A DNA stretch of 46,066 bases, taken from positions 1 through 46,066 of IMG/VR virus record IMGVR_UViG_3300046721_000389. One strand, given 5' to 3'. Shown here piece after piece: positions 1 through 46,066 of the stretch. The stretch comes from a virus. Within the stretch, counting starts at the first letter, position 1. The number at the start of each line of letters is the position of its first letter. The notes beneath the pieces are model-generated. The model saw nothing but the letters and a program-made list of their open reading frames with translations, was not told the DNA's origin and did no database searches. Made by a program: the position numbers and the translations under genes.

Positions 1-127
1 AGGCCGCGCGGATGGTTGGCCAGCGCAACGACAATGTCGGGCGGCAGGTGAACACCGCGTGGCTTGCCGTTCTTGGTCTTGGGCAGATGGATGCGCGCCT
101 CCGATAAGGCGACGTCGCGGATCTTGA
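1..127. repeat. Left copy of 127-bp terminal direct repeat
   Basis: Bases 1-127 are identical to 45940-46066. The length equals a k-mer size commonly used by short-read assemblers, so this is most simply the overlap left when a circular or terminally redundant genome is written linearly. The repeat lies inside the integrase coding sequence and the frame stays open across the join, which supports true circularity. Confidence 0.95.
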
Positions 128-764
128 TATTGAGCGCCTCCGATCGCCGCATGCCAGTGTAGCAAAGTAGCCGGCAGAGCATGCCAAACTCGGCGTCGAC
201 GGAATCGGCAGCGGCAAACAGCGCGAACGCTTGCTCCGGCTCCAGATATGCGGTGATGGCGGTGCCCTGGGCGCCCTCGGGCCGATTGATCAGCCGCGAG
301 AAGCCGACGTGCCGCAGCGCGGCGACGACCGGCGTGTAGAAATGCCGGTTGCGTGTGGCGCCAGTCGCATGCGGATAGAGCGCGGCCGCGGCATTGTCGA
401 TCCGATCCTGCGTGATCTCGTCGAGGGGGAGCGGTCCGAGCGCCAGCTTGCGCAGCCGCGCCGGCGCGCCCTCATCGCTCATCGCCAGGATGCGTCCGAG
501 GTAGGCCCGCTCCCCGCCGGCTTGCATGTAGGCGACGGCGGCCTGGCCGAAACACAACTGCCCTTTGCGCTCTACGGGAGCTGCCGCCTTGGGGTCGGCA
601 TACTCACCACGTTCGATCTCACGCGCCCAGCGGCGGAGGATCTTTTGGGCGTCTCGTTTTTGATCAGTACCTGTGCTTCGGTCCACCACGACCCCAAAAT
701 GGGAGCCGCGGATTTTGTAGTTCGGCGCTTTCGGGCCCCGTGGGGCTTGGAGGCGGAGGGACAT
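1..764 (-). CDS. int: Tyrosine integrase, N-terminal 254 codons (continues at 45941 across the circular junction)
   Basis: Site-specific tyrosine recombinase that would integrate and excise the phage DNA. The start at 764 gives MSLRLQAPRGPKAPNYKIRG, a usual beginning for rhizobial phage integrases. The frame runs leftward off base 1 and joins 45941-45642 to make 353 aa. The arm/core-binding domain covers about residues 1-170. The catalytic domain begins in this part, with Arg I at R206 in TGMRRSE and the beta-hairpin Lys near residue 230 in PKTKNGK. The excisionase-like gene upstream overlaps its first 193 bases in another frame. It is last in the leftward operon controlled by the operators near 5250. 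The identification is firm; activity is uncertain because of the residue noted in the second part. Confidence 0.93.
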   Translation of the reverse strand, partial: MSLRLQAPRGPKAPNYKIRGSHFGVVVDRSTGTDQKRDAQKILRRWAREIERGEYADPKAAAPVERKGQLCFGQAAVAYMQAGGERAYLGRILAMSDEGAPARLRKLALGPLPLDEITQDRIDNAAAALYPHATGATRNRHFYTPVVAALRHVGFSRLINRPEGAQGTAITAYLEPEQAFALFAAADSVDAEFGMLCRLLCYTGMRRSEALNIKIRDVALSEARIHLPKTKNGKPRGVHLPPDIVVALANHPRG

Positions 765-922
765 GGCAAAGCCTCTTGCAAGCGGTTGATGTCGGATTGC
801 GTGAAAACTTTACGATTCCCGCGCAGGCGATAGAAGGGGTACTCCTTGATAAACTCTTGCAACCAGCGGCGGCTCGCCCGCATTTCCCTCGCAGCCTCGA
901 CCATGGTGAACAGTTGACTCAT
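572..922 (-). CDS. Excisionase-like helix-turn-helix protein
   Basis: 116 aa. Residues 7-50 form a MerR/excisionase-type winged HTH (MVEAAREMRASRRWLQEF, followed by RKVFTQSDINRL). The last 60 or so residues are low-complexity and come from the stretch that overlaps the integrase gene. The chosen ATG at 922 overlaps the stop of the preceding gene (ATGA); an ATG at 955 in the same frame would intrude further into that gene. Position directly before int and the HTH type suggest a recombination directionality factor that turns integrase toward excision. A small transcription regulator is the alternative. Confidence 0.72.
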   Translation of the reverse strand: MSQLFTMVEAAREMRASRRWLQEFIKEYPFYRLRGNRKVFTQSDINRLQEALPCPSASKPHGARKRRTTKSAAPILGSWWTEAQVLIKNETPKRSSAAGRVRSNVVSMPTPRRQLP

Positions 923-1191
923 TGCACGCTTCCCGTTGGTTCGGCGTTGGCGCATCCTGTGAGCGCAAGAAAGAAAAATTCCGTCTCGCGCCGGTTAAAC
1001 TCGGCGGCGCGCAGAACGGTGGCGGTCACCGCCGCCAGCGCGTTCAAGACCTCGAGTACACCGGCTTCGTCGCGGTAGCGTTTGATGTGCACCAGCATCA
1101 CTGCGTGCACCTGCGAGGCCAGCGCGGTCACTGCGTCGAGGTTCATCGGCCGCGACAGTTCATCGTCGAGCGTCAAGAAGTCATCCTCCAC
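919..1191 (-). CDS. Hypothetical protein between recT and the excisionase-like gene
   Basis: 90 aa, not recognised. The start is GTG at 1191 with a good Shine-Dalgarno (GGGAGG, 5 bases upstream), and it overlaps the end of recT by 11 bases. The stop overlaps the next start as ATGA, so it is translationally coupled on both sides. The sequence is mostly helical and acidic at the N-terminus, with no signal peptide or membrane segment. Its place in the recombination operon suggests an early function, but none can be assigned. Confidence 0.7.
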   Translation of the reverse strand: MEDDFLTLDDELSRPMNLDAVTALASQVHAVMLVHIKRYRDEAGVLEVLNALAAVTATVLRAAEFNRRETEFFFLALTGCANAEPTGSVQ

Positions 1192-2251
1192 CGGCGCCTC
1201 CCTTCAGTTCCTTGACGCGATCGGCCACCCGATCCTTGATCCAATCGAGTTGGACCTTGGTCGGCTTGAGCTTGCGCCGCAGCCGTCGGTGAAAGTCGCT
1301 ATTCCACAACTTGCCGAGCTGCTCGGTGGTCGTCGCCTCGTTGCAAACGATCTCCATGTTGGCCACATATTCCGACCAATCCCAGTCGGGCAACGCATCG
1401 ACCGTCCCGCCTAACGTGTTCGGCGCAGGCGGGACGGCCGGTTCCGCCGCCTGGGGGTCTCCTCCTGTTGTGGCGGACGGCGGCGAAATCAATTGTTCGG
1501 CGGTGGGTGTCTGCGACTCGCGTTCCGGCAGCGGGTTGGCATCGCCATCGATCACCACGCCGCGGTCGGGCGTGATGTAGGCGGCACGGCCCTGCTCCTC
1601 GAACGCCTCGTCCATCCGGGCGGCGAGCTGCATGATGTTGAGCGGCATCGAGCGCGCGAGCCGGCGTTTGGCCGTCTTTTCGCACATCGCGGCGAAGCCG
1701 ATGCCAGCATCGTTCCACGGACTGTCGCCACGCTTGGCGCCTGGGGATTTCTCTTTGGTGGCCATGAGCTCGTCGATGCCGAGCACGGTGACGACGGCCG
1801 GCCGGTTGAGGGCAGCCGCGACCGCCCACGCTGCGATGATGCGACGGTCGCGGCCCCCGAGCTTCGGCTTGTGCTTCACGAAGCCCCTGTCGCCAAGCTC
1901 GTAGTCGAAGGCGTCGCCCTCGCGCACCACTGCGCCGCTGATGGTCAGGCCAGAGCGGGCGGCTAAGGTATTAAATCCTTTGTACCCGATGACGAGCTGG
2001 GCACGATCGCCGTACGGCACCAGGAAGGCTTGGCCGGTAACGCCATCGACCTCGAGGCCGAGCACGGCCGCCGACATGGCCGCGTTGAACAGGCTTTGCC
2101 GGCTGCACGTCAACAACTTCGGCATCCGCTCGACCGACACCAGTACGGTGCGGATCAGCCGCGCCGGCTCCATGGTCGCGCCGAGCACCTGCCCGAACTG
2201 CGGCGCGAGCGTCGTGAGTTGCTGCTCCAGCACAACCAGGTCGTTGCTCAT
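1181..2251 (-). CDS. recT: RecT-family single-strand annealing protein
   Basis: 356 aa. The N-terminal 230 residues match the RecT family: a helical start, then LLTCSRQSLFNAAMSAAVLG, LVIGYKGFNTLAARSG and a conserved middle ending MPLNIMQLAARMDEAFEEQG. The C-terminal part is a variable tail rich in Pro, Ala and Gln with a charged end. RecT proteins pair complementary single strands made by a partner exonuclease. That partner is the gene directly upstream, whose stop overlaps this start (ATGA). Together they form a phage homologous recombination pair that could circularise or repair the genome and drive mosaic exchange. Confidence 0.93.
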   Translation of the reverse strand: MSNDLVVLEQQLTTLAPQFGQVLGATMEPARLIRTVLVSVERMPKLLTCSRQSLFNAAMSAAVLGLEVDGVTGQAFLVPYGDRAQLVIGYKGFNTLAARSGLTISGAVVREGDAFDYELGDRGFVKHKPKLGGRDRRIIAAWAVAAALNRPAVVTVLGIDELMATKEKSPGAKRGDSPWNDAGIGFAAMCEKTAKRRLARSMPLNIMQLAARMDEAFEEQGRAAYITPDRGVVIDGDANPLPERESQTPTAEQLISPPSATTGGDPQAAEPAVPPAPNTLGGTVDALPDWDWSEYVANMEIVCNEATTTEQLGKLWNSDFHRRLRRKLKPTKVQLDWIKDRVADRVKELKGGAGGG

Positions 2252-3147
2252 GGGTTCGCTGCCCTGGGGATGTACGGCTTGAGCGTCACCGTTGTGGTCG
2301 GGTTCACGCTGTAGCCGGCGCGCGCGGAGCGGGTGACCTTGATCGACGCGCCACCCGGCAGCAGGAGCTCGTCGGCGCCATCCATCAGCGCCATGAACTT
2401 GGCGCGCAGCCGCTTGTATTCCTTCTCGTGGATGCCGCGCGCGGCGCTGTTGCTTTGAAGGTCCGCGGCGTCTTGCACCAAAGCCTGCGCCGATTCGTCC
2501 TCCCTCATATCGAGCACGCGTCCGCTGGCGGTCTTGAACAACTCCGTCATCAACGGCAACTCGATCGGATCGCCGAAGGCGTTGGGCTCGCGCTTGTTAG
2601 CGACGTCGTCGAAGAACCGCGCCGCCGCCTCGCCGAGCTCGCGCCACAGATCAGGGATCGGCGCCCGCTCGAAATAGTGCATCTCGCCGCATACCCACGC
2701 CGCCAGCACGCCCCAGCGATAGCCTTCGTCGTGGCTGTCGCCGACCAGCATCTGCTGCTGCAACTGGATCTCGTAATGCCGCGGCGGCGACTTGCCGCCA
2801 CCCCAGTCGCGCTGCCAGACGCCGTAGTCGAAGCAGCACTTGGTTTCGAGCGCGCCAGGCCCGCGGTCCGGACAGATGATGGTGGCGTCGCGCGTCGCCC
2901 CGAGCTGGCCGCGGCGGTGATAGGTCTCGTCGTTGGGCTTGACCTCGAGGCGCAAATCGGCGGCGGCCTGTGCGAGCAAGAGCGGTTGCATCTTCGTGCC
3001 CCAGCTCATGCGACTGTCGGCGGCCTGGTCGATGTCGACGCCGTGCGCGAACTTCTGATAAAGCATCCACCGGGTGACATACGGGCTCACGTGAAACAAT
3101 CCGGGGGACTCGGTGGCGGAGATCGTCTGCCGCAAGGGATCAGGCAT
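2248..3147 (-). CDS. YqaJ-type viral recombinase (RecE/lambda-Exo-like nuclease)
   Basis: 299 aa with start at 3147, chosen for GGAGG six bases upstream and an eight-base overlap with the preceding stop; an ATG at 3153 is possible. The fold is the PD-(D/E)XK exonuclease of the YqaJ family: FHVSPYVTRWMLYQKF near the N-terminus, SRMSWGTKMQPLL, then a catalytic core DATIICPDRG followed by ALETKCCFDYGVW (E and K of the D-ExK motif) and YEIQLQQQMLV. It should digest one strand of duplex DNA to supply substrate for the neighbouring RecT. The two genes are coupled. Confidence 0.9.
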   Translation of the reverse strand: MPDPLRQTISATESPGLFHVSPYVTRWMLYQKFAHGVDIDQAADSRMSWGTKMQPLLLAQAAADLRLEVKPNDETYHRRGQLGATRDATIICPDRGPGALETKCCFDYGVWQRDWGGGKSPPRHYEIQLQQQMLVGDSHDEGYRWGVLAAWVCGEMHYFERAPIPDLWRELGEAAARFFDDVANKREPNAFGDPIELPLMTELFKTASGRVLDMREDESAQALVQDAADLQSNSAARGIHEKEYKRLRAKFMALMDGADELLLPGGASIKVTRSARAGYSVNPTTTVTLKPYIPRAANP

Positions 3148-3334
3148 GAGCATCCTCCAACTCGCCGAACGTGATCCATTCACCACCCCAGCAGAATGGC
3201 CCCATGAACCGCAGACGGGCGGCACCGCACGTGGTGGCGATCAGATCCATCTCAGCCGTGACCCTCGCCTTGTCGGCATCGGCAATGCGGACGGTGGTGA
3301 TGCCGCCGTCAATGGTGTCGAAGGTGGTCGTCAT
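3140..3334 (-). CDS. Small hypothetical protein
   Basis: 64 aa, not recognised. The start MTTTFDTIDGG at 3334 is preferred because the longer reading frame upstream runs through the putative terminator region. The C-terminus is WITFGELEDAHA. Its stop overlaps the exonuclease start, so it is coupled to it. It is the first gene after the terminator-like hairpins that follow the exported moron. Confidence 0.55.
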   Translation of the reverse strand: MTTTFDTIDGGITTVRIADADKARVTAEMDLIATTCGAARLRFMGPFCWGGEWITFGELEDAHA

Positions 3335-3360
3335 CCCACGGTGCACCTCTGAGAGGGAAA

Positions 3361-3425
3361 CGCGTGCGGACGCGAGGCCAGTCGAACCCGCACGCGCCCC
3401 TCGTCCTGACAGATGCGTTGTCAGG
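3361..3425 (-). terminator. Two terminator-like hairpins after the exported moron gene
   Basis: Read on the minus strand, a 7-bp stem (CCTGACA/TGTCAGG, 3405-3411 with 3419-3425, 7-nt loop) overlaps the stop codon of the moron. A 9-bp stem (CGCGTGCGG/CCGCACGCG, 3361-3369 with 3388-3396) follows, then TTTCCC. There is no long U tract, so termination may be partial or Rho-assisted. The pair would insulate the moron from the recombination genes. Confidence 0.5.
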
Positions 3426-4068
3426 TTTGAGTGCGGTTGCGACGGCGCTTGTTGAGGCCCCACAGGCCGACCAACCCGGCTAGGATGCCGGGGAAGCCGG
3501 CGCCGACCACCGGACCAGGCACGGCCCGCGGGGTGGCGACATCGATCCTGTAGTGTTCGAAGTCCGTGATGTTACCGGTTGTGACAATCGTAAACGAGTT
3601 GATCGTCTCACCGTTGATGGCAGTCAAGGTGAACCCTGACTGTGCGCTCAGGTCGAGGGTACCGAGACTGAACGTGAACGGCTTGAAGCTGCCGTCCGCT
3701 TCGTTGGCAATTGCGATCACCGATGCGGTTCCGCTGCCTTTCAGAGAAAAGACGTCGGTAGCGGTGGGCAACACATTGCCAGACAGGTCGAAGACCTGAA
3801 CTTTCAGGTCGTTGGTATTGACGATCTTGATGTCGTTGCCGTTCGCCGCCGCACTGAAACCAGTGCCGGCGGTGCAGCCACCGATGCAACTGAAGTCAAC
3901 AATACCAGTATGCTGACCGTTGAAAGCGCCGACAGCGACGAGGCCAAACAAGCCTGAGAAGATCACGTTGTCACCGGTCCCCGACAAGTGGTTGTCGATG
4001 ATAACGTCCGCCTTCGCAGGCGCCGACAGGGCGAGGGCCGTGACGGTAGCGAGTAGGTATTTGCGCAT
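3421..4068 (-). CDS. Exported surface protein with PEP-CTERM-like sorting signal (moron)
   Basis: 215 aa. It has a Sec signal peptide (MRKYLLATVTALALSAPAKA), a beta-rich middle of about 160 residues with one Cys pair (FSCIGGC), and a C-terminal tail from about residue 183 with VPGPVVGAGFPGILAGLVGL then KRRRNR. That tail has the tripartite form of PEP-CTERM-like sorting signals: Pro-containing motif, hydrophobic helix, basic end. Such proteins are processed by a host exosortase and placed on or outside the outer membrane. No exosortase is present here, so the host would have to supply it. The gene has its own 79-base upstream gap and terminator-like hairpins downstream, as expected of a lysogenic-conversion gene. 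Confidence 0.82.
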   Translation of the reverse strand: MRKYLLATVTALALSAPAKADVIIDNHLSGTGDNVIFSGLFGLVAVGAFNGQHTGIVDFSCIGGCTAGTGFSAAANGNDIKIVNTNDLKVQVFDLSGNVLPTATDVFSLKGSGTASVIAIANEADGSFKPFTFSLGTLDLSAQSGFTLTAINGETINSFTIVTTGNITDFEHYRIDVATPRAVPGPVVGAGFPGILAGLVGLWGLNKRRRNRTQT

Positions 4069-4147
4069 TGGGATGTAACCCTCTAAGGTTTAAGGTTCGG
4101 GCTTCTGTCGTTCGATATTCCGTTGCCGGTGGTTGGCCTCCTTTGCG

Positions 4148-4405
4148 CTATGGCGCGTCTGGGCTTGATTCAGGCGCGGTAGGACCGTTGGCAGGTGCTG
4201 GTGTCACCATCGCCTTATCTCCCACGGCTCCTCCACCAGTCATGATTTCAGTTGCGTGCTTGATTCGGTCGAAGTACTCCGCTTCCGCTCTCTTGATTTG
4301 CGCAAGGTAGATTTCGCGGGCGCGTTCGACTGCATTGAGATGATTCAGGACGGCCAAGTTCATACCTTTGACCGCTTTAGACGCCTTGATTATTGCAGTG
4401 CTCAT
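4148..4405 (-). CDS. Small hypothetical protein
   Basis: 85 aa, not recognised. A helical N-terminal 55 residues (MSTAIIKASKAVKGMNLAVL, then REIYLAQIKRAEAEYFDRIK) is followed by a Pro/Ala-rich tail. The start at 4405 has a strong Shine-Dalgarno (AGGAGG) and overlaps the stop of the previous gene. It ends 79 bases before the moron start. No signal peptide or membrane segment is seen. Confidence 0.62.
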   Translation of the reverse strand: MSTAIIKASKAVKGMNLAVLNHLNAVERAREIYLAQIKRAEAEYFDRIKHATEIMTGGGAVGDKAMVTPAPANGPTAPESSPDAP

Positions 4406-4974
4406 ACAAACCTCCTGGTTGCTGCGATGGATTTAAGTTGGTCGCGGACGACGTTCAGACGGGCCATGGCGTCCCGCGATCCGCCTTGGTCTGGATGGAG
4501 TTTTGTCGCCAGTGCGCGATAACCGAGATCGATAAGCTTGAGAGCCATCTCCCGGTGCAATTTGATCTCATCATCCCGCGTCTGCCGCTCGTCGGCGAGG
4601 CGGGGGACATTCACCTTGTCGGCGGTTTCGTGCACGGATCGCCACGCAGACCTGGCCGGCTTCTGGCCGATGGCTTTCGCATATGAACTAAAACGATCAA
4701 CGTTGCTCGTTTTGGAGAGGTCGCTGTCCTCCTCCATGATGCGTGCAAGTCGCATGTAGCGCCTTGCCGTATGCTGACTCAGCTCAAAATTCTTGGTTAG
4801 CCAGCGCGACCACGATCCATGCGAAACCTGCTCCTTGGCCTCCACCAGCATCTCGCCAGCGCGTCGATAATGTTCCAAGCCAGCTTCATCAGCCGCCCCC
4901 AACTCATCCTTGATCAGCGGCACCAGAACCTTGAGCGGGCGCGATACCGCTGTTTTGCGAACTGCGACGTTCAT
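4402..4974 (-). CDS. DUF3102-like protein with C-terminal J-domain-like HPD segment
   Basis: 190 aa. Residues 30-80 (HYRRAGEMLVEAKEQVSHG, WSRWLTKNFELSQHTARRYM) resemble DUF3102, a family common in phages and plasmids with a helical, HTH-like core. Residues 143-183 resemble helices II and III of a J-domain, including the HPD motif at H160-P161-D162 in TKLHPDQGG and a following VVRDQLK helix. J-domains stimulate Hsp70 (DnaK) ATPase. Here the domain looks short and lacks an obvious helix IV. The gene is early, second in the operon transcribed from the left promoter, and coupled to its neighbours. A role in recruiting host DnaK to replication or repressor complexes is possible but is inference. 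Confidence 0.68.
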   Translation of the reverse strand: MNVAVRKTAVSRPLKVLVPLIKDELGAADEAGLEHYRRAGEMLVEAKEQVSHGSWSRWLTKNFELSQHTARRYMRLARIMEEDSDLSKTSNVDRFSSYAKAIGQKPARSAWRSVHETADKVNVPRLADERQTRDDEIKLHREMALKLIDLGYRALATKLHPDQGGSRDAMARLNVVRDQLKSIAATRRFV

Positions 4975-5201
4975 TGTGGGGGTTCCTTTTGCTGGTCACG
5001 CAACTCCGCCTCGACCGTGGCGAGGTGCGCCCTGGCCGATTCCAACTCCTTGAGCAGTTGGGCTTCCTCCCATTCGGCAAAGGCGAGGACGGCGTCATAG
5101 TAGTCGTGCTCGTTCATGTCGCGGTTGAGCAGCAGCCGGTACAGATGGTCGAGCATCCGCTCCACGAAACGGTCTCTCTCAGATTTGGTCATTTCGGACA
5201 T
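4971..5201 (-). CDS. First gene of the leftward operon, hypothetical
   Basis: 76 aa from the ATG at 5201 (MSEMTKSERDRFVERMLDHL); GGGAG lies about 10 bases upstream, and an ATG at 5192 is possible. It is acidic and fully helical, with a heptad-like end (LLKELESARAHLATVEAEL) suggesting a coiled coil. It lies directly behind the operator-flanked TTGACA promoter, so it would be the first product after repressor is lost. No family recognised. Confidence 0.62.
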   Translation of the reverse strand: MSEMTKSERDRFVERMLDHLYRLLLNRDMNEHDYYDAVLAFAEWEEAQLLKELESARAHLATVEAELRDQQKEPPQ

Positions 5202-5229
5202 AGGCGGCGGCTCCCGATTGACCGGGACC

Positions 5230-5257
5230 ACCCTACCAGAGGTCTAGTTAGTGTCAA
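5230..5257 (-). promoter_or_regulatory. PL-like promoter of the leftward operon
   Basis: On the minus strand TTGACA (5257-5252) is separated by 16 bases from TAGGGT (5235-5230). The -35 box is perfect; the -10 box is weak. One operator abuts and overlaps the -35 box and a second lies within the spacer and -10, which is the geometry of a repressed phage early promoter. Confidence 0.7.
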
Positions 5258-5270
5258 CCAGTATTCTGGT
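5235..5270. promoter_or_regulatory. Left operator pair (OL)
   Basis: Two 14-bp imperfect palindromes: ACCAGAGGTCTAGT at 5235-5248 and ACCAGTATTCTGGT at 5257-5270, with centres 22 bp apart (two helical turns). Together with three sites to the right of the repressor gene they share half-site AC(C/T)AG. Repressor bound here would block the promoter that drives recombination and integration genes. Confidence 0.75.
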
Positions 5271-5593
5271 TATTTGCCGCTCTTGGCTCTTTTGGTGAAT
5301 GCGATGTCGTTCGAAAACCGTTCTAGAAGATAGGCCGCATCCTGCTCATCGAGTTCGGCCAGCTCTTGTTGTATTTTTGCCCAAGCGCTATCGCCGGCAG
5401 GAATCTCTGGATCGAGAAGATTCGCGCTTGTGCCTAGAGCGCGGGCAATCTTATAGATTGCCCTAGTGCTGCGCACCCGGCCCGTCTCAATTTCACCGAT
5501 AAGTTGTTGGCTCACGCCGGCGGCTTTCGCCAGATTGTTCTGAGACAGTTTTTTGTCGCCGCGGAGCCGAACAAAAAGTTCGACATTGATCAT
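5270..5593 (-). CDS. CI-like repressor, XRE-family HTH
   Basis: 107 aa from ATG 5593 (MINVELFVRLRGDKKLSQ). Residues 14-60 are a canonical XRE helix-turn-helix (LSQNNLAKAAGVSQQLIGEI, ETGRVRSTRAIYKIARAL). The C-terminal 45 residues are acidic and helical (AELDEQDAAYLLERF) and probably dimerise. There is no LexA/Ser-protease domain, so it is not the self-cleaving type and induction must use another route. It is divergent from the cro-like gene, and similar operators lie on both sides. The starts at 5605 and 5593 lack a good Shine-Dalgarno, so the mRNA may be leaderless. Confidence 0.88.
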   Translation of the reverse strand: MINVELFVRLRGDKKLSQNNLAKAAGVSQQLIGEIETGRVRSTRAIYKIARALGTSANLLDPEIPAGDSAWAKIQQELAELDEQDAAYLLERFSNDIAFTKRAKSGK

Positions 5594-5607
5594 GCACGGC
5601 ATCAATT

Positions 5608-5679
5608 ACCAGTACACTGGTTGGCTCGTCTCGACAAGACGTCTAGTGGCAATTGTTGCGAGCTAACTAGAAATCTGGT
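5608..5679. promoter_or_regulatory. Right operator triplet (OR)
   Basis: Three 14-bp sites: ACCAGTACACTGGT (5608-5621, perfect palindrome), ACAAGACGTCTAGT (5634-5647) and ACTAGAAATCTGGT (5666-5679). Centre spacings are 26 and 32 bp. They fill the divergent region between the repressor and the cro-like gene and match the two left operators in length and half-site. Confidence 0.75.
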
Positions 5680-5684
5680 AAGCG
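5656..5684 (+). promoter_or_regulatory. PR-like promoter, weak match
   Basis: TTGCGA (5656-5661), a 17-base spacer containing operator ACTAGAAATCTGGT, then TAAGCG (5679-5684). If correct, transcription would begin about at the ATG at 5690 and the cro-like mRNA would be leaderless. The box scores are modest; the operator placement is the main support. Confidence 0.4.
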
Positions 5685-5689
5685 GAGGG

Positions 5690-5908
5690 ATGGAACCCTT
5701 CCGTGATCACATTCGCCGCGCGATCGAGCTTGTCGGTTCACAACGTGCGCTCGCCGAGCAGATCGGGCTCTCGCAGCAGGGCATTTCCTACCTGCTCAAT
5801 GAGGCTCCTCAAGTTTCTGCCGAGATCGCAATTGCGATTCACCGGGCGACCGGCGGTAAAGTGAGCAAGGAAGATTTGCGGCCAGATATCTTCGCTGAAT
5901 CGGACTGA
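5690..5908 (+). CDS. Cro/YdaS-like repressor
   Basis: 72 aa. The HTH of the YdaS/Cro type is clear: FRDHIRRAIELVGSQRALAE, QIGLSQQGISYLLNEAPQVS, then IHRATGGKVSKEDLRPDIF, the typical family ending. The start at 5690 follows GGAGGG by only about one base, too close for normal Shine-Dalgarno use. The gene is first in the rightward operon and opposes the CI-like gene across three operators. By analogy with lambdoid phages it would shut off repressor synthesis and tip the switch to lytic growth. Confidence 0.85.
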   Translation: MEPFRDHIRRAIELVGSQRALAEQIGLSQQGISYLLNEAPQVSAEIAIAIHRATGGKVSKEDLRPDIFAESD

Positions 5909-5999
5909 TGAACCGGGCTCGCACGGCAAAGCGAGAGAACGCGCGTCCTACGAACAAAAAAACAACTGGCTCACACAACGATGGACAAGGAGGCCTTTG

Positions 6000-6440
6000 A
6001 TGGCACGACGACCCAAACGCAACTACGGACGCAGGAACAACAAGCGGGACACCGCCGACGAGACAGAGGCATCGCCGCCGGCGACGCCAAATACCTTCGC
6101 ACCCGAAAAGGTCGAAGAGGTAGTCCGTAAGATCGAGAACCTGGCCGGTGAGATGGACACCGAGAAATCCGAATACATGCTCCGCTGTAAGGACATCCGC
6201 AGCGACATAAAAAACGAATACGACGAGGCCCGGGAGGCAGGGATTACCAAGTCCGTGCTCAAGGCCAAGATCAAGGAGCGCATGCTGCGCAAGAAGGTGG
6301 CGAACTGCCGGAGCACTCTCGAGGCCGAGCAGATCGACATGTTCGATCAGGTCAGCTCGGCGCTCAAGGACATCTACGATGATGTTCCGCGGACGGACTT
6401 CACGCCGCCACCCACGCAGGACCGACCCTTCGCACCCTAG
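6000..6440 (+). CDS. GapR-like (DUF2312-like) DNA-binding protein
   Basis: 146 aa, start ATG 6000 with a strong AAGGAGG six bases upstream. A basic N-terminus (MARRPKRNYGRRNNKR) precedes a helical core at about residues 35-95 (VVRKIENLAGEMDTEKSEYM, then YDEAREAGITKSVLKAKIKE) that follows the layout of GapR/DUF2312, an alphaproteobacterial chromatin protein that encircles overtwisted DNA. The C-terminal tail is acidic and Pro-rich. In a phage it could aid replication fork progress or host chromatin control. Similarity is by pattern only. Confidence 0.6.
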   Translation: MARRPKRNYGRRNNKRDTADETEASPPATPNTFAPEKVEEVVRKIENLAGEMDTEKSEYMLRCKDIRSDIKNEYDEAREAGITKSVLKAKIKERMLRKKVANCRSTLEAEQIDMFDQVSSALKDIYDDVPRTDFTPPPTQDRPFAP

Positions 6441-6448
6441 GTGTAGCT

Positions 6449-6952
6449 ATGCGTGTGCTGGCGCTTGACCCAGCGACTATCACGGGCGTTGCCGACGGTA
6501 TTGCCGGAGGGACGCCCGTACTTTCGACCGTGCACCTGCGCAAATCTCCTGATGATGACTTCGACGATCTCATGGACCGCGCGGCAAGGTGGATGCTCGA
6601 ACGCCTGGCCAGTGATCCGCCGCGGGTGCTCGTGCTGGAAACGCCAGTGCCGCCGCTCGCATCGCGTAATTTCGATTCCACAAAGGTGGCGATGGGGCTC
6701 GACGGCCTATGGACCGGCATCGCGCGCTCTCGCGGTGTCTATGTTCGGCATGCTCGCGTCCAAGAATGGCGCGCTGGCGTGCTCGGCAACGGCCGCATGA
6801 AGGGCCCGGTCGCCAAGGCCAGGATGGTGGAGATGTGCAAGCGGCTCAAGTGGCCGGCGATCGATCATAACGCTGCCGAAGCCGCCGGCGTTTGGTTGTT
6901 TGCATGCCAGGAAATCCGCGCTCGGCGCATGCTCGGCGGGTTGGCCGCATGA
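6449..6952 (+). CDS. RuvC-like Holliday-junction resolvase
   Basis: 167 aa with the RNase H-like fold of phage RuvC-type resolvases. Acidic residues lie where expected: D7 in LALDPATITG, E64 in VLVLETPVPP, and the C-terminal group D139-H140-N141 and E144 in DHNAAEAAGVW. It would cut branched DNA arising during replication and recombination before packaging. It begins eight bases after the GapR-like gene, and its stop overlaps the next start (ATGA). Confidence 0.87.
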   Translation: MRVLALDPATITGVADGIAGGTPVLSTVHLRKSPDDDFDDLMDRAARWMLERLASDPPRVLVLETPVPPLASRNFDSTKVAMGLDGLWTGIARSRGVYVRHARVQEWRAGVLGNGRMKGPVAKARMVEMCKRLKWPAIDHNAAEAAGVWLFACQEIRARRMLGGLAA

Positions 6953-7239
6953 AACACTGCTCCCACTGCGGTCAACTGCTGCCGGAACTGCGCGCGGGCA
7001 GGCGGCTGCCGCCGTTGAAGGCGCGCCTGTTCGATCTGGTGAAGCGCGCCGGCGCGGCCGGCATCGCGACCAACGATCTCTACTCTGCGCTGTACCCCGA
7101 CGCATCCAACCGCATATCCGCCGTCAAGGTGCACGTCGCGCAGATCAACACCAAGCTGACCGGCACGGGGGTCCGCATCTCGGGCGCCGGCGGCCGCTAT
7201 CGCCTGATCACACCAACGGCGAGGGTGGCGGCTGCATGA
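6949..7239 (+). CDS. Winged-helix DNA-binding protein with N-terminal CxxC
   Basis: 96 aa. It starts MKHCSHCGQLLPEL (one CxxC knuckle, C4 and C7), then a winged-helix region: LFDLVKRAGAAGIATNDLYS, RISAVKVHVAQINTKLTGTG, and a wing VRISGAGGRYRLI. The VHVAQINTKL plus GGRYRL pattern is like OmpR/PhoB-type wings. It is coupled at both ends (ATGA overlaps). It is probably a regulator of the early operon or of host genes; target unknown. Confidence 0.65.
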   Translation: MKHCSHCGQLLPELRAGRRLPPLKARLFDLVKRAGAAGIATNDLYSALYPDASNRISAVKVHVAQINTKLTGTGVRISGAGGRYRLITPTARVAAA

Positions 7240-7517
7240 CCGACGACGCGACGGACCTGCGTTACGGCGCAATCATTGACGGCGAGCCCGGCGCCTATGG
7301 CATCGTCGTTCCCGATCTGCCCGGTTGCACGGCAATGGGGAAAACAATCAACGAGGCATGCGACGCAGCGGAAGCGGCGGCGCGCGCATGGATCGCCGTG
7401 ACTGTTGCCGAGGGCGGGACTATTCCCAAGCCACGTTTCCCGCTTAGAGCCTTGCTCGGGGAATCCCCGGAAGACGGGATGATCGTCATGATCTCAGTGG
7501 AGAATAAGGACCAATGA
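7236..7517 (+). CDS. HicB-like protein (first of two)
   Basis: 93 aa. RYGAIIDGEPGAYGIVVPDL, then GCTAMGKTINEACDAAEAAA with AWIAVTVAEGGTIPKPR, is the HicB partial-RNase-H fold: substrate-like strand, PDLPGC motif, then a helix with regular Ala and Glu. HicB proteins normally neutralise HicA mRNA interferases. No HicA-like gene (short dsRBD-fold toxin with catalytic His) is present beside it, so this is an orphan. The start overlaps the upstream stop. Confidence 0.75.
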   Translation: MTDDATDLRYGAIIDGEPGAYGIVVPDLPGCTAMGKTINEACDAAEAAARAWIAVTVAEGGTIPKPRFPLRALLGESPEDGMIVMISVENKDQ

Positions 7518-7711
7518 CCGTGCCGATCTACCCTCTGCACACCGTACCAGACGACAACGGCACGATCCTGATCACCTGTCCGGTGCTGCCGGAAGTGACC
7601 ACGTTTGCCGAAACCAAAGACGACATCGCGCACAATGCGGCCGATGCAATCGAGGAAGCGATAGCTGCACGAATTCACGACGGCCGACCGGTGCCGGAAC
7701 GACATGACTGA
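7514..7711 (+). CDS. HicB-like protein (second of two)
   Basis: 65 aa. The same fold as the preceding gene in shorter form: PDDNGTILITCPVLPEVTTF, then IAHNAADAIEEAIAARI and GRPVPERHD. The start overlaps the previous stop (ATGA) and its end overlaps the GIY-YIG gene by eight bases. Two unlike HicB-type proteins in tandem without toxin suggest anti-toxin decoys against host HicA, or a different use of the fold. Confidence 0.68.
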   Translation: MTVPIYPLHTVPDDNGTILITCPVLPEVTTFAETKDDIAHNAADAIEEAIAARIHDGRPVPERHD

Positions 7712-8132
7712 AGACGCCACGCTGATCGTCGACCTGATCCAGGCGGGGGTGGCGCCCGAGCTCGTCGGCCGCGTGGTCGAGGTGATGCTGCGCGATCGCG
7801 CGCGTCTCGCGGCGGCTCCACATCAAGCCGAGCGGCCCGCGCCCAAGGCAACCGAGCCGTGCTCCGTTTACGGCCTGACGGACCCACGTTCACAGGAAGT
7901 GTTCTATGTCGGAATTTCCAACAAGCCACGAATTAGATTAACCCGGCATCTCTACGACCCGGCTTCGTCAGCTTATTATCGAGCAAATGAAGTACGCGAG
8001 CTTGGCTTGTGCGTCGGCATTAGAATTTTTGGCAAATTTCAAACGAGAGCAAAAGCCCTCGATCTTGAATCCAAGCTGATCCGCCAATTACCAAACTTAC
8101 TTAACGTGGCTGGGCGGGAGGTCGCGTCGTGA
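7704..8132 (+). CDS. GIY-YIG nuclease-domain protein
   Basis: 142 aa. Residues 1-40 are a helical segment (LIVDLIQAGVAPELVGRVVE) resembling the N-terminus of the next gene. Residues 52-135 are a GIY-YIG domain: VYG (55-57) and YVG (68-70) form the two motif strands, with Arg residues at 76-81, probable catalytic E122 in LESKLI, and a terminal Asn in PNLLN. The domain part (about 7890-8110) is visibly richer in A and T than its neighbours, which suggests recent acquisition. It could be a homing-type or repair endonuclease. Confidence 0.75.
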   Translation: MTEDATLIVDLIQAGVAPELVGRVVEVMLRDRARLAAAPHQAERPAPKATEPCSVYGLTDPRSQEVFYVGISNKPRIRLTRHLYDPASSAYYRANEVRELGLCVGIRIFGKFQTRAKALDLESKLIRQLPNLLNVAGREVAS

Positions 8133-8839
8133 TCGACATCGCCGTCCTCGAGGCCATGGTTGCTGCCGGCGCCACCGCGGAGGTGATTGTCGCTGCGATT
8201 AAGGCCGACGGTGCCGCCGAGGCTGAGCGCAAAGCGGACGCCGCAGCGAAGAAGCGCCTAATTCGCGCTGGTCACAGAAAGTCCCAGAATGTCCCAGCCG
8301 AAACCACGACTGTCCCGCAAAATGCCGGGACATCGCGGGACATGACATCACCTCCTCCCCCCCTTTCTCCCCCTTCCTCCCCCCCTTCTTCCCTTTCCCC
8401 TATAACCCCTATCCCTTCTACCCTCCCTTCATCCCCCTCATACCCCCCCGCCTTGGTCGCGCGCGAGATCGATGATCATAATTTCGATAAGCCAGAACGC
8501 GAACGAGCAAGCAGGCTACCGAAGGAGTGGGAACCGAACGGACGAGACCTCAGTTTCGCAACGCGAACGCTCGGTGGCCTCTTGGCTGTTGAAGATGAGC
8601 TAGCCAAGTTTCGGGACCACTGGGCAGCGAAGCCTGGAGCAGGCGGACGCAAGCTGGACTGGGACGCGACTTGGCGGAACTGGGTTCGCACCGCCAAGGA
8701 CCGCCAGCGCGGGCCGCCGCGCACACCGAGCTTCATCGAACTGGAGAACGAGTTGAGGAAAGCCCATGCGTACGACAGACCTGACGACGACCAAACACCC
8801 GACCTCCTCGGCGACCACTTTACCGATCCCCCGGACTAA
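8129..8839 (+). CDS. Replication-associated protein with proline/serine linker
   Basis: 236 aa, start GTG 8129 with GGGAGG upstream and GTGA overlap. A short helical N-terminus (to residue 60) leads to a Pro/Ser/Leu linker (residues about 72-108) encoded by a polypyrimidine tract. The C-terminal domain (LPKEWEPNGRDLSFATR, FRDHWAAKPGAGGRKLDWDA, TWRNWVRTA) is the small domain found at the end of many phage replication-initiator-like and YdaU/DnaT-like proteins. No N-terminal winged helix of the usual O-protein type is obvious. Its location before the loader-like gene fits a replication role. Confidence 0.6.
   Translation: MIDIAVLEAMVAAGATAEVIVAAIKADGAAEAERKADAAAKKRLIRAGHRKSQNVPAETTTVPQNAGTSRDMTSPPPPLSPPSSPPSSLSPITPIPSTLPSSPSYPPALVAREIDDHNFDKPERERASRLPKEWEPNGRDLSFATRTLGGLLAVEDELAKFRDHWAAKPGAGGRKLDWDATWRNWVRTAKDRQRGPPRTPSFIELENELRKAHAYDRPDDDQTPDLLGDHFTDPPD
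8351..8449 (+). repeat. Polypyrimidine/polypurine tract
   Basis: 8351-8401 is an uninterrupted run of 51 pyrimidines on the plus strand. It continues to about 8449 with only scattered A residues and G absent until the end. It is translated as a Pro/Ser/Leu linker. Tracts like this can form triplex or single-stranded structure. Lying within a replication gene, it is a candidate origin or unwinding element by analogy with lambda ori inside O. Confidence 0.9.
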
Positions 8840-9482
8840 CAGCGCGGCTGACAGGTTGCTGCGCTGGGCCCGGTCGGGGGCCTACCGGACGCCGGGCCGT
8901 CAACGGCTGCAACTGATCAACGTGCCGAACAAAGCCGAGCGCGCGATTCTCAAGGCACGCTGGATCGAGGTGCGCGACCACATGCACAAGCTCGACAAGC
9001 AGATCGTGGTGGCGGCGTTGATCGATCTGTTCGGCTGCTACCGCAACGGGCTTAAGGGTAACGAAGACGCGCGCACGGTGGCGATGAAATACTTGAGCGA
9101 GATGGCGGGCCTCCCGACGTGGGCGATCGTGCGCGCCTGCGAGCAAATCCGCGGTGGCGCCTTCGACGAGCACACGACCTATCCACCATCGACCATCGCG
9201 CTAAAGCAGATTGCGCAAACCTATTGCGCAGTGCCGCTGACGGAGATGCACCAGATCGCCGAGGTGCTGCAGGGAGAGTCGGCGCCAGAGGCCGTCTCAG
9301 ACGCGGAGGGAGCGCGCGTGGCGAGTTTGCTGCGGGGGTTGGCCACCACCCTACGTGCCACGCCCTCGCCCTCGTCAGTGGTCATTAATCGGGACGCGCG
9401 GCCACGCAAGCCGTGGGCGGGCGAAGTGTCGCCGGAGCTGGCGGCCCTCATCCAGGCGGAGTCCAAGGAGCAACCGTCATGA
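8766..9482 (+). CDS. Hypothetical protein after the replication gene
   Basis: 238 aa. The ATG at 8766 has GAGGAAA just upstream and overlaps the previous gene by 74 bases. There is a basic central helical domain (ERAILKARWIEVRDHMHKLD, then LFGCYRNGLKGNEDARTVA) followed by LPTWAIVRACEQIRGGAFDE and a Pro-rich C-terminus. No Walker motif is seen, so it is not a DnaC-type ATPase loader. Position suggests a replication partner in the place of lambda P, but this is inference only. Confidence 0.65.
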   Translation: MRTTDLTTTKHPTSSATTLPIPRTNSAADRLLRWARSGAYRTPGRQRLQLINVPNKAERAILKARWIEVRDHMHKLDKQIVVAALIDLFGCYRNGLKGNEDARTVAMKYLSEMAGLPTWAIVRACEQIRGGAFDEHTTYPPSTIALKQIAQTYCAVPLTEMHQIAEVLQGESAPEAVSDAEGARVASLLRGLATTLRATPSPSSVVINRDARPRKPWAGEVSPELAALIQAESKEQPS

Positions 9483-9491
9483 CTGACTCGT

Positions 9492-9767
9492 ATGAATGAG
9501 CAGATCGCAAAAGACATAAGCAACTGGTCCCAAGAACGGATCGTGCAGTGGTTCAACGACTCGGTGGACCGCTACATGATGGCGGACCTCAGTGTGCAGG
9601 AGGCGAACTGCCGTACTGTGGCGACCTTGATGCAGACGCTCGCAATCGTGCTCGCCCAGTCGAAAACCACCCCGGAAGCATGTGCTTGGAAATTGATGGA
9701 GGCGATCAGGAACGTGCGCAAATTGGAGCGCGAGGGGCGCGACGCGATGACGAGTGCGATGCGATGA
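9492..9767 (+). CDS. Small hypothetical protein
   Basis: 91 aa, not recognised. All-helical: ISNWSQERIVQWFNDSVDRY, NCRTVATLMQTLAIVLAQS, AWKLMEAIRNVRKLEREG. An AAGGAG lies 17 bases upstream and better serves a seven-codon frame (9479-9499) that begins before and overlaps this start, so translation may be coupled to that leader or to the preceding gene. Confidence 0.6.
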   Translation: MNEQIAKDISNWSQERIVQWFNDSVDRYMMADLSVQEANCRTVATLMQTLAIVLAQSKTTPEACAWKLMEAIRNVRKLEREGRDAMTSAMR

Positions 9768-9788
9768 CAAACCTTGGAGAGTATCGCC

Positions 9789-10034
9789 ATGCCAAAATCT
9801 GAAATCGAAACCATCCGCCAGGACCTCAACGCTTGGCGCCGTCGCGAGGCGTTGCTGTTGCTTACCGCGCGGATTCTTCGCGCCCATCTCAAACACGCAT
9901 TGTCACCGGCCGGCCTCAGCCCGGTTAAGACGGCGCGTGACCTTCAGGCGTTGGACGAGGCTCTGGCGTCATTCGATCCGACTCCGGCACAACAGGCGAT
10001 ACTCGACCCGCCGGCGGTCAATGGGCGGGAGTGA
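9789..10034 (+). CDS. Small hypothetical protein
   Basis: 81 aa, start ATG 9789 with GGAGAG about seven bases upstream. Helical, with IETIRQDLNAWRRREALLLL and a second helix near LSPVKTARDLQALDEALASF. No known family or membrane segment. It is followed closely by the next gene. Confidence 0.58.
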   Translation: MPKSEIETIRQDLNAWRRREALLLLTARILRAHLKHALSPAGLSPVKTARDLQALDEALASFDPTPAQQAILDPPAVNGRE

Positions 10035-10038
10035 CCGG

Positions 10039-10497
10039 ATGCGGCGCGTGGTGCATAGTCTTTGGCACTCGATCGAGAACCTGCACGAGGTGCTGCGCGC
10101 GCGCGCCGACTCAATCAACATCAGCCGTTTACAAATTGATCGGCATGCGAATTTCCCTGATGGTTATAGCAGCAAGGTACTTTCACCGCAGCCAACGAAA
10201 AAACTGAGCATTGAAGGTATCTGCAAACTCGCCCCCGCGCTCGGACTAGATCTAGCGTTGGTCGAGAACGAAACCTATCTCCTGCGGATCCGGTCGCGGT
10301 CGCCGCCGCGCGACTCCAGCCACGCCAAGCACGCCGGTACTGTGCATATCGTTTTCTCGAAGCGACATATGCTTAAGAACTCCAAGAAAGGCGGGCAGAA
10401 CTCGCGCAAGTATGTGAGCAAACGCCGTGCGACAATGCTCGCGCGCAAAGCGGCCAACACGCACTGGGATCGCGTCAGGAAGGAACGAGGCGACTAG
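10039..10497 (+). CDS. HTH-like putative regulator
   Basis: 152 aa from ATG 10039 (GGGAG upstream; an ATG at 10021 is possible). Residues 18-75 (RADSINISRLQIDRHANFPD, GYSSKVLSPQPTKKLSIEGI, then LAPALGLDLALVEN) match a pattern seen in XRE-like proteins of alphaproteobacteria: a recognition helix, GYxSKxLxP and a final LGLxLxxVE strand. The C-terminal half is basic (SKKGGQNSRKYVSKRRA), perhaps binding nucleic acid. Target unknown. Confidence 0.6.
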   Translation: MRRVVHSLWHSIENLHEVLRARADSINISRLQIDRHANFPDGYSSKVLSPQPTKKLSIEGICKLAPALGLDLALVENETYLLRIRSRSPPRDSSHAKHAGTVHIVFSKRHMLKNSKKGGQNSRKYVSKRRATMLARKAANTHWDRVRKERGD

Positions 10498-10532
10498 GGA
10501 TGACACGAGTGAATAAATCCGCGGCATAGGAA

Positions 10533-10772
10533 ATGGGACGAGTGAACGAGGAAATGAGAAAATTAATCTCGGATGCGCAGGAGCGTGCATTAAATCCAGT
10601 GAAGTATTCATGGGCCACTGGTGGCGTGGTGCCCGACGAGCGCATGATGCCGCCGGCAGAGCGCGCGGCTTACGCTAATGGGTGGATGGCGCGGCAGTGC
10701 GAGGTTGATGAGCTGGTGGCCGAGGTCGAGCGGCTGCGCGGCAAGATCGCGCGCGATGCACCGAGTGAATAA
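10533..10772 (+). CDS. Small hypothetical protein
   Basis: 79 aa, not recognised. Starts MGRVNEEMRKLISDAQERAL and ends with a likely coiled-coil (VDELVAEVERLRGKIARD). The middle AAYANGWMARQCEVDELV is of a type seen in small phage proteins. Shine-Dalgarno is weak (GGAA). Thirty-five bases separate it from the previous gene. Confidence 0.5.
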   Translation: MGRVNEEMRKLISDAQERALNPVKYSWATGGVVPDERMMPPAERAAYANGWMARQCEVDELVAEVERLRGKIARDAPSE

Positions 10773-10840
10773 CACCGTGCGGTGCTCCAGCACCGAAACT
10801 CATGCTATGATCTCGGATGCCGTCTGATGCAAGAGTCGAG

Positions 10841-11155
10841 ATGACCTTGGCCTGTGTCGCCGCGCTTGCCGCGCTTGGCTCGCTTGGTGTGTTGATCGCC
10901 TCCGCCCCCGCCCCCGCCATTGCCCAAGTCAAGGTGGAATGCGCCGACGAGCAGACCCGCGAGAAGGTCCGGGCCATCGTCTTGCGCGGAGTTGATGCTG
11001 CACTGGAAGGGCAAGTGGTAAAGCTGTTTAGCATCTGGATGTCGGACCACCGCAGCCCGCCCAAGCACGCGCTGGCCGGCATGGACATTGCCACCAACGC
11101 CTACATCCGCGCGCGCGCCAACGCTCTCAACTGGGCCCCGCCATTATGCCCATGA
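10841..11155 (+). CDS. Small secreted protein
   Basis: 104 aa from ATG 10841 (an in-frame ATG at 10817 is possible). A signal peptide (MTLACVAALAALGSLGVLI ending PAIAQ) precedes a mature chain of about 70 residues with two cysteines, one near the N-terminus (VECADEQ) and one at the end (PPLCP), so a single disulfide is possible. The body is helical (REKVRAIVLRGVDAALEGQV). It is expressed with the early genes, which is unusual for an exported protein unless it modifies the envelope, for example in superinfection exclusion. Function not known. Confidence 0.65.
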   Translation: MTLACVAALAALGSLGVLIASAPAPAIAQVKVECADEQTREKVRAIVLRGVDAALEGQVVKLFSIWMSDHRSPPKHALAGMDIATNAYIRARANALNWAPPLCP

Positions 11156-11168
11156 TCATGGAACGCAA

Positions 11169-11387
11169 ATGAACATCGACCGCACACTCGCCGCACTCGC
11201 GCGCCAGATGAACTATCTGGCCAATACCGCCATGGGCGACCTATCGAAAGACGAGGCTGACCTATTCCACACTGCCTGCGACAACATCAATCAGTTGATG
11301 GAAAGCCGCGACCGCGCCAACAAAGAGATTCTTCCACCATGCCGCCGCGCCTGCATACGTGAGCCGATACGTGGACAGTGGGACTAA
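11169..11387 (+). CDS. Small hypothetical protein, last of the rightward early operon
   Basis: 72 aa, start MNIDRTLAALARQMNYLA at 11169 with GGAA upstream. Helical; ends with a short basic segment containing two Cys (CRRACIREP). No family recognised. It is followed by about 300 bases without a convincing gene. Confidence 0.5.
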   Translation: MNIDRTLAALARQMNYLANTAMGDLSKDEADLFHTACDNINQLMESRDRANKEILPPCRRACIREPIRGQWD

Positions 11388-11688
11388 GTCCTACGACGGC
11401 GAATGGACGCTTGAGGACCGCAACCCGCTTTGCTTCTACCTAGGCACTTCGCAAGCCACCGGGGTGGGCTGGCGTACCCCATCGCAGCAAGTGCCTTGGG
11501 GCCGTTTCCCGCTCGCGGCCCTAACGGTGAGCCTGGCACTTCGCAAGCCTTCGGGAAGGGCTGCGTCCACTCCCTCTCTCAAAAAAAGACCCCCAGGAGG
11601 GCCCGGGGGATTGAAGTAGGGGGCGCAGGGGGGCTGCGCTCCCGGAGTAGACAACGCTACGTCGAACCCTGTGTAGCACGGCGCGCGC
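11388..11688. other. Structured intergenic region between convergent operons
   Basis: No convincing gene. GGCACTTCGCAAGCC occurs twice (11443-11457 and 11535-11549). AGGCACTT (11442-11449) pairs with AAGTGCCT (11489-11496), enclosing a second stem GGGGT/ACCCC (11461-11465 with 11476-11480). A third small stem forms at AGCCTTCGGGAAGGGCT. The region ends in a leftward terminator. It could hold a non-coding RNA or mRNA ends; a GTG-started frame here has no ribosome site and low-complexity content. Confidence 0.5.
11581..11609 (-). terminator. Rho-independent terminator of the leftward accessory operon
   Basis: On the minus strand CCCCC (11609-11605), a loop region with GGGCCC and CCT, then GGGGG (11594-11590) is followed after TC by seven T residues (11587-11581). 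It lies 80 bases after the last leftward stop codon at 11689. Confidence 0.75.
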
Positions 11689-12063
11689 CTATTTGCCAGC
11701 CGGTGGCCCGTACCGCAGATAAAGATTAAGCAGCTTGACGACCGGCCGCGGGATGTTGTCGCCCTTCAGGTAGCGGAACGCCTGCGAGCGCGAAACGCCG
11801 AGTGCACTGGCAGCTCGAACCGTGTCAAGGCCTAGCTTTTCGACAGCCGCGGTGTAATCCTCGGTCGTCATCGTTTCAACCTCGGGTGTCCTCTCGGGCC
11901 CTGATGGAGAGCGGTGGCCGGGGGGCGGCGTGGCAGCCGCTCCCCACTCTTTCCCTGCCTCCTCTAGCAAGTGCGCCAGCCGATAGGCGTCCTCGGCAAA
12001 GGAGTCGGCAGCCTGGCGCAAGGCGCTCGCCAGTGCCTTATGCCTTGCGTCGTTCGTGCTCAC
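11689..12063 (-). CDS. HTH protein, last gene of the accessory operon
   Basis: 124 aa from GTG 12063, which overlaps the previous stop (GTGA); the longer frame upstream is a shadow. The N-terminal helical half (RHKALASALRQAADSFAEDA, AYRLAHLLEEAGKEWG) and a Pro-rich linker lead to a C-terminal HTH (LGLDTVRAASALGVSRSQAF, then RYLKGDNIPRPVVKLLNLYL). This is the style of small phage regulators that bind one operator class. It may control its own operon. Confidence 0.68.
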   Translation of the reverse strand: MSTNDARHKALASALRQAADSFAEDAYRLAHLLEEAGKEWGAAATPPPGHRSPSGPERTPEVETMTTEDYTAAVEKLGLDTVRAASALGVSRSQAFRYLKGDNIPRPVVKLLNLYLRYGPPAGK

Positions 12064-12299
12064 AGTTGCCCGTGCCGCCAGCGACGGCGCGCACCTCCCG
12101 CAAGGTAGAACAGCCCGCCGAAGGCAGCCGCGATGGCCAATCGCAATGCCAGCACGTCGGCGCCACTGGGGAGCGCCGCCAGAAAGGCCACGCACTGGAC
12201 TAACAGAGTCCAAATGCCGAGTCCTTTTGCGAGTCCCGGCAAGGAGTCGGACCAATAGCCGATTGCGATTGCTGGAATGATGATGAATGGATCAAGCAT
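12060..12299 (-). CDS. Small membrane protein
   Basis: 79 aa with two or three transmembrane helices (FIIIPAIAIGYW, IWTLLVQCVAFLAALPSG, LALRLAIAAAFGGLFYLAGG) and a basic C-terminus (ARRRWRH). Its ATG lies six bases after the repeated box of element A. Holin-like in size, but far from the endolysin and on the opposite strand. An envelope or exclusion role is equally possible. Confidence 0.68.
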   Translation of the reverse strand: MLDPFIIIPAIAIGYWSDSLPGLAKGLGIWTLLVQCVAFLAALPSGADVLALRLAIAAAFGGLFYLAGGARRRWRHGQL

Positions 12300-12305
12300 G
12301 CGGGA

Positions 12306-12334
12306 ATCCTCTCGGTTGCCGCCGTGGCTGGCGG
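12306..12334 (-). promoter_or_regulatory. Translation-start hairpin element, copy A
   Basis: Minus strand: 5-bp stem CCGCC/GGCGG (12319-12323 with 12330-12334) closing loop AGCCAC, then box CAACCGAGAGGAT (12318-12306), six bases, ATG at 12299. The stem sequence differs from the other three copies but pairs fully. The loop differs by one base from the others. Confidence 0.7.
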
Positions 12335-12344
12335 GGTGTGATCC

Positions 12345-12449
12345 TTAGATTATCGTTAGAACGATGGTAGCGAGCACGGTAACAACGGCAAAGAAAAATT
12401 GTGCGGCAAGCCACGCACGCTCGCGCCGTTCCCACTGGCTGAATCTCAT
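12345..12449 (-). CDS. 34-residue single-pass membrane microprotein
   Basis: 34 aa: a polar start (MRFSQWERRERAWLAAQ) and a single hydrophobic helix (FFFAVVTVLATIVLTII) to the end. The ATG overlaps the previous stop (ATGA) and has GGAGG four bases upstream. It is the kind of short membrane peptide that often goes unannotated. Function unknown. Confidence 0.62.
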   Translation of the reverse strand: MRFSQWERRERAWLAAQFFFAVVTVLATIVLTII

Positions 12450-12715
12450 GGTTCCTCCGGCCAAAAGGCGTCTTGCTTCAAGTCTTGCGACATCGCACGC
12501 AGCATATCGACTGCATCGTGGAATCGCCCTGCGGTGTGCTTGTGCAAGACGCCCATTTCGTTCTCTCCCAATACCTCCATTTGCTGCACAATCGAGTCGA
12601 GCTTGCGCACTAGTTGAATGAACATTTTTCTAGCCTCTCGGTCAGTCATTTTGGCGGATTCCTTTTCGGTTATGGCTTGGCATAGTCGCTTGTAAGCAGG
12701 GTGTGATGGGTGCAT
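12446..12715 (-). CDS. Small hypothetical protein
   Basis: 89 aa from ATG 12715 (GGAGGG six bases upstream). Helical, with KMTDREARKMFIQLVRKLDS and a His-rich middle (MGVLHKHTAGRFHDAVDMLR). It ends DAFWPEEP. It begins 12 bases after the preceding gene and is coupled to the 34-residue microprotein. The large frame extending further upstream is antisense-type noise. No family recognised. Confidence 0.62.
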   Translation of the reverse strand: MHPSHPAYKRLCQAITEKESAKMTDREARKMFIQLVRKLDSIVQQMEVLGENEMGVLHKHTAGRFHDAVDMLRAMSQDLKQDAFWPEEP

Positions 12716-12726
12716 GGCGCGCCCTC

Positions 12727-13515
12727 CTATGCTGCGTTGCGTGTGATGATGACGCGGGATGCGACGTTGCTGGCCTTGCGCTTGGCCGAACCGTGCGCTG
12801 GGAATCCGACTGCCACCTTCCGATCGCGCACTGCGCACAACATGCAATCGACGCAGCGAGTCTCTTCCTGATAGGTGGCAGGACAGACTACGACGCGCGT
12901 GCCGGCCTGCGTATGTATCTCGGTCCTGCCGTGAACCTCTTTCGGGAGAACAACGGCAACGGGCGCGATTCCCAGCGCCACAAGCGAATCGACTTCCGCC
13001 ACGCTGTTGGCCGATAGGTTCACAGTGAATCCGTTGCGATTCGCATGGGCGACAGCGGCCGCATTGGACGCGGCTTGTGATTCCGTGACAGTGTCGCTGG
13101 CGAGCACGGGCTTGTGCGTATACGTCCATCCGCGCTTGCGCCCATTGGCAGCAACGAGTCGTCGCAATGCGCGAGCATCAATGTTATCGCCAATGCCAGG
13201 AAGATCGCCGGCCTGCCCGTGGCGCCACGGCTGGCCGATCGGCAACTGTGACACCGCATAGCAGTAGCGATTCCACGGCAAAGATTGCATCTTTGCGCCA
13301 ACGCCATTCGTCCAGACATAGCCGGGCGAATAGGACGATAGTGCTTTCCATATGATGGCGAGCGGGCCCGCCTCGGCGTAGCAACCGCCCGCCTTGAGCG
13401 GGCATACGTCCGGGCACGTTTCATTGCTTACAGTCGAAACGGGAATCGGCCCAATCTTTGAGTTGCTGGATTTCAGGGTGAAGTAGACAGCGTAATCCGT
13501 AGCATGGCGAACCAT
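12727..13515 (-). CDS. Cysteine-cluster phage protein (DUF7227/gp88-like)
   Basis: 262 aa from ATG 13515. The N-terminus FTLKSSNSKIGPIPVSTVS followed by C34, C38 and C45 (TCPDVCPLKAGGCYAEAG), and a C-terminal set of four Cys (VVVCPATYQEETRCVDCMLC), match a family found in many phages and mobile elements without known function. The two cysteine groups could together bind metal or an iron-sulfur centre. The middle contains alternating strands and helices ending VNLSANSVAEVDSLVALG, compatible with a barrel. It follows hairpin element B and is the main gene of the accessory operon. Confidence 0.72.
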   Translation of the reverse strand: MVRHATDYAVYFTLKSSNSKIGPIPVSTVSNETCPDVCPLKAGGCYAEAGPLAIIWKALSSYSPGYVWTNGVGAKMQSLPWNRYCYAVSQLPIGQPWRHGQAGDLPGIGDNIDARALRRLVAANGRKRGWTYTHKPVLASDTVTESQAASNAAAVAHANRNGFTVNLSANSVAEVDSLVALGIAPVAVVLPKEVHGRTEIHTQAGTRVVVCPATYQEETRCVDCMLCAVRDRKVAVGFPAHGSAKRKASNVASRVIITRNAA

Positions 13516-13521
13516 GGTGTG

Positions 13522-13555
13522 ATCCTCTCGGTGTGATGCGGGCGTGGCATCCCGC
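13522..13555 (-). promoter_or_regulatory. Translation-start hairpin element, copy B
   Basis: Minus strand: stem GCGGG/CCCGC (13551-13555 with 13538-13542), one A-G mismatch, loop TGCCAC (13549-13544), then a diverged joining segment and box ACCGAGAGGAT, six bases, ATG at 13515. Confidence 0.72.
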
Positions 13556-13576
13556 GGTTGTGTTAGTGATTTAGGT

Positions 13577-13690
13577 TTAGTCGATGCTTTCAAGCTCGGC
13601 GTAGCAAATGACGCAAACGGCAAGCGTCAGTAGCGTGGCAATGCCGATGCAAACCAAATCGAGCACGTAAACCATATCAAGGTAAGTCAT
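13577..13690 (-). CDS. 37-residue single-pass membrane microprotein
   Basis: 37 aa: MTYLDMVYVLDLVCIGIATL then LTLAVCVICYAELESID. One long hydrophobic helix with three Cys and an acidic end. The ATG is six bases after the box of element C, which itself follows the hammerhead ribozyme. Not recognised; too small for usual gene callers. Confidence 0.62.
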   Translation of the reverse strand: MTYLDMVYVLDLVCIGIATLLTLAVCVICYAELESID

Positions 13691-13696
13691 AGGGGT

Positions 13697-13728
13697 ATCC
13701 TCTCGGTTGGGTCCCGGTGGCACGGGAC
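13697..13728 (-). promoter_or_regulatory. Translation-start hairpin element, copy C
   Basis: Minus strand: 6-bp stem GTCCCG/CGGGAC (13728-13723 with 13716-13711), loop TGCCAC (13722-13717), box CCAACCGAGAGGAT (13710-13697), six bases, ATG at 13690. Directly adjoins the 3' strand of the ribozyme's stem II. Confidence 0.75.
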
Positions 13729-13780
13729 GGACTCATCAGTCGCGGCGTCACCGCGAGACGGGCTTGCGCCCGTTTCGTCC
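13729..13780 (-). ncRNA. Type II hammerhead ribozyme
   Basis: Read 5' to 3' on the minus strand: stem II strand GGAC (13780-13777), core GAAA (13776-13773), stem III CGGGC and GCCCG (13772-13768, 13763-13759) closed by GCAA, then UC (13758-13757; cleavage after C17), stem I UCGCGG and CCGCGA (13756-13751, 13745-13740) closed by UGACG, core CUGAUGA (13739-13733), stem II strand GUCC (13732-13729). All conserved core bases are present, as are the G10.1-C11.1, A15.1-U16.1 and U1.1-A2.1 pairs. The order (open end at stem II) is type II. It starts at the last base of the upstream gene's stop codon and should cut the operon mRNA between the first two genes. Confidence 0.88.
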
Positions 13781-13965
13781 TACCTTCCTACCCATCGTTG
13801 CACGCGCATGGCGTATTCCATACCGCGGTCATACGCTTGTGCAGACGCAGAGTCGGCGCTGTGCGGCTGTGATGTGTAGTCGCCGCGTATGTATGCGACT
13901 ATCCCGTCATTGAATGCAGGCATGGAGTCGTAGGGATAATAGTCGCTACGCTGTGGCTTGTTCAT
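13780..13965 (-). CDS. Small hypothetical protein, first gene of the accessory operon
   Basis: 61 aa from ATG 13965 (MNKPQRSDYYPYDSMPAFND). It contains many Tyr and ends RGMEYAMRVQRWVGR; soluble, not recognised. The ATG is six bases after the box of element D. The stop codon TAG shares its G with the hammerhead ribozyme, so the mRNA is predicted to be cut just behind this gene. Confidence 0.62.
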   Translation of the reverse strand: MNKPQRSDYYPYDSMPAFNDGIVAYIRGDYTSQPHSADSASAQAYDRGMEYAMRVQRWVGR

Positions 13966-13971
13966 AGGATT

Positions 13972-14005
13972 ATCCTCTCGGTTGGGCAGCGAGTGGCATC
14001 GCTGC
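13972..14005 (-). promoter_or_regulatory. Translation-start hairpin element, copy D
   Basis: Minus strand: 7-bp stem GCAGCGA/TCGCTGC (14005-13999 with 13992-13986), loop TGCCAC (13998-13993), box CCAACCGAGAGGAT (13985-13972), six bases, ATG at 13965. It has the longest and best stem of the four. Confidence 0.77.
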
Positions 14006-14272
14006 GGTACATCTGCAATATGCACACACAGTAGCACAATGCAACCGCACAAACCCGTAATAATCCGTAATCTACGTCATTCTATACATCAAATTTTGCA
14101 ACAACTTGCCAAAAGGCGTACATCCGAGGTCAAATCCACTATGATACTACCAGGCTACGGTTGACAACATTGTGGCAAGCTGAGATTGCTTCGCGCGCGC
14201 GGCCTCTTCACCACGACCCCGACCCCAACCAGTGCGTTGCCTTAATGGCTTACCCAAGCCATCCGTCACATC
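14006..14272. other. Divergent intergenic region, likely promoters
   Basis: No gene seen. The region between the accessory operon and the late genes is richer in A and T than its surroundings (14040-14170). A plus-strand TTGACA is at 14161-14166 but has no good -10 at the usual spacing. On the minus strand several TTG-type -35 candidates precede TGTATAGAAT near 14090. It must hold at least the leftward promoter, but no single promoter can be fixed by eye. Confidence 0.4.
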
Positions 14273-14740
14273 ATGCGTAACGCCCATATCGCAAACCCCA
14301 AGCTTCCCCAGCCCGCCAGCGGACCGCGTGCTCGCGTCCAAGGAAAACTTGCGCAAGCAATCGATCTCATCGTTTTCGATGGGCTGCCGATGGACGTCGC
14401 CGCCAAGCAGAGCGGCCTTACCACATACACAGTTCGGCAAGCGTTCGGTCGCACACACGTAATTGCTCACCTCAAGCGCAGAAGGGAGGTGTTTAGGGCA
14501 TCGGTGTGCGGTGCCAATGTACACCGCCTTGCCGAGATACGCGACGCCGCAAACAACATCCCTGCGGTGCAAGCGATCGGCATGCTCGAGCGGATGGACT
14601 TAGAGCCAGCCGCAACGCGCGCAACGCAAGCAACACCTGGCCTTGTGATCGTGGTGCAAGGCGGCGTGAAGCAGATTGAGGCGCCGCAACGTACGCTGGA
14701 CGTACGCACCGTTGAAAACGCCAGTGTTACCAACGAGTGA
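14273..14740 (+). CDS. Putative small terminase subunit (HTH protein)
   Basis: 155 aa. After a basic start it has an HTH (LAQAIDLIVFDGLPMDVAAK, QSGLTTYTVRQAFGRTHVIA), a helical middle (VHRLAEIRDAANNIPAVQAI) and a beta end (PGLVIVVQGG) as in many small terminase subunits that recognise pac sites. It is the first rightward late gene but lies 2.9 kb from the large subunit. The start has no clear ribosome site. A pair of GCGTACGT-type octamers lies near its 3' end. A simple regulator is the alternative. Confidence 0.55.
   Translation: MRNAHIANPKLPQPASGPRARVQGKLAQAIDLIVFDGLPMDVAAKQSGLTTYTVRQAFGRTHVIAHLKRRREVFRASVCGANVHRLAEIRDAANNIPAVQAIGMLERMDLEPAATRATQATPGLVIVVQGGVKQIEAPQRTLDVRTVENASVTNE
14689..14708. 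repeat. Paired octamer site, copy 1 (ACGTACGC x2)
   Basis: ACGTACGC at 14689-14696 and 14700-14707 with TGG between. The 20-base unit is an exact inverted copy of 45337-45356. It lies in the 3' part of the putative small terminase gene. Confidence 0.8.
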
Positions 14741-14976
14741 TGCTCCCTTGCCAAGGGGGATGCAGCGCCTCGAGGCACGCGAGGCGAGGGCAGGGCCAGG
14801 CCGATCGGCGATGCCCGCACGGCGAGGCCGGGGGGAAGATTCGGCGCCGAACTCAGTGCTGGTGCGCGTCCTCTGCGTGTTTGGTGAAAACCACCGGGCG
14901 ATTTCCCTGGAAATTTTTGGACTGAATTTTCGGGGGGTGCGTTGCTGGGTGTGAGTTGTCGGCGTTTGTGTCTGCG
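14741..14976. other. Intergenic region with weak hairpin
   Basis: No convincing gene. A short hairpin CCCTT-GCC-AAGGG (14745-14757) follows the upstream stop. The rest is G-rich, then an A/T-rich patch (14895-14930) that could hold a promoter for the next gene. Frames crossing it have no ribosome sites. Confidence 0.4.
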
Positions 14977-15450
14977 ATGCAGTTATCGATCTTTGAGGAC
15001 GAGCCTACGGACGAGTTTACCGAGGCTCCTGCGAGAGATTTCCGGGCTGAACGCAATCTGGCTCGAGCTGCTGAATTTTTCGTTGCTTATGATGTCAGTC
15101 GGCGCGGGTTTGATTGCTTCACTGTTGGCGAGGGGTTGCGATACGACCTTATCGTTGACGTTGGTGGATTGCGCCGCGTGCAGGTGAAGAGCAGCCGGCG
15201 TGCGTCAAGTCGCGATTACTGTGGTGGAAGGGCTGGCTACCAATTTGGCCACCACAAAGTTGGCTCTAATCTGGAGAGTTATGCCAACCAGGTTGATCTT
15301 TTCGCATTCATGGCGATGGACCGGCTGGTTGTGTTGTACGCGTTGCCTGGCTCGTTGCGCAATTCGTTGTGGGTTTCACCGTCGGCGATGACAATCGAGC
15401 GGTCGGATTTGTCGTGGCTCGAGTGTTTACGAGCGTGGGGCATCGAGTAG
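14977..15450 (+). CDS. PD-(D/E)XK-type nuclease-like protein
   Basis: 157 aa from ATG 14977 (MQLSIFEDEPTDEFTEAPAR); a TTG at 14956 is possible and neither has a good ribosome site. The pattern LARAAEFFVAYDVSRRGFDC, then RYDLIVDVGGLRRVQVKSSR, is the small PD-(D/E)XK fold: helix with E, strand D (LIVD), strand QVKS with the catalytic Lys. It resembles families of putative endonucleases also seen as Holliday-junction-like enzymes. Codon use is richer in T and G than in neighbours, so recent transfer is possible. Role unknown; DNA processing at packaging or host-DNA attack are candidates. Confidence 0.65.
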   Translation: MQLSIFEDEPTDEFTEAPARDFRAERNLARAAEFFVAYDVSRRGFDCFTVGEGLRYDLIVDVGGLRRVQVKSSRRASSRDYCGGRAGYQFGHHKVGSNLESYANQVDLFAFMAMDRLVVLYALPGSLRNSLWVSPSAMTIERSDLSWLECLRAWGIE

Positions 15451-15461
15451 GGGAGGCTGGG

Positions 15462-15665
15462 ATGGCGAAGTTGACGTCGAAGCGGCGTTCGAAGTTATCG
15501 CGTGGGAGTTTTGCCCTTCCATCGAAGCGTGCGTATCCCATTGAGGACCGCCGTCACGCAGCGAATGCGTTGTCCCGTGTTTCGCAGCACGGGACGTCTG
15601 CCGAGAAGGCGCGTGTACGTCGTGCTGTGTGTGCGCGGTATCCCAGCTTGCCGTCGTGCAAGTAA
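15462..15665 (+). CDS. Small basic phage protein
   Basis: 67 aa, start ATG 15462 with GGGGAGG upstream. The pattern FALPSKRAYPIEDRRHAANA then LSRVSQHGTSAEKARVRRAV is a small conserved phage protein family of unknown function that usually lies among structural or lysis genes. Very basic; probably binds nucleic acid or a virion surface. Confidence 0.7.
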   Translation: MAKLTSKRRSKLSRGSFALPSKRAYPIEDRRHAANALSRVSQHGTSAEKARVRRAVCARYPSLPSCK

Positions 15666-15675
15666 GGGTGCAGCC

Positions 15676-15795
15676 ATGTTTAGCCGGTTGGTTGCAGAGG
15701 TTTTGGGTTTGGAGGCTGCGGTGATCTTGGCTGGGCTGTATCTGGTTGAGGCTGTGGTTGTGCTGGTTGTAGCTTTGACGTTTCGGTCTTGGTAG
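15676..15795 (+). CDS. 39-residue membrane protein near the endolysin
   Basis: 39 aa: MFSRLVAEVLGLEAAVILAG then LYLVEAVVVLVVALTFRSW. One or two closely spaced hydrophobic helices with a single basic residue at the end. It lies 256 bases before the endolysin, so a pinholin-like or antiholin role is possible. Size and topology alone do not decide. Confidence 0.5.
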   Translation: MFSRLVAEVLGLEAAVILAGLYLVEAVVVLVVALTFRSW

Positions 15796-15814
15796 CGAAG
15801 AAGGGGTATCTGTG

Positions 15815-16039
15815 ATGGCGACAGTGTTTGTTCTGACGATTGACTCTCCGACAGCGACCTTTGGTGGTGGCAAGCGCAACGGGGAGCGCCAGCAGATCCG
15901 GAAGATATTAGGGATTGTTGCTGAGCAGATTGGTGGTGGCAGCCTGGTTACTGGCGTCATCAAGGATGTGAACCTCAAGCCCAATGTTGATGCTGTGACT
16001 GTTGGTTCGTGGACCTACACCCCGCAAGCTGCGACGTAG
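15815..16039 (+). CDS. Short paralog of the capsid-adjacent IPT protein
   Basis: 74 aa from ATG 15815 (AAGGGG upstream). FGGGKRNGERQQIRKILGIV and VTVGSWTYTPQAAT align over the whole length with the first 70 residues of the protein at 23864 (FGGGNPRGERQQLQMLLHKV, AVIGNWTYTPVAT). It lacks the Ig-like domain. Position beside lysis genes differs from its long relative, which follows the capsid gene. Function unknown; it may be a minor head or tail component. Confidence 0.7.
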   Translation: MATVFVLTIDSPTATFGGGKRNGERQQIRKILGIVAEQIGGGSLVTGVIKDVNLKPNVDAVTVGSWTYTPQAAT

Positions 16040-16051
16040 GAGGCAACCTGC

Positions 16052-16780
16052 ATGACGACGATCACCCGCAAGGTTTTGGACATATCCCACCACAACGACG
16101 TGACGTCGTGGGACGATGTGAAGGCTGCTGGGATTGTAGGGATTGTGCACAAGGCGACGGAGGGTAGCGACTACGTTGACGACTGCTATGCGTCGATGCG
16201 TAAGGACGCTATTGCAGCGGGGTTGTTGTGGGGGGCGTATCATTTTGCAACTGGGAGTGACGAAGTCGTACAGGCTGAGCATTTCCTTGATGTTGTTGGC
16301 GTGGATGCTGCGACATTGTACTGCCTCGACTGGGAGGACTACGGCGACAACACTATGAGTTTGGAGCAAGCGCGCACGTTCATGCAACTGATTGACAGTG
16401 CCGTCGGTGAGGGGCGCTGCGTGCTGTATTCAGGCAACACTGCCAAGGAGGCGCTTGGCAGCGAGGTTGATGAGTTCTTTGGTATGCACCGGTTGTGGGT
16501 GGCGCAGTATAGTGAGGCGCCCGTGGTGCAGGCGTCGTGGGAGCGCGAGTGGCTGTGGCAGTACTCGGACGGCAATGTTGGCCCGCAGCCGCAAGGTTGC
16601 CCTGGCGTTGATGGCGACGTCGACACCAACTCATGGGACGGCAGCGACGCCGAGCTCGCCGTGGAGTGGGCTGGCGATGTGCGCACAGCGCGGCTGCCGC
16701 TATTGCGTGCGCATGCTGGTGCTGCCGGCCCTGCGCGGTTGCATCCCCGCTGGGACATCCCCCCCGAACCGAGAGGCTGA
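16052..16780 (+). CDS. GH25 endolysin (muramidase)
   Basis: 242 aa. A clear glycoside hydrolase 25 lysozyme: LDISHHND with D10 near the N-terminus, GIVHKATEGSDYVD, GAYHFATGSD, and LDWEDYGDN with D93 and E95, the catalytic acid pair. Later YSGNTAKEAL, LWVAQYSEAP and WQYSDGNVG complete the barrel. There is no signal peptide, so a holin is needed for release. The C-terminal 45 residues are Arg/Pro-rich and may be a cell-wall anchor or a spacer. It cuts the MurNAc-GlcNAc bond in peptidoglycan at lysis. Confidence 0.93.
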   Translation: MTTITRKVLDISHHNDVTSWDDVKAAGIVGIVHKATEGSDYVDDCYASMRKDAIAAGLLWGAYHFATGSDEVVQAEHFLDVVGVDAATLYCLDWEDYGDNTMSLEQARTFMQLIDSAVGEGRCVLYSGNTAKEALGSEVDEFFGMHRLWVAQYSEAPVVQASWEREWLWQYSDGNVGPQPQGCPGVDGDVDTNSWDGSDAELAVEWAGDVRTARLPLLRAHAGAAGPARLHPRWDIPPEPRG

Positions 16781-16781
16781 C

Positions 16782-16934
16782 ATGCCGTTGCAACGCGGGT
16801 CGTCGCGCAAGGTGATTTCCAGCAACATCCGGCGCGAGGTGCGTGCTGGAGTGCCGCAGCGTCAGGCCGTCGCGATCGCCCTCAACAAGGCCGGCAAGTC
16901 CCGCAAGGGGAAGCGCAAGCGGAGGTCGTCATGA
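16782..16934 (+). CDS. Small basic phage protein (DUF6496-like)
   Basis: 50 aa: MPLQRGSSRKVISSNIRREV, then RQAVAIALNKAGKSRKGKRK. This matches a short, very basic family spread through phages (typical pattern SxxxxxSxNIxxEMxxGxPxxQAxAIA). The ribosome region holds AACCGAGAGG, the same box as in the accessory operon, but without the hairpin and with three rather than six bases before ATG. Confidence 0.75.
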   Translation: MPLQRGSSRKVISSNIRREVRAGVPQRQAVAIALNKAGKSRKGKRKRRSS

Positions 16935-17185
16935 GTGGCTGGCTCGTTGACCTGTTGATTCTGCTGGCGGTGCTAGCGATCGTCGTCATCGCCGCCTGGT
17001 ACATCCTCAATCAGGTTGAGTTGCCCGAGCCCATCAGGAAGATTGTCATGATCGCTCTGGTGGTGCTGGTGGCCATCGTCGCCATTATCCTGCTGATGCA
17101 GTTGAAGGGCGGCGGCTTGAAGCTCGGCCTCATAAATCGGGTTGCTGCATATAGTATAGAGACAGACGCCTTTGATGAGGCCTGA
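16931..17185 (+). CDS. Two-helix membrane protein, holin candidate
   Basis: 84 aa with two transmembrane helices (LLILLAVLAIVVIAAWYIL and IVMIALVVLVAIVAIILLM) separated by a short loop LNQVELPEPIRK, then a soluble tail. The size and topology fit a class II holin, and it lies two genes after the endolysin. It starts with an ATGA overlap. It is the best holin candidate in the genome. Confidence 0.62.
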   Translation: MSGWLVDLLILLAVLAIVVIAAWYILNQVELPEPIRKIVMIALVVLVAIVAIILLMQLKGGGLKLGLINRVAAYSIETDAFDEA

Positions 17186-17186
17186 C

Positions 17187-17453
17187 ATGGCGAACGGCGC
17201 GCATGTGGCTGACGCCCTGCTGGCGCAGGCGCTCGGCAATCCCGAGGTGATCCGGCTGCTCGAGCACCTGCTGGCCGACGCGCGTGCTGGCCGGGTGATC
17301 GGGCTCGGCGTCGGGGTGGCGCTCGCGCCGGGGCAGTTCAACGGCTTTGCTGTTGGCGCCGGGCTGGGCGAGATCAATCTCGGATTGGACGCTGCCAAGG
17401 CCGTGCTGTTGCGGGCGTCGCAGGGCGGCAACATCCTGCGGCCGCGACCGTGA
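17187..17453 (+). CDS. Hypothetical protein
   Basis: 88 aa from ATG 17187 with GATGAGG upstream; it begins one base after the previous stop codon. A helical N-terminus (VADALLAQALGNPEVIRLLE) is followed by a Gly-rich stretch (VIGLGVGVALAPGQFNGFAV, GAGLGEINLGLD). Not a clear membrane segment. No family recognised. Confidence 0.58.
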   Translation: MANGAHVADALLAQALGNPEVIRLLEHLLADARAGRVIGLGVGVALAPGQFNGFAVGAGLGEINLGLDAAKAVLLRASQGGNILRPRP

Positions 17454-17629
17454 TTGACCTTGTTGAGCGCCTGCGGCTTGGCGGCCCCAATGCTTGGGAG
17501 ATGTACGGCGAAGCTGCGGACGAGATCGAGCGGCTACGCACCGAGGTTACGCGACAGCGCGCTGGGCTAAACAGGGCCAACAGATTACTGAGCTATCTTT
17601 TTGTGTGGCGAATCCATGAGCGCCGCTAA
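17450..17629 (+). CDS. Small coiled-coil protein before terL
   Basis: 59 aa, start GTG 17450 overlapping the previous stop (GTGA). It overlaps the terminase start by 14 bases. VIDLVERLRLGGPNAWEMYG is followed by a heptad-like helix (ADEIERLRTEVTRQRAGLNR). The tight coupling on both sides argues for a real gene. Function unknown; a small terminase role is conceivable but unsupported. Confidence 0.6.
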   Translation: MIDLVERLRLGGPNAWEMYGEAADEIERLRTEVTRQRAGLNRANRLLSYLFVWRIHERR

Positions 17630-19157
17630 GCTGCCCGAAGACTACAGCATCCTCGCCGCCGACGGCCGTCGCAAGGTGGAGCTCGAGGCTGGCACGCAAC
17701 TGTGTTCCTTTGTGTTGAGCGACAACTTCGTTGACATCATTCAGGGCCCGATCGGCTCCGGCAAGTCCGTCGGCGCGCAGTCGCGCATCCTGCGGCACGC
17801 GCAGCAGCAGCGACAGTCGCGCTACGATGGACTGAGAAAGAGCCGCTGGGCCGCCTGCAGGAACATATACCCAGACCTGAAGCGCAGCACAATCCGCGAG
17901 TGGCTGGAATGGTTCCCGGAGAAGTTGTACGGCCGCTTCAACTGGGGGCAGCCGCCGTACCATCTGATGCGGTTCGACGACGTCATGCTGCACGTCGACT
18001 TCCTCGCCCTCGACAAGCCCGACGACGTGTCGAAGCTGCGCTCCACACAATATACTGGGATCTGGTTCAACGAGGTACAGTTCTCCGACAAGACCATCTT
18101 TGACGAGATGACGTCGCGCGTCGGCCGCTATCCGTCGCTGCAAGAGGGCGGCGCCACCTGGACCGGCGTGATCGGCGACGCCAACGCCCCCGACGAGGAT
18201 CACTGGCTGGCGCTGATCACTGGGCAGGTCGACTTGCCGCCGAATATGAGCGCGGAGGAGCGGCAGGGATACCAGTGGCCGGGCGACACCTGGGGGTTTT
18301 GGAAGCAGCCTGCGGCACTGATCGAGCGGCTCGACCAGCACGGGCGCATCGAAGGCTACGACATCAACCCGGGGGCGGAGAACCTGCGTTGGCTGTCACC
18401 CGACTACTATCCGCGCCTGATCGCCGGCAAGTCGAAAGCCTGGATCGACTCGCGGCTGATGAACCGGATCGCCCTGGTCGTCGAGGGCTCTCCGGTGTGG
18501 CCGATGTTCCGCGAGGAGGTGCACGTTTCGCGCGAGGTGTTGCGGCCGATCGAGGGGTTCGAGGTGGTGATCGGGCTGGACTTTGGGCGGTCCGCGGGGG
18601 TGGTGTTCGCGCAGGCCGTCGGGAACCGGTTGTTGGTGCAACACGAGCTGGTCTGGAACAACACCTCGACGGTGGATTCTGCCCCGATGGTGAAGCGGTT
18701 CCTGACCCAGCATTACCCGAATTGCCCGTATCGGGCGTATGGCGATCCGAAGGGCCAAGACAAGGGGCTGAACGACGATCGCACCGGCTACGAGATCTAC
18801 GCTGCCAACGGCATCCGCGTGATGCCGCCACCTGGATTGAAGCAGAACATGATCTCCACCCGCATCGACGCCGTCGCCAACCTGCTCAACGAGATGCACG
18901 ACGCCCGCCCACGCTTTATAATGTCACCGCTCTGCCGGACCCTGAAGGTCGCCATGGCCGGGCGCTATCATAATGAGAAGGACGAGATGGGCATCCTCAA
19001 GCCCAACAAGGACCGCTACTCCCACATCTGCGACGCATTACAGTATATGTGTATCGGCTGCGGCGAGGGCGCCCGCATGATAGGGCTGACGCCCGCCGCG
19101 CAGATGAAGCCCGTGCACGCCTATCGCAGCCGCAGCCTGCGCCGGATCACAGCATAG
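17616..19157 (+). CDS. Large terminase subunit
   Basis: 513 aa. ATPase: Walker A GPIGSGKS (residues 44-51), Walker B region YTGIWFNEVQF (146-156, with E153 as catalytic Glu). Nuclease: VIGLDFGRSAG near residue 320 (first acidic residue), YGDPKGQDKG, and HICDALQYM near 470 (last acidic residue). It packages concatemeric DNA into the prohead and cuts it. Start ATG 17616 overlaps the coiled-coil gene. Similarity in style is to podovirus terminases that partner with P22/T7-type portals. Confidence 0.93.
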   Translation: MSAAKLPEDYSILAADGRRKVELEAGTQLCSFVLSDNFVDIIQGPIGSGKSVGAQSRILRHAQQQRQSRYDGLRKSRWAACRNIYPDLKRSTIREWLEWFPEKLYGRFNWGQPPYHLMRFDDVMLHVDFLALDKPDDVSKLRSTQYTGIWFNEVQFSDKTIFDEMTSRVGRYPSLQEGGATWTGVIGDANAPDEDHWLALITGQVDLPPNMSAEERQGYQWPGDTWGFWKQPAALIERLDQHGRIEGYDINPGAENLRWLSPDYYPRLIAGKSKAWIDSRLMNRIALVVEGSPVWPMFREEVHVSREVLRPIEGFEVVIGLDFGRSAGVVFAQAVGNRLLVQHELVWNNTSTVDSAPMVKRFLTQHYPNCPYRAYGDPKGQDKGLNDDRTGYEIYAANGIRVMPPPGLKQNMISTRIDAVANLLNEMHDARPRFIMSPLCRTLKVAMAGRYHNEKDEMGILKPNKDRYSHICDALQYMCIGCGEGARMIGLTPAAQMKPVHAYRSRSLRRITA

Positions 19158-19167
19158 AGAGGCAAGG

Positions 19168-19620
19168 ATGGACACCTACGCCGACGGGACTCGCAGCATC
19201 ACGTCTGTGCTGAAACCAAAGGGCGGAGGGTGGCGAGAGTTGCCTTGCGACAAGAACTTCAGCATGGGCTATCCGTCGCGCATATTCTTTCACGCCAAGT
19301 CCAGCCTGGCGGTGATGAGCGCGGTCGAGGTTGTCGACGATGGCAAAGTCGACAAGGGCCCTCAGTATCATCTCAGCATCAGCAAGCAGACGGTCCTCGG
19401 CCCGGCGCGCTGCGACACCAACGCGGCCAAGTGGGTGCTCGAGCAGTTCGGCCTCGACGGATCTGAAGAAGACAACCACGTCCCGAATGGCGTGGTGCGC
19501 AACTTCTGGCGTCCAGTCGCAGGGCGGTTCGTCGGCCTCGAATGCGAATGCAAGGCCGAAGAGCCGGCCATCCGCGAGAACAAGGGCGATTTCGTTTGGC
19601 GACCTGCGCCAGGCCGATGA
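19168..19620 (+). CDS. Hypothetical protein after terL
   Basis: 150 aa. Mixed alpha/beta: WRELPCDKNFSMGYPSRIFF, HAKSSLAVMSAVEVVDDGKV, YHLSISKQTV, then a helix CDTNAAKWVLEQFGLDGSEE. The pattern YHLSxS near an acidic helix is common in small phage proteins of this position but no function is known. Its stop overlaps the next start (ATGA). Confidence 0.68.
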   Translation: MDTYADGTRSITSVLKPKGGGWRELPCDKNFSMGYPSRIFFHAKSSLAVMSAVEVVDDGKVDKGPQYHLSISKQTVLGPARCDTNAAKWVLEQFGLDGSEEDNHVPNGVVRNFWRPVAGRFVGLECECKAEEPAIRENKGDFVWRPAPGR

Positions 19621-20087
19621 TATCCGTAGACCGCCGCCAGCTCGCCCTCGAGCCGCAGTCGTTCGTGCTGGTGTTCTCGCGCGTCGCCCTGCATCCCTGG
19701 CAGCGCTGGCTCGGCCGCTACAAGCATGTACGCGCCTACGCCTATTTGCCGGCGACAGAGCACTGGCTGTTCTACGACGTGCATTTCCGGCGCACGCAAA
19801 TCCTGGTTGTACCTGACGGTGATGCCGTCATCGCCATCCTCGCCGTCTGGCAGCGCGACGCCGACATCATCCGCGTGCCCCGGCGCGATGACGCCCGCAT
19901 GTTCTTCCGCATCGGCTTCTGGTGCGTGCCGGCGATGAAGCACCTGATCGGGCTCCGCTCCAGTGCGTTGCGTCCCGATGCGCTGTGGCGAGACTGCGTG
20001 CGCACCGGAGGTCAAGTCCTTGGAAGCGCCGCAGTACGAACAGCCGCAGATGAATCCCGAGCTCCGGGCCCTGCAACAGCAGGCTGA
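19617..20087 (+). CDS. Hypothetical structural-region protein
   Basis: 156 aa from ATG 19617. Beta-rich and with several Trp: VLVFSRVALHPWQRWLGRYK, AYLPATEHWLFYDVHFRRTQ, IIRVPRRDDARMFFRIGFWC, MKHLIGLRSSALRPDALWRD. The last 30 or so residues overlap the next gene. Conserved neighbours of terminase often have this size; function unknown. Confidence 0.62.
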   Translation: MISVDRRQLALEPQSFVLVFSRVALHPWQRWLGRYKHVRAYAYLPATEHWLFYDVHFRRTQILVVPDGDAVIAILAVWQRDADIIRVPRRDDARMFFRIGFWCVPAMKHLIGLRSSALRPDALWRDCVRTGGQVLGSAAVRTAADESRAPGPATAG

Positions 20088-20250
20088 GCAGGATCGCACC
20101 AGCGCCATCCAGACCCAGGTCGCGCAAGAGAGCCAGTCTCTCACCGCCCGCTTCGGCCAACTCACCGACTACGACAACTCCGCCATCATGGCGCACTACT
20201 CCAGCATCGCCAGTGGGATCTCGCCGCTGTTGGCCAAGGCGCGCGGGTGA
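20020..20250 (+). CDS. Small hypothetical protein with TTG start
   Basis: 76 aa. The start TTG at 20020 is chosen because GGAGG lies eight bases upstream; the in-frame ATG at 20050 has no ribosome site. Helical and rich in Gln: MNPELRALQQQAEQDRTSAI, SQSLTARFGQLTDYDNSAIM, with ending SSIASGISPLLAKARG. It overlaps the previous gene by 68 bases and ends three bases before the portal. It may be a head-assembly accessory protein. Confidence 0.58.
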   Translation: MEAPQYEQPQMNPELRALQQQAEQDRTSAIQTQVAQESQSLTARFGQLTDYDNSAIMAHYSSIASGISPLLAKARG

Positions 20251-20253
20251 GGC

Positions 20254-21873
20254 ATGGCCTACGACAGCAGCGACGGCATCGACGACGATTTGCAGAAAGA
20301 AGCCAACGAGCGGCTGCAAGAAGCGATCAATAAGAAGGGCATCTGGTCGCTCGACTTCCGCGAGGCCTACTTCTTTTCCGACCCCAACCGCATGCGCGTG
20401 GTGTCGTCGCAGACCGCGCTGCCGCAGACCCGCATCCAGGACGCTCCCGAGCTCAACACCGACCTCGGCTTCGAGTTGGTCACCGACTTCGTCACCGAGA
20501 TCGTCAATACCTACATGCCGGAGGCGCAGGCCTGGGTCGAGCGCGGCCGCGGCATGTACGTCACTAAAGATGTGTGGGACAGCGTCGCCGATCAGGTGAG
20601 CAAGGACGACGAGCAGATTTTCGAGGCCATCAAGGCTTCCAACTTCTACTCCGAGCTGCCGAAATCCTATCGCCCCGACTTGGCGATCGGCACCGCCATC
20701 CTCTGGATCGACGCCGGACGCCTCCCTGCCGATCCGATCCAAGTCATGGCGGTGCCGCTGCGCGAGTTCGATTGCAGCCTCGGCCCCGACGGCGAGATCG
20801 ACGACCGCTTCGTCACCCGCCAGACCCGCAACAGCTATTTGCGCAAGCTGTTGGGAGCTGAGATCTTTGACAAGATTCCCGAGAAGCAGCGCACGGAGAT
20901 CGAAAAAAAGAAGACCGATAAGACCCAAGTGACTTGGGGCTATTGGCGCAACTGGGACCGCGTCGACGACGTCGTCTGGCAGCACACCATCCTAATCAAG
21001 AAGGAGCTCATCCACTCCGGCGAGCTGGTCGGCGAGGGTTCCTGTCCCTGCATTCCCGCGCGGTTTGCGCCGAGCGCGGACTGGGAGTGGGGGCTGGGGC
21101 CGCTGCTGCAGGGCATGCCGAGCGTCCGCCAGGTTGACGAGCTCGAGCGCCAGCGCACCGAGCATGCCGAAATCTCGATGGTGCCGCCGATCACGTTCCC
21201 GCACGACTCGTTTGCCGCCATCGAGGAGGGGTTGGAGCCAGGCATGGCCTATCCGATCCAGGTCGGCAGCCAGGACGCCGTCAAGTCGATCTACCAGCCG
21301 CCGCCCGCCAACGCCGCCAACTACGTCTACCAGGACAAGGAGCACCGCCTCAAACGGCTGTTCTTTGTCGACTTCCCCGAGCAGACCGGCGACACCCCGC
21401 CCACGCTCGGCCAGTGGCTCGATGAGATGGCGCGCGCGCAGCGCCGCATCGGCACGAGTGGGTTGAGCTTCTGGCGCGAGGGGCCGGCGCAGTATTTCTC
21501 CCGCTTCAAATACATTCTCGAGCGCAAGGGCGTGATCCAGCGCCTGGCCGCGCGCGGCGGCGTGGTGTCGACGCGGCCGATGAACCCGACCCAGCGCGCC
21601 GCCGAGCAGCAAGAGATCGCCATGGCCGTGCGCTTCCTCGAGCTGATGAGCCAGTTCTTCCCCGAAGAGTACCGCATGTGGATCGACGGCAAGGTCACCA
21701 TGCAAAACTTCCTCGCGAAAATGCGCGTGAAACTGATCGCATTCCGCAGCAAGGACCAGGTCAACGCCGCCATCGGCCAGATCCAGAAGCTGTTGCCCGC
21801 GGGCGCACCTCCGGGCGCGGGCGCGGGCGCGGGCGCCACCAACGGCGCCCAACCTCCCGCCGCCCCGCAATGA
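20254..21873 (+). CDS. Portal (head-tail connector) protein, T7-like
   Basis: 539 aa with the Head-tail_con family pattern: a long helical N-terminus, LVTDFVTEIVNTYMPEAQAW, FEAIKASNFYSELPKSYRPD, GTAILWIDAG, then the wing and clip (VRQVDELERQRTEHAEISMV) and the C-terminal crown helices (FLELMSQFFPEEYRMWID). It ends in a Gly/Ala/Pro tail. Twelve copies would form the DNA entry ring and join the tail. The stop overlaps the next start (ATGA). Confidence 0.9.
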   Translation: MAYDSSDGIDDDLQKEANERLQEAINKKGIWSLDFREAYFFSDPNRMRVVSSQTALPQTRIQDAPELNTDLGFELVTDFVTEIVNTYMPEAQAWVERGRGMYVTKDVWDSVADQVSKDDEQIFEAIKASNFYSELPKSYRPDLAIGTAILWIDAGRLPADPIQVMAVPLREFDCSLGPDGEIDDRFVTRQTRNSYLRKLLGAEIFDKIPEKQRTEIEKKKTDKTQVTWGYWRNWDRVDDVVWQHTILIKKELIHSGELVGEGSCPCIPARFAPSADWEWGLGPLLQGMPSVRQVDELERQRTEHAEISMVPPITFPHDSFAAIEEGLEPGMAYPIQVGSQDAVKSIYQPPPANAANYVYQDKEHRLKRLFFVDFPEQTGDTPPTLGQWLDEMARAQRRIGTSGLSFWREGPAQYFSRFKYILERKGVIQRLAARGGVVSTRPMNPTQRAAEQQEIAMAVRFLELMSQFFPEEYRMWIDGKVTMQNFLAKMRVKLIAFRSKDQVNAAIGQIQKLLPAGAPPGAGAGAGATNGAQPPAAPQ

Positions 21874-22205
21874 CCGAAGACATCAGCGACGCCGACATCA
21901 ACAGCGCGCTGGCCAATATCGGGCGCACCAGCGACGGCCGGCTGCTCTACCGCTACCTGCAGCGCGAACTCATGGGCATCGCCAGAACCAGCGAAAACGG
22001 TGCGTTGCAGGTGCACCACGGCACCCGCACTCTCGCCGCGAATTTGATGGCGCGCATGTCATCGGGGATCGCGGAGAAATCGAGTGACTACGCCAGCGCC
22101 GGCCGCTTCGACCTCATCGTCTTCACCGCCCCCAAACCCATCGACACCGGCGCCCGCCGGCAATCCGCCCGCGACTTCCTCAACAACTCCGAGCCCTCCA
22201 CCTGA
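21870..22205 (+). CDS. Hypothetical protein overlapping the scaffold gene
   Basis: 111 aa from ATG 21870. Helical: DADINSALANIGRTSDGRLL, YRYLQRELMGIARTSENGAL, AANLMARMSSGIAEKSSDYA. The first 70 residues look like an ordinary protein; the last 40 overlap the scaffold's start in another frame and read IVFTAPKPIDTGARRQSARD. The position between portal and scaffold is typical of small head proteins. Function unknown. Confidence 0.6.
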   Translation: MTEDISDADINSALANIGRTSDGRLLYRYLQRELMGIARTSENGALQVHHGTRTLAANLMARMSSGIAEKSSDYASAGRFDLIVFTAPKPIDTGARRQSARDFLNNSEPST

Positions 22206-22881
22206 CGGCGCTGCTGCTGCGCCTGCCGCAGCTTCCGCCCATGCTGCCCCGGCTCCAGCCGCGGCAGCGCCGTCGGCTAAAGTCCAGGTCGGCAATTACG
22301 AGGTGTCGGAAGCCGAGCTCGGCGAGTTGTTCACCGCCAAGGCCACGCACGACTCCCGCGTCGCGACGCTGCCGGCCAAGCCCGAGGACTACAAGGTCGA
22401 GCTGCCGGCCGACTTCAAGGTGCCGCAGGGCGTCGAGTTCAAGCTCGACGAGCAAAGCCCGCTGCTCGCGCAGGCACGCCAGTTTGCGCACCGCCATCAG
22501 TTGTCGCAGGCCGCCTATAGCGAACTGCTCGGCTTGTACGGCGGCTCCGTGATCGGCGATCGGCAGAACTTTGAAACCTACAAGGCCAAGGAGGTCGAGA
22601 AGCTCGGCCCCACCGGCCAGGCCCGCGTCACGGCGGTTCAGACCTTCAACCGGGGCCTCGTCGGCGATAAGGCCGCGGCCTCCCTCAACACCATGCTGGT
22701 GACCGCCGACATCGTGCAGGCCTTCGAAGGCCTGATGGCGAAGTTCGCCAGCCAGGGCGGCGGCAGCTTCTCGCAAGCGCATCGCGCCCCAGCCGACGAG
22801 GCCGGCAAGATCCCAGGCTACGAGAGCATGAATTTCCTGCAGCGGCGCGCCGCCCAAGACGCGCAGCGAAAGAAGGGCTGA
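22084..22881 (+). CDS. Scaffolding protein
   Basis: 265 aa from GTG 22084 (GGAG upstream). The N-terminal 70 residues are almost only Ala, Pro, Ser and Thr. Then AKVQVGNYEVSEAELGELFT, KPEDYKVELPADFKVPQGVE, and helical segments (LAQARQFAHRHQLSQAAYSE, TYKAKEVEKLGPTGQARVTA) as in podovirus scaffolds. It ends with QRRAAQDAQRKKG, a basic tail that could contact capsid. It guides prohead assembly and is then lost. Confidence 0.82.
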   Translation: MTTPAPAASTSSSSPPPNPSTPAPAGNPPATSSTTPSPPPDGAAAAPAAASAHAAPAPAAAAPSAKVQVGNYEVSEAELGELFTAKATHDSRVATLPAKPEDYKVELPADFKVPQGVEFKLDEQSPLLAQARQFAHRHQLSQAAYSELLGLYGGSVIGDRQNFETYKAKEVEKLGPTGQARVTAVQTFNRGLVGDKAAASLNTMLVTADIVQAFEGLMAKFASQGGGSFSQAHRAPADEAGKIPGYESMNFLQRRAAQDAQRKKG

Positions 22882-22886
22882 CGTAA

Positions 22887-23855
22887 ATGGCAACCAACAT
22901 CACCACCACCATCACTACGCCGCTCTCCTTGGTCGAGTATGCCAAGACCCTGAACGAGAACGATCCCACCCGTACCTTCGTCGAGAACATGGTCGCGCAG
23001 TCGGACGTGTTGCGGGCGATGCCGATCCTGCCCGCGTCGATGGGCAAGCGGGCGTTCATGGACATCGGCTCGTTGCCGGTCGTGGGCTTCCGCGGCCTCA
23101 ACGAAGCCGGCAACCAGGGCACTGGCTCGTTCAACCTGCGCGAGGAAGACACCTTCTTCATCGACGAGTACATCTTCACCGACCGCGCGCTGATCGACCG
23201 GCTCGGCACCGAGCACAAATACCGGCAGGAGAACCTCAAGACCATCGCGCTGTCGCAGTACTTCACGCAGAACATCATCAAGGGCGACAACACCTCCAAT
23301 CCGCGCACGCCCAATGGACTGCAGTCCCGCTGCGGCACCGTCGGCATCAACCTGATCCACAATTCGGCAGCCAGTGGCGGCGCGCCGCTCTCGCTCGGCG
23401 GCCTCGATCAACTGTACTGGCTGGTGAACAAGCCGACGCATTGGATCTTCCCGCGCAGCCTGATGCCCTATGTCGACATCGCAGCGCGCTCGAACTCGCT
23501 CACGAACCAGGCTTTCACCAACATGCAGGACGACTTCGGCCGGCGCATCATGGCCTATAAGGGCGTGCCGATCCTGTACGGCTACGATCCCGACGACTCG
23601 CCCGACCTGCTGCCGTTCACCGAGGTCGCCTCCGGCGGTGGCGGCGCCGTCACCTCATCGATCTACTGCGTCTCGTTCCGCGACGGCGGCGTCTACGCCA
23701 TCGAGCAGACCCCGCTCTCGATCATGCCCGAGGGCCCGATGATCGGCCAGCCGTTCGACTCCACCCACATCAAGTGGGACTGGGGCATCTGCAAAGAGCA
23801 CCCGCGCGCCTGCGCCCGCCTCGACTCCATCACCGCTGCCACCATCGTCGCATAG
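22887..23855 (+). CDS. Major capsid protein
   Basis: 322 aa, five bases after the scaffold stop. Pattern of an HK97-fold capsid in podoviruses: TFVENMVAQSDVLRAMPILP, NEAGNQGTGSFNLREEDTFF (E-loop region), TDRALIDRLGTEHKYRQENL (long spine helix), DDFGRRIMAYKGVPILYGYD (P-domain strand) and a final FDSTHIKWDWGICKEHPRAC. Together with scaffold and portal it forms the prohead. No cleavable delta domain is seen. Confidence 0.88.
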   Translation: MATNITTTITTPLSLVEYAKTLNENDPTRTFVENMVAQSDVLRAMPILPASMGKRAFMDIGSLPVVGFRGLNEAGNQGTGSFNLREEDTFFIDEYIFTDRALIDRLGTEHKYRQENLKTIALSQYFTQNIIKGDNTSNPRTPNGLQSRCGTVGINLIHNSAASGGAPLSLGGLDQLYWLVNKPTHWIFPRSLMPYVDIAARSNSLTNQAFTNMQDDFGRRIMAYKGVPILYGYDPDDSPDLLPFTEVASGGGGAVTSSIYCVSFRDGGVYAIEQTPLSIMPEGPMIGQPFDSTHIKWDWGICKEHPRACARLDSITAATIVA

Positions 23856-23863
23856 GTTGTGCA

Positions 23864-24367
23864 ATGGCGTTGTTCTCTTTGCTGATCGACAAGCAGGGCG
23901 AAGGTTTCGGCGGCGGCAACCCGCGCGGCGAGCGCCAGCAGTTGCAAATGCTGCTGCATAAGGTGCTCGAGCAGCTCGGCGACGGCGTTAGCGTCAAGGC
24001 CGACATCCTCGGCCCCAACGATCCCACCGCCGTCATCGGCAACTGGACCTATACGCCCGTGGCAACGGACGCCGTTGCAGACGTGGCGCCAACGATCACA
24101 AGCCTGGAGCCAGCCGGCTGCACGATCGGCACTCCCGACTTCACGCTGTTCGTGCACGGGTCCGGCTTCAGCGCAGGCAGCGTCATCCACTTCGCGGGCC
24201 ATGACGAACCGACAACCTACAGCGACGTAAACAGCTCGGTGTCGACCGGCGTGAAGCCGTCGCTGTGGCTCGCGCCCGCGGTCGTGCAGTGCACGGTGCG
24301 CAACGGCGCGATGGAATCGAACGCAGTCGACTTTGAATTTGCTGCCAGCGCGAAATCGAAGACCTAG
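23864..24367 (+). CDS. IPT/Ig-like head protein, probable capsid decoration
   Basis: 167 aa from ATG 23864. Residues 1-70 match the short paralog at 15815 (FGGGNPRGERQQLQMLLHKV, IGNWTYTPVAT). Residues 75-160 are an IPT/TIG-type Ig domain: ITSLEPAGCTIGTPDFTLFV, HGSGFSAGSVIHFAGHDEPT, AVVQCTVRNGAMESNAVDFE. Ig-like domains directly after a capsid gene are typical of decoration proteins that bind the head and weakly hold surfaces. Confidence 0.72.
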   Translation: MALFSLLIDKQGEGFGGGNPRGERQQLQMLLHKVLEQLGDGVSVKADILGPNDPTAVIGNWTYTPVATDAVADVAPTITSLEPAGCTIGTPDFTLFVHGSGFSAGSVIHFAGHDEPTTYSDVNSSVSTGVKPSLWLAPAVVQCTVRNGAMESNAVDFEFAASAKSKT

Positions 24368-24380
24368 CAAGGAGGGCGCA

Positions 24381-24911
24381 ATGCCCATCACGGCAAATCT
24401 GATCCCGTCACAAGTCCCGCACTACACGCATCCCTATGACGCGACGACGGCGTTTGCCAATGCGCAGGTCATCGCCGCCACCGGCTACGCCAACAACGTG
24501 AATGCCACGCTCGATCTCGGCAGCGCGGCTCCCTCATCGGCCGCTGGGCGCACCAACTTCATGTGGGTGATCAACACCACCAACTTGAAGGTGTCGGCCA
24601 ACGATGAATCGTATCGGTTTGCGCTGTTCGGCTCCAACGATAGCGCCTTCGGCAACGGCAACGTCGAACTGCTGATGATGTTCGATGCCGCCGCCGTCAC
24701 CGCTGGCCGGCTGGTGACGACCATCCTCGGCCCGTCGCCTATCACTGCCGTCCCGCCGCCCGGCCGCGCCGGCCTGCAGTACGAGAAGGCCTGCAGCAAC
24801 CTGCATGCCGACGTCGTGTTCCGCTATATCAAGATGTATGTCGTCGTCGGCGGGACCAGCCCCACCATCACGCTATCGTCATGGATCAGCAGCTCGGACG
24901 CAGACTTCTAA
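24381..24911 (+). CDS. Head-region structural protein
   Basis: 176 aa from ATG 24381, with AAGGAGG upstream. Beta-rich: ANLIPSQVPHYTHPYDATTA, NVNATLDLGSAAPSSAAGRT, YRFALFGSNDSAFGNGNVEL, VVFRYIKMYVVVGGTSPTIT. This looks like a capsid-associated beta-sandwich found after decoration genes in phages of this type. Exact role unknown. Confidence 0.65.
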   Translation: MPITANLIPSQVPHYTHPYDATTAFANAQVIAATGYANNVNATLDLGSAAPSSAAGRTNFMWVINTTNLKVSANDESYRFALFGSNDSAFGNGNVELLMMFDAAAVTAGRLVTTILGPSPITAVPPPGRAGLQYEKACSNLHADVVFRYIKMYVVVGGTSPTITLSSWISSSDADF

Positions 24912-24936
24912 GTTCATATCAGCAGGAGTTTGCACC

Positions 24937-25365
24937 ATGGTCGACATCAAGGGGCCGAACGTCGGCTCGCCACCGCCATCCAATCTGCAGGCGATGCAAG
25001 TCACCGCCTATCACGTCGAGAAGGGCCCGGTGGAGATGTACCGGGTCGACGCGCAGACGGCCGTCGCCAGGTTTCCCGACGAGTGGTCGCTCGAGCCGTG
25101 GCCCGACTCGGAGAAGTCCGAAGCCGCCGGCGTCGTAACCATCCCCGACGACTGGCGCGACCTGTCGTTCCCGAAGCGGCGCCAGATCGCCATGAAGCTC
25201 GGCGCGCATACCACCGTCACCGTCGCCGAAGCCGACAAGCTCATCCTGGCCGAACACGACCGCCGCGTTGCCGAAGCCAAGAAGAACGAACACGCGACAG
25301 CCGATGCCAAAAAGAACGAAGCGAAGAACGACGACGATCACCCGCGCCCGTACCGACGAACGTAG
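24937..25365 (+). CDS. Hypothetical head-tail region protein
   Basis: 142 aa from ATG 24937 (AGGAG upstream). N-terminal alpha/beta part (MQVTAYHVEKGPVEMYRVDA, FPDEWSLEPWPDSEKSEAAG, DLSFPKRRQIAMKLGAHTTV) and a charged C-terminal helix with a repeated AxAKKNE unit (EAKKNEHATADAKKNEAKN). It may be a head-completion factor. Not recognised. Confidence 0.65.
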   Translation: MVDIKGPNVGSPPPSNLQAMQVTAYHVEKGPVEMYRVDAQTAVARFPDEWSLEPWPDSEKSEAAGVVTIPDDWRDLSFPKRRQIAMKLGAHTTVTVAEADKLILAEHDRRVAEAKKNEHATADAKKNEAKNDDDHPRPYRRT

Positions 25366-25407
25366 CGGTGCGTTGCCCGCGCCCGGCCTTAGCGCAAAGG
25401 CTCGGGC

Positions 25408-26046
25408 ATGTGGCCAATAGATAAAATTGGAGTCATAAACCAGGCGCTGGCCTTGACTGGCGACAGCCTCGTCGCTGTCGCCGATGACGGCTCGCCCTCG
25501 TGGAACGTCGCCTCCGCCGCCTATGAAGTGGCCTTCGAATACGCGCTCGGCATGGCCAATTGGGCGCAGTGCACGCGCTGGCGCGAACTGACGCCGACCG
25601 GCGAGACCCCCGTCGACAACCAGTTCGACACCACCTTCGCCAAGCCGCAGGACTGCGTACACATTATACTAGTGCGGCTCAACGATGCGCCGTGCGTGTA
25701 TCAGATCGTCGGCAACAAGATCGAACTACGCCGCGTCGGCGCCGGCACCGTCAAGATCAAGTACGTCTCGAGCGACGGCGCGGCCGACAAGCTACTGCGC
25801 GAGTTCTGGACGGCCATCCATAAGTTCGTGATCGCCGGCATCTATCGCGGCCTGCACGAGGACGCCGCCGAGGCCAACCTGCAGGAACGCGCGGCGATGG
25901 GCATCCTGACGCAAGCCCAGACACGCTCCGATCAGGAGAAGCCGAAACGCGCCATGTTCAACTCGCGCGTGACGGCGTCGCGTCGCATCCGTCGGCCGTG
26001 GCCGGTGACGCCAGCCGGCTGGGGTGGCACCGGAACACCGAGCTGA
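25408..26046 (+). CDS. Tail tubular protein A (gp11-like head-tail adaptor)
   Basis: 212 aa. IGVINQALALTGDSLVAVAD, SAAYEVAFEYALGMANWAQC, DNQFDTTFAKPQDCVHIILV and VKIKYVSSDGAADKLLREFW follow the T7 gp11 family, a ring beneath the portal that joins the nozzle. Gene order portal-scaffold-capsid-gp11-gp12 matches T7-like virions. Confidence 0.85.
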   Translation: MWPIDKIGVINQALALTGDSLVAVADDGSPSWNVASAAYEVAFEYALGMANWAQCTRWRELTPTGETPVDNQFDTTFAKPQDCVHIILVRLNDAPCVYQIVGNKIELRRVGAGTVKIKYVSSDGAADKLLREFWTAIHKFVIAGIYRGLHEDAAEANLQERAAMGILTQAQTRSDQEKPKRAMFNSRVTASRRIRRPWPVTPAGWGGTGTPS

Positions 26047-26048
26047 CA

Positions 26049-28289
26049 ATGGGAATCCCGAAACTCAACGGCGCACAGGTCGATTTCACTGGCGGCGAGG
26101 TCGACGGCAGCGCGCAGCGCAGCAACGCCCTCGCCAAGGCCGGCGTGCGCCAGGCGCGCAATTGCCGCGCGCTCAACACCGGGGGCCTGACCAACCGGCC
26201 CGGCCGGCGCGTGCTGTTCGAAGCCGTCGGCCGCGTCGACAAGGTGGTGATGGCGCCCGGCCTGTTGTTCTATCTGATCTTCGACGGAGGCACGCTGACG
26301 GTGCGCGACAACACCGGCGTCTCCGTGTTTACGACCGGCGGGCTGGCCTGGACCGCTGCCACCGCCAAGGATGTTCGCTGGGTGGTCTACGGCAACCAGA
26401 TCGCCATCACCTTCCCCGGCCAGATCCCCAAGGTGCTCACGCTCAACGATGGCGGCGGTTGGTCGATCGCCGACTATGCTGAGCTCGTGCTTGGCACCCA
26501 GAAGCGCACAATCTTCTACCGGCTGGCGCCCAAGGGCATCACCATGACGGTGAGCGGCACGACCGGGCTGATCAATATCGGTTTCTCGGCGCCCGTGCTC
26601 ACCGCCCCGATGGTCGGCACCCGCATCCGCTTCAACGGCCGGCAGATGACGATCGCGAGCGTCACCTCGTCGACCGTCGGCACCGCCAACGTCAACGAGT
26701 CGTTGTCGAGCAACCGGCAGGTGCTCACCATACCCACTGTCTTTCATGTTCCATCGGTCGGTGACGTGGTGGGACAGAACTCGAGCGGCGCCACCGGCGT
26801 CACGGTTACGTTCGCCGCGCCCAATCTCACCGTCGAGCTTTCGACCAACAGGCGGTTTCAGGCGGGCGACTTTGCTTACTTGGCCGGCCCCGGGTCTCCC
26901 ACGATCGGTTCGGTCACCGCCGTCGCCGACGCCGCGCCAGCCGCTTCGGTCATCTGGGACCAGGAGATAATGAACGCCTCCGCCGGCTATCCGGCGTCGT
27001 GCTTCTTCGACCAGACCCGGCTCGGCTTTTGCGGGTTTCCGGCGGTGCCGGGCGGCGTGGCCTGGAGCGCCGTCAACGCCTTCACCGATCTCTATCCCGA
27101 CGCCTTCGCCAGCGACGGGCTTGCCACCGACGCTATCTTTGAACTCGTGCCGGGCAAGTCGCTGGTGCTCAACGTCATGGGCGGCGCCGACGCCAACGAG
27201 TTCGTGTTCTGCGACAATGCCGTCTACTACGTCCCGATCACTCCGGCGAACCCGCTGCGGCCCGGCTCGGTCAATTTCATCCTGGTCACCGCCGACGGGG
27301 CTGGCCCGGTGCAGCCGCGGCTGGCCGACGAGGTGGTGATCTACGTCGCTGCCGGCGGCAACAAGGTGATGGCGATCGTCTCGACCGGCTTTTCCTCGCG
27401 GCTCGAGCGTGCGATCGAACTCACCGCGATGCATACCCATCTGCTGGCGACGCCGATTGCAATCGCAGTGCCAACGGTCGGCGGCGACTTTGCCGAGCGC
27501 TATCTCTACGTGCTCAATGCCGATGGCACGCTCGCAGTCGGCAAGTATTCGCCCGATCTGAAAGACCTGAAGGAAGGCTCGATAGGCTGGTCGCCCTGGT
27601 CGGGCGGCAACGGCAAGTGGGTGGCCAGCGCCAACGCCGAGGTGATCTACACGACCGAATATGGGTCGCCCGCGGAATCGCTGGCCGAGCTCTCCGATAA
27701 CACGCGCTATCTCGACGGCTCGCAGCTCTACAACACGCAGCCGCCTGGCCTGCCGATCCCCGGCGGCAAGGGCCCGCTCTGGTACATGGCGGGCCGCACC
27801 GTCGATCTGGTTGACGGCGGCGCCCGCATGATGGGCACCTATCAGGTCGACGCCAACGGCTTCATCGTCCCGCAATTCCAGGGCGGCGAGGATCTCACGA
27901 GCGCGACCCTCACGGCCGGCCAGGCCTGGACCGCAACCTTCGAACCGTTCTCCAGCATCGCCCAGGCCGGCCAGGACGTCGGCCAGCGTGTCAAGATGCG
28001 GCGTATCACGCGCTTCATGGTCTACGTGCAGGACTCGACGGGGTTTTTATTTGCCCAGCTCAACGGCGGCCCGCAGACGCCGACCTCGCCTCCACTTGGA
28101 ACCATCATGCTGGTGGAGCGCGTGCCCGCCTGGAACATTGGCGACAACCCCACCCTGCCGCCGCCGCGGCGCGCCAGCGCGTTCGGCTGGCGTCCAACTG
28201 GCCGCTCGTACGATCCGCGCGCCGCCATCATCAAGGACACCCCCGGCCCGCTCACCATCATGGAAGCGGCCATGGAAATCACGGTGTAA
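26049..28289 (+). CDS. Tail tubular protein B (gp12-like nozzle)
   Basis: 746 aa from ATG 26049, two bases after the adaptor stop. Beta-propeller-type protein: GAQVDFTGGEVDGSAQRSNA and ARNCRALNTGGLTNRPGRRV at the N-terminus are the family signature, followed by VRWVVYGNQIAITFPGQIPK, ASCFFDQTRLGFCGFPAVPG, a long series of strands, and FMVYVQDSTGFLFAQLNGG. Six copies form the tail nozzle through which ejection proteins and DNA pass. Confidence 0.87.
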   Translation: MGIPKLNGAQVDFTGGEVDGSAQRSNALAKAGVRQARNCRALNTGGLTNRPGRRVLFEAVGRVDKVVMAPGLLFYLIFDGGTLTVRDNTGVSVFTTGGLAWTAATAKDVRWVVYGNQIAITFPGQIPKVLTLNDGGGWSIADYAELVLGTQKRTIFYRLAPKGITMTVSGTTGLINIGFSAPVLTAPMVGTRIRFNGRQMTIASVTSSTVGTANVNESLSSNRQVLTIPTVFHVPSVGDVVGQNSSGATGVTVTFAAPNLTVELSTNRRFQAGDFAYLAGPGSPTIGSVTAVADAAPAASVIWDQEIMNASAGYPASCFFDQTRLGFCGFPAVPGGVAWSAVNAFTDLYPDAFASDGLATDAIFELVPGKSLVLNVMGGADANEFVFCDNAVYYVPITPANPLRPGSVNFILVTADGAGPVQPRLADEVVIYVAAGGNKVMAIVSTGFSSRLERAIELTAMHTHLLATPIAIAVPTVGGDFAERYLYVLNADGTLAVGKYSPDLKDLKEGSIGWSPWSGGNGKWVASANAEVIYTTEYGSPAESLAELSDNTRYLDGSQLYNTQPPGLPIPGGKGPLWYMAGRTVDLVDGGARMMGTYQVDANGFIVPQFQGGEDLTSATLTAGQAWTATFEPFSSIAQAGQDVGQRVKMRRITRFMVYVQDSTGFLFAQLNGGPQTPTSPPLGTIMLVERVPAWNIGDNPTLPPPRRASAFGWRPTGRSYDPRAAIIKDTPGPLTIMEAAMEITV

Positions 28290-28294
28290 AAATC

Positions 28295-28774
28295 ATGGGC
28301 CAAGCAGCAGGCATTGCCGGTGCCGCATCGATCGCTTCCCTCGGGCTCACCGTCGCCAGCAGCCTCACCGAAGGCAAGGCGACGCAGGCCGCCGACGAGT
28401 TCAAGGCGGCGCATGCCGAGCGCGCCGCCGAGATCGGCCGCACCCAGGCCGAGCTCACCGACACCGTCATGCGCGAGAACCTCTCCACCACACTCGCCAA
28501 CATCGACGTCATCCGCGCCGCCGGCCACGCCGACCCGACCTCGCCGACCACCGCCGCCGTCGAGGACTACAACCGCAAAATCTCGGAGCGCCAGCGCCTG
28601 GCCGCCGTCGGCACCCAGGAAGCGCAGGCCGACGAGGATGCCGCCTCGGCCCGCTACCTGCGCCAGGCCGGCGAGTTCGCAGTCACGCAGTCCTATCTCA
28701 AGGCCTTCACCCAGGTGGCCGGCGGCACCGCCCAGGCCTTCGGTCCCAAAGGATCGCTAAGCCAATTTGGCTAA
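28295..28774 (+). CDS. Internal virion (ejection) protein, gp14-like
   Basis: 159 aa. A hydrophobic Ala/Gly-rich start (GQAAGIAGAASIASLGLTVA) then long helices (EFKAAHAERAAEIGRTQAEL, VEDYNRKISERQRLAAVGTQ). Size, N-terminal hydrophobic segment and position before two giant proteins match T7 gp14, which inserts into the outer membrane at infection. No cysteine. Confidence 0.72.
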   Translation: MGQAAGIAGAASIASLGLTVASSLTEGKATQAADEFKAAHAERAAEIGRTQAELTDTVMRENLSTTLANIDVIRAAGHADPTSPTTAAVEDYNRKISERQRLAAVGTQEAQADEDAASARYLRQAGEFAVTQSYLKAFTQVAGGTAQAFGPKGSLSQFG

Positions 28775-28783
28775 GGAGACCGC

Positions 28784-31700
28784 ATGGCCGACGTTCTGCC
28801 GATGATCCCCAACACCGTCCCGCAAGTGCGGGCACCGGAGTCACGCGTCTCGGGCGCCGACATCGCGCAGCCACGGCTGTTGCTGGCGCAGAACCTCGCG
28901 CGCGCCGGCGAGGTCATCGAGAAGGACGTCGCCGAACCGTTCGCAGAGAAAGCCGGCCACGAAGCAGTGCGCACCGACCCTAATGGAAACCTCATTGTCG
29001 ATCGGATGCCCATCTTCGGGCCGGCCTCCATCACCTTCAAGAAGGCGGCGATGGAGACTGCGCTCTCGCAGACGCTGCCGAAGGTCGAGAGCGATCTCAA
29101 CGAGATCAAGAACAAGTTGCCGAATGATCCGGCCGGCGTTCGCGTCGCCTCCAAGGAGTACGCTGACCAGACGATCCCAAACCTGCCGCCGGAACTGCGG
29201 CCTTCAGTGGCGGCGCAGATCGCCCGTTCGAGCGAGCACAACTACCGCAGCGCCACCGACCAAGCCGCGCAGACCAATCTCAGGCAGTTCCTGGAGACGC
29301 AGAAGGCGGCCCTCGTCAGCCTGCGCGAGGACATGACGTCGCTGGCGCGGCAGGGCGGCGTCGGTCAGCCGGAGTACAAGCAGAAGTTCGGCGAGATGCT
29401 CAGCGTCTATAAGAGCCTGGGCGACGACCCGCGCGTCCTGTACACGCCCGCGCGCGCCGAGCAGGAGATCTCCGACCATCGCGACGAGGACCTATCGCAA
29501 GCCATCCTCGGCAACGTGCTGCGCACCTACAAGACCAAGGCCAACATCGTCGAGGCACAGCACGCTCTGCGGGAGGCCTTCGACAACCCCGATCTCAAGC
29601 TCTCGCAGCAGAAGCGCGACAAGGGCGTCGTCGATGGAATGAAATTGCTCGAGCGTGTCAACGTCGAGGACAAGCTCGAGGTACAGCAAAACCAGGCGGC
29701 TATGACCGTCTACGAGAATAATATCAGGGAAGCGCCGAACAGCTACAACCAGATCAAGCACGACGACTATTACCAGAACTCCGCCAGGCTCAACGACTTC
29801 AAGAGCATGGCTAGGCTCGACGGAATCCGGATGATGCTGCCGTTGGCGCAGGCGTTCAAGAGCGCGACGCCTGAGGAGGCAATCCAAATCTCTCGGCAAA
29901 TGGAGCGCGGTTTCATCCCGGCGTTGCGAATCCGTCTGTCCGATGCAGGCATCCAGGGCATGATTGAGCAGGAGGCGAAGCGCCAGGGATTGGACCCGCA
30001 GCTCGCCGTGACTATCGCAGCGCGAGAAAGCAGCGGCGACCCGCGCGCGGTGACGGGCAGCTACAAGGGCATCTATCAACTGTCGGATGAGGGGTTCAGG
30101 AAGTTCGGCGGCGGCGATATTTTCAATCCCGAGCACAACATCCGTGCCGGCATCGCTTCGCTCAAGGCCGATGCTGGAGCCTTCAAGGAGCATTTTGGCC
30201 GCGATCCTACTCCGACCGAGCTCTATCTCTCGCACCAGCAGGGTCAAGGCGGCATCGCCGCGCATCTGCAAAACCCCGACGCACCTGCCTGGCAGAATAT
30301 GCTGTCGACCGCCGAAGGCCGCCAGAAGGGCGAAGCCTGGGCCAAGGCGGCGATCAAGGGCAACCTGCCCGACGCCCTGAAGTCGCAATCCGACACCGTG
30401 ACCTCCGCGCAGTTCATGCAGGTCTGGGAGCAGCGTATCCAGGGCATCCCCTACGCCGGCACGGGCCTCGTCCCAGGACAGCGTATCAGTTCAGTCCGAA
30501 ACGCCGATTTTATTAGGCTGTTTGAATCGACCGTCAAAGAGGTGCGCGAGTCGACCGGCCGCAATGCCACACGGATGGCCGAGCAAATCGTAACGCAGGC
30601 CAAGGAAGCGCCGATCCCAATCGAGACGCTCCAAACCTTCGCCGGCCTCGTCACGCTCTCCGGCAAAGAGGATCTGATCGACAAGATACAGCCGATGCTG
30701 CAAGGGCGCGCCATCGCCGACCAGCTCCCCGGCGGACCCGACGCTTCGGCAGCGCTGCTGTCCGAGATCGCGGCGCGGAAGAGTTCCGGTGTCGACCCGG
30801 CCACGTATAGCGTGCTGCAGGCGACCAAGGAGATCGCCGAAACCAACGCCAAGCAGGTGAAGGAAGCGCCGCTGATCGCCGCCTCGCAGAACGGCATCGG
30901 CCCAGCCGTGCGTCCTTTGCAGCCCAACACCCCAGCCCAGAACACAGCCGAACTCAGCGCGCGGGAAGACACGCTCCATATGATGCGGGCGTCCGGCTAC
31001 AACATCGGCAACGTCAGTGCGATCGCCAACGATGCTGAAGGCAAGGCGCTCAATACGGCGCTCACCACCGGCGACGCGCGGGCGGCCGCGGGCATCCTCG
31101 ACAGCATGCAGACGGCGCTCAAGCCCGAGACGTTCAAGGCTACGATGGAATCGCCGGAGATGAAATCCGCGCTGGGCGGCATGATCCGCAGCAAAGACCC
31201 GGCACGCATGACGGCGGCTTTCTCGGCGCTCGATGTGCTGTGGCGGAAGGATGCAGTGGGCTTCGCAAAGAACTTCAGCAGCGACGTGGAGATGTTCCAC
31301 GCCTGGCTGGGACTGCGCACGTTCATGACGGCAGAGGACATGGCCGTGCGGTTCAATGAAGCGAACGAGCCATCAAAGATCGCCGAGAGAGAGAAGACCA
31401 CTGCGGCGGCCAAAAAGGAGACGAAAGGCTGGACCCCGTCGGATGTCGCATATCAGATGGGCTCGGCCATGGGCATTCCCGGCACCGGCTTCATCTCGCG
31501 CAATATCACCGGGTCAACGCCGTCGGAGCCGCCGGTCGTGGTCGGCATGGGCGATGTGGGCGCCCAGATGCAGATCGAGTTCGAGGATCTCTACACCAAT
31601 CAGCGCGCCTGGGGCCTGCCTGAAGGGGGATGGTTCGATAAGTTTAACAACCACAAGAATGCGAAGACGGTCGCGGCGCAGATGCTGCAGACCAAGTGGA

Positions 31701-32221
31701 ACATTAGCGCCGTCGCCGGCAACCAGATCATGGCCTACCCGCCCGACCTGGTGACAGCCGACAAGGATACTGGCCAGCGGCGCGGAGCCTACTACCCGAT
31801 GATCGGCGAATCGCACGACTGGATGAAGGAACAATTGCACGAGACGATAGTGGGTGCGCTCGGCTCGGAGTATCTCAAGCCGAGCGAGTTTCGGGCACCG
31901 ACCCCGCTGGGGCCGGGGGTGCGGCGGTGGACATTCGTCGGGCTCGCCTCCGATGCGACGACGCAAGCCGAGATCAGCGCCGGCAAGCCGCCGTCCTATC
32001 TCGCGATCGTCAACACCGGCAACGGGCTCAACGAGATCGTGCGGAATCCGACGACCGGCAGCACTCGCGTCTATTTCGATCCGCTCAAGGCGCTTGCTGA
32101 CCGCGACGCCAGTCGGAAGGAGGCACTCGCGACCGAGGCCAGGATTCGCGCGACCGAGGAGCGGATAGTGCCACGTCCATTGCTCACGCAACCAGATCAG
32201 GCCACCAATGCCGTTCCTTGA
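28784..32221 (+). CDS. Internal virion protein with lytic transglycosylase domain (gp16-like)
   Basis: 1,145 aa. An SLT domain lies at about residues 390-500: LDPQLAVTIAARESSGDPRA (catalytic Glu near 414), GIYQLSDEGFRKFGGGDIFN, NPEHNIRAGIASLKADAGAF, LYLSHQQGQGGIAAHL. The rest is helical with no cysteine in the whole chain. It would be ejected with the genome, cut peptidoglycan locally and help form a trans-envelope channel. The next gene overlaps by 14 bases. Confidence 0.87.
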   Translation: MADVLPMIPNTVPQVRAPESRVSGADIAQPRLLLAQNLARAGEVIEKDVAEPFAEKAGHEAVRTDPNGNLIVDRMPIFGPASITFKKAAMETALSQTLPKVESDLNEIKNKLPNDPAGVRVASKEYADQTIPNLPPELRPSVAAQIARSSEHNYRSATDQAAQTNLRQFLETQKAALVSLREDMTSLARQGGVGQPEYKQKFGEMLSVYKSLGDDPRVLYTPARAEQEISDHRDEDLSQAILGNVLRTYKTKANIVEAQHALREAFDNPDLKLSQQKRDKGVVDGMKLLERVNVEDKLEVQQNQAAMTVYENNIREAPNSYNQIKHDDYYQNSARLNDFKSMARLDGIRMMLPLAQAFKSATPEEAIQISRQMERGFIPALRIRLSDAGIQGMIEQEAKRQGLDPQLAVTIAARESSGDPRAVTGSYKGIYQLSDEGFRKFGGGDIFNPEHNIRAGIASLKADAGAFKEHFGRDPTPTELYLSHQQGQGGIAAHLQNPDAPAWQNMLSTAEGRQKGEAWAKAAIKGNLPDALKSQSDTVTSAQFMQVWEQRIQGIPYAGTGLVPGQRISSVRNADFIRLFESTVKEVRESTGRNATRMAEQIVTQAKEAPIPIETLQTFAGLVTLSGKEDLIDKIQPMLQGRAIADQLPGGPDASAALLSEIAARKSSGVDPATYSVLQATKEIAETNAKQVKEAPLIAASQNGIGPAVRPLQPNTPAQNTAELSAREDTLHMMRASGYNIGNVSAIANDAEGKALNTALTTGDARAAAGILDSMQTALKPETFKATMESPEMKSALGGMIRSKDPARMTAAFSALDVLWRKDAVGFAKNFSSDVEMFHAWLGLRTFMTAEDMAVRFNEANEPSKIAEREKTTAAAKKETKGWTPSDVAYQMGSAMGIPGTGFISRNITGSTPSEPPVVVGMGDVGAQMQIEFEDLYTNQRAWGLPEGGWFDKFNNHKNAKTVAAQMLQTKWNISAVAGNQIMAYPPDLVTADKDTGQRRGAYYPMIGESHDWMKEQLHETIVGALGSEYLKPSEFRAPTPLGPGVRRWTFVGLASDATTQAEISAGKPPSYLAIVNTGNGLNEIVRNPTTGSTRVYFDPLKALADRDASRKEALATEARIRATEERIVPRPLLTQPDQATNAVP

Positions 32222-35200
32222 GCCATCGCAAGACCTCGCGCCGCGCGGTGTGCTCGGCGTCACGCCGACCGAACCGGATATGAGCGGCAACCTGGCGGCG
32301 GCGGCGGCCCGGCAAAGTAACAGCGTCGTTTCCTTTTTGAGCAACGCGCGCGCCTCGGGGCCGTTCGCGCCCGAGCCCGGCTACAATCCATTCGAGGACA
32401 TCAAGGGCACGCCCTACGAGGAGATGCATACCCATCACTTCGTTGCTTCGCAATCGCACGCCGAGACGCAGGCGATCATGCAGCGGCTCAATCAGGAAAC
32501 CGCGGATCGTCGCACCGTTGCGAATAATGGCTGGATGGGAACGGTGGCCTCGCTGGTGGCCGGCGGCCTCGATCCCGTGTGGTTTCTCGGCTTCGGCGCG
32601 CGCGGGCCAATGGCACTCAGGTCGGCGTTTCTGACTGGCGCGCGCGATGTCGGCGCCATGACCTTCAAGGGAATGGCCGCGCAAGAAACCATCCTGGGCG
32701 CTACACAAGAAACCAGGCCGTTCAAGGAGTCGCTTGAGTCCGTCGCCTCCGGCACGTTGCTGTGGGCGATGATCGGCGGCGGCGCCGGCAAGCTGCTCGC
32801 CGGCGAAGGCAAGCTACAACCTGCGGTCGCCTCGCTGGCGCGCGGCCGTGCCGCCCTGGCCGAGCACACCGGCACAGTGTCGCCGGAGGTTGTGCCCGCC
32901 GCGGAGGTGCCGCCGGCCCGTGCGCCCGCCGCGGCCGAGTCTGCGCGCCCCGCCGCCGCGCCGGCGCCGGCCGCGCCCGCGGTACCCGAGGCCGTGCCGC
33001 CGGGCGCCATCAAGAGCGCTACCACCGAAGGCAGTTATAGCCTGCCGATCATCGACAAGAACGGCGGCGGAATCGGCAAGCTTGATTTCACAACCGAACG
33101 ACCGATCGACGATGCGGGCGCCGTGCATGAAGTCATCCGCGTCACCGGCGCCAATATCAAGGAAGAAGTGCGCGGGCAGGGCAATGGTTTAGAGGCCTAC
33201 CGCCAACTCGCGGACTGGGCGCTGTCAAACGGCAAGGAATTTTGGAGCGATCGTTTCCCGTCCGATGAGGCGTCGCGTGTCTACGAGGCGCTCGAGCGGC
33301 GCGGCTACACGGTAGTCAAGGAAGAGGAGCCGCGCTCCCGCAGCGCAACGTACAAGGTCACCGCCGGGCCATCCGTACCCAGTGCAGCAACCACTCTAAC
33401 GGGAAAGGCAAAGGCAGGGGCACCGGAAGTAGTGGCTCCACTTGAGCCGCCCGAGCGCATCGTCGGAGCAGCCGTCGCGCCTCCGCCTGGCCGGACGCTT
33501 CCTATCCAGGAACGGATTCGCCAGGTCTTCCTTGGGGAACCAGAAGATCTGGTGAGGTTTGCGAGGGAAAACGACCTGTCGGATGCGCAGGTGCAGCAGC
33601 ACATCAGTGACAACTTCTCCACTCGAACGGGAAAGGCAAAGGCATATCGTGATTACCTGGCTGCAAAGGAGCAGCAGCCCACGCCTAGCGTAGCGCCCGA
33701 GGTCGGGGCTACCATGGGCACCGCCGGTGCTGCCGCCACCGATACCCGCAATCTAAGCCCAGCGCCCTATGGCCTCGAGGGCTGGCCCAGGGTGCGCGCC
33801 ATCATCTCCAAGATGTGGCCGAACATGGACGCGCTTGAGAACGGCGCGCCCGTCACCCAGCGCGCCGTTGCCGAGATGGCAGAGACGTCGTTTGCGACCA
33901 AGGGCAACATCGCCGGCGAGACCACGACGCTGCGCGGCGGGCCCGCTGCCGACCGCGAGATCAGCCTGTTCCGGGAATCAAAGCTCTCCGGCGCGCGCAA
34001 CGAGATGATGCGGCTTTGGGAGGACTACCTTGGCGGCAAAGCCACGTCGGTGGCTGAGAAGGCGCAGCGCGCCATGGGCCGCGCGCCCGAGGGCATGATG
34101 ACTTTCAACGAGTTCGATGCGGCGGTCTACGACGCCCTGCACCTCGAGGACGCCCATGAGATCCCGCAAGTCGCTGCCATGGCGCAATGGAATCGAAAGC
34201 AGATTTACGACGCCGTGACCGCGCGCGCCGAAAAGGCGATCGACGGATTCAAGCCGATCGAGCCGCGCGAGGGCGAAAGCTACGCTCCGCAAATCTGGAA
34301 CAAGGAGTTGATCCGGGCCCGCTGGAACGACTTCGTCAAGATGTGGGCTGACCACCTGGTCGGGCAGCAGTCGGTCAAGGCCGCCATCCAAGAACGGCTC
34401 GGCCTGTACCAAGGCGCGCTCGAATCCCACGAGGCCACGATCGAGAAAATGACCGGCAGGCTTGAGCGCCGTCGGGCGTCGCTCGAGGAAGCCGAGATCA
34501 AGCAGGAGGAAGTCCAGCGCTTCAACAAGTTCGCATTCCAGCGTTCGGAGAAACTCTCGAAGCCGCTCGACGAACTCCGCCAGCAGATCGCCGGCGTTAC
34601 CGACAAGGTGCAGCCGGAACTCGACAAGCTCGCGCAATTGGCCGAGGACATCAAAGCCGAGAGAGTAAAATTCCCTGAGATCAAAGAAGCCGACGCCCTC
34701 CTTTTCAAGATGATCGGCGCCGCGCAAAAGCTCAAGCAGAGTAAAGGGATCATCGACGCCGTCGACGCGGCAGGAGAATACGTCGACGCCGTCGACAAGG
34801 TCATCAGCGGCTTCAAGGGCGGCATCAGGGAGTCCGCTGAGCAAGCCAAGGTGGCGCGCCGCGACCTCGCGCCCGACCTGGTTGCGCTGGAGAAGTCGCG
34901 GGCAGAGGTCAAGAAGGAGGCCGAGCCCTACCTCAAGCAGCTCAACCAATTGCGCAAGACGCTCGCAGAGGAGCGTGCCGCCAGGATCGAAGGCGCGCGC
35001 GGCGGCGCCGTCTTCGAAACCAAGATCAGAGAGCGCGGCAACGTCATCGCCGACGCGCTGTCGGGTAAGCGCGCCGAGATCGACGAGCTCGAGACTAAGC
35101 TCAACGACGAGCACCTGCGCGCCGCCGCGGTACGCGACAAGATCGAGGAGGCGATCGGCCAATGGGAGGGCAAGTCGGCCGCGGAAGCGAAGTCCGCACT

Positions 35201-37022
35201 GAAGGCGCGCGCCAAGTACGAGGCCGAACGAGCAGCCAAGGCGGCCGCGAAAGGCGAAGCGGCACCGACCGAGCGGCTCACCGGCGCCGACAAGGTCATC
35301 GACGACACCATCAAGCGCATCATCGAAAAGGATCTCGATCTGCCGCGCAATGAGTTGCTGGAACGGGCCAGGGACATCGCCTTGCGCACGATCTCCACTC
35401 CGGAAGGCCGATTACCATACGACGAACACCTCGGCGGGCCGCAAGTCGGCGTACCGGGCCCGACCGCCGACCTGCGCGGCCACACCGCCCACCGCGCGAT
35501 CGACCTGCCCTATGACCTGGCCGGGCCGTGGCTGGACAAGAGCGCGGTGCGGGCATCGACGTCGTATCTGCACAGCGTCCTGCCAGACACCATCCTCGCC
35601 GAGCGCTTCGCCGGCGATCCCAACATGACGGTGAAGTTCAAAGAGATCGCCGAGCACTACGCGCGCGCGCTCGAGGGCGCAAAGTCCGAGGCCGAGCAGA
35701 CCCGCCTCAACAATCGCCGCGACGATGACATGAAGATCGTCGCTGGCATGCGTGATCGCATCCGCGGCGTGATGGGATACGACCAGGGCAGCAACACCGC
35801 GCGCATCGCGCAGGGTGCGCTCAAGATCAACAACATCGTCTCGAGCCACGCGATGGCGATCGCGTCGCTGCCCGACATCGCCGGCACAGTCTTTCGGCAC
35901 GCCTTTGAGCAGGGTTTCGGAAGGTCGTTCGGGGCCTACTTCCGCGGCCTGGTCGATGCCGAGGCCGGCGAGGCTCTCAAGGCGCAGGGCCCCGAGCTGC
36001 GCGCCATGGGGATCGGGCTCGAAACTGAGCGCTCGTCAAAGCAACATGCCGTGGACGGGATCACCGAGAACTATCGCCCGGCCTCGCAATTCGAGCGCGC
36101 GTTGACGTGGGCGTCGGACAAGGCCTTCATCGTCAATCTGCTCTCGCCGCTGACGGACATTCAAAAGCGCATCTCCGCCAACGTCGCGATGAACGCTATC
36201 CTGCGCGCCAGCCAGGCCGTCGCCGAGGGCAAGGCGACGCAGCGCCAGATCGAAGACCTGGCGGCATCCAACATCCGGCCGGACGTGGCGGAGCGGATCT
36301 GGGCGGCATACGGCAAAGGTGGCGCAGAGGTCAAAGGCGTTCTCCTCCCGAACACCGCAGACTGGGCCGACGCCGAAGCGCGGCTCGCGTTCCAGGCGGC
36401 GGTGGCGCGCGACGTCGACATCGCGGTGGTGACGCCAGGCCAGGAGAAGCCGTTCTGGATGTCAAAGCCCGGCTGGAACCTGATCGGGCAATATTCGACC
36501 TTCGCGGTGTCCGCCACGCAGCGCATCATGATAGCCAATCTGCAGCGCTCCGATGCCGCCACCGCCGCCGGGATGATGACGGCGATCGCGGCCGGCATGC
36601 TGGCCTATCGCCTCAACACGCTGATCGCCGGCCAGCCCACGTCGGACCGCCCGCAGGACTGGGTCAAGGAAGGGATTTCCCGCAGCGGCATCCTGGGCGC
36701 GATCGACAACGCCAACACCATCACATCCAAATTGTCGGGCGGGAGCTTGGATATTTTCCGGGCGATCGGCGCCGACAAACCGCTCTCCCGCACCGCCGGC
36801 CGCAACGCCGCGGAGGTGCTGCTCGGGCCCACCTACGGGAAGATTTCAAACCTCGCGCGCGCGACCAGCGCCGCCGGGCGGATGGACTGGACCGAAGCCG
36901 ACAGCCACGCGCTGCGCATGGTCTTCTTGGGGAGCAATCTGCCCTACCTGCCGCGGCTGTTCGATGGGATCGAGCACGGCGCCAACGCGGCCTTCGGCAT
37001 CCCGATGAAGACGCAGCCCTGA
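32208..37022 (+). CDS. Giant internal virion (ejection) protein with GNAT-like insert
   Basis: 1,604 aa. Residues about 220-262 are a Pro/Ala linker. Residues 277-385 resemble a GNAT acetyltransferase: LDFTTERPIDDAGAVHEVIR, then EEVRGQGNGLEAYRQLADWA (an RGxGxG-like acetyl-CoA loop) and ASRVYEALERRGYTVV. Long coiled coils fill about 730-1040. The C-terminal third is helical with hydrophobic stretches (AATAAGMMTAIAAGMLAYRL). No cysteine is present. It takes the place of T7 gp15/gp16-type proteins that leave the head first. Whether the GNAT-like part is enzymatic is unknown. Confidence 0.78.
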   Translation: MPFLEPSQDLAPRGVLGVTPTEPDMSGNLAAAAARQSNSVVSFLSNARASGPFAPEPGYNPFEDIKGTPYEEMHTHHFVASQSHAETQAIMQRLNQETADRRTVANNGWMGTVASLVAGGLDPVWFLGFGARGPMALRSAFLTGARDVGAMTFKGMAAQETILGATQETRPFKESLESVASGTLLWAMIGGGAGKLLAGEGKLQPAVASLARGRAALAEHTGTVSPEVVPAAEVPPARAPAAAESARPAAAPAPAAPAVPEAVPPGAIKSATTEGSYSLPIIDKNGGGIGKLDFTTERPIDDAGAVHEVIRVTGANIKEEVRGQGNGLEAYRQLADWALSNGKEFWSDRFPSDEASRVYEALERRGYTVVKEEEPRSRSATYKVTAGPSVPSAATTLTGKAKAGAPEVVAPLEPPERIVGAAVAPPPGRTLPIQERIRQVFLGEPEDLVRFARENDLSDAQVQQHISDNFSTRTGKAKAYRDYLAAKEQQPTPSVAPEVGATMGTAGAAATDTRNLSPAPYGLEGWPRVRAIISKMWPNMDALENGAPVTQRAVAEMAETSFATKGNIAGETTTLRGGPAADREISLFRESKLSGARNEMMRLWEDYLGGKATSVAEKAQRAMGRAPEGMMTFNEFDAAVYDALHLEDAHEIPQVAAMAQWNRKQIYDAVTARAEKAIDGFKPIEPREGESYAPQIWNKELIRARWNDFVKMWADHLVGQQSVKAAIQERLGLYQGALESHEATIEKMTGRLERRRASLEEAEIKQEEVQRFNKFAFQRSEKLSKPLDELRQQIAGVTDKVQPELDKLAQLAEDIKAERVKFPEIKEADALLFKMIGAAQKLKQSKGIIDAVDAAGEYVDAVDKVISGFKGGIRESAEQAKVARRDLAPDLVALEKSRAEVKKEAEPYLKQLNQLRKTLAEERAARIEGARGGAVFETKIRERGNVIADALSGKRAEIDELETKLNDEHLRAAAVRDKIEEAIGQWEGKSAAEAKSALKARAKYEAERAAKAAAKGEAAPTERLTGADKVIDDTIKRIIEKDLDLPRNELLERARDIALRTISTPEGRLPYDEHLGGPQVGVPGPTADLRGHTAHRAIDLPYDLAGPWLDKSAVRASTSYLHSVLPDTILAERFAGDPNMTVKFKEIAEHYARALEGAKSEAEQTRLNNRRDDDMKIVAGMRDRIRGVMGYDQGSNTARIAQGALKINNIVSSHAMAIASLPDIAGTVFRHAFEQGFGRSFGAYFRGLVDAEAGEALKAQGPELRAMGIGLETERSSKQHAVDGITENYRPASQFERALTWASDKAFIVNLLSPLTDIQKRISANVAMNAILRASQAVAEGKATQRQIEDLAASNIRPDVAERIWAAYGKGGAEVKGVLLPNTADWADAEARLAFQAAVARDVDIAVVTPGQEKPFWMSKPGWNLIGQYSTFAVSATQRIMIANLQRSDAATAAGMMTAIAAGMLAYRLNTLIAGQPTSDRPQDWVKEGISRSGILGAIDNANTITSKLSGGSLDIFRAIGADKPLSRTAGRNAAEVLLGPTYGKISNLARATSAAGRMDWTEADSHALRMVFLGSNLPYLPRLFDGIEHGANAAFGIPMKTQP

Positions 37023-37390
37023 AATCATTTCACGTCCCTCGCGCACGGACCAGTCATGCCGGGCTCGCAAGGTGGAACAGCGCGCGACTGAATGAACCAC
37101 TAACTGATGCGCTGATGCTCATACAAAATGAGCCCAAAGAGCCCGATAATCACGACGACGATGGCAATGTGTATCTTCGTCATCGCTGTTGGCTAGTGCG
37201 TTGCAGGCCGTGGCAGCCTGGCTGAAAAAGAGTGCGCCGGCAGGGTTACGACACCCCCCGGCGTCGCTGTCCCCCCAGACTTGGGGGTCATCATCATCGC
37301 GCTCATCATCGTCGCCGGCGTCGTCATCGGGCTCGTCGCCTCCTGACGGTGCGTTGCTGTTGCGGGCCCGGCCCACTAATCCCGTCGGCC
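37023..37390. other. Intergenic region between ejection and fibre genes
   Basis: No intact gene with a ribosome site. It contains a hairpin CCCCCA-GACT-TGGGGG (37272-37287) without a U tract, an amber-interrupted hydrophobic frame (37128-37346), and on the opposite strand a 27-codon hydrophobic frame (37183-37100) that is probably just its antisense. Confidence 0.5.
37128..37346 (+). pseudogene. Possible small envelope protein interrupted by TAG
   Basis: Frame: MSPKSPIITTTMAMCIFVIA then VG, TAG at 37194-37196, then C and further codons ending in a hydrophobic helix (LGVIIIALIIVAGVVIGLVA) before TGA at 37344. If the TAG were a Ser codon (TCG), VG-Ser-Cys would resemble a lipobox, and with the C-terminal helix the protein would resemble a very small unimolecular spanin. 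No Shine-Dalgarno is visible at 37128. It may be a dead gene or chance. Confidence 0.3.
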
Positions 37391-37738
37391 ATGCGCAAAA
37401 TCATCCTCCTCCTCATGCTCATGGCGGCGCCCGCGCACGCACAGACGGTCGCGCCCACCACGAATGGGTCCATCACCATCACGACTGGCAACACCTATCA
37501 GACGCTGATGGCTGCAGTAACGGGCGTGACGGTTCAGCGGCGCTCGCTCACCATCCAGAACAACAACCCATCCGATAGCTGCTGGATCTTCATTGGCGCT
37601 GCTGCCCCCACCAAGGCGACCTCAATTCTGTTGCTCGCCGGCGGCTCGTACACGCGCTACTACCCGTACATCCCCTCGGATCAGATTCAGGCGACCTGTG
37701 CCACCACTGGCGACACGATCTATGTCGATACTCAGTAG
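37391..37738 (+). CDS. Exported fibre-module protein 1
   Basis: 115 aa. Sec signal peptide MRKIILLLMLMAAPAHA followed by a beta-rich mature chain (ITITTGNTYQTLMAAVTGVT, RRSLTIQNNNPSDSCWIFIG, YTRYYPYIPSDQIQATCATT) with two cysteines. The pattern resembles small phage proteins of unknown function placed before tail fibres. Ribosome site is weak. It could be a fibre-associated subunit; the signal peptide is unexpected for a virion component. Confidence 0.68.
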   Translation: MRKIILLLMLMAAPAHAQTVAPTTNGSITITTGNTYQTLMAAVTGVTVQRRSLTIQNNNPSDSCWIFIGAAAPTKATSILLLAGGSYTRYYPYIPSDQIQATCATTGDTIYVDTQ

Positions 37739-37949
37739 GCTCGCTCTCGCGCTGGCATTGGTTGCAATCAGCGGAGTGAGCGTCGCCGACGGCATCTACA
37801 ATCGCGGCACGCAGTCCGTCGGCAGCATGGGCGGCGATGGCGTCAATACTCCAGGCGCCGCATCTGTGCCGACGATCCCATGCACCCAGACCGGGCTGGT
37901 CTTCACCGCCTCGTGCAATGCCATCCTGTTCGTGGTGGTTTTCAATTAG
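37722..37949 (+). CDS. Exported fibre-module protein 2
   Basis: 75 aa. Signal peptide MSILSRLALALALVAISGVS with likely cleavage near VADG. The mature part of about 52 residues is Gly-rich with two cysteines (VPTIPCTQTGLVFTASCNAI) and ends in a hydrophobic strand (LFVVVFN), like an outer-membrane or fibre C-terminus. It overlaps the previous gene by 17 bases and has no clear ribosome site, so coupling is likely. Confidence 0.6.
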   Translation: MSILSRLALALALVAISGVSVADGIYNRGTQSVGSMGGDGVNTPGAASVPTIPCTQTGLVFTASCNAILFVVVFN

Positions 37950-37958
37950 GAGACTCCG

Positions 37959-39269
37959 ATGAAGCGCGCCGTTGTCGGCATTGCATTTGCGGCCTGCCTG
38001 ATCGACCCAGCGTCGGCTGTAGACAATACGCTGCTGGTGACGCCCTGCGCTGCCGGCTGCGTCACGACCAGAAGCCGCGATGTCGGCGCCGGCGTGCAGG
38101 CGCCGATGCCGATCCTTTCCGACATCACGGGCACGCCGATCTACGGCACTGCCGGCGCGGCGAACACCAACATCCTGACGGTGCAGGGCATCGCCGCGAT
38201 GACGCCGTTCCTCATAAATCCGGGTACGGCGGCGAACTGGGGTATCGGCGCAACGGCTGCGGCTGTGCCAGCGAATGCTGGCTACTATGGGATCAACGTC
38301 GCCGGCAACTTGCGCGGCGCGACTGGCTTGGCGCTGGGCTCGACCTTCTCCCAGACGGTGGCGATCGTCGATGGCACTGGCGCTCAGATCACCTCGTTTG
38401 GCGGCGGTGGCGCCGGCGGTTTCAGCTACGTTACATCGACCCTGACCGCCTGGACATCTGCGACGGCGAATAACGCTGTCCAGACGCTGATGCCGATCAG
38501 CACATCGTATGGTGCAGCGGTCCTCGTGCAACTCGATCAGACCACGCCGCTGACGAGTGGCGCGATCATATTCGAGGGGACCAGCGACGGCACGAATTGG
38601 GTGTCTGTCCCGACGGCGCAGATCATTGACCCAGCGTTGCTGACGCCGATCCCGAATCCCTACACGCTGCAAGCATCGACCAACAAGCCGTTCTTGATCA
38701 ACCCGCAGGGGTTCCAGAGCCTGCGCATCCGGCTAAACCCGGTGATCGTTGGAGCGGGGACGGTGACGCCGTTCGTGACGCTGCTGCCGTATCTGCCAGT
38801 TGACCCCGCGCTGCTACAGCCGCTCGCGACCGGCAGCAACGTGGTCGGCGGTGTCTTCATCAGCCAAGTGACGCCAGGCACGACCAATGCCGTGCAGACG
38901 ATCTCAGGTGCCACGGGTGGTGCGACGACAACCGGAAACATCGCCGCCAACAACACGACTGCCGTGGTGGTCAAGGCTTCCGCTGGGACGCTCTATGGTG
39001 CGCAGATCTATGGCATCGGGGCCGCGCCCGCGTATCTCAAAATCTACAATGCCGCCACCGCTACCTGCGGAGCCGGCACTCCGGTCAAGAGGTTGATGAT
39101 CCCGGCGGCAGCCACGGCGGCAAACGGTGCTGGCTCAAACATCTCTTTCGGCGACGTTGGCGTGGCCTTCGGGACCGGCATCACCTACTGCGTGACGACC
39201 GGCATCACCGACGCCGATGCGACTGCCCCGGCTGCCAACACCTATCTCGTCAATCTCGATTGGAAGTGA
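37959..39269 (+). CDS. Exported fibre-module protein 3
   Basis: 436 aa, start ATG 37959 with GGAG upstream. Signal peptide MKRAVVGIAFAACLIDPASA. The mature chain is beta-rich and low in charge (PILSDITGTPIYGTAGAANT, GAIIFEGTSDGTNWVSVPTA, AQIYGIGAAPAYLKIYNAAT) with four cysteines: VTPCAAGC at the N-terminus and a C-terminal pair (ATATC, ITYC). The middle matches general phage baseplate/fibre beta-sandwich patterns. No enzyme motif seen. Confidence 0.7.
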   Translation: MKRAVVGIAFAACLIDPASAVDNTLLVTPCAAGCVTTRSRDVGAGVQAPMPILSDITGTPIYGTAGAANTNILTVQGIAAMTPFLINPGTAANWGIGATAAAVPANAGYYGINVAGNLRGATGLALGSTFSQTVAIVDGTGAQITSFGGGGAGGFSYVTSTLTAWTSATANNAVQTLMPISTSYGAAVLVQLDQTTPLTSGAIIFEGTSDGTNWVSVPTAQIIDPALLTPIPNPYTLQASTNKPFLINPQGFQSLRIRLNPVIVGAGTVTPFVTLLPYLPVDPALLQPLATGSNVVGGVFISQVTPGTTNAVQTISGATGGATTTGNIAANNTTAVVVKASAGTLYGAQIYGIGAAPAYLKIYNAATATCGAGTPVKRLMIPAAATAANGAGSNISFGDVGVAFGTGITYCVTTGITDADATAPAANTYLVNLDWK

Positions 39270-39271
39270 CG

Positions 39272-40123
39272 ATGCTGCGCGGTCTGACGTTTGGCCTCTG
39301 CCTGCTCGTTGCGGGCTTGCTCTGCCTGCCATCGCGAGCGCAGTTGACCTTGACCGGCGTCGGGAGCTTCGGTGGGGCGGCGGGCGGCGGTTGCTCACAG
39401 GCGACCGCGTTCCTCGCCCGAACAAGCGGCCTTAGCGCCAACTACCAAACGCAATACACCACCATGATCTGTGGTCTGGTGACCGATGGCGTGTGGGCCA
39501 AGCTGGATGCGTTCTATGTATTCAAGACCTCGAGCGAGGCTAACGCATTACTGAGTCTGCCTTCGGCAACCTTCAACGCGACGAAGAACGGCACGCCGAC
39601 GTTCACGGCAAACGTGGGCCTCACTCCGACCGGCACCAACACCGACTACTACAGCACAAACCTAAATTCTTCCGTTGCTGGCGGGCTGGCCATGCAGGAC
39701 TCGATTCATTTTTCAGTCTGGGACGGAACTGGAGCTGGAGGCGACAGCAATTCACAGATAGCTGCCTGCTCGACCCAGCATTTGTATACGGATTTTGGTG
39801 GGTCGGCGTATTTCCGAATTACGACATCGGGCGGGGCCGGCATCGACGTCGCCACTGCCAATGCTGTCGGGTTTTATATTGGCAATCGCTCCGGAGCGAT
39901 GACCACGCAGGGCTACAAAAACGGATCGTCAATTGTTACCAGCACCACCGACACATCGACTCCGCTCTGCAACCAGACCTGGACCTTCCCCGGCACTTCT
40001 GTGAGTGGCGTGACGGCCTCGACCGATCTGCTGTTGGGCGGCAGCATTGGCGGCAGCTTGAGCTCGACCGATGCTTCTAACTTTTACTCCCGCTTCAACA
40101 CCTACATAACCTCAGTGCCATGA
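39272..40123 (+). CDS. Exported fibre-module protein 4, lectin-like
   Basis: 283 aa from ATG 39272 (GGAAGTGA upstream). Signal peptide MLRGLTFGLCLLVAGLLCLP then SRAQ. The mature chain has a repeated-strand body (GLVTDGVWAKLDAFYVFKTS, HFSVWDGTGAGGDSNSQIAA, IGNRSGAMTTQGYKNGSSIV) of the kind seen in phage concanavalin/lectin-type fibre proteins, with four cysteines. Probably binds host glycans. Confidence 0.7.
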   Translation: MLRGLTFGLCLLVAGLLCLPSRAQLTLTGVGSFGGAAGGGCSQATAFLARTSGLSANYQTQYTTMICGLVTDGVWAKLDAFYVFKTSSEANALLSLPSATFNATKNGTPTFTANVGLTPTGTNTDYYSTNLNSSVAGGLAMQDSIHFSVWDGTGAGGDSNSQIAACSTQHLYTDFGGSAYFRITTSGGAGIDVATANAVGFYIGNRSGAMTTQGYKNGSSIVTSTTDTSTPLCNQTWTFPGTSVSGVTASTDLLLGGSIGGSLSSTDASNFYSRFNTYITSVP

Positions 40124-41703
40124 AGTGGCTCGTCGTCGCATTCCTGCTGGTCACGACTTGCGCTCACGCTGGCGGCCGCGGCGGCAGCGTACAGACCTTC
40201 GATCCCAACGTCTTCGGCAGCGCGGCCAATGTCTCGTGTCTGACGGCAGCGATCGCTGGGGTTTGCTCGACCGGCTACAACGCAACATGCGATGGCGTGG
40301 CTGACGACAGCGCAGCCGTCAACAACTTCCGCACAGCCGCGATTGCCGCTAATCCGGCTCGCGTCGTGCTTTATATTCCACCTGGCAAAATTTGCAGAGC
40401 GGTGAATCAAAATTTGCTTTGGGGAAACACGCTTGGCGTCGACGGTATTCGCAATCTTGTTGTGTGGATGTATGGTTCGCAGTTTCGCGGGTATATGTCC
40501 CTTGGCGTCGAATCGCTTGTTCAAACTACGGCTGGGACGGCTGCGTTCCAAACGGTCAGCGCAGGCAGCCCTACCATCACCGTGGTGACCCTTGGTGACA
40601 TTACAAAATTCTCCGCGGGGCAATTTGTGTTGCTGAGCGGAATATCGCTACAAGGCGAGGGTTACCCACCCAATTTCCAATATTTCGAATACAGGCGTGT
40701 CACGATCGTAAACAACGGGACAGGAGTCATTACTCTGAATGCCCCACTCACCAATACCTATAGATCGACGTGGCCTGGGTATGATGTCGGTGACGCGGGC
40801 CGGTTAAATCAAGGTGGCCCCGCAATGGCATACATCCAGCCGCCGAGTTGGGACGCGACCGTCGAGTATTTCGGCATGACGATTGTTCTTGATCCCGATA
40901 CCGAACTTAATACGGGGGGGCGCAATATCGTTTTTCATGACCTTCAAGTCTATGCGAGTGGCCCGACAATTAGAGCATTTTCGCCAACGATGACTGAAAA
41001 CTTGTGGATCTACAACAGCGGCATTCTCACGGGCGAAATCGATAAGAACATGACCTTTGCAAGTTTGTATAATGTAAGCATTACAAGTGCTGCGGGCGCC
41101 ATAGCGGTTCAAAGCCCATCGCCAACAAACCTGCGACTGACGAAATTCAAAGGCTCGCCAACAGGATCGAGCGCAAATCTTATAGCTGAAGCATCCAGTT
41201 TCCCTCTTCTAACCATTGGGCCAAACTGCTATGGGCGTGGCTCATCTGTTGTAATCAATGGCTCGACAGTCACGACAGGTGGTCCGCCCGGGAGCTTTGG
41301 CGGATGCTTTACATTGATGTCAAGTTTGACGTTTTCTAATATTGGAGGAATCGGGACGTTTTCCATTCCGAATACGGACTCTCATAGACAAAATGCACAG
41401 CAGACCCTTTCTGTCCCGGCAAAGTATTTTTTGGCTGCGTATTCAGCCGGGTTTGGAATTTGCAATACGGGGACGACGTTTAATGTCACAGCGGTCAGAC
41501 AAGACGGTGCTTTTGTCGGCGGAGTGATCAACAGCGGGAACACCTATTATGAAACGGACCTGGGCACTTCATTGCCAAGCCCGACATGCCCGTCTGGCCC
41601 TTTGTCTGGAATGGCCGCCAACGCAATTGGCGTCTATCCGGCAGACACGATCGTACAAAACAATTCTGGCCCTGCTAGTTTGACGCAATACGCCGCACCG
41701 TAG
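40120..41703 (+). CDS. Exported tailspike-like protein, pectate-lyase-type beta-helix
   Basis: 527 aa, start ATG 40120 overlapping the previous stop (ATGA). Signal peptide [37 protein letters not shown] then VVLYIPPGK is the pectate-lyase-superfamily N-terminal motif of tailspikes, followed by a right-handed beta-helix ([40 protein letters not shown]). Mature part has eight cysteines. Composition from about 40380 to 41600 is richer in A and T than the rest, suggesting exchange with another phage. Likely degrades or binds capsule or exopolysaccharide. Confidence 0.82.
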
Positions 41704-41714
41704 GAGAGCGAGTA

Positions 41715-44003
41715 ATGCGCAAGATCATCCTCGGTCTGTTCATCGCCCTCGGCGCGCTCGTGGTGCCCGCCATCTCTGCCGCCCAGGCGCCACCGCCAGT
41801 GCCCGCGCTGCCCGACACCGAGCGCCGTACGCTGTATGCGATCACAGCCGCGACCGGGCCATTCGACGTTGCCTTTGCCGTCTATGGCGACGGCACCGAC
41901 TACGGCAACTGGATCGAGGTGTGGGTCAACGGCATCCTGCTGACGCCCATTACCGATTGGACGCTGGCGCTAACCTCGGGCACGCTGGCGACGGTCGCTC
42001 GCCCGCTGACCAATGCCCAGGTGACACTGACCGCTGCGCGCACAGGCACCCTGCAGATCGTGGGCGCGCGACGCCCCCGCCGCGCCGCGCAGTTCAACGA
42101 GAACCAAGGCGTTTCGGCGCGCTCTCTCAATCAGGCGCTTACCGACGTCGTCGCGCAGAACCGCGAAACCTGGGACAAGATCAACGACGTAACCGGGCGC
42201 GGGCTGTTCTCGCAGCCAGGCGTCACGATGGGGCGGTTGCCGCTGCCCAGCTCATGTCTGAACGGCTTTCTCAACTTTGGCAGCGATGGGCACACCCCGA
42301 CCTGCGTCGGCAGCCCCGGCGGCGGCACACCAGGCCTCCCCGGCGGTTCCAACACGCAGGTTCAGTACAACAACGCGGGAGCATTTGGCGGTGTCGTGGG
42401 GGCGACGTCGAACGGCTCCACGCTGACATTGGTGGCACCTATTTTGGGCACGCCGGCATCGGCCATACTCACGAATGCGACGGGGCTACCATTAGGCACT
42501 GGCGTGGTTGGCAATTTGCCAGTGACCAATCTCGCGTCCGGTGCCGGCGCCAGCAATACGACGTTCTGGCGCGGCGATGGCACCTGGGCCGCTCCTGGCG
42601 CCGTGGGTGGCAGCGTGACCAATGTTGCAACGAGTGCGCCGCTTACAGGCGGACCGATTACGACGACGGGGACGATTAATTGTCCGACGTGCGTGACGAC
42701 AGCGGCGGGATTGACGGCGAGCCTCCCAGTGATCGGTGCCGGGGGCAATGCGGTGGCGGTTGGGACTGTGTCCGGCAACACGACGACGTTCGCCACGTTC
42801 TCTGGTGCAGCGACTGCAGGAAGATGCGTTCAAACGGACATTTCAGGTAATCTAGTGATAGCGGCGGGTGCTTGTGGGACATCTGGCGGAACCAGCAATC
42901 CTCCAGGCGGCGCCCCCGGGCAGGTCCAATATCAGGTTAACGCGACAACCTTCGGTGGTATCACGGGAGCGACGACTAATGGCGTCGCGATGACTCTGGC
43001 GGGCGGACTGGTTACGGCTGACCCGACTTTGGCGTTGGGGGTTGCATCCAAACAATATGTCGATGCAGTCGGGGCCGTTGCCAACAACAAGGTTGCTAAG
43101 GCCGGCGACACCATGACGGGCGACTTGTCGATCAGCAAAGCCAGCCCGATTTTGGGATTGAACAAGACGGCTTCCGGTCAGGACATCACGATCTACGGAG
43201 TTTCCAACGGCGCGGTTCGCTGGGGTATAGGACCTGGAGATGGGGTAGCTGAAATTGGCGGAAATGCCGGCTCCAACTTTAGCATTCTGGCTTTCAACGA
43301 CGCCGGTAGTTATCTCAGCACCCCATTGTACATCTACCGCGCCACCGGCAACGTCAGTATCTCATCGACCACCGCATCGACCGCGACTACAGCCGGGGCG
43401 CTGACGGTTGTAGGCGGGGTGGGTATAGGAGGAAGTATATATGCCGGCTCGAATATCTTCATGCCTGCGGCCTCTGCAGGCATCGAGATTGGCGCTCTGG
43501 CGACTCCCAATACGCCGTTCGTCGATGGGCATTCATCGGGCAATGCTAACGATTATGACGCGAGGATGCTTTTTTCCGGTGGCAATGCATTCAATGGTGG
43601 TGGCTTGATTACATTGAACGGAGCGTCGGTGACTTTTATTGCCCCGCAGGCTTCGGCTTCTTGCGTGCACACCCCGACTACCAGCTCAGAGGTCGTCGCG
43701 TGCTCGTCCGATCGGGCCCTCAAGCGCAAGATCGCGGATGCGGGCTCTGCGCTCGACAAGATCGGCGCAATTCGGGTGCGTAGCTACGAGACGCTTGCGA
43801 CTGGCGAGAAGAAGGCTTTCGGTATCGTCGCGCAGGAGTTGGAAGAGGTGCACCCAGAGATGGTGCATGTCGGTGACAAGGGCATTAAGATGGCTGAACA
43901 ACCGGACCCGTGGATGCTGCTGAAGGCCATCCAGGAACTGAAGGCGGCCAACGACAACCTCAAGAGCCAGATCGCGCGCATGCGCGCGGGAGGACGACGA
44001 TGA
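41715..44003 (+). CDS. Exported tail fibre with C-terminal S74 chaperone domain
   Basis: 762 aa, start ATG 41715 with GGAGAG upstream. Signal peptide [18 protein letters not shown] then AISAAQ. A T7 gp17-like N-terminal region follows ([40 protein letters not shown]), normally the part that attaches to the tail nozzle. The shaft has two related units ([12 protein letters not shown] near 215, [13 protein letters not shown] near 402). The end is a Peptidase_S74 intramolecular chaperone (SSDRALK at 664-670, [13 protein letters not shown]) that trims itself after trimer folding. Eight mature cysteines fall in four close pairs. Confidence 0.88.
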
Positions 44004-45319
44004 ATTGGCGCCTGACGCTGGGAATTTCGGCCGGGTTTGTATTGGCTAGCTTGGGAGTGCTGGCACAAGTGCAGGCGCCTCCGCTCACATCCGTGATCAT
44101 CGGGACGGCCTGCACGGGGGGCAATTCGATCTGGCCTGGGCGCGGCTCTGCGGTGCTGCAGTGCAATGGTTCGACCTACCAGCCGTCGAACCCACATGTG
44201 ACGCCAGAGATGTATGGCGCGGTCTGTGACGGCGCTACGGACGATCAAGTTGCGTTACAGGCCTGGATGAACTCGGGACGTGCGTTGCTATTGACATCGC
44301 GCTGCGCGTTTGCGTCACCCATCACGGTCAATTTGGCGGCTGCAACCTTCGGCGTGGCGCGCGGACTCTCAATTACTGGGACGAGCGTGAACCAAGCGCA
44401 GTTGGTTGCGAACAGCACGACGGCAACGGTTTCGATCAACACGGGAGCCTATGCCAATCCAATTGGTCCTGGCGCACAGATCGTTATGCGGGATTTCGCA
44501 GTGGTGGCGAATGTTCCGAACGTCGGCGATATTACCAGCAACTTTGCCGTCCAGGTTCGCGGCTCGGCGCAGACCGGCTCTGGCGTCCCGAATTTCCTTT
44601 TCGACAATGTTATGATCACCGGCACGAGTACATCCAATTATTTCAACGGCGGCCTTTATTTGCGGGATGTCCGCGATGGTGTGGTCACCCACTGCACCAT
44701 TTACGGGCGGCAGGCTGATCCGCCCAACGGCGTTGGAATTAAATTCACGACCAGCGCAGGGGGTTCGCAGCCTGTCGATCTCCACATTCGCGATTGTCCC
44801 AACGTGTCATGGTGGGACAAATGCCTGCAGATGGGTGAAAACCCTGGCGTTGGGGCGACGGATGTCCAGGGCATCTATGTTTTCTCATCGACATTTTTGG
44901 CATGCCAGAATGGTATCTACTGGTATGGCAACAACAATTCAGATGCGTTGCTGACTTCTTTTGGGAACCACTTCAACCATGGGGACAACGGGATTTTTCT
45001 GCACAACATACAGGCTCCGTCAATCCTCCAAAATAATTTTCTATTCTTTACTCGCATGGGACAGACAACCACGCATGGATTCTACACAGAGATGGTAAAT
45101 GGGGTGGCCAGCTATGCGCAGATCAACCATAATTTCTCAGACATGCTCAGCGGTGCTGGCGGCGCCGCAACTCGGATCGGCATTACTTCGCACTCCTCGA
45201 CGGCCACGCCGACAAACGATATTATCTCTGGAAATCAAGTGTTGGGGGCGACCACTTCTTATGTCGGGAGTGGGACAGGGGTTGGCGCAGGTACACGGTT
45301 CTACGGCAATCAGCCGTGA
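44000..45319 (+). CDS. Exported tailspike-like protein, last late gene
   Basis: 439 aa. Start ATG 44000 has GGGAGG six bases upstream and overlaps the previous stop, which fixes the signal-peptide start ([20 protein letters not shown] then LAQVQ). [20 protein letters not shown] is the pectate-lyase-type entry motif; a beta-helix follows ([60 protein letters not shown]). Eight mature cysteines. Probably a receptor-binding or depolymerising spike. Confidence 0.82.
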
Positions 45320-45336
45320 TCTTGGGGTGCAGAATT

Positions 45337-45356
45337 TGCGTACGTCCAGCGTACGT
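45337..45356. repeat. Paired octamer site, copy 2 (GCGTACGT x2)
   Basis: GCGTACGT at 45338-45345 and 45349-45356 with CCA between; exact inverted copy of 14689-14708. Eighteen bases after the last late gene. Confidence 0.8.
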
Positions 45357-45547
45357 CAAATGGTGCCGAGTTCTCCACTTGTTCTGCCGGGATGTTGCTA
45401 GGTTGTAAACTTCTCAAAATCCATAAAGATAAGCGTTGTCAACGACATGCGGCTGTCGGCGACGGGGAGTGGCTGGCCGATTCCTAGCCTTAGCGGGGGG
45501 GATGCAGGTTGTTTGTTGTCAATGACTTATCGTCTTTTTGAGTGGTT

Positions 45548-45566
45548 GCGTACGTGTTGCGTACGT
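45548..45566. repeat. Paired octamer site, copy 3 (GCGTACGT x2)
   Basis: GCGTACGT at 45548-45555 and 45559-45566 with GTT between, the same 11-bp period as the other two pairs. 76 bases from the int stop codon. Confidence 0.8.
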
Positions 45567-45641
45567 TTTCGCGACACGATTCCTGCGGCTCGGGCCCGAG
45601 AAACTCATCATCCGGGTTGGTCGTCTTCCAATGGTCGTAGC

Positions 45642-46066
45642 TCATCGCAACCCTCCGGCTTTCGGAAGGTTGTCGGCCTTCCGGGCGTGCTCATGCACGG
45701 CCATGTGGTTGTAGCGGTCGGCAGACCTGGGATCGGCCCAGCGGCCGGTGCGGGCGAGATCGAAGCTCGACATGCCGTTGTAGCGGACCATCCAGGTGCC
45801 GTAGGTGTGGCAGAACAGATGGAAGCCGCCCTCGCGCGGGCCGAAGGTCAGCCCGGCCTTCTTCATGGCAAGCTTGAGCCACCGGCCCAGAGTCACGGGA
45901 TGGGCGTCGAGGATCAGGCGCTCGTCGGGGTGCCGATCGAGGCCGCGCGGATGGTTGGCCAGCGCAACGACAATGTCGGGCGGCAGGTGAACACCGCGTG
46001 GCTTGCCGTTCTTGGTCTTGGGCAGATGGATGCGCGCCTCCGATAAGGCGACGTCGCGGATCTTGA
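45642..46066 (-). CDS. int: Tyrosine integrase, C-terminal part (joins 764-3)
   Basis: Residues 255-353 of the integrase are encoded by 45941-45642; bases 45940-46066 repeat 1-127. The catalytic end has H295 in FHLF, W322 in TGRWADP and the nucleophile Y331 in RYNHM. The Arg normally found in HxxRHT is Cys here (C298, codon TGC at 45812-45810; CGC would be Arg). The rest of the domain is intact, so either the enzyme is impaired or this lineage tolerates the change. Confidence 0.92.
   Translation of the reverse strand, partial: KIRDVALSEARIHLPKTKNGKPRGVHLPPDIVVALANHPRGLDRHPDERLILDAHPVTLGRWLKLAMKKAGLTFGPREGGFHLFCHTYGTWMVRYNGMSSFDLARTGRWADPRSADRYNHMAVHEHARKADNLPKAGGLR
45940..46066. repeat. Right copy of 127-bp terminal direct repeat
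   Basis: Identical to bases 1-127. See the left copy for interpretation: assembly overlap of a circular or terminally redundant phage genome. Confidence 0.95.

What the first reader, a model, noticed from the sequence alone, without database searches (positions are those of the whole stretch)
37391..45319. Seven consecutive tail-fibre-module proteins all begin with Sec signal peptides
Every gene from 37391 to 45319 starts with a basic n-region, a hydrophobic core and an Ala-x-Ala-like cleavage site. Four of the seven starts have a close Shine-Dalgarno and a fifth sits in an ATGA overlap, so the signal peptides are not mis-called starts. The mature parts are clear virion adhesins: a gp17-like fibre with an S74 chaperone, two pectate-lyase-type spikes, a lectin-like protein. 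Fibres normally join virions in the cytoplasm. Exported fibres would have to meet the virion in the periplasm or at lysis, or act on the cell surface. I know of no described phage with a whole exported fibre module.
Basis: partly seen in the sequence, partly recalled or inferred. Interest (0 to 1): 0.92.

Follow-up and report, generated by a model that had tools for sequence, protein, structure and literature searches.

The report
Phage tail fibres carrying export signals
A soil phage, and many relatives found mainly in Bradyrhizobium, make their host-binding tail fibres with a signal that should send them out of the cell's cytoplasm to gain disulfide bonds, although tailed phages are thought to be built inside the cytoplasm.

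Summary
All seven genes at 37391-45319 start with a Sec-type signal peptide (SP); none of 19 upstream genes does. It is not peculiar to this window. Of 23 close relatives of the S74 fibre, 22 begin with an SP, including 9 of 9 in Bradyrhizobium genomes found with an SP-free query. The exception (L085) starts at the mature N-terminus. What follows the SP is a T7 gp17-type virion anchor by fold.

Independent evidence for export: cysteines. The exported proteins are cysteine-rich (1.64% against 0.66%), and 57 of 59 have an even number once the SP is removed (39 of 41 after clustering, p about 4e-10; controls 40 of 95). SP-less distant fibre relatives are cysteine-poor. This is what proteins folded with disulfides outside the cytoplasm would show.

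Best explanation: a Sec-exported, disulfide-bonded adhesin module that joins otherwise finished virions in the periplasm or at lysis. Export is strongly supported by sequence; incorporation into virions after export is inferred. The same fibre also sits in small satellite-like elements without terminase or portal. I found no description of an exported fibre module in a tailed phage, but the library searched is open-access only.

The parts
37391..37738 (+). Gene 1, 115 aa; SP 37391-37441 (MRKIILLLMLMAAPAHA|QT); small all-beta protein with one Cys pair
   Evidence: SP-bearing homologues L156-L158, L160-L162, L167, Cys pair invariant in the seven aligned; viral fold matches are small uncharacterised phage proteins
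37722..37949 (+). Gene 2, 75 aa; SP 37722-37787 (...SGVSVA|DGIYN); two mature Cys
   Evidence: genes directly after gene 1 in L156, L157, L160, L161, L167 also begin [DE]GI at or next to the predicted cleavage site
37959..39269 (+). Gene 3, 436 aa; SP 37959-38018 (MKRAVVGIAFAACLIDPASA|VD, weakest of the seven); 4 mature Cys; SD AGGAG
   Evidence: SP-bearing relative in L155 inside a run of SP genes
39272..40123 (+). Gene 4, 283 aa; SP 39272-39340 (...LCLPSRA|QL); 4 mature Cys; domain shared with adhesin-like proteins
   Evidence: PHROG 26223 E 4.5e-16; tblastn to Sinorhizobium phages phiM12/phiN3, E 1e-8
40120..41703 (+). Gene 5, 527 aa; SP 40120-40170 ([19 protein letters not shown]); 8 mature Cys; pectate-lyase-like spike; ATGA overlap with gene 4
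   Evidence: Pfam PF12708 E 0.009, below cut-off; tblastn to E. coli phage E212 tail spike, E 7e-4
41715..44003 (+). Gene 6, 762 aa tail fibre; SP 41715-41783 (...[19 protein letters not shown]); 8 mature Cys; SD AGGAG
   Evidence: SP in 22 of 23 close relatives
41784..42200 (+). T7 gp17-type virion-anchor domain of gene 6, directly after the SP
   Evidence: AF2 model pLDDT 75; Foldseek top hits are fibre anchors of LME-1, Kp9, T7, HRP29; VIA-align Z 6-8.5
43707..43865 (+). S74 intramolecular chaperone domain of gene 6
   Evidence: PF13884 E 1.5e-8, above cut-off
44000..45319 (+). Gene 7, 439 aa; SP 44000-44065 (...LGVLA|QVQ); 8 mature Cys; pectate-lyase-like spike; SD GGAGG
   Evidence: PF12708 E 5.5e-4, below cut-off; PHROG 17312 tail protein 1.2e-6; weak tblastn to E. 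coli tailspikes
32208..37022 (+). Internal virion (ejection) protein, 1604 aa, no SP, no Cys; marks the virion operon just upstream
   Evidence: phrog_342 E 5e-54
28784..32221 (+). Transglycosylase-bearing virion protein, 1145 aa, no SP, no Cys
   Evidence: phrog_4067

Best explanation
The phage exports its receptor-binding module. Each of the seven proteins is made with a cleavable Sec signal, crosses the inner membrane unfolded, loses the signal, and folds and forms disulfides in the periplasm. The cut exposes the mature N-terminus, which in the main fibre is a T7 gp17-type anchor for the tail. DNA-filled, fibreless particles are built in the cytoplasm; the disulfide-stabilised fibres and spikes meet and dock onto them when the membrane fails at lysis. 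Supported by sequence: signal peptides, their conservation, the anchor fold, cysteine enrichment and parity. Inferred: cleavage, the oxidised state, the timing of docking, and the advantage (tougher fibres in soil).
For: SP on 7 of 7 module genes, 0 of 19 upstream. SP kept in 22 of 23 close fibre relatives, 9 of 9 in Bradyrhizobium found with an SP-free profile. SP sequence less conserved than the mature part (44% against 65% mean pairwise identity), as expected of generic Sec signals. L085 lacks the SP and begins exactly at the mature N-terminus. Mature Cys even in 57 of 59 module proteins and 39 of 41 clusters; controls 40 of 95; Cys 1.64% against 0.66%. Distant SP-less relatives are Cys-poor: Mwe-JY08 3 in 980 aa, MEP301 1 in 583, L151 0 in 482. 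Among 74 phage proteins sharing the fibre's repeat region, 5 pass the SP cut and have 8-12 even Cys; the other 69 mostly have 0-5. The anchor is a T7-type fibre anchor by fold. SP genes sit inside late operons, for example between a portal-like gene and scaffold- and head-type genes in L160, L166, L167.
Against: No virion proteomics, fractionation or SP-cleavage data exist here; the predictor is rule-based, not SignalP, and passed 2 of 7 E. coli inner-membrane proteins. Nothing shows that fibres dock after lysis. SP-less L085 has 9 cysteines, so SP and cysteines do not match perfectly. Genes 2 and 3 have no recognised domain. The satellite-like elements show that the exported fibre can persist without capsid genes, which also fits a non-virion role.
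Confidence: 0.55

Rival explanations
1. The exported adhesins act on the producing cell, not on the virion: from the periplasm or surface they bind or trim the receptor polysaccharide, blocking superinfection or re-adsorption of progeny to debris (lysogenic conversion or receptor masking).
For: Export signals; spike-like folds; the same fibre in satellite-like elements without portal or terminase, one with a BstA-type abortive-infection gene nearby. Host-encoded exported tailspike-like enzymes exist, such as Tat-exported WceF (PMC7949094).
Against: The gp17-type virion anchor is highly conserved, pointless for a free adhesin; the fibre stands where an SP-less relative phage has its fibre; no other fibre gene was recognised in the window; the genes lie in the late operon.
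Confidence: 0.22
2. The hydrophobic N-terminus is not cleaved. It works as a membrane anchor or as a plug buried in the tail, and fibres assemble in the cytoplasm as usual.
For: Signal anchors look like SPs to simple scorers (2 of 7 inner-membrane false positives).
Against: Ala-X-Ala sites, usually followed by Q or D; variable SP sequence with conserved mature start; seven unrelated proteins share only SP features; even, high Cys; natural SP-less L085.
Confidence: 0.1
3. The proteins are exported and released as free adhesins or decoys, or are used by satellites to dress a helper's particles with their own fibre.
For: Fibre plus integrase, primase/helicase and a terminase-small-subunit-like gene, without portal or TerL nearby; one element also has a 1217-aa ORF resembling the window's 1145-aa virion protein.
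Against: Helper dependence was not tested; the elements could be decayed prophages; complete prophages carry the same fibre (G091, G628, G605).
Confidence: 0.08
4. Chance hydrophobic N-termini or wrongly called starts.
For: Genes 1 and 2 lack a visible Shine-Dalgarno.
Against: Conservation in 22 of 23 relatives; 0 of 19 in the same genome; independent cysteine signal.
Confidence: 0.01

Closest known systems
T7 gp17 tail fibre (Autographiviridae-type) and gp17-like fibres of Kp9, LME-1, HRP29
   Same: Anchor fold right after the SP; gene position after internal virion proteins; fibre anchored to a podovirus tail
   Different: T7-type fibres have no SP and assemble in the cytoplasm (established knowledge); here an SP precedes the anchor and the mature protein is Cys-rich
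Microcystis phage Mwe-JY08 (PP395640)
   Same: 37% identity in the internal virion protein, same gene order, related fibre anchor
   Different: Fibre without SP, 3 Cys in 980 aa
Inovirus attachment protein pIII (from general knowledge)
   Same: Attachment protein with a signal peptide and disulfides, matured outside the cytoplasm
   Different: Filamentous phage assembled at the membrane; no homology; not a tailed phage
Phage proteins known to use Sec: SP endolysins (fOg44 Lys44, PMC6116005), T4 antiholin RI (PMC8385771), lambda Lom (PMC12309495)
   Same: Phage genes using Sec signal peptides
   Different: Lysis or membrane proteins, not virion fibres
Pantoea stewartii WceF (PMC7949094)
   Same: Exported tailspike-like trimeric enzyme
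   Different: Host gene, Tat signal, not a virion protein
P4-like and PICI phage satellites
   Same: Integrase, primase/helicase, terminase-small-subunit-like gene, no capsid genes seen in the elements here
   Different: Those described in the papers I opened were not reported to carry an exported tail fibre

Membership tests
Sec (Sec/SPI) secreted protein | Basic n-region, 8+ residue uncharged hydrophobic core, small residues at -3/-1 within about 30 aa | tested here: met
   All seven window genes; gene 3 weakest
Sec (Sec/SPI) secreted protein | Signal conserved in homologues while its sequence drifts | tested here: met
   22 of 23 close fibre relatives; SP identity 44% against 65% in the mature part; not shown for genes 2, 5, 7, where close homologues were not found
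Sec (Sec/SPI) secreted protein | Cleavage and translocation observed | not testable with these tools
   Needs mass spectrometry, PhoA fusions and fractionation
T7 gp17-type tail fibre | N-terminal anchor domain of gp17 fold | tested here: met
   Foldseek and VIA-align top hits to T7-type anchors, modest TM 0.36-0.42, Z 6-8.5; sequence profile alone finds no PDB match
T7 gp17-type tail fibre | Gene after internal virion proteins of a podovirus | tested here: met
   phrog_342 upstream at 32208-37022; in L089, L091 and L145 it lies elsewhere in the late operon
T7 gp17-type tail fibre | Present in virions, assembled in the cytoplasm | not testable with these tools
   No virion data
S74-chaperoned fibre | C-terminal Peptidase_S74 domain | tested here: met
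   PF13884 35.2 bits against cut-off 22
Disulfide-bonded periplasmic protein | Even, conserved cysteines above background | tested here: met
   57 of 59 even; 1.64% against 0.66%
P4/PICI-like satellite (the Bradyrhizobium elements) | Integrase plus own replication genes, no capsid, portal or TerL | tested here: inconclusive
   Met for portal (phrog_332) and TerL (phrog_2) in the stretches read; element ends and helper dependence not tested

The most novel reading that the evidence does not exclude
A class of tailed phages, found mostly in Bradyrhizobium and related soil bacteria, matures its receptor-binding proteins in the periplasm through Sec and disulfide formation and completes its virions only at or after lysis; satellite-like elements carry the same exported fibre to dress helper particles. 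That would be a two-compartment assembly route not described for Caudoviricetes as far as I could find.
Probability: 0.45. Interest if true: 0.92.

Novelty: new variant of a known kind. Interest (0 to 1): 0.85.

Why it matters
Tailed phages are taken to build complete virions in the cytoplasm, a reducing compartment. A module in which most or all host-binding proteins carry Sec signals and paired cysteines implies a second assembly site and a late docking step, or an unsuspected role for fibres on the producing cell. Both can be tested with one inducible Bradyrhizobium prophage. It would also matter for annotation (such proteins are easily called host secreted proteins), for expressing such fibres in the laboratory (they may need the periplasm), and for how satellites might re-dress helper particles.

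Tried and rejected
Mis-called starts or chance: rejected by homologues and by 0 of 19 upstream genes. S74 search across Bradyrhizobium gave mostly host LLKPEQLEALVAP-type secreted proteins ending in an S74-like domain (DUF3300-like by my reading), so it was not used for the phage question. PDB sequence search with the anchor profile found nothing; only the fold comparison showed the gp17 link. Consensus promoter and terminator scan of the module was at or below the chance rate, so it gave no sign of an independent promoter but does not exclude one. Gene 1 fold search: no confident PDB match; weak hits include PirA, PM2 spike P1, Ena appendage subunits and PBSX XepA, treated as uninformative. 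Caulobacter phage Circe gp063 was considered as a parallel: homologues in Bradyrhizobium are labelled tail fibre, but the passages read do not mention a signal peptide on it. Gene 3 gave one viral relative and no phage-record match. Not run: SignalP, Phobius, DeepTMHMM (not available).
Full report
What is there. The window is a 46,066-base IMG/VR virus record of a podovirus-type phage. PHROG matches give terminase (17601-19157), head-tail adaptor (20254), major head protein (22887), tail proteins (25408, 25998), an endolysin (16052) and an internal virion protein (32208-37022). An integrase-like C-terminal fragment runs off the right end on the minus strand (by reading), so it is probably temperate. 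Directly after the internal virion protein come the seven genes of the finding.

Check of the observation. A rule-based scorer finds an SP on all seven (scores 5.1-7.9) and on none of 19 upstream genes. Calibrated on 38 E. coli K-12 genes that I sorted by compartment, it passes 7 of 7 exported, 2 of 7 inner-membrane and 0 of 24 cytosolic proteins at a cut of 5. So the run of seven is real, with the reservation that signal anchors can pass. Three starts have strong Shine-Dalgarnos, one a weak one, one an ATGA overlap; genes 1 and 2 have none, but gene 1 is confirmed by SP-bearing homologues.

Conservation. The fibre N-terminus was aligned with four relatives and used to search bacterial genomes and viral contigs. 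Fourteen of fifteen fibres have an SP, in most of them ending in A before Q, and then a conserved PALPDxERR-type start. The exception, L085, begins [16 protein letters not shown], at the mature N-terminus. To avoid selecting for the signal, an anchor-only alignment (A2) was searched in 266 genomes of the genus of L082 (Bradyrhizobium cajani) and 397 of its order. Nine Bradyrhizobium genomes have a close match and all nine have an SP. In all, 22 of 23 close relatives. A distant homologue from the order, L151, has neither SP nor cysteine. Across 18 fibres the SP is 44% identical and the mature part 65%, as expected when any Sec signal will do.

Gene 1 family. Seven viral contigs encode relatives of gene 1; six of them were read (L159 is a near copy of L158 and was left out), and each has an SP. 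Five are followed by further SP genes: L156 has gene 1 in a run of five, L157 three, L161 two plus two further downstream, L160 and L162 two; in L158 an SP gene stands just before it. L155, found with gene 3, has four SP genes in a row and three more after one weaker gene. In two Bradyrhizobium genomes (L166, L167) gene 1 and the next SP gene lie between a portal-like gene and scaffold- and head-type genes (by reading). In five contigs the protein after gene 1 begins [DE]GI at or next to the predicted cleavage site, as gene 2 does (DGIYN), which looks like a conserved mature N-terminal docking peptide (inference).

Independent evidence that the proteins leave the cytoplasm. Mature cysteine counts in the window are 2, 2, 4, 4, 8, 8, 8, while the 1145- and 1604-aa virion proteins have none. 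Over 60 module proteins, 57 of the 59 that have cysteines have an even number, p about 3e-15 if parity were random; cysteine makes 1.64% of residues. Of 120 control ORFs on the same contigs, 40 of 95 with cysteines are even and the content is 0.66%. Many module proteins are related, so they were clustered: 39 of 41 cluster representatives are even, p about 4e-10. In a separate set of 74 phage proteins that share the fibre's repeat region, 5 pass the SP cut (8-12 Cys, all even) while the rest mostly have 0-5. A sixth, L042, falls just under the cut and has 14 once its signal is removed; it was counted with the five in the rank test (p about 2e-5). A reducing compartment gives no reason for paired cysteines; an oxidising one does.

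What the mature fibre is. An AlphaFold2 model of the mature N-terminus from 22 aligned sequences (mean pLDDT 75) matches in the PDB the anchors of T7-type fibres first: LME-1, Kp9, T7 gp17, P-SCSP1u, HRP29, Carin1; VIA-align gives Z 6-8.5 for the same set. TM-scores are modest and the helical part is poorly placed, but nearly all the best matches are of this one kind. The C-terminus carries an S74 chaperone. Genes 5 and 7 are weakly pectate-lyase-like and match tail-spike records; gene 4 shares a domain with Sinorhizobium phage proteins. Gene 1 models as a small beta-sandwich common among uncharacterised phage proteins.

How it most likely works. Sec export, signal cleavage, folding with disulfides in the periplasm, and docking of the exposed anchor onto fibreless particles when the cell lyses. 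Late addition is plausible in general: P22 tailspikes can be added to tailspike-less particles in vitro (from general knowledge, not tested here). The main rival is that the fibres act on the producing cell. The conserved virion anchor and the position where the SP-less relative Mwe-JY08 has its fibre favour the virion.

Satellite-like elements. Portal (phrog_332) is near the fibre only in G091, G628 and G605 among the Bradyrhizobium genomes, and TerL near it only in G628 and G605. In G001, G545, G647, G056, G101 and record L006 (as far as read) the fibre sits among integrase, primase, helicase or AAA-type genes, an SSB in L006, HNH genes in G001 and G101, and small repeated HTH-like genes (one weakly terminase-small-subunit-like, E 9e-4); family searches were run on G001, G647, G101 and L006, the other two were judged by reading. 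L006 also has a BstA-type gene. No capsid genes were seen in the stretches read. G051 has a 1217-aa ORF resembling the 1145-aa virion protein beside its fibre (by reading). These look like satellites or decayed prophages; I could not decide.

Literature. Searches of the open-access library found Sec-exported endolysins and antiholins and a host tailspike-like exported enzyme, but no exported fibre module in a tailed phage. Subscription papers and preprints were not searched, so novelty is provisional.

Noticed in passing
L143, L144, L148, L150, L153 (Bradyrhizobium genomes) and L006: Small integrative elements with integrase, primase/helicase, terminase-small-subunit-like or HNH genes and one SP-bearing gp17-type fibre, but no portal or TerL in the stretch read: satellite-like elements with their own fibre.
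   Followed up: partly
L149:8243-14397 (reverse strand of the locus): Element in G051 where a 1217-aa ORF resembling the window's 1145-aa virion protein sits directly before the SP-bearing fibre; no portal match anywhere in that genome.
   Followed up: no
L006:12668-13612 (-): BstA-type abortive-infection gene (phrog_6287, E 1e-103) shortly after the SP-bearing fibre in an isolate element.
   Followed up: no
L085:10022-12613: Natural SP-less version of the fibre, starting exactly at the mature N-terminus of its relatives; it still has 9 cysteines.
   Followed up: partly
L161:12824-15283 and L088:8395-9738: Module proteins (pectate-lyase-like; GDSL lipase) whose signals look like Tat signals (LPRRTFLATG; MNRRELLAG) rather than Sec.
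   Followed up: no
L033-L035, L042, L060, L068: Other soil-type phage fibres with SP-like or lipoprotein-like N-termini and even, high mature Cys counts, unrelated at the N-terminus: possible convergent exported fibres.
   Followed up: no
L084:12942-13610 and L086:12063-12701: SP-bearing 212-222 aa proteins with a GYSCG serine-hydrolase-like motif downstream of the fibre, no Pfam match for the one scanned.
   Followed up: no
L095, L111, L113, L115, L117-L121, L124: Bradyrhizobium chromosomes commonly carry a roughly 550-aa secreted protein (LLKPEQLEALVAP start) ending in an S74-like domain; not phage fibres.
   Followed up: no
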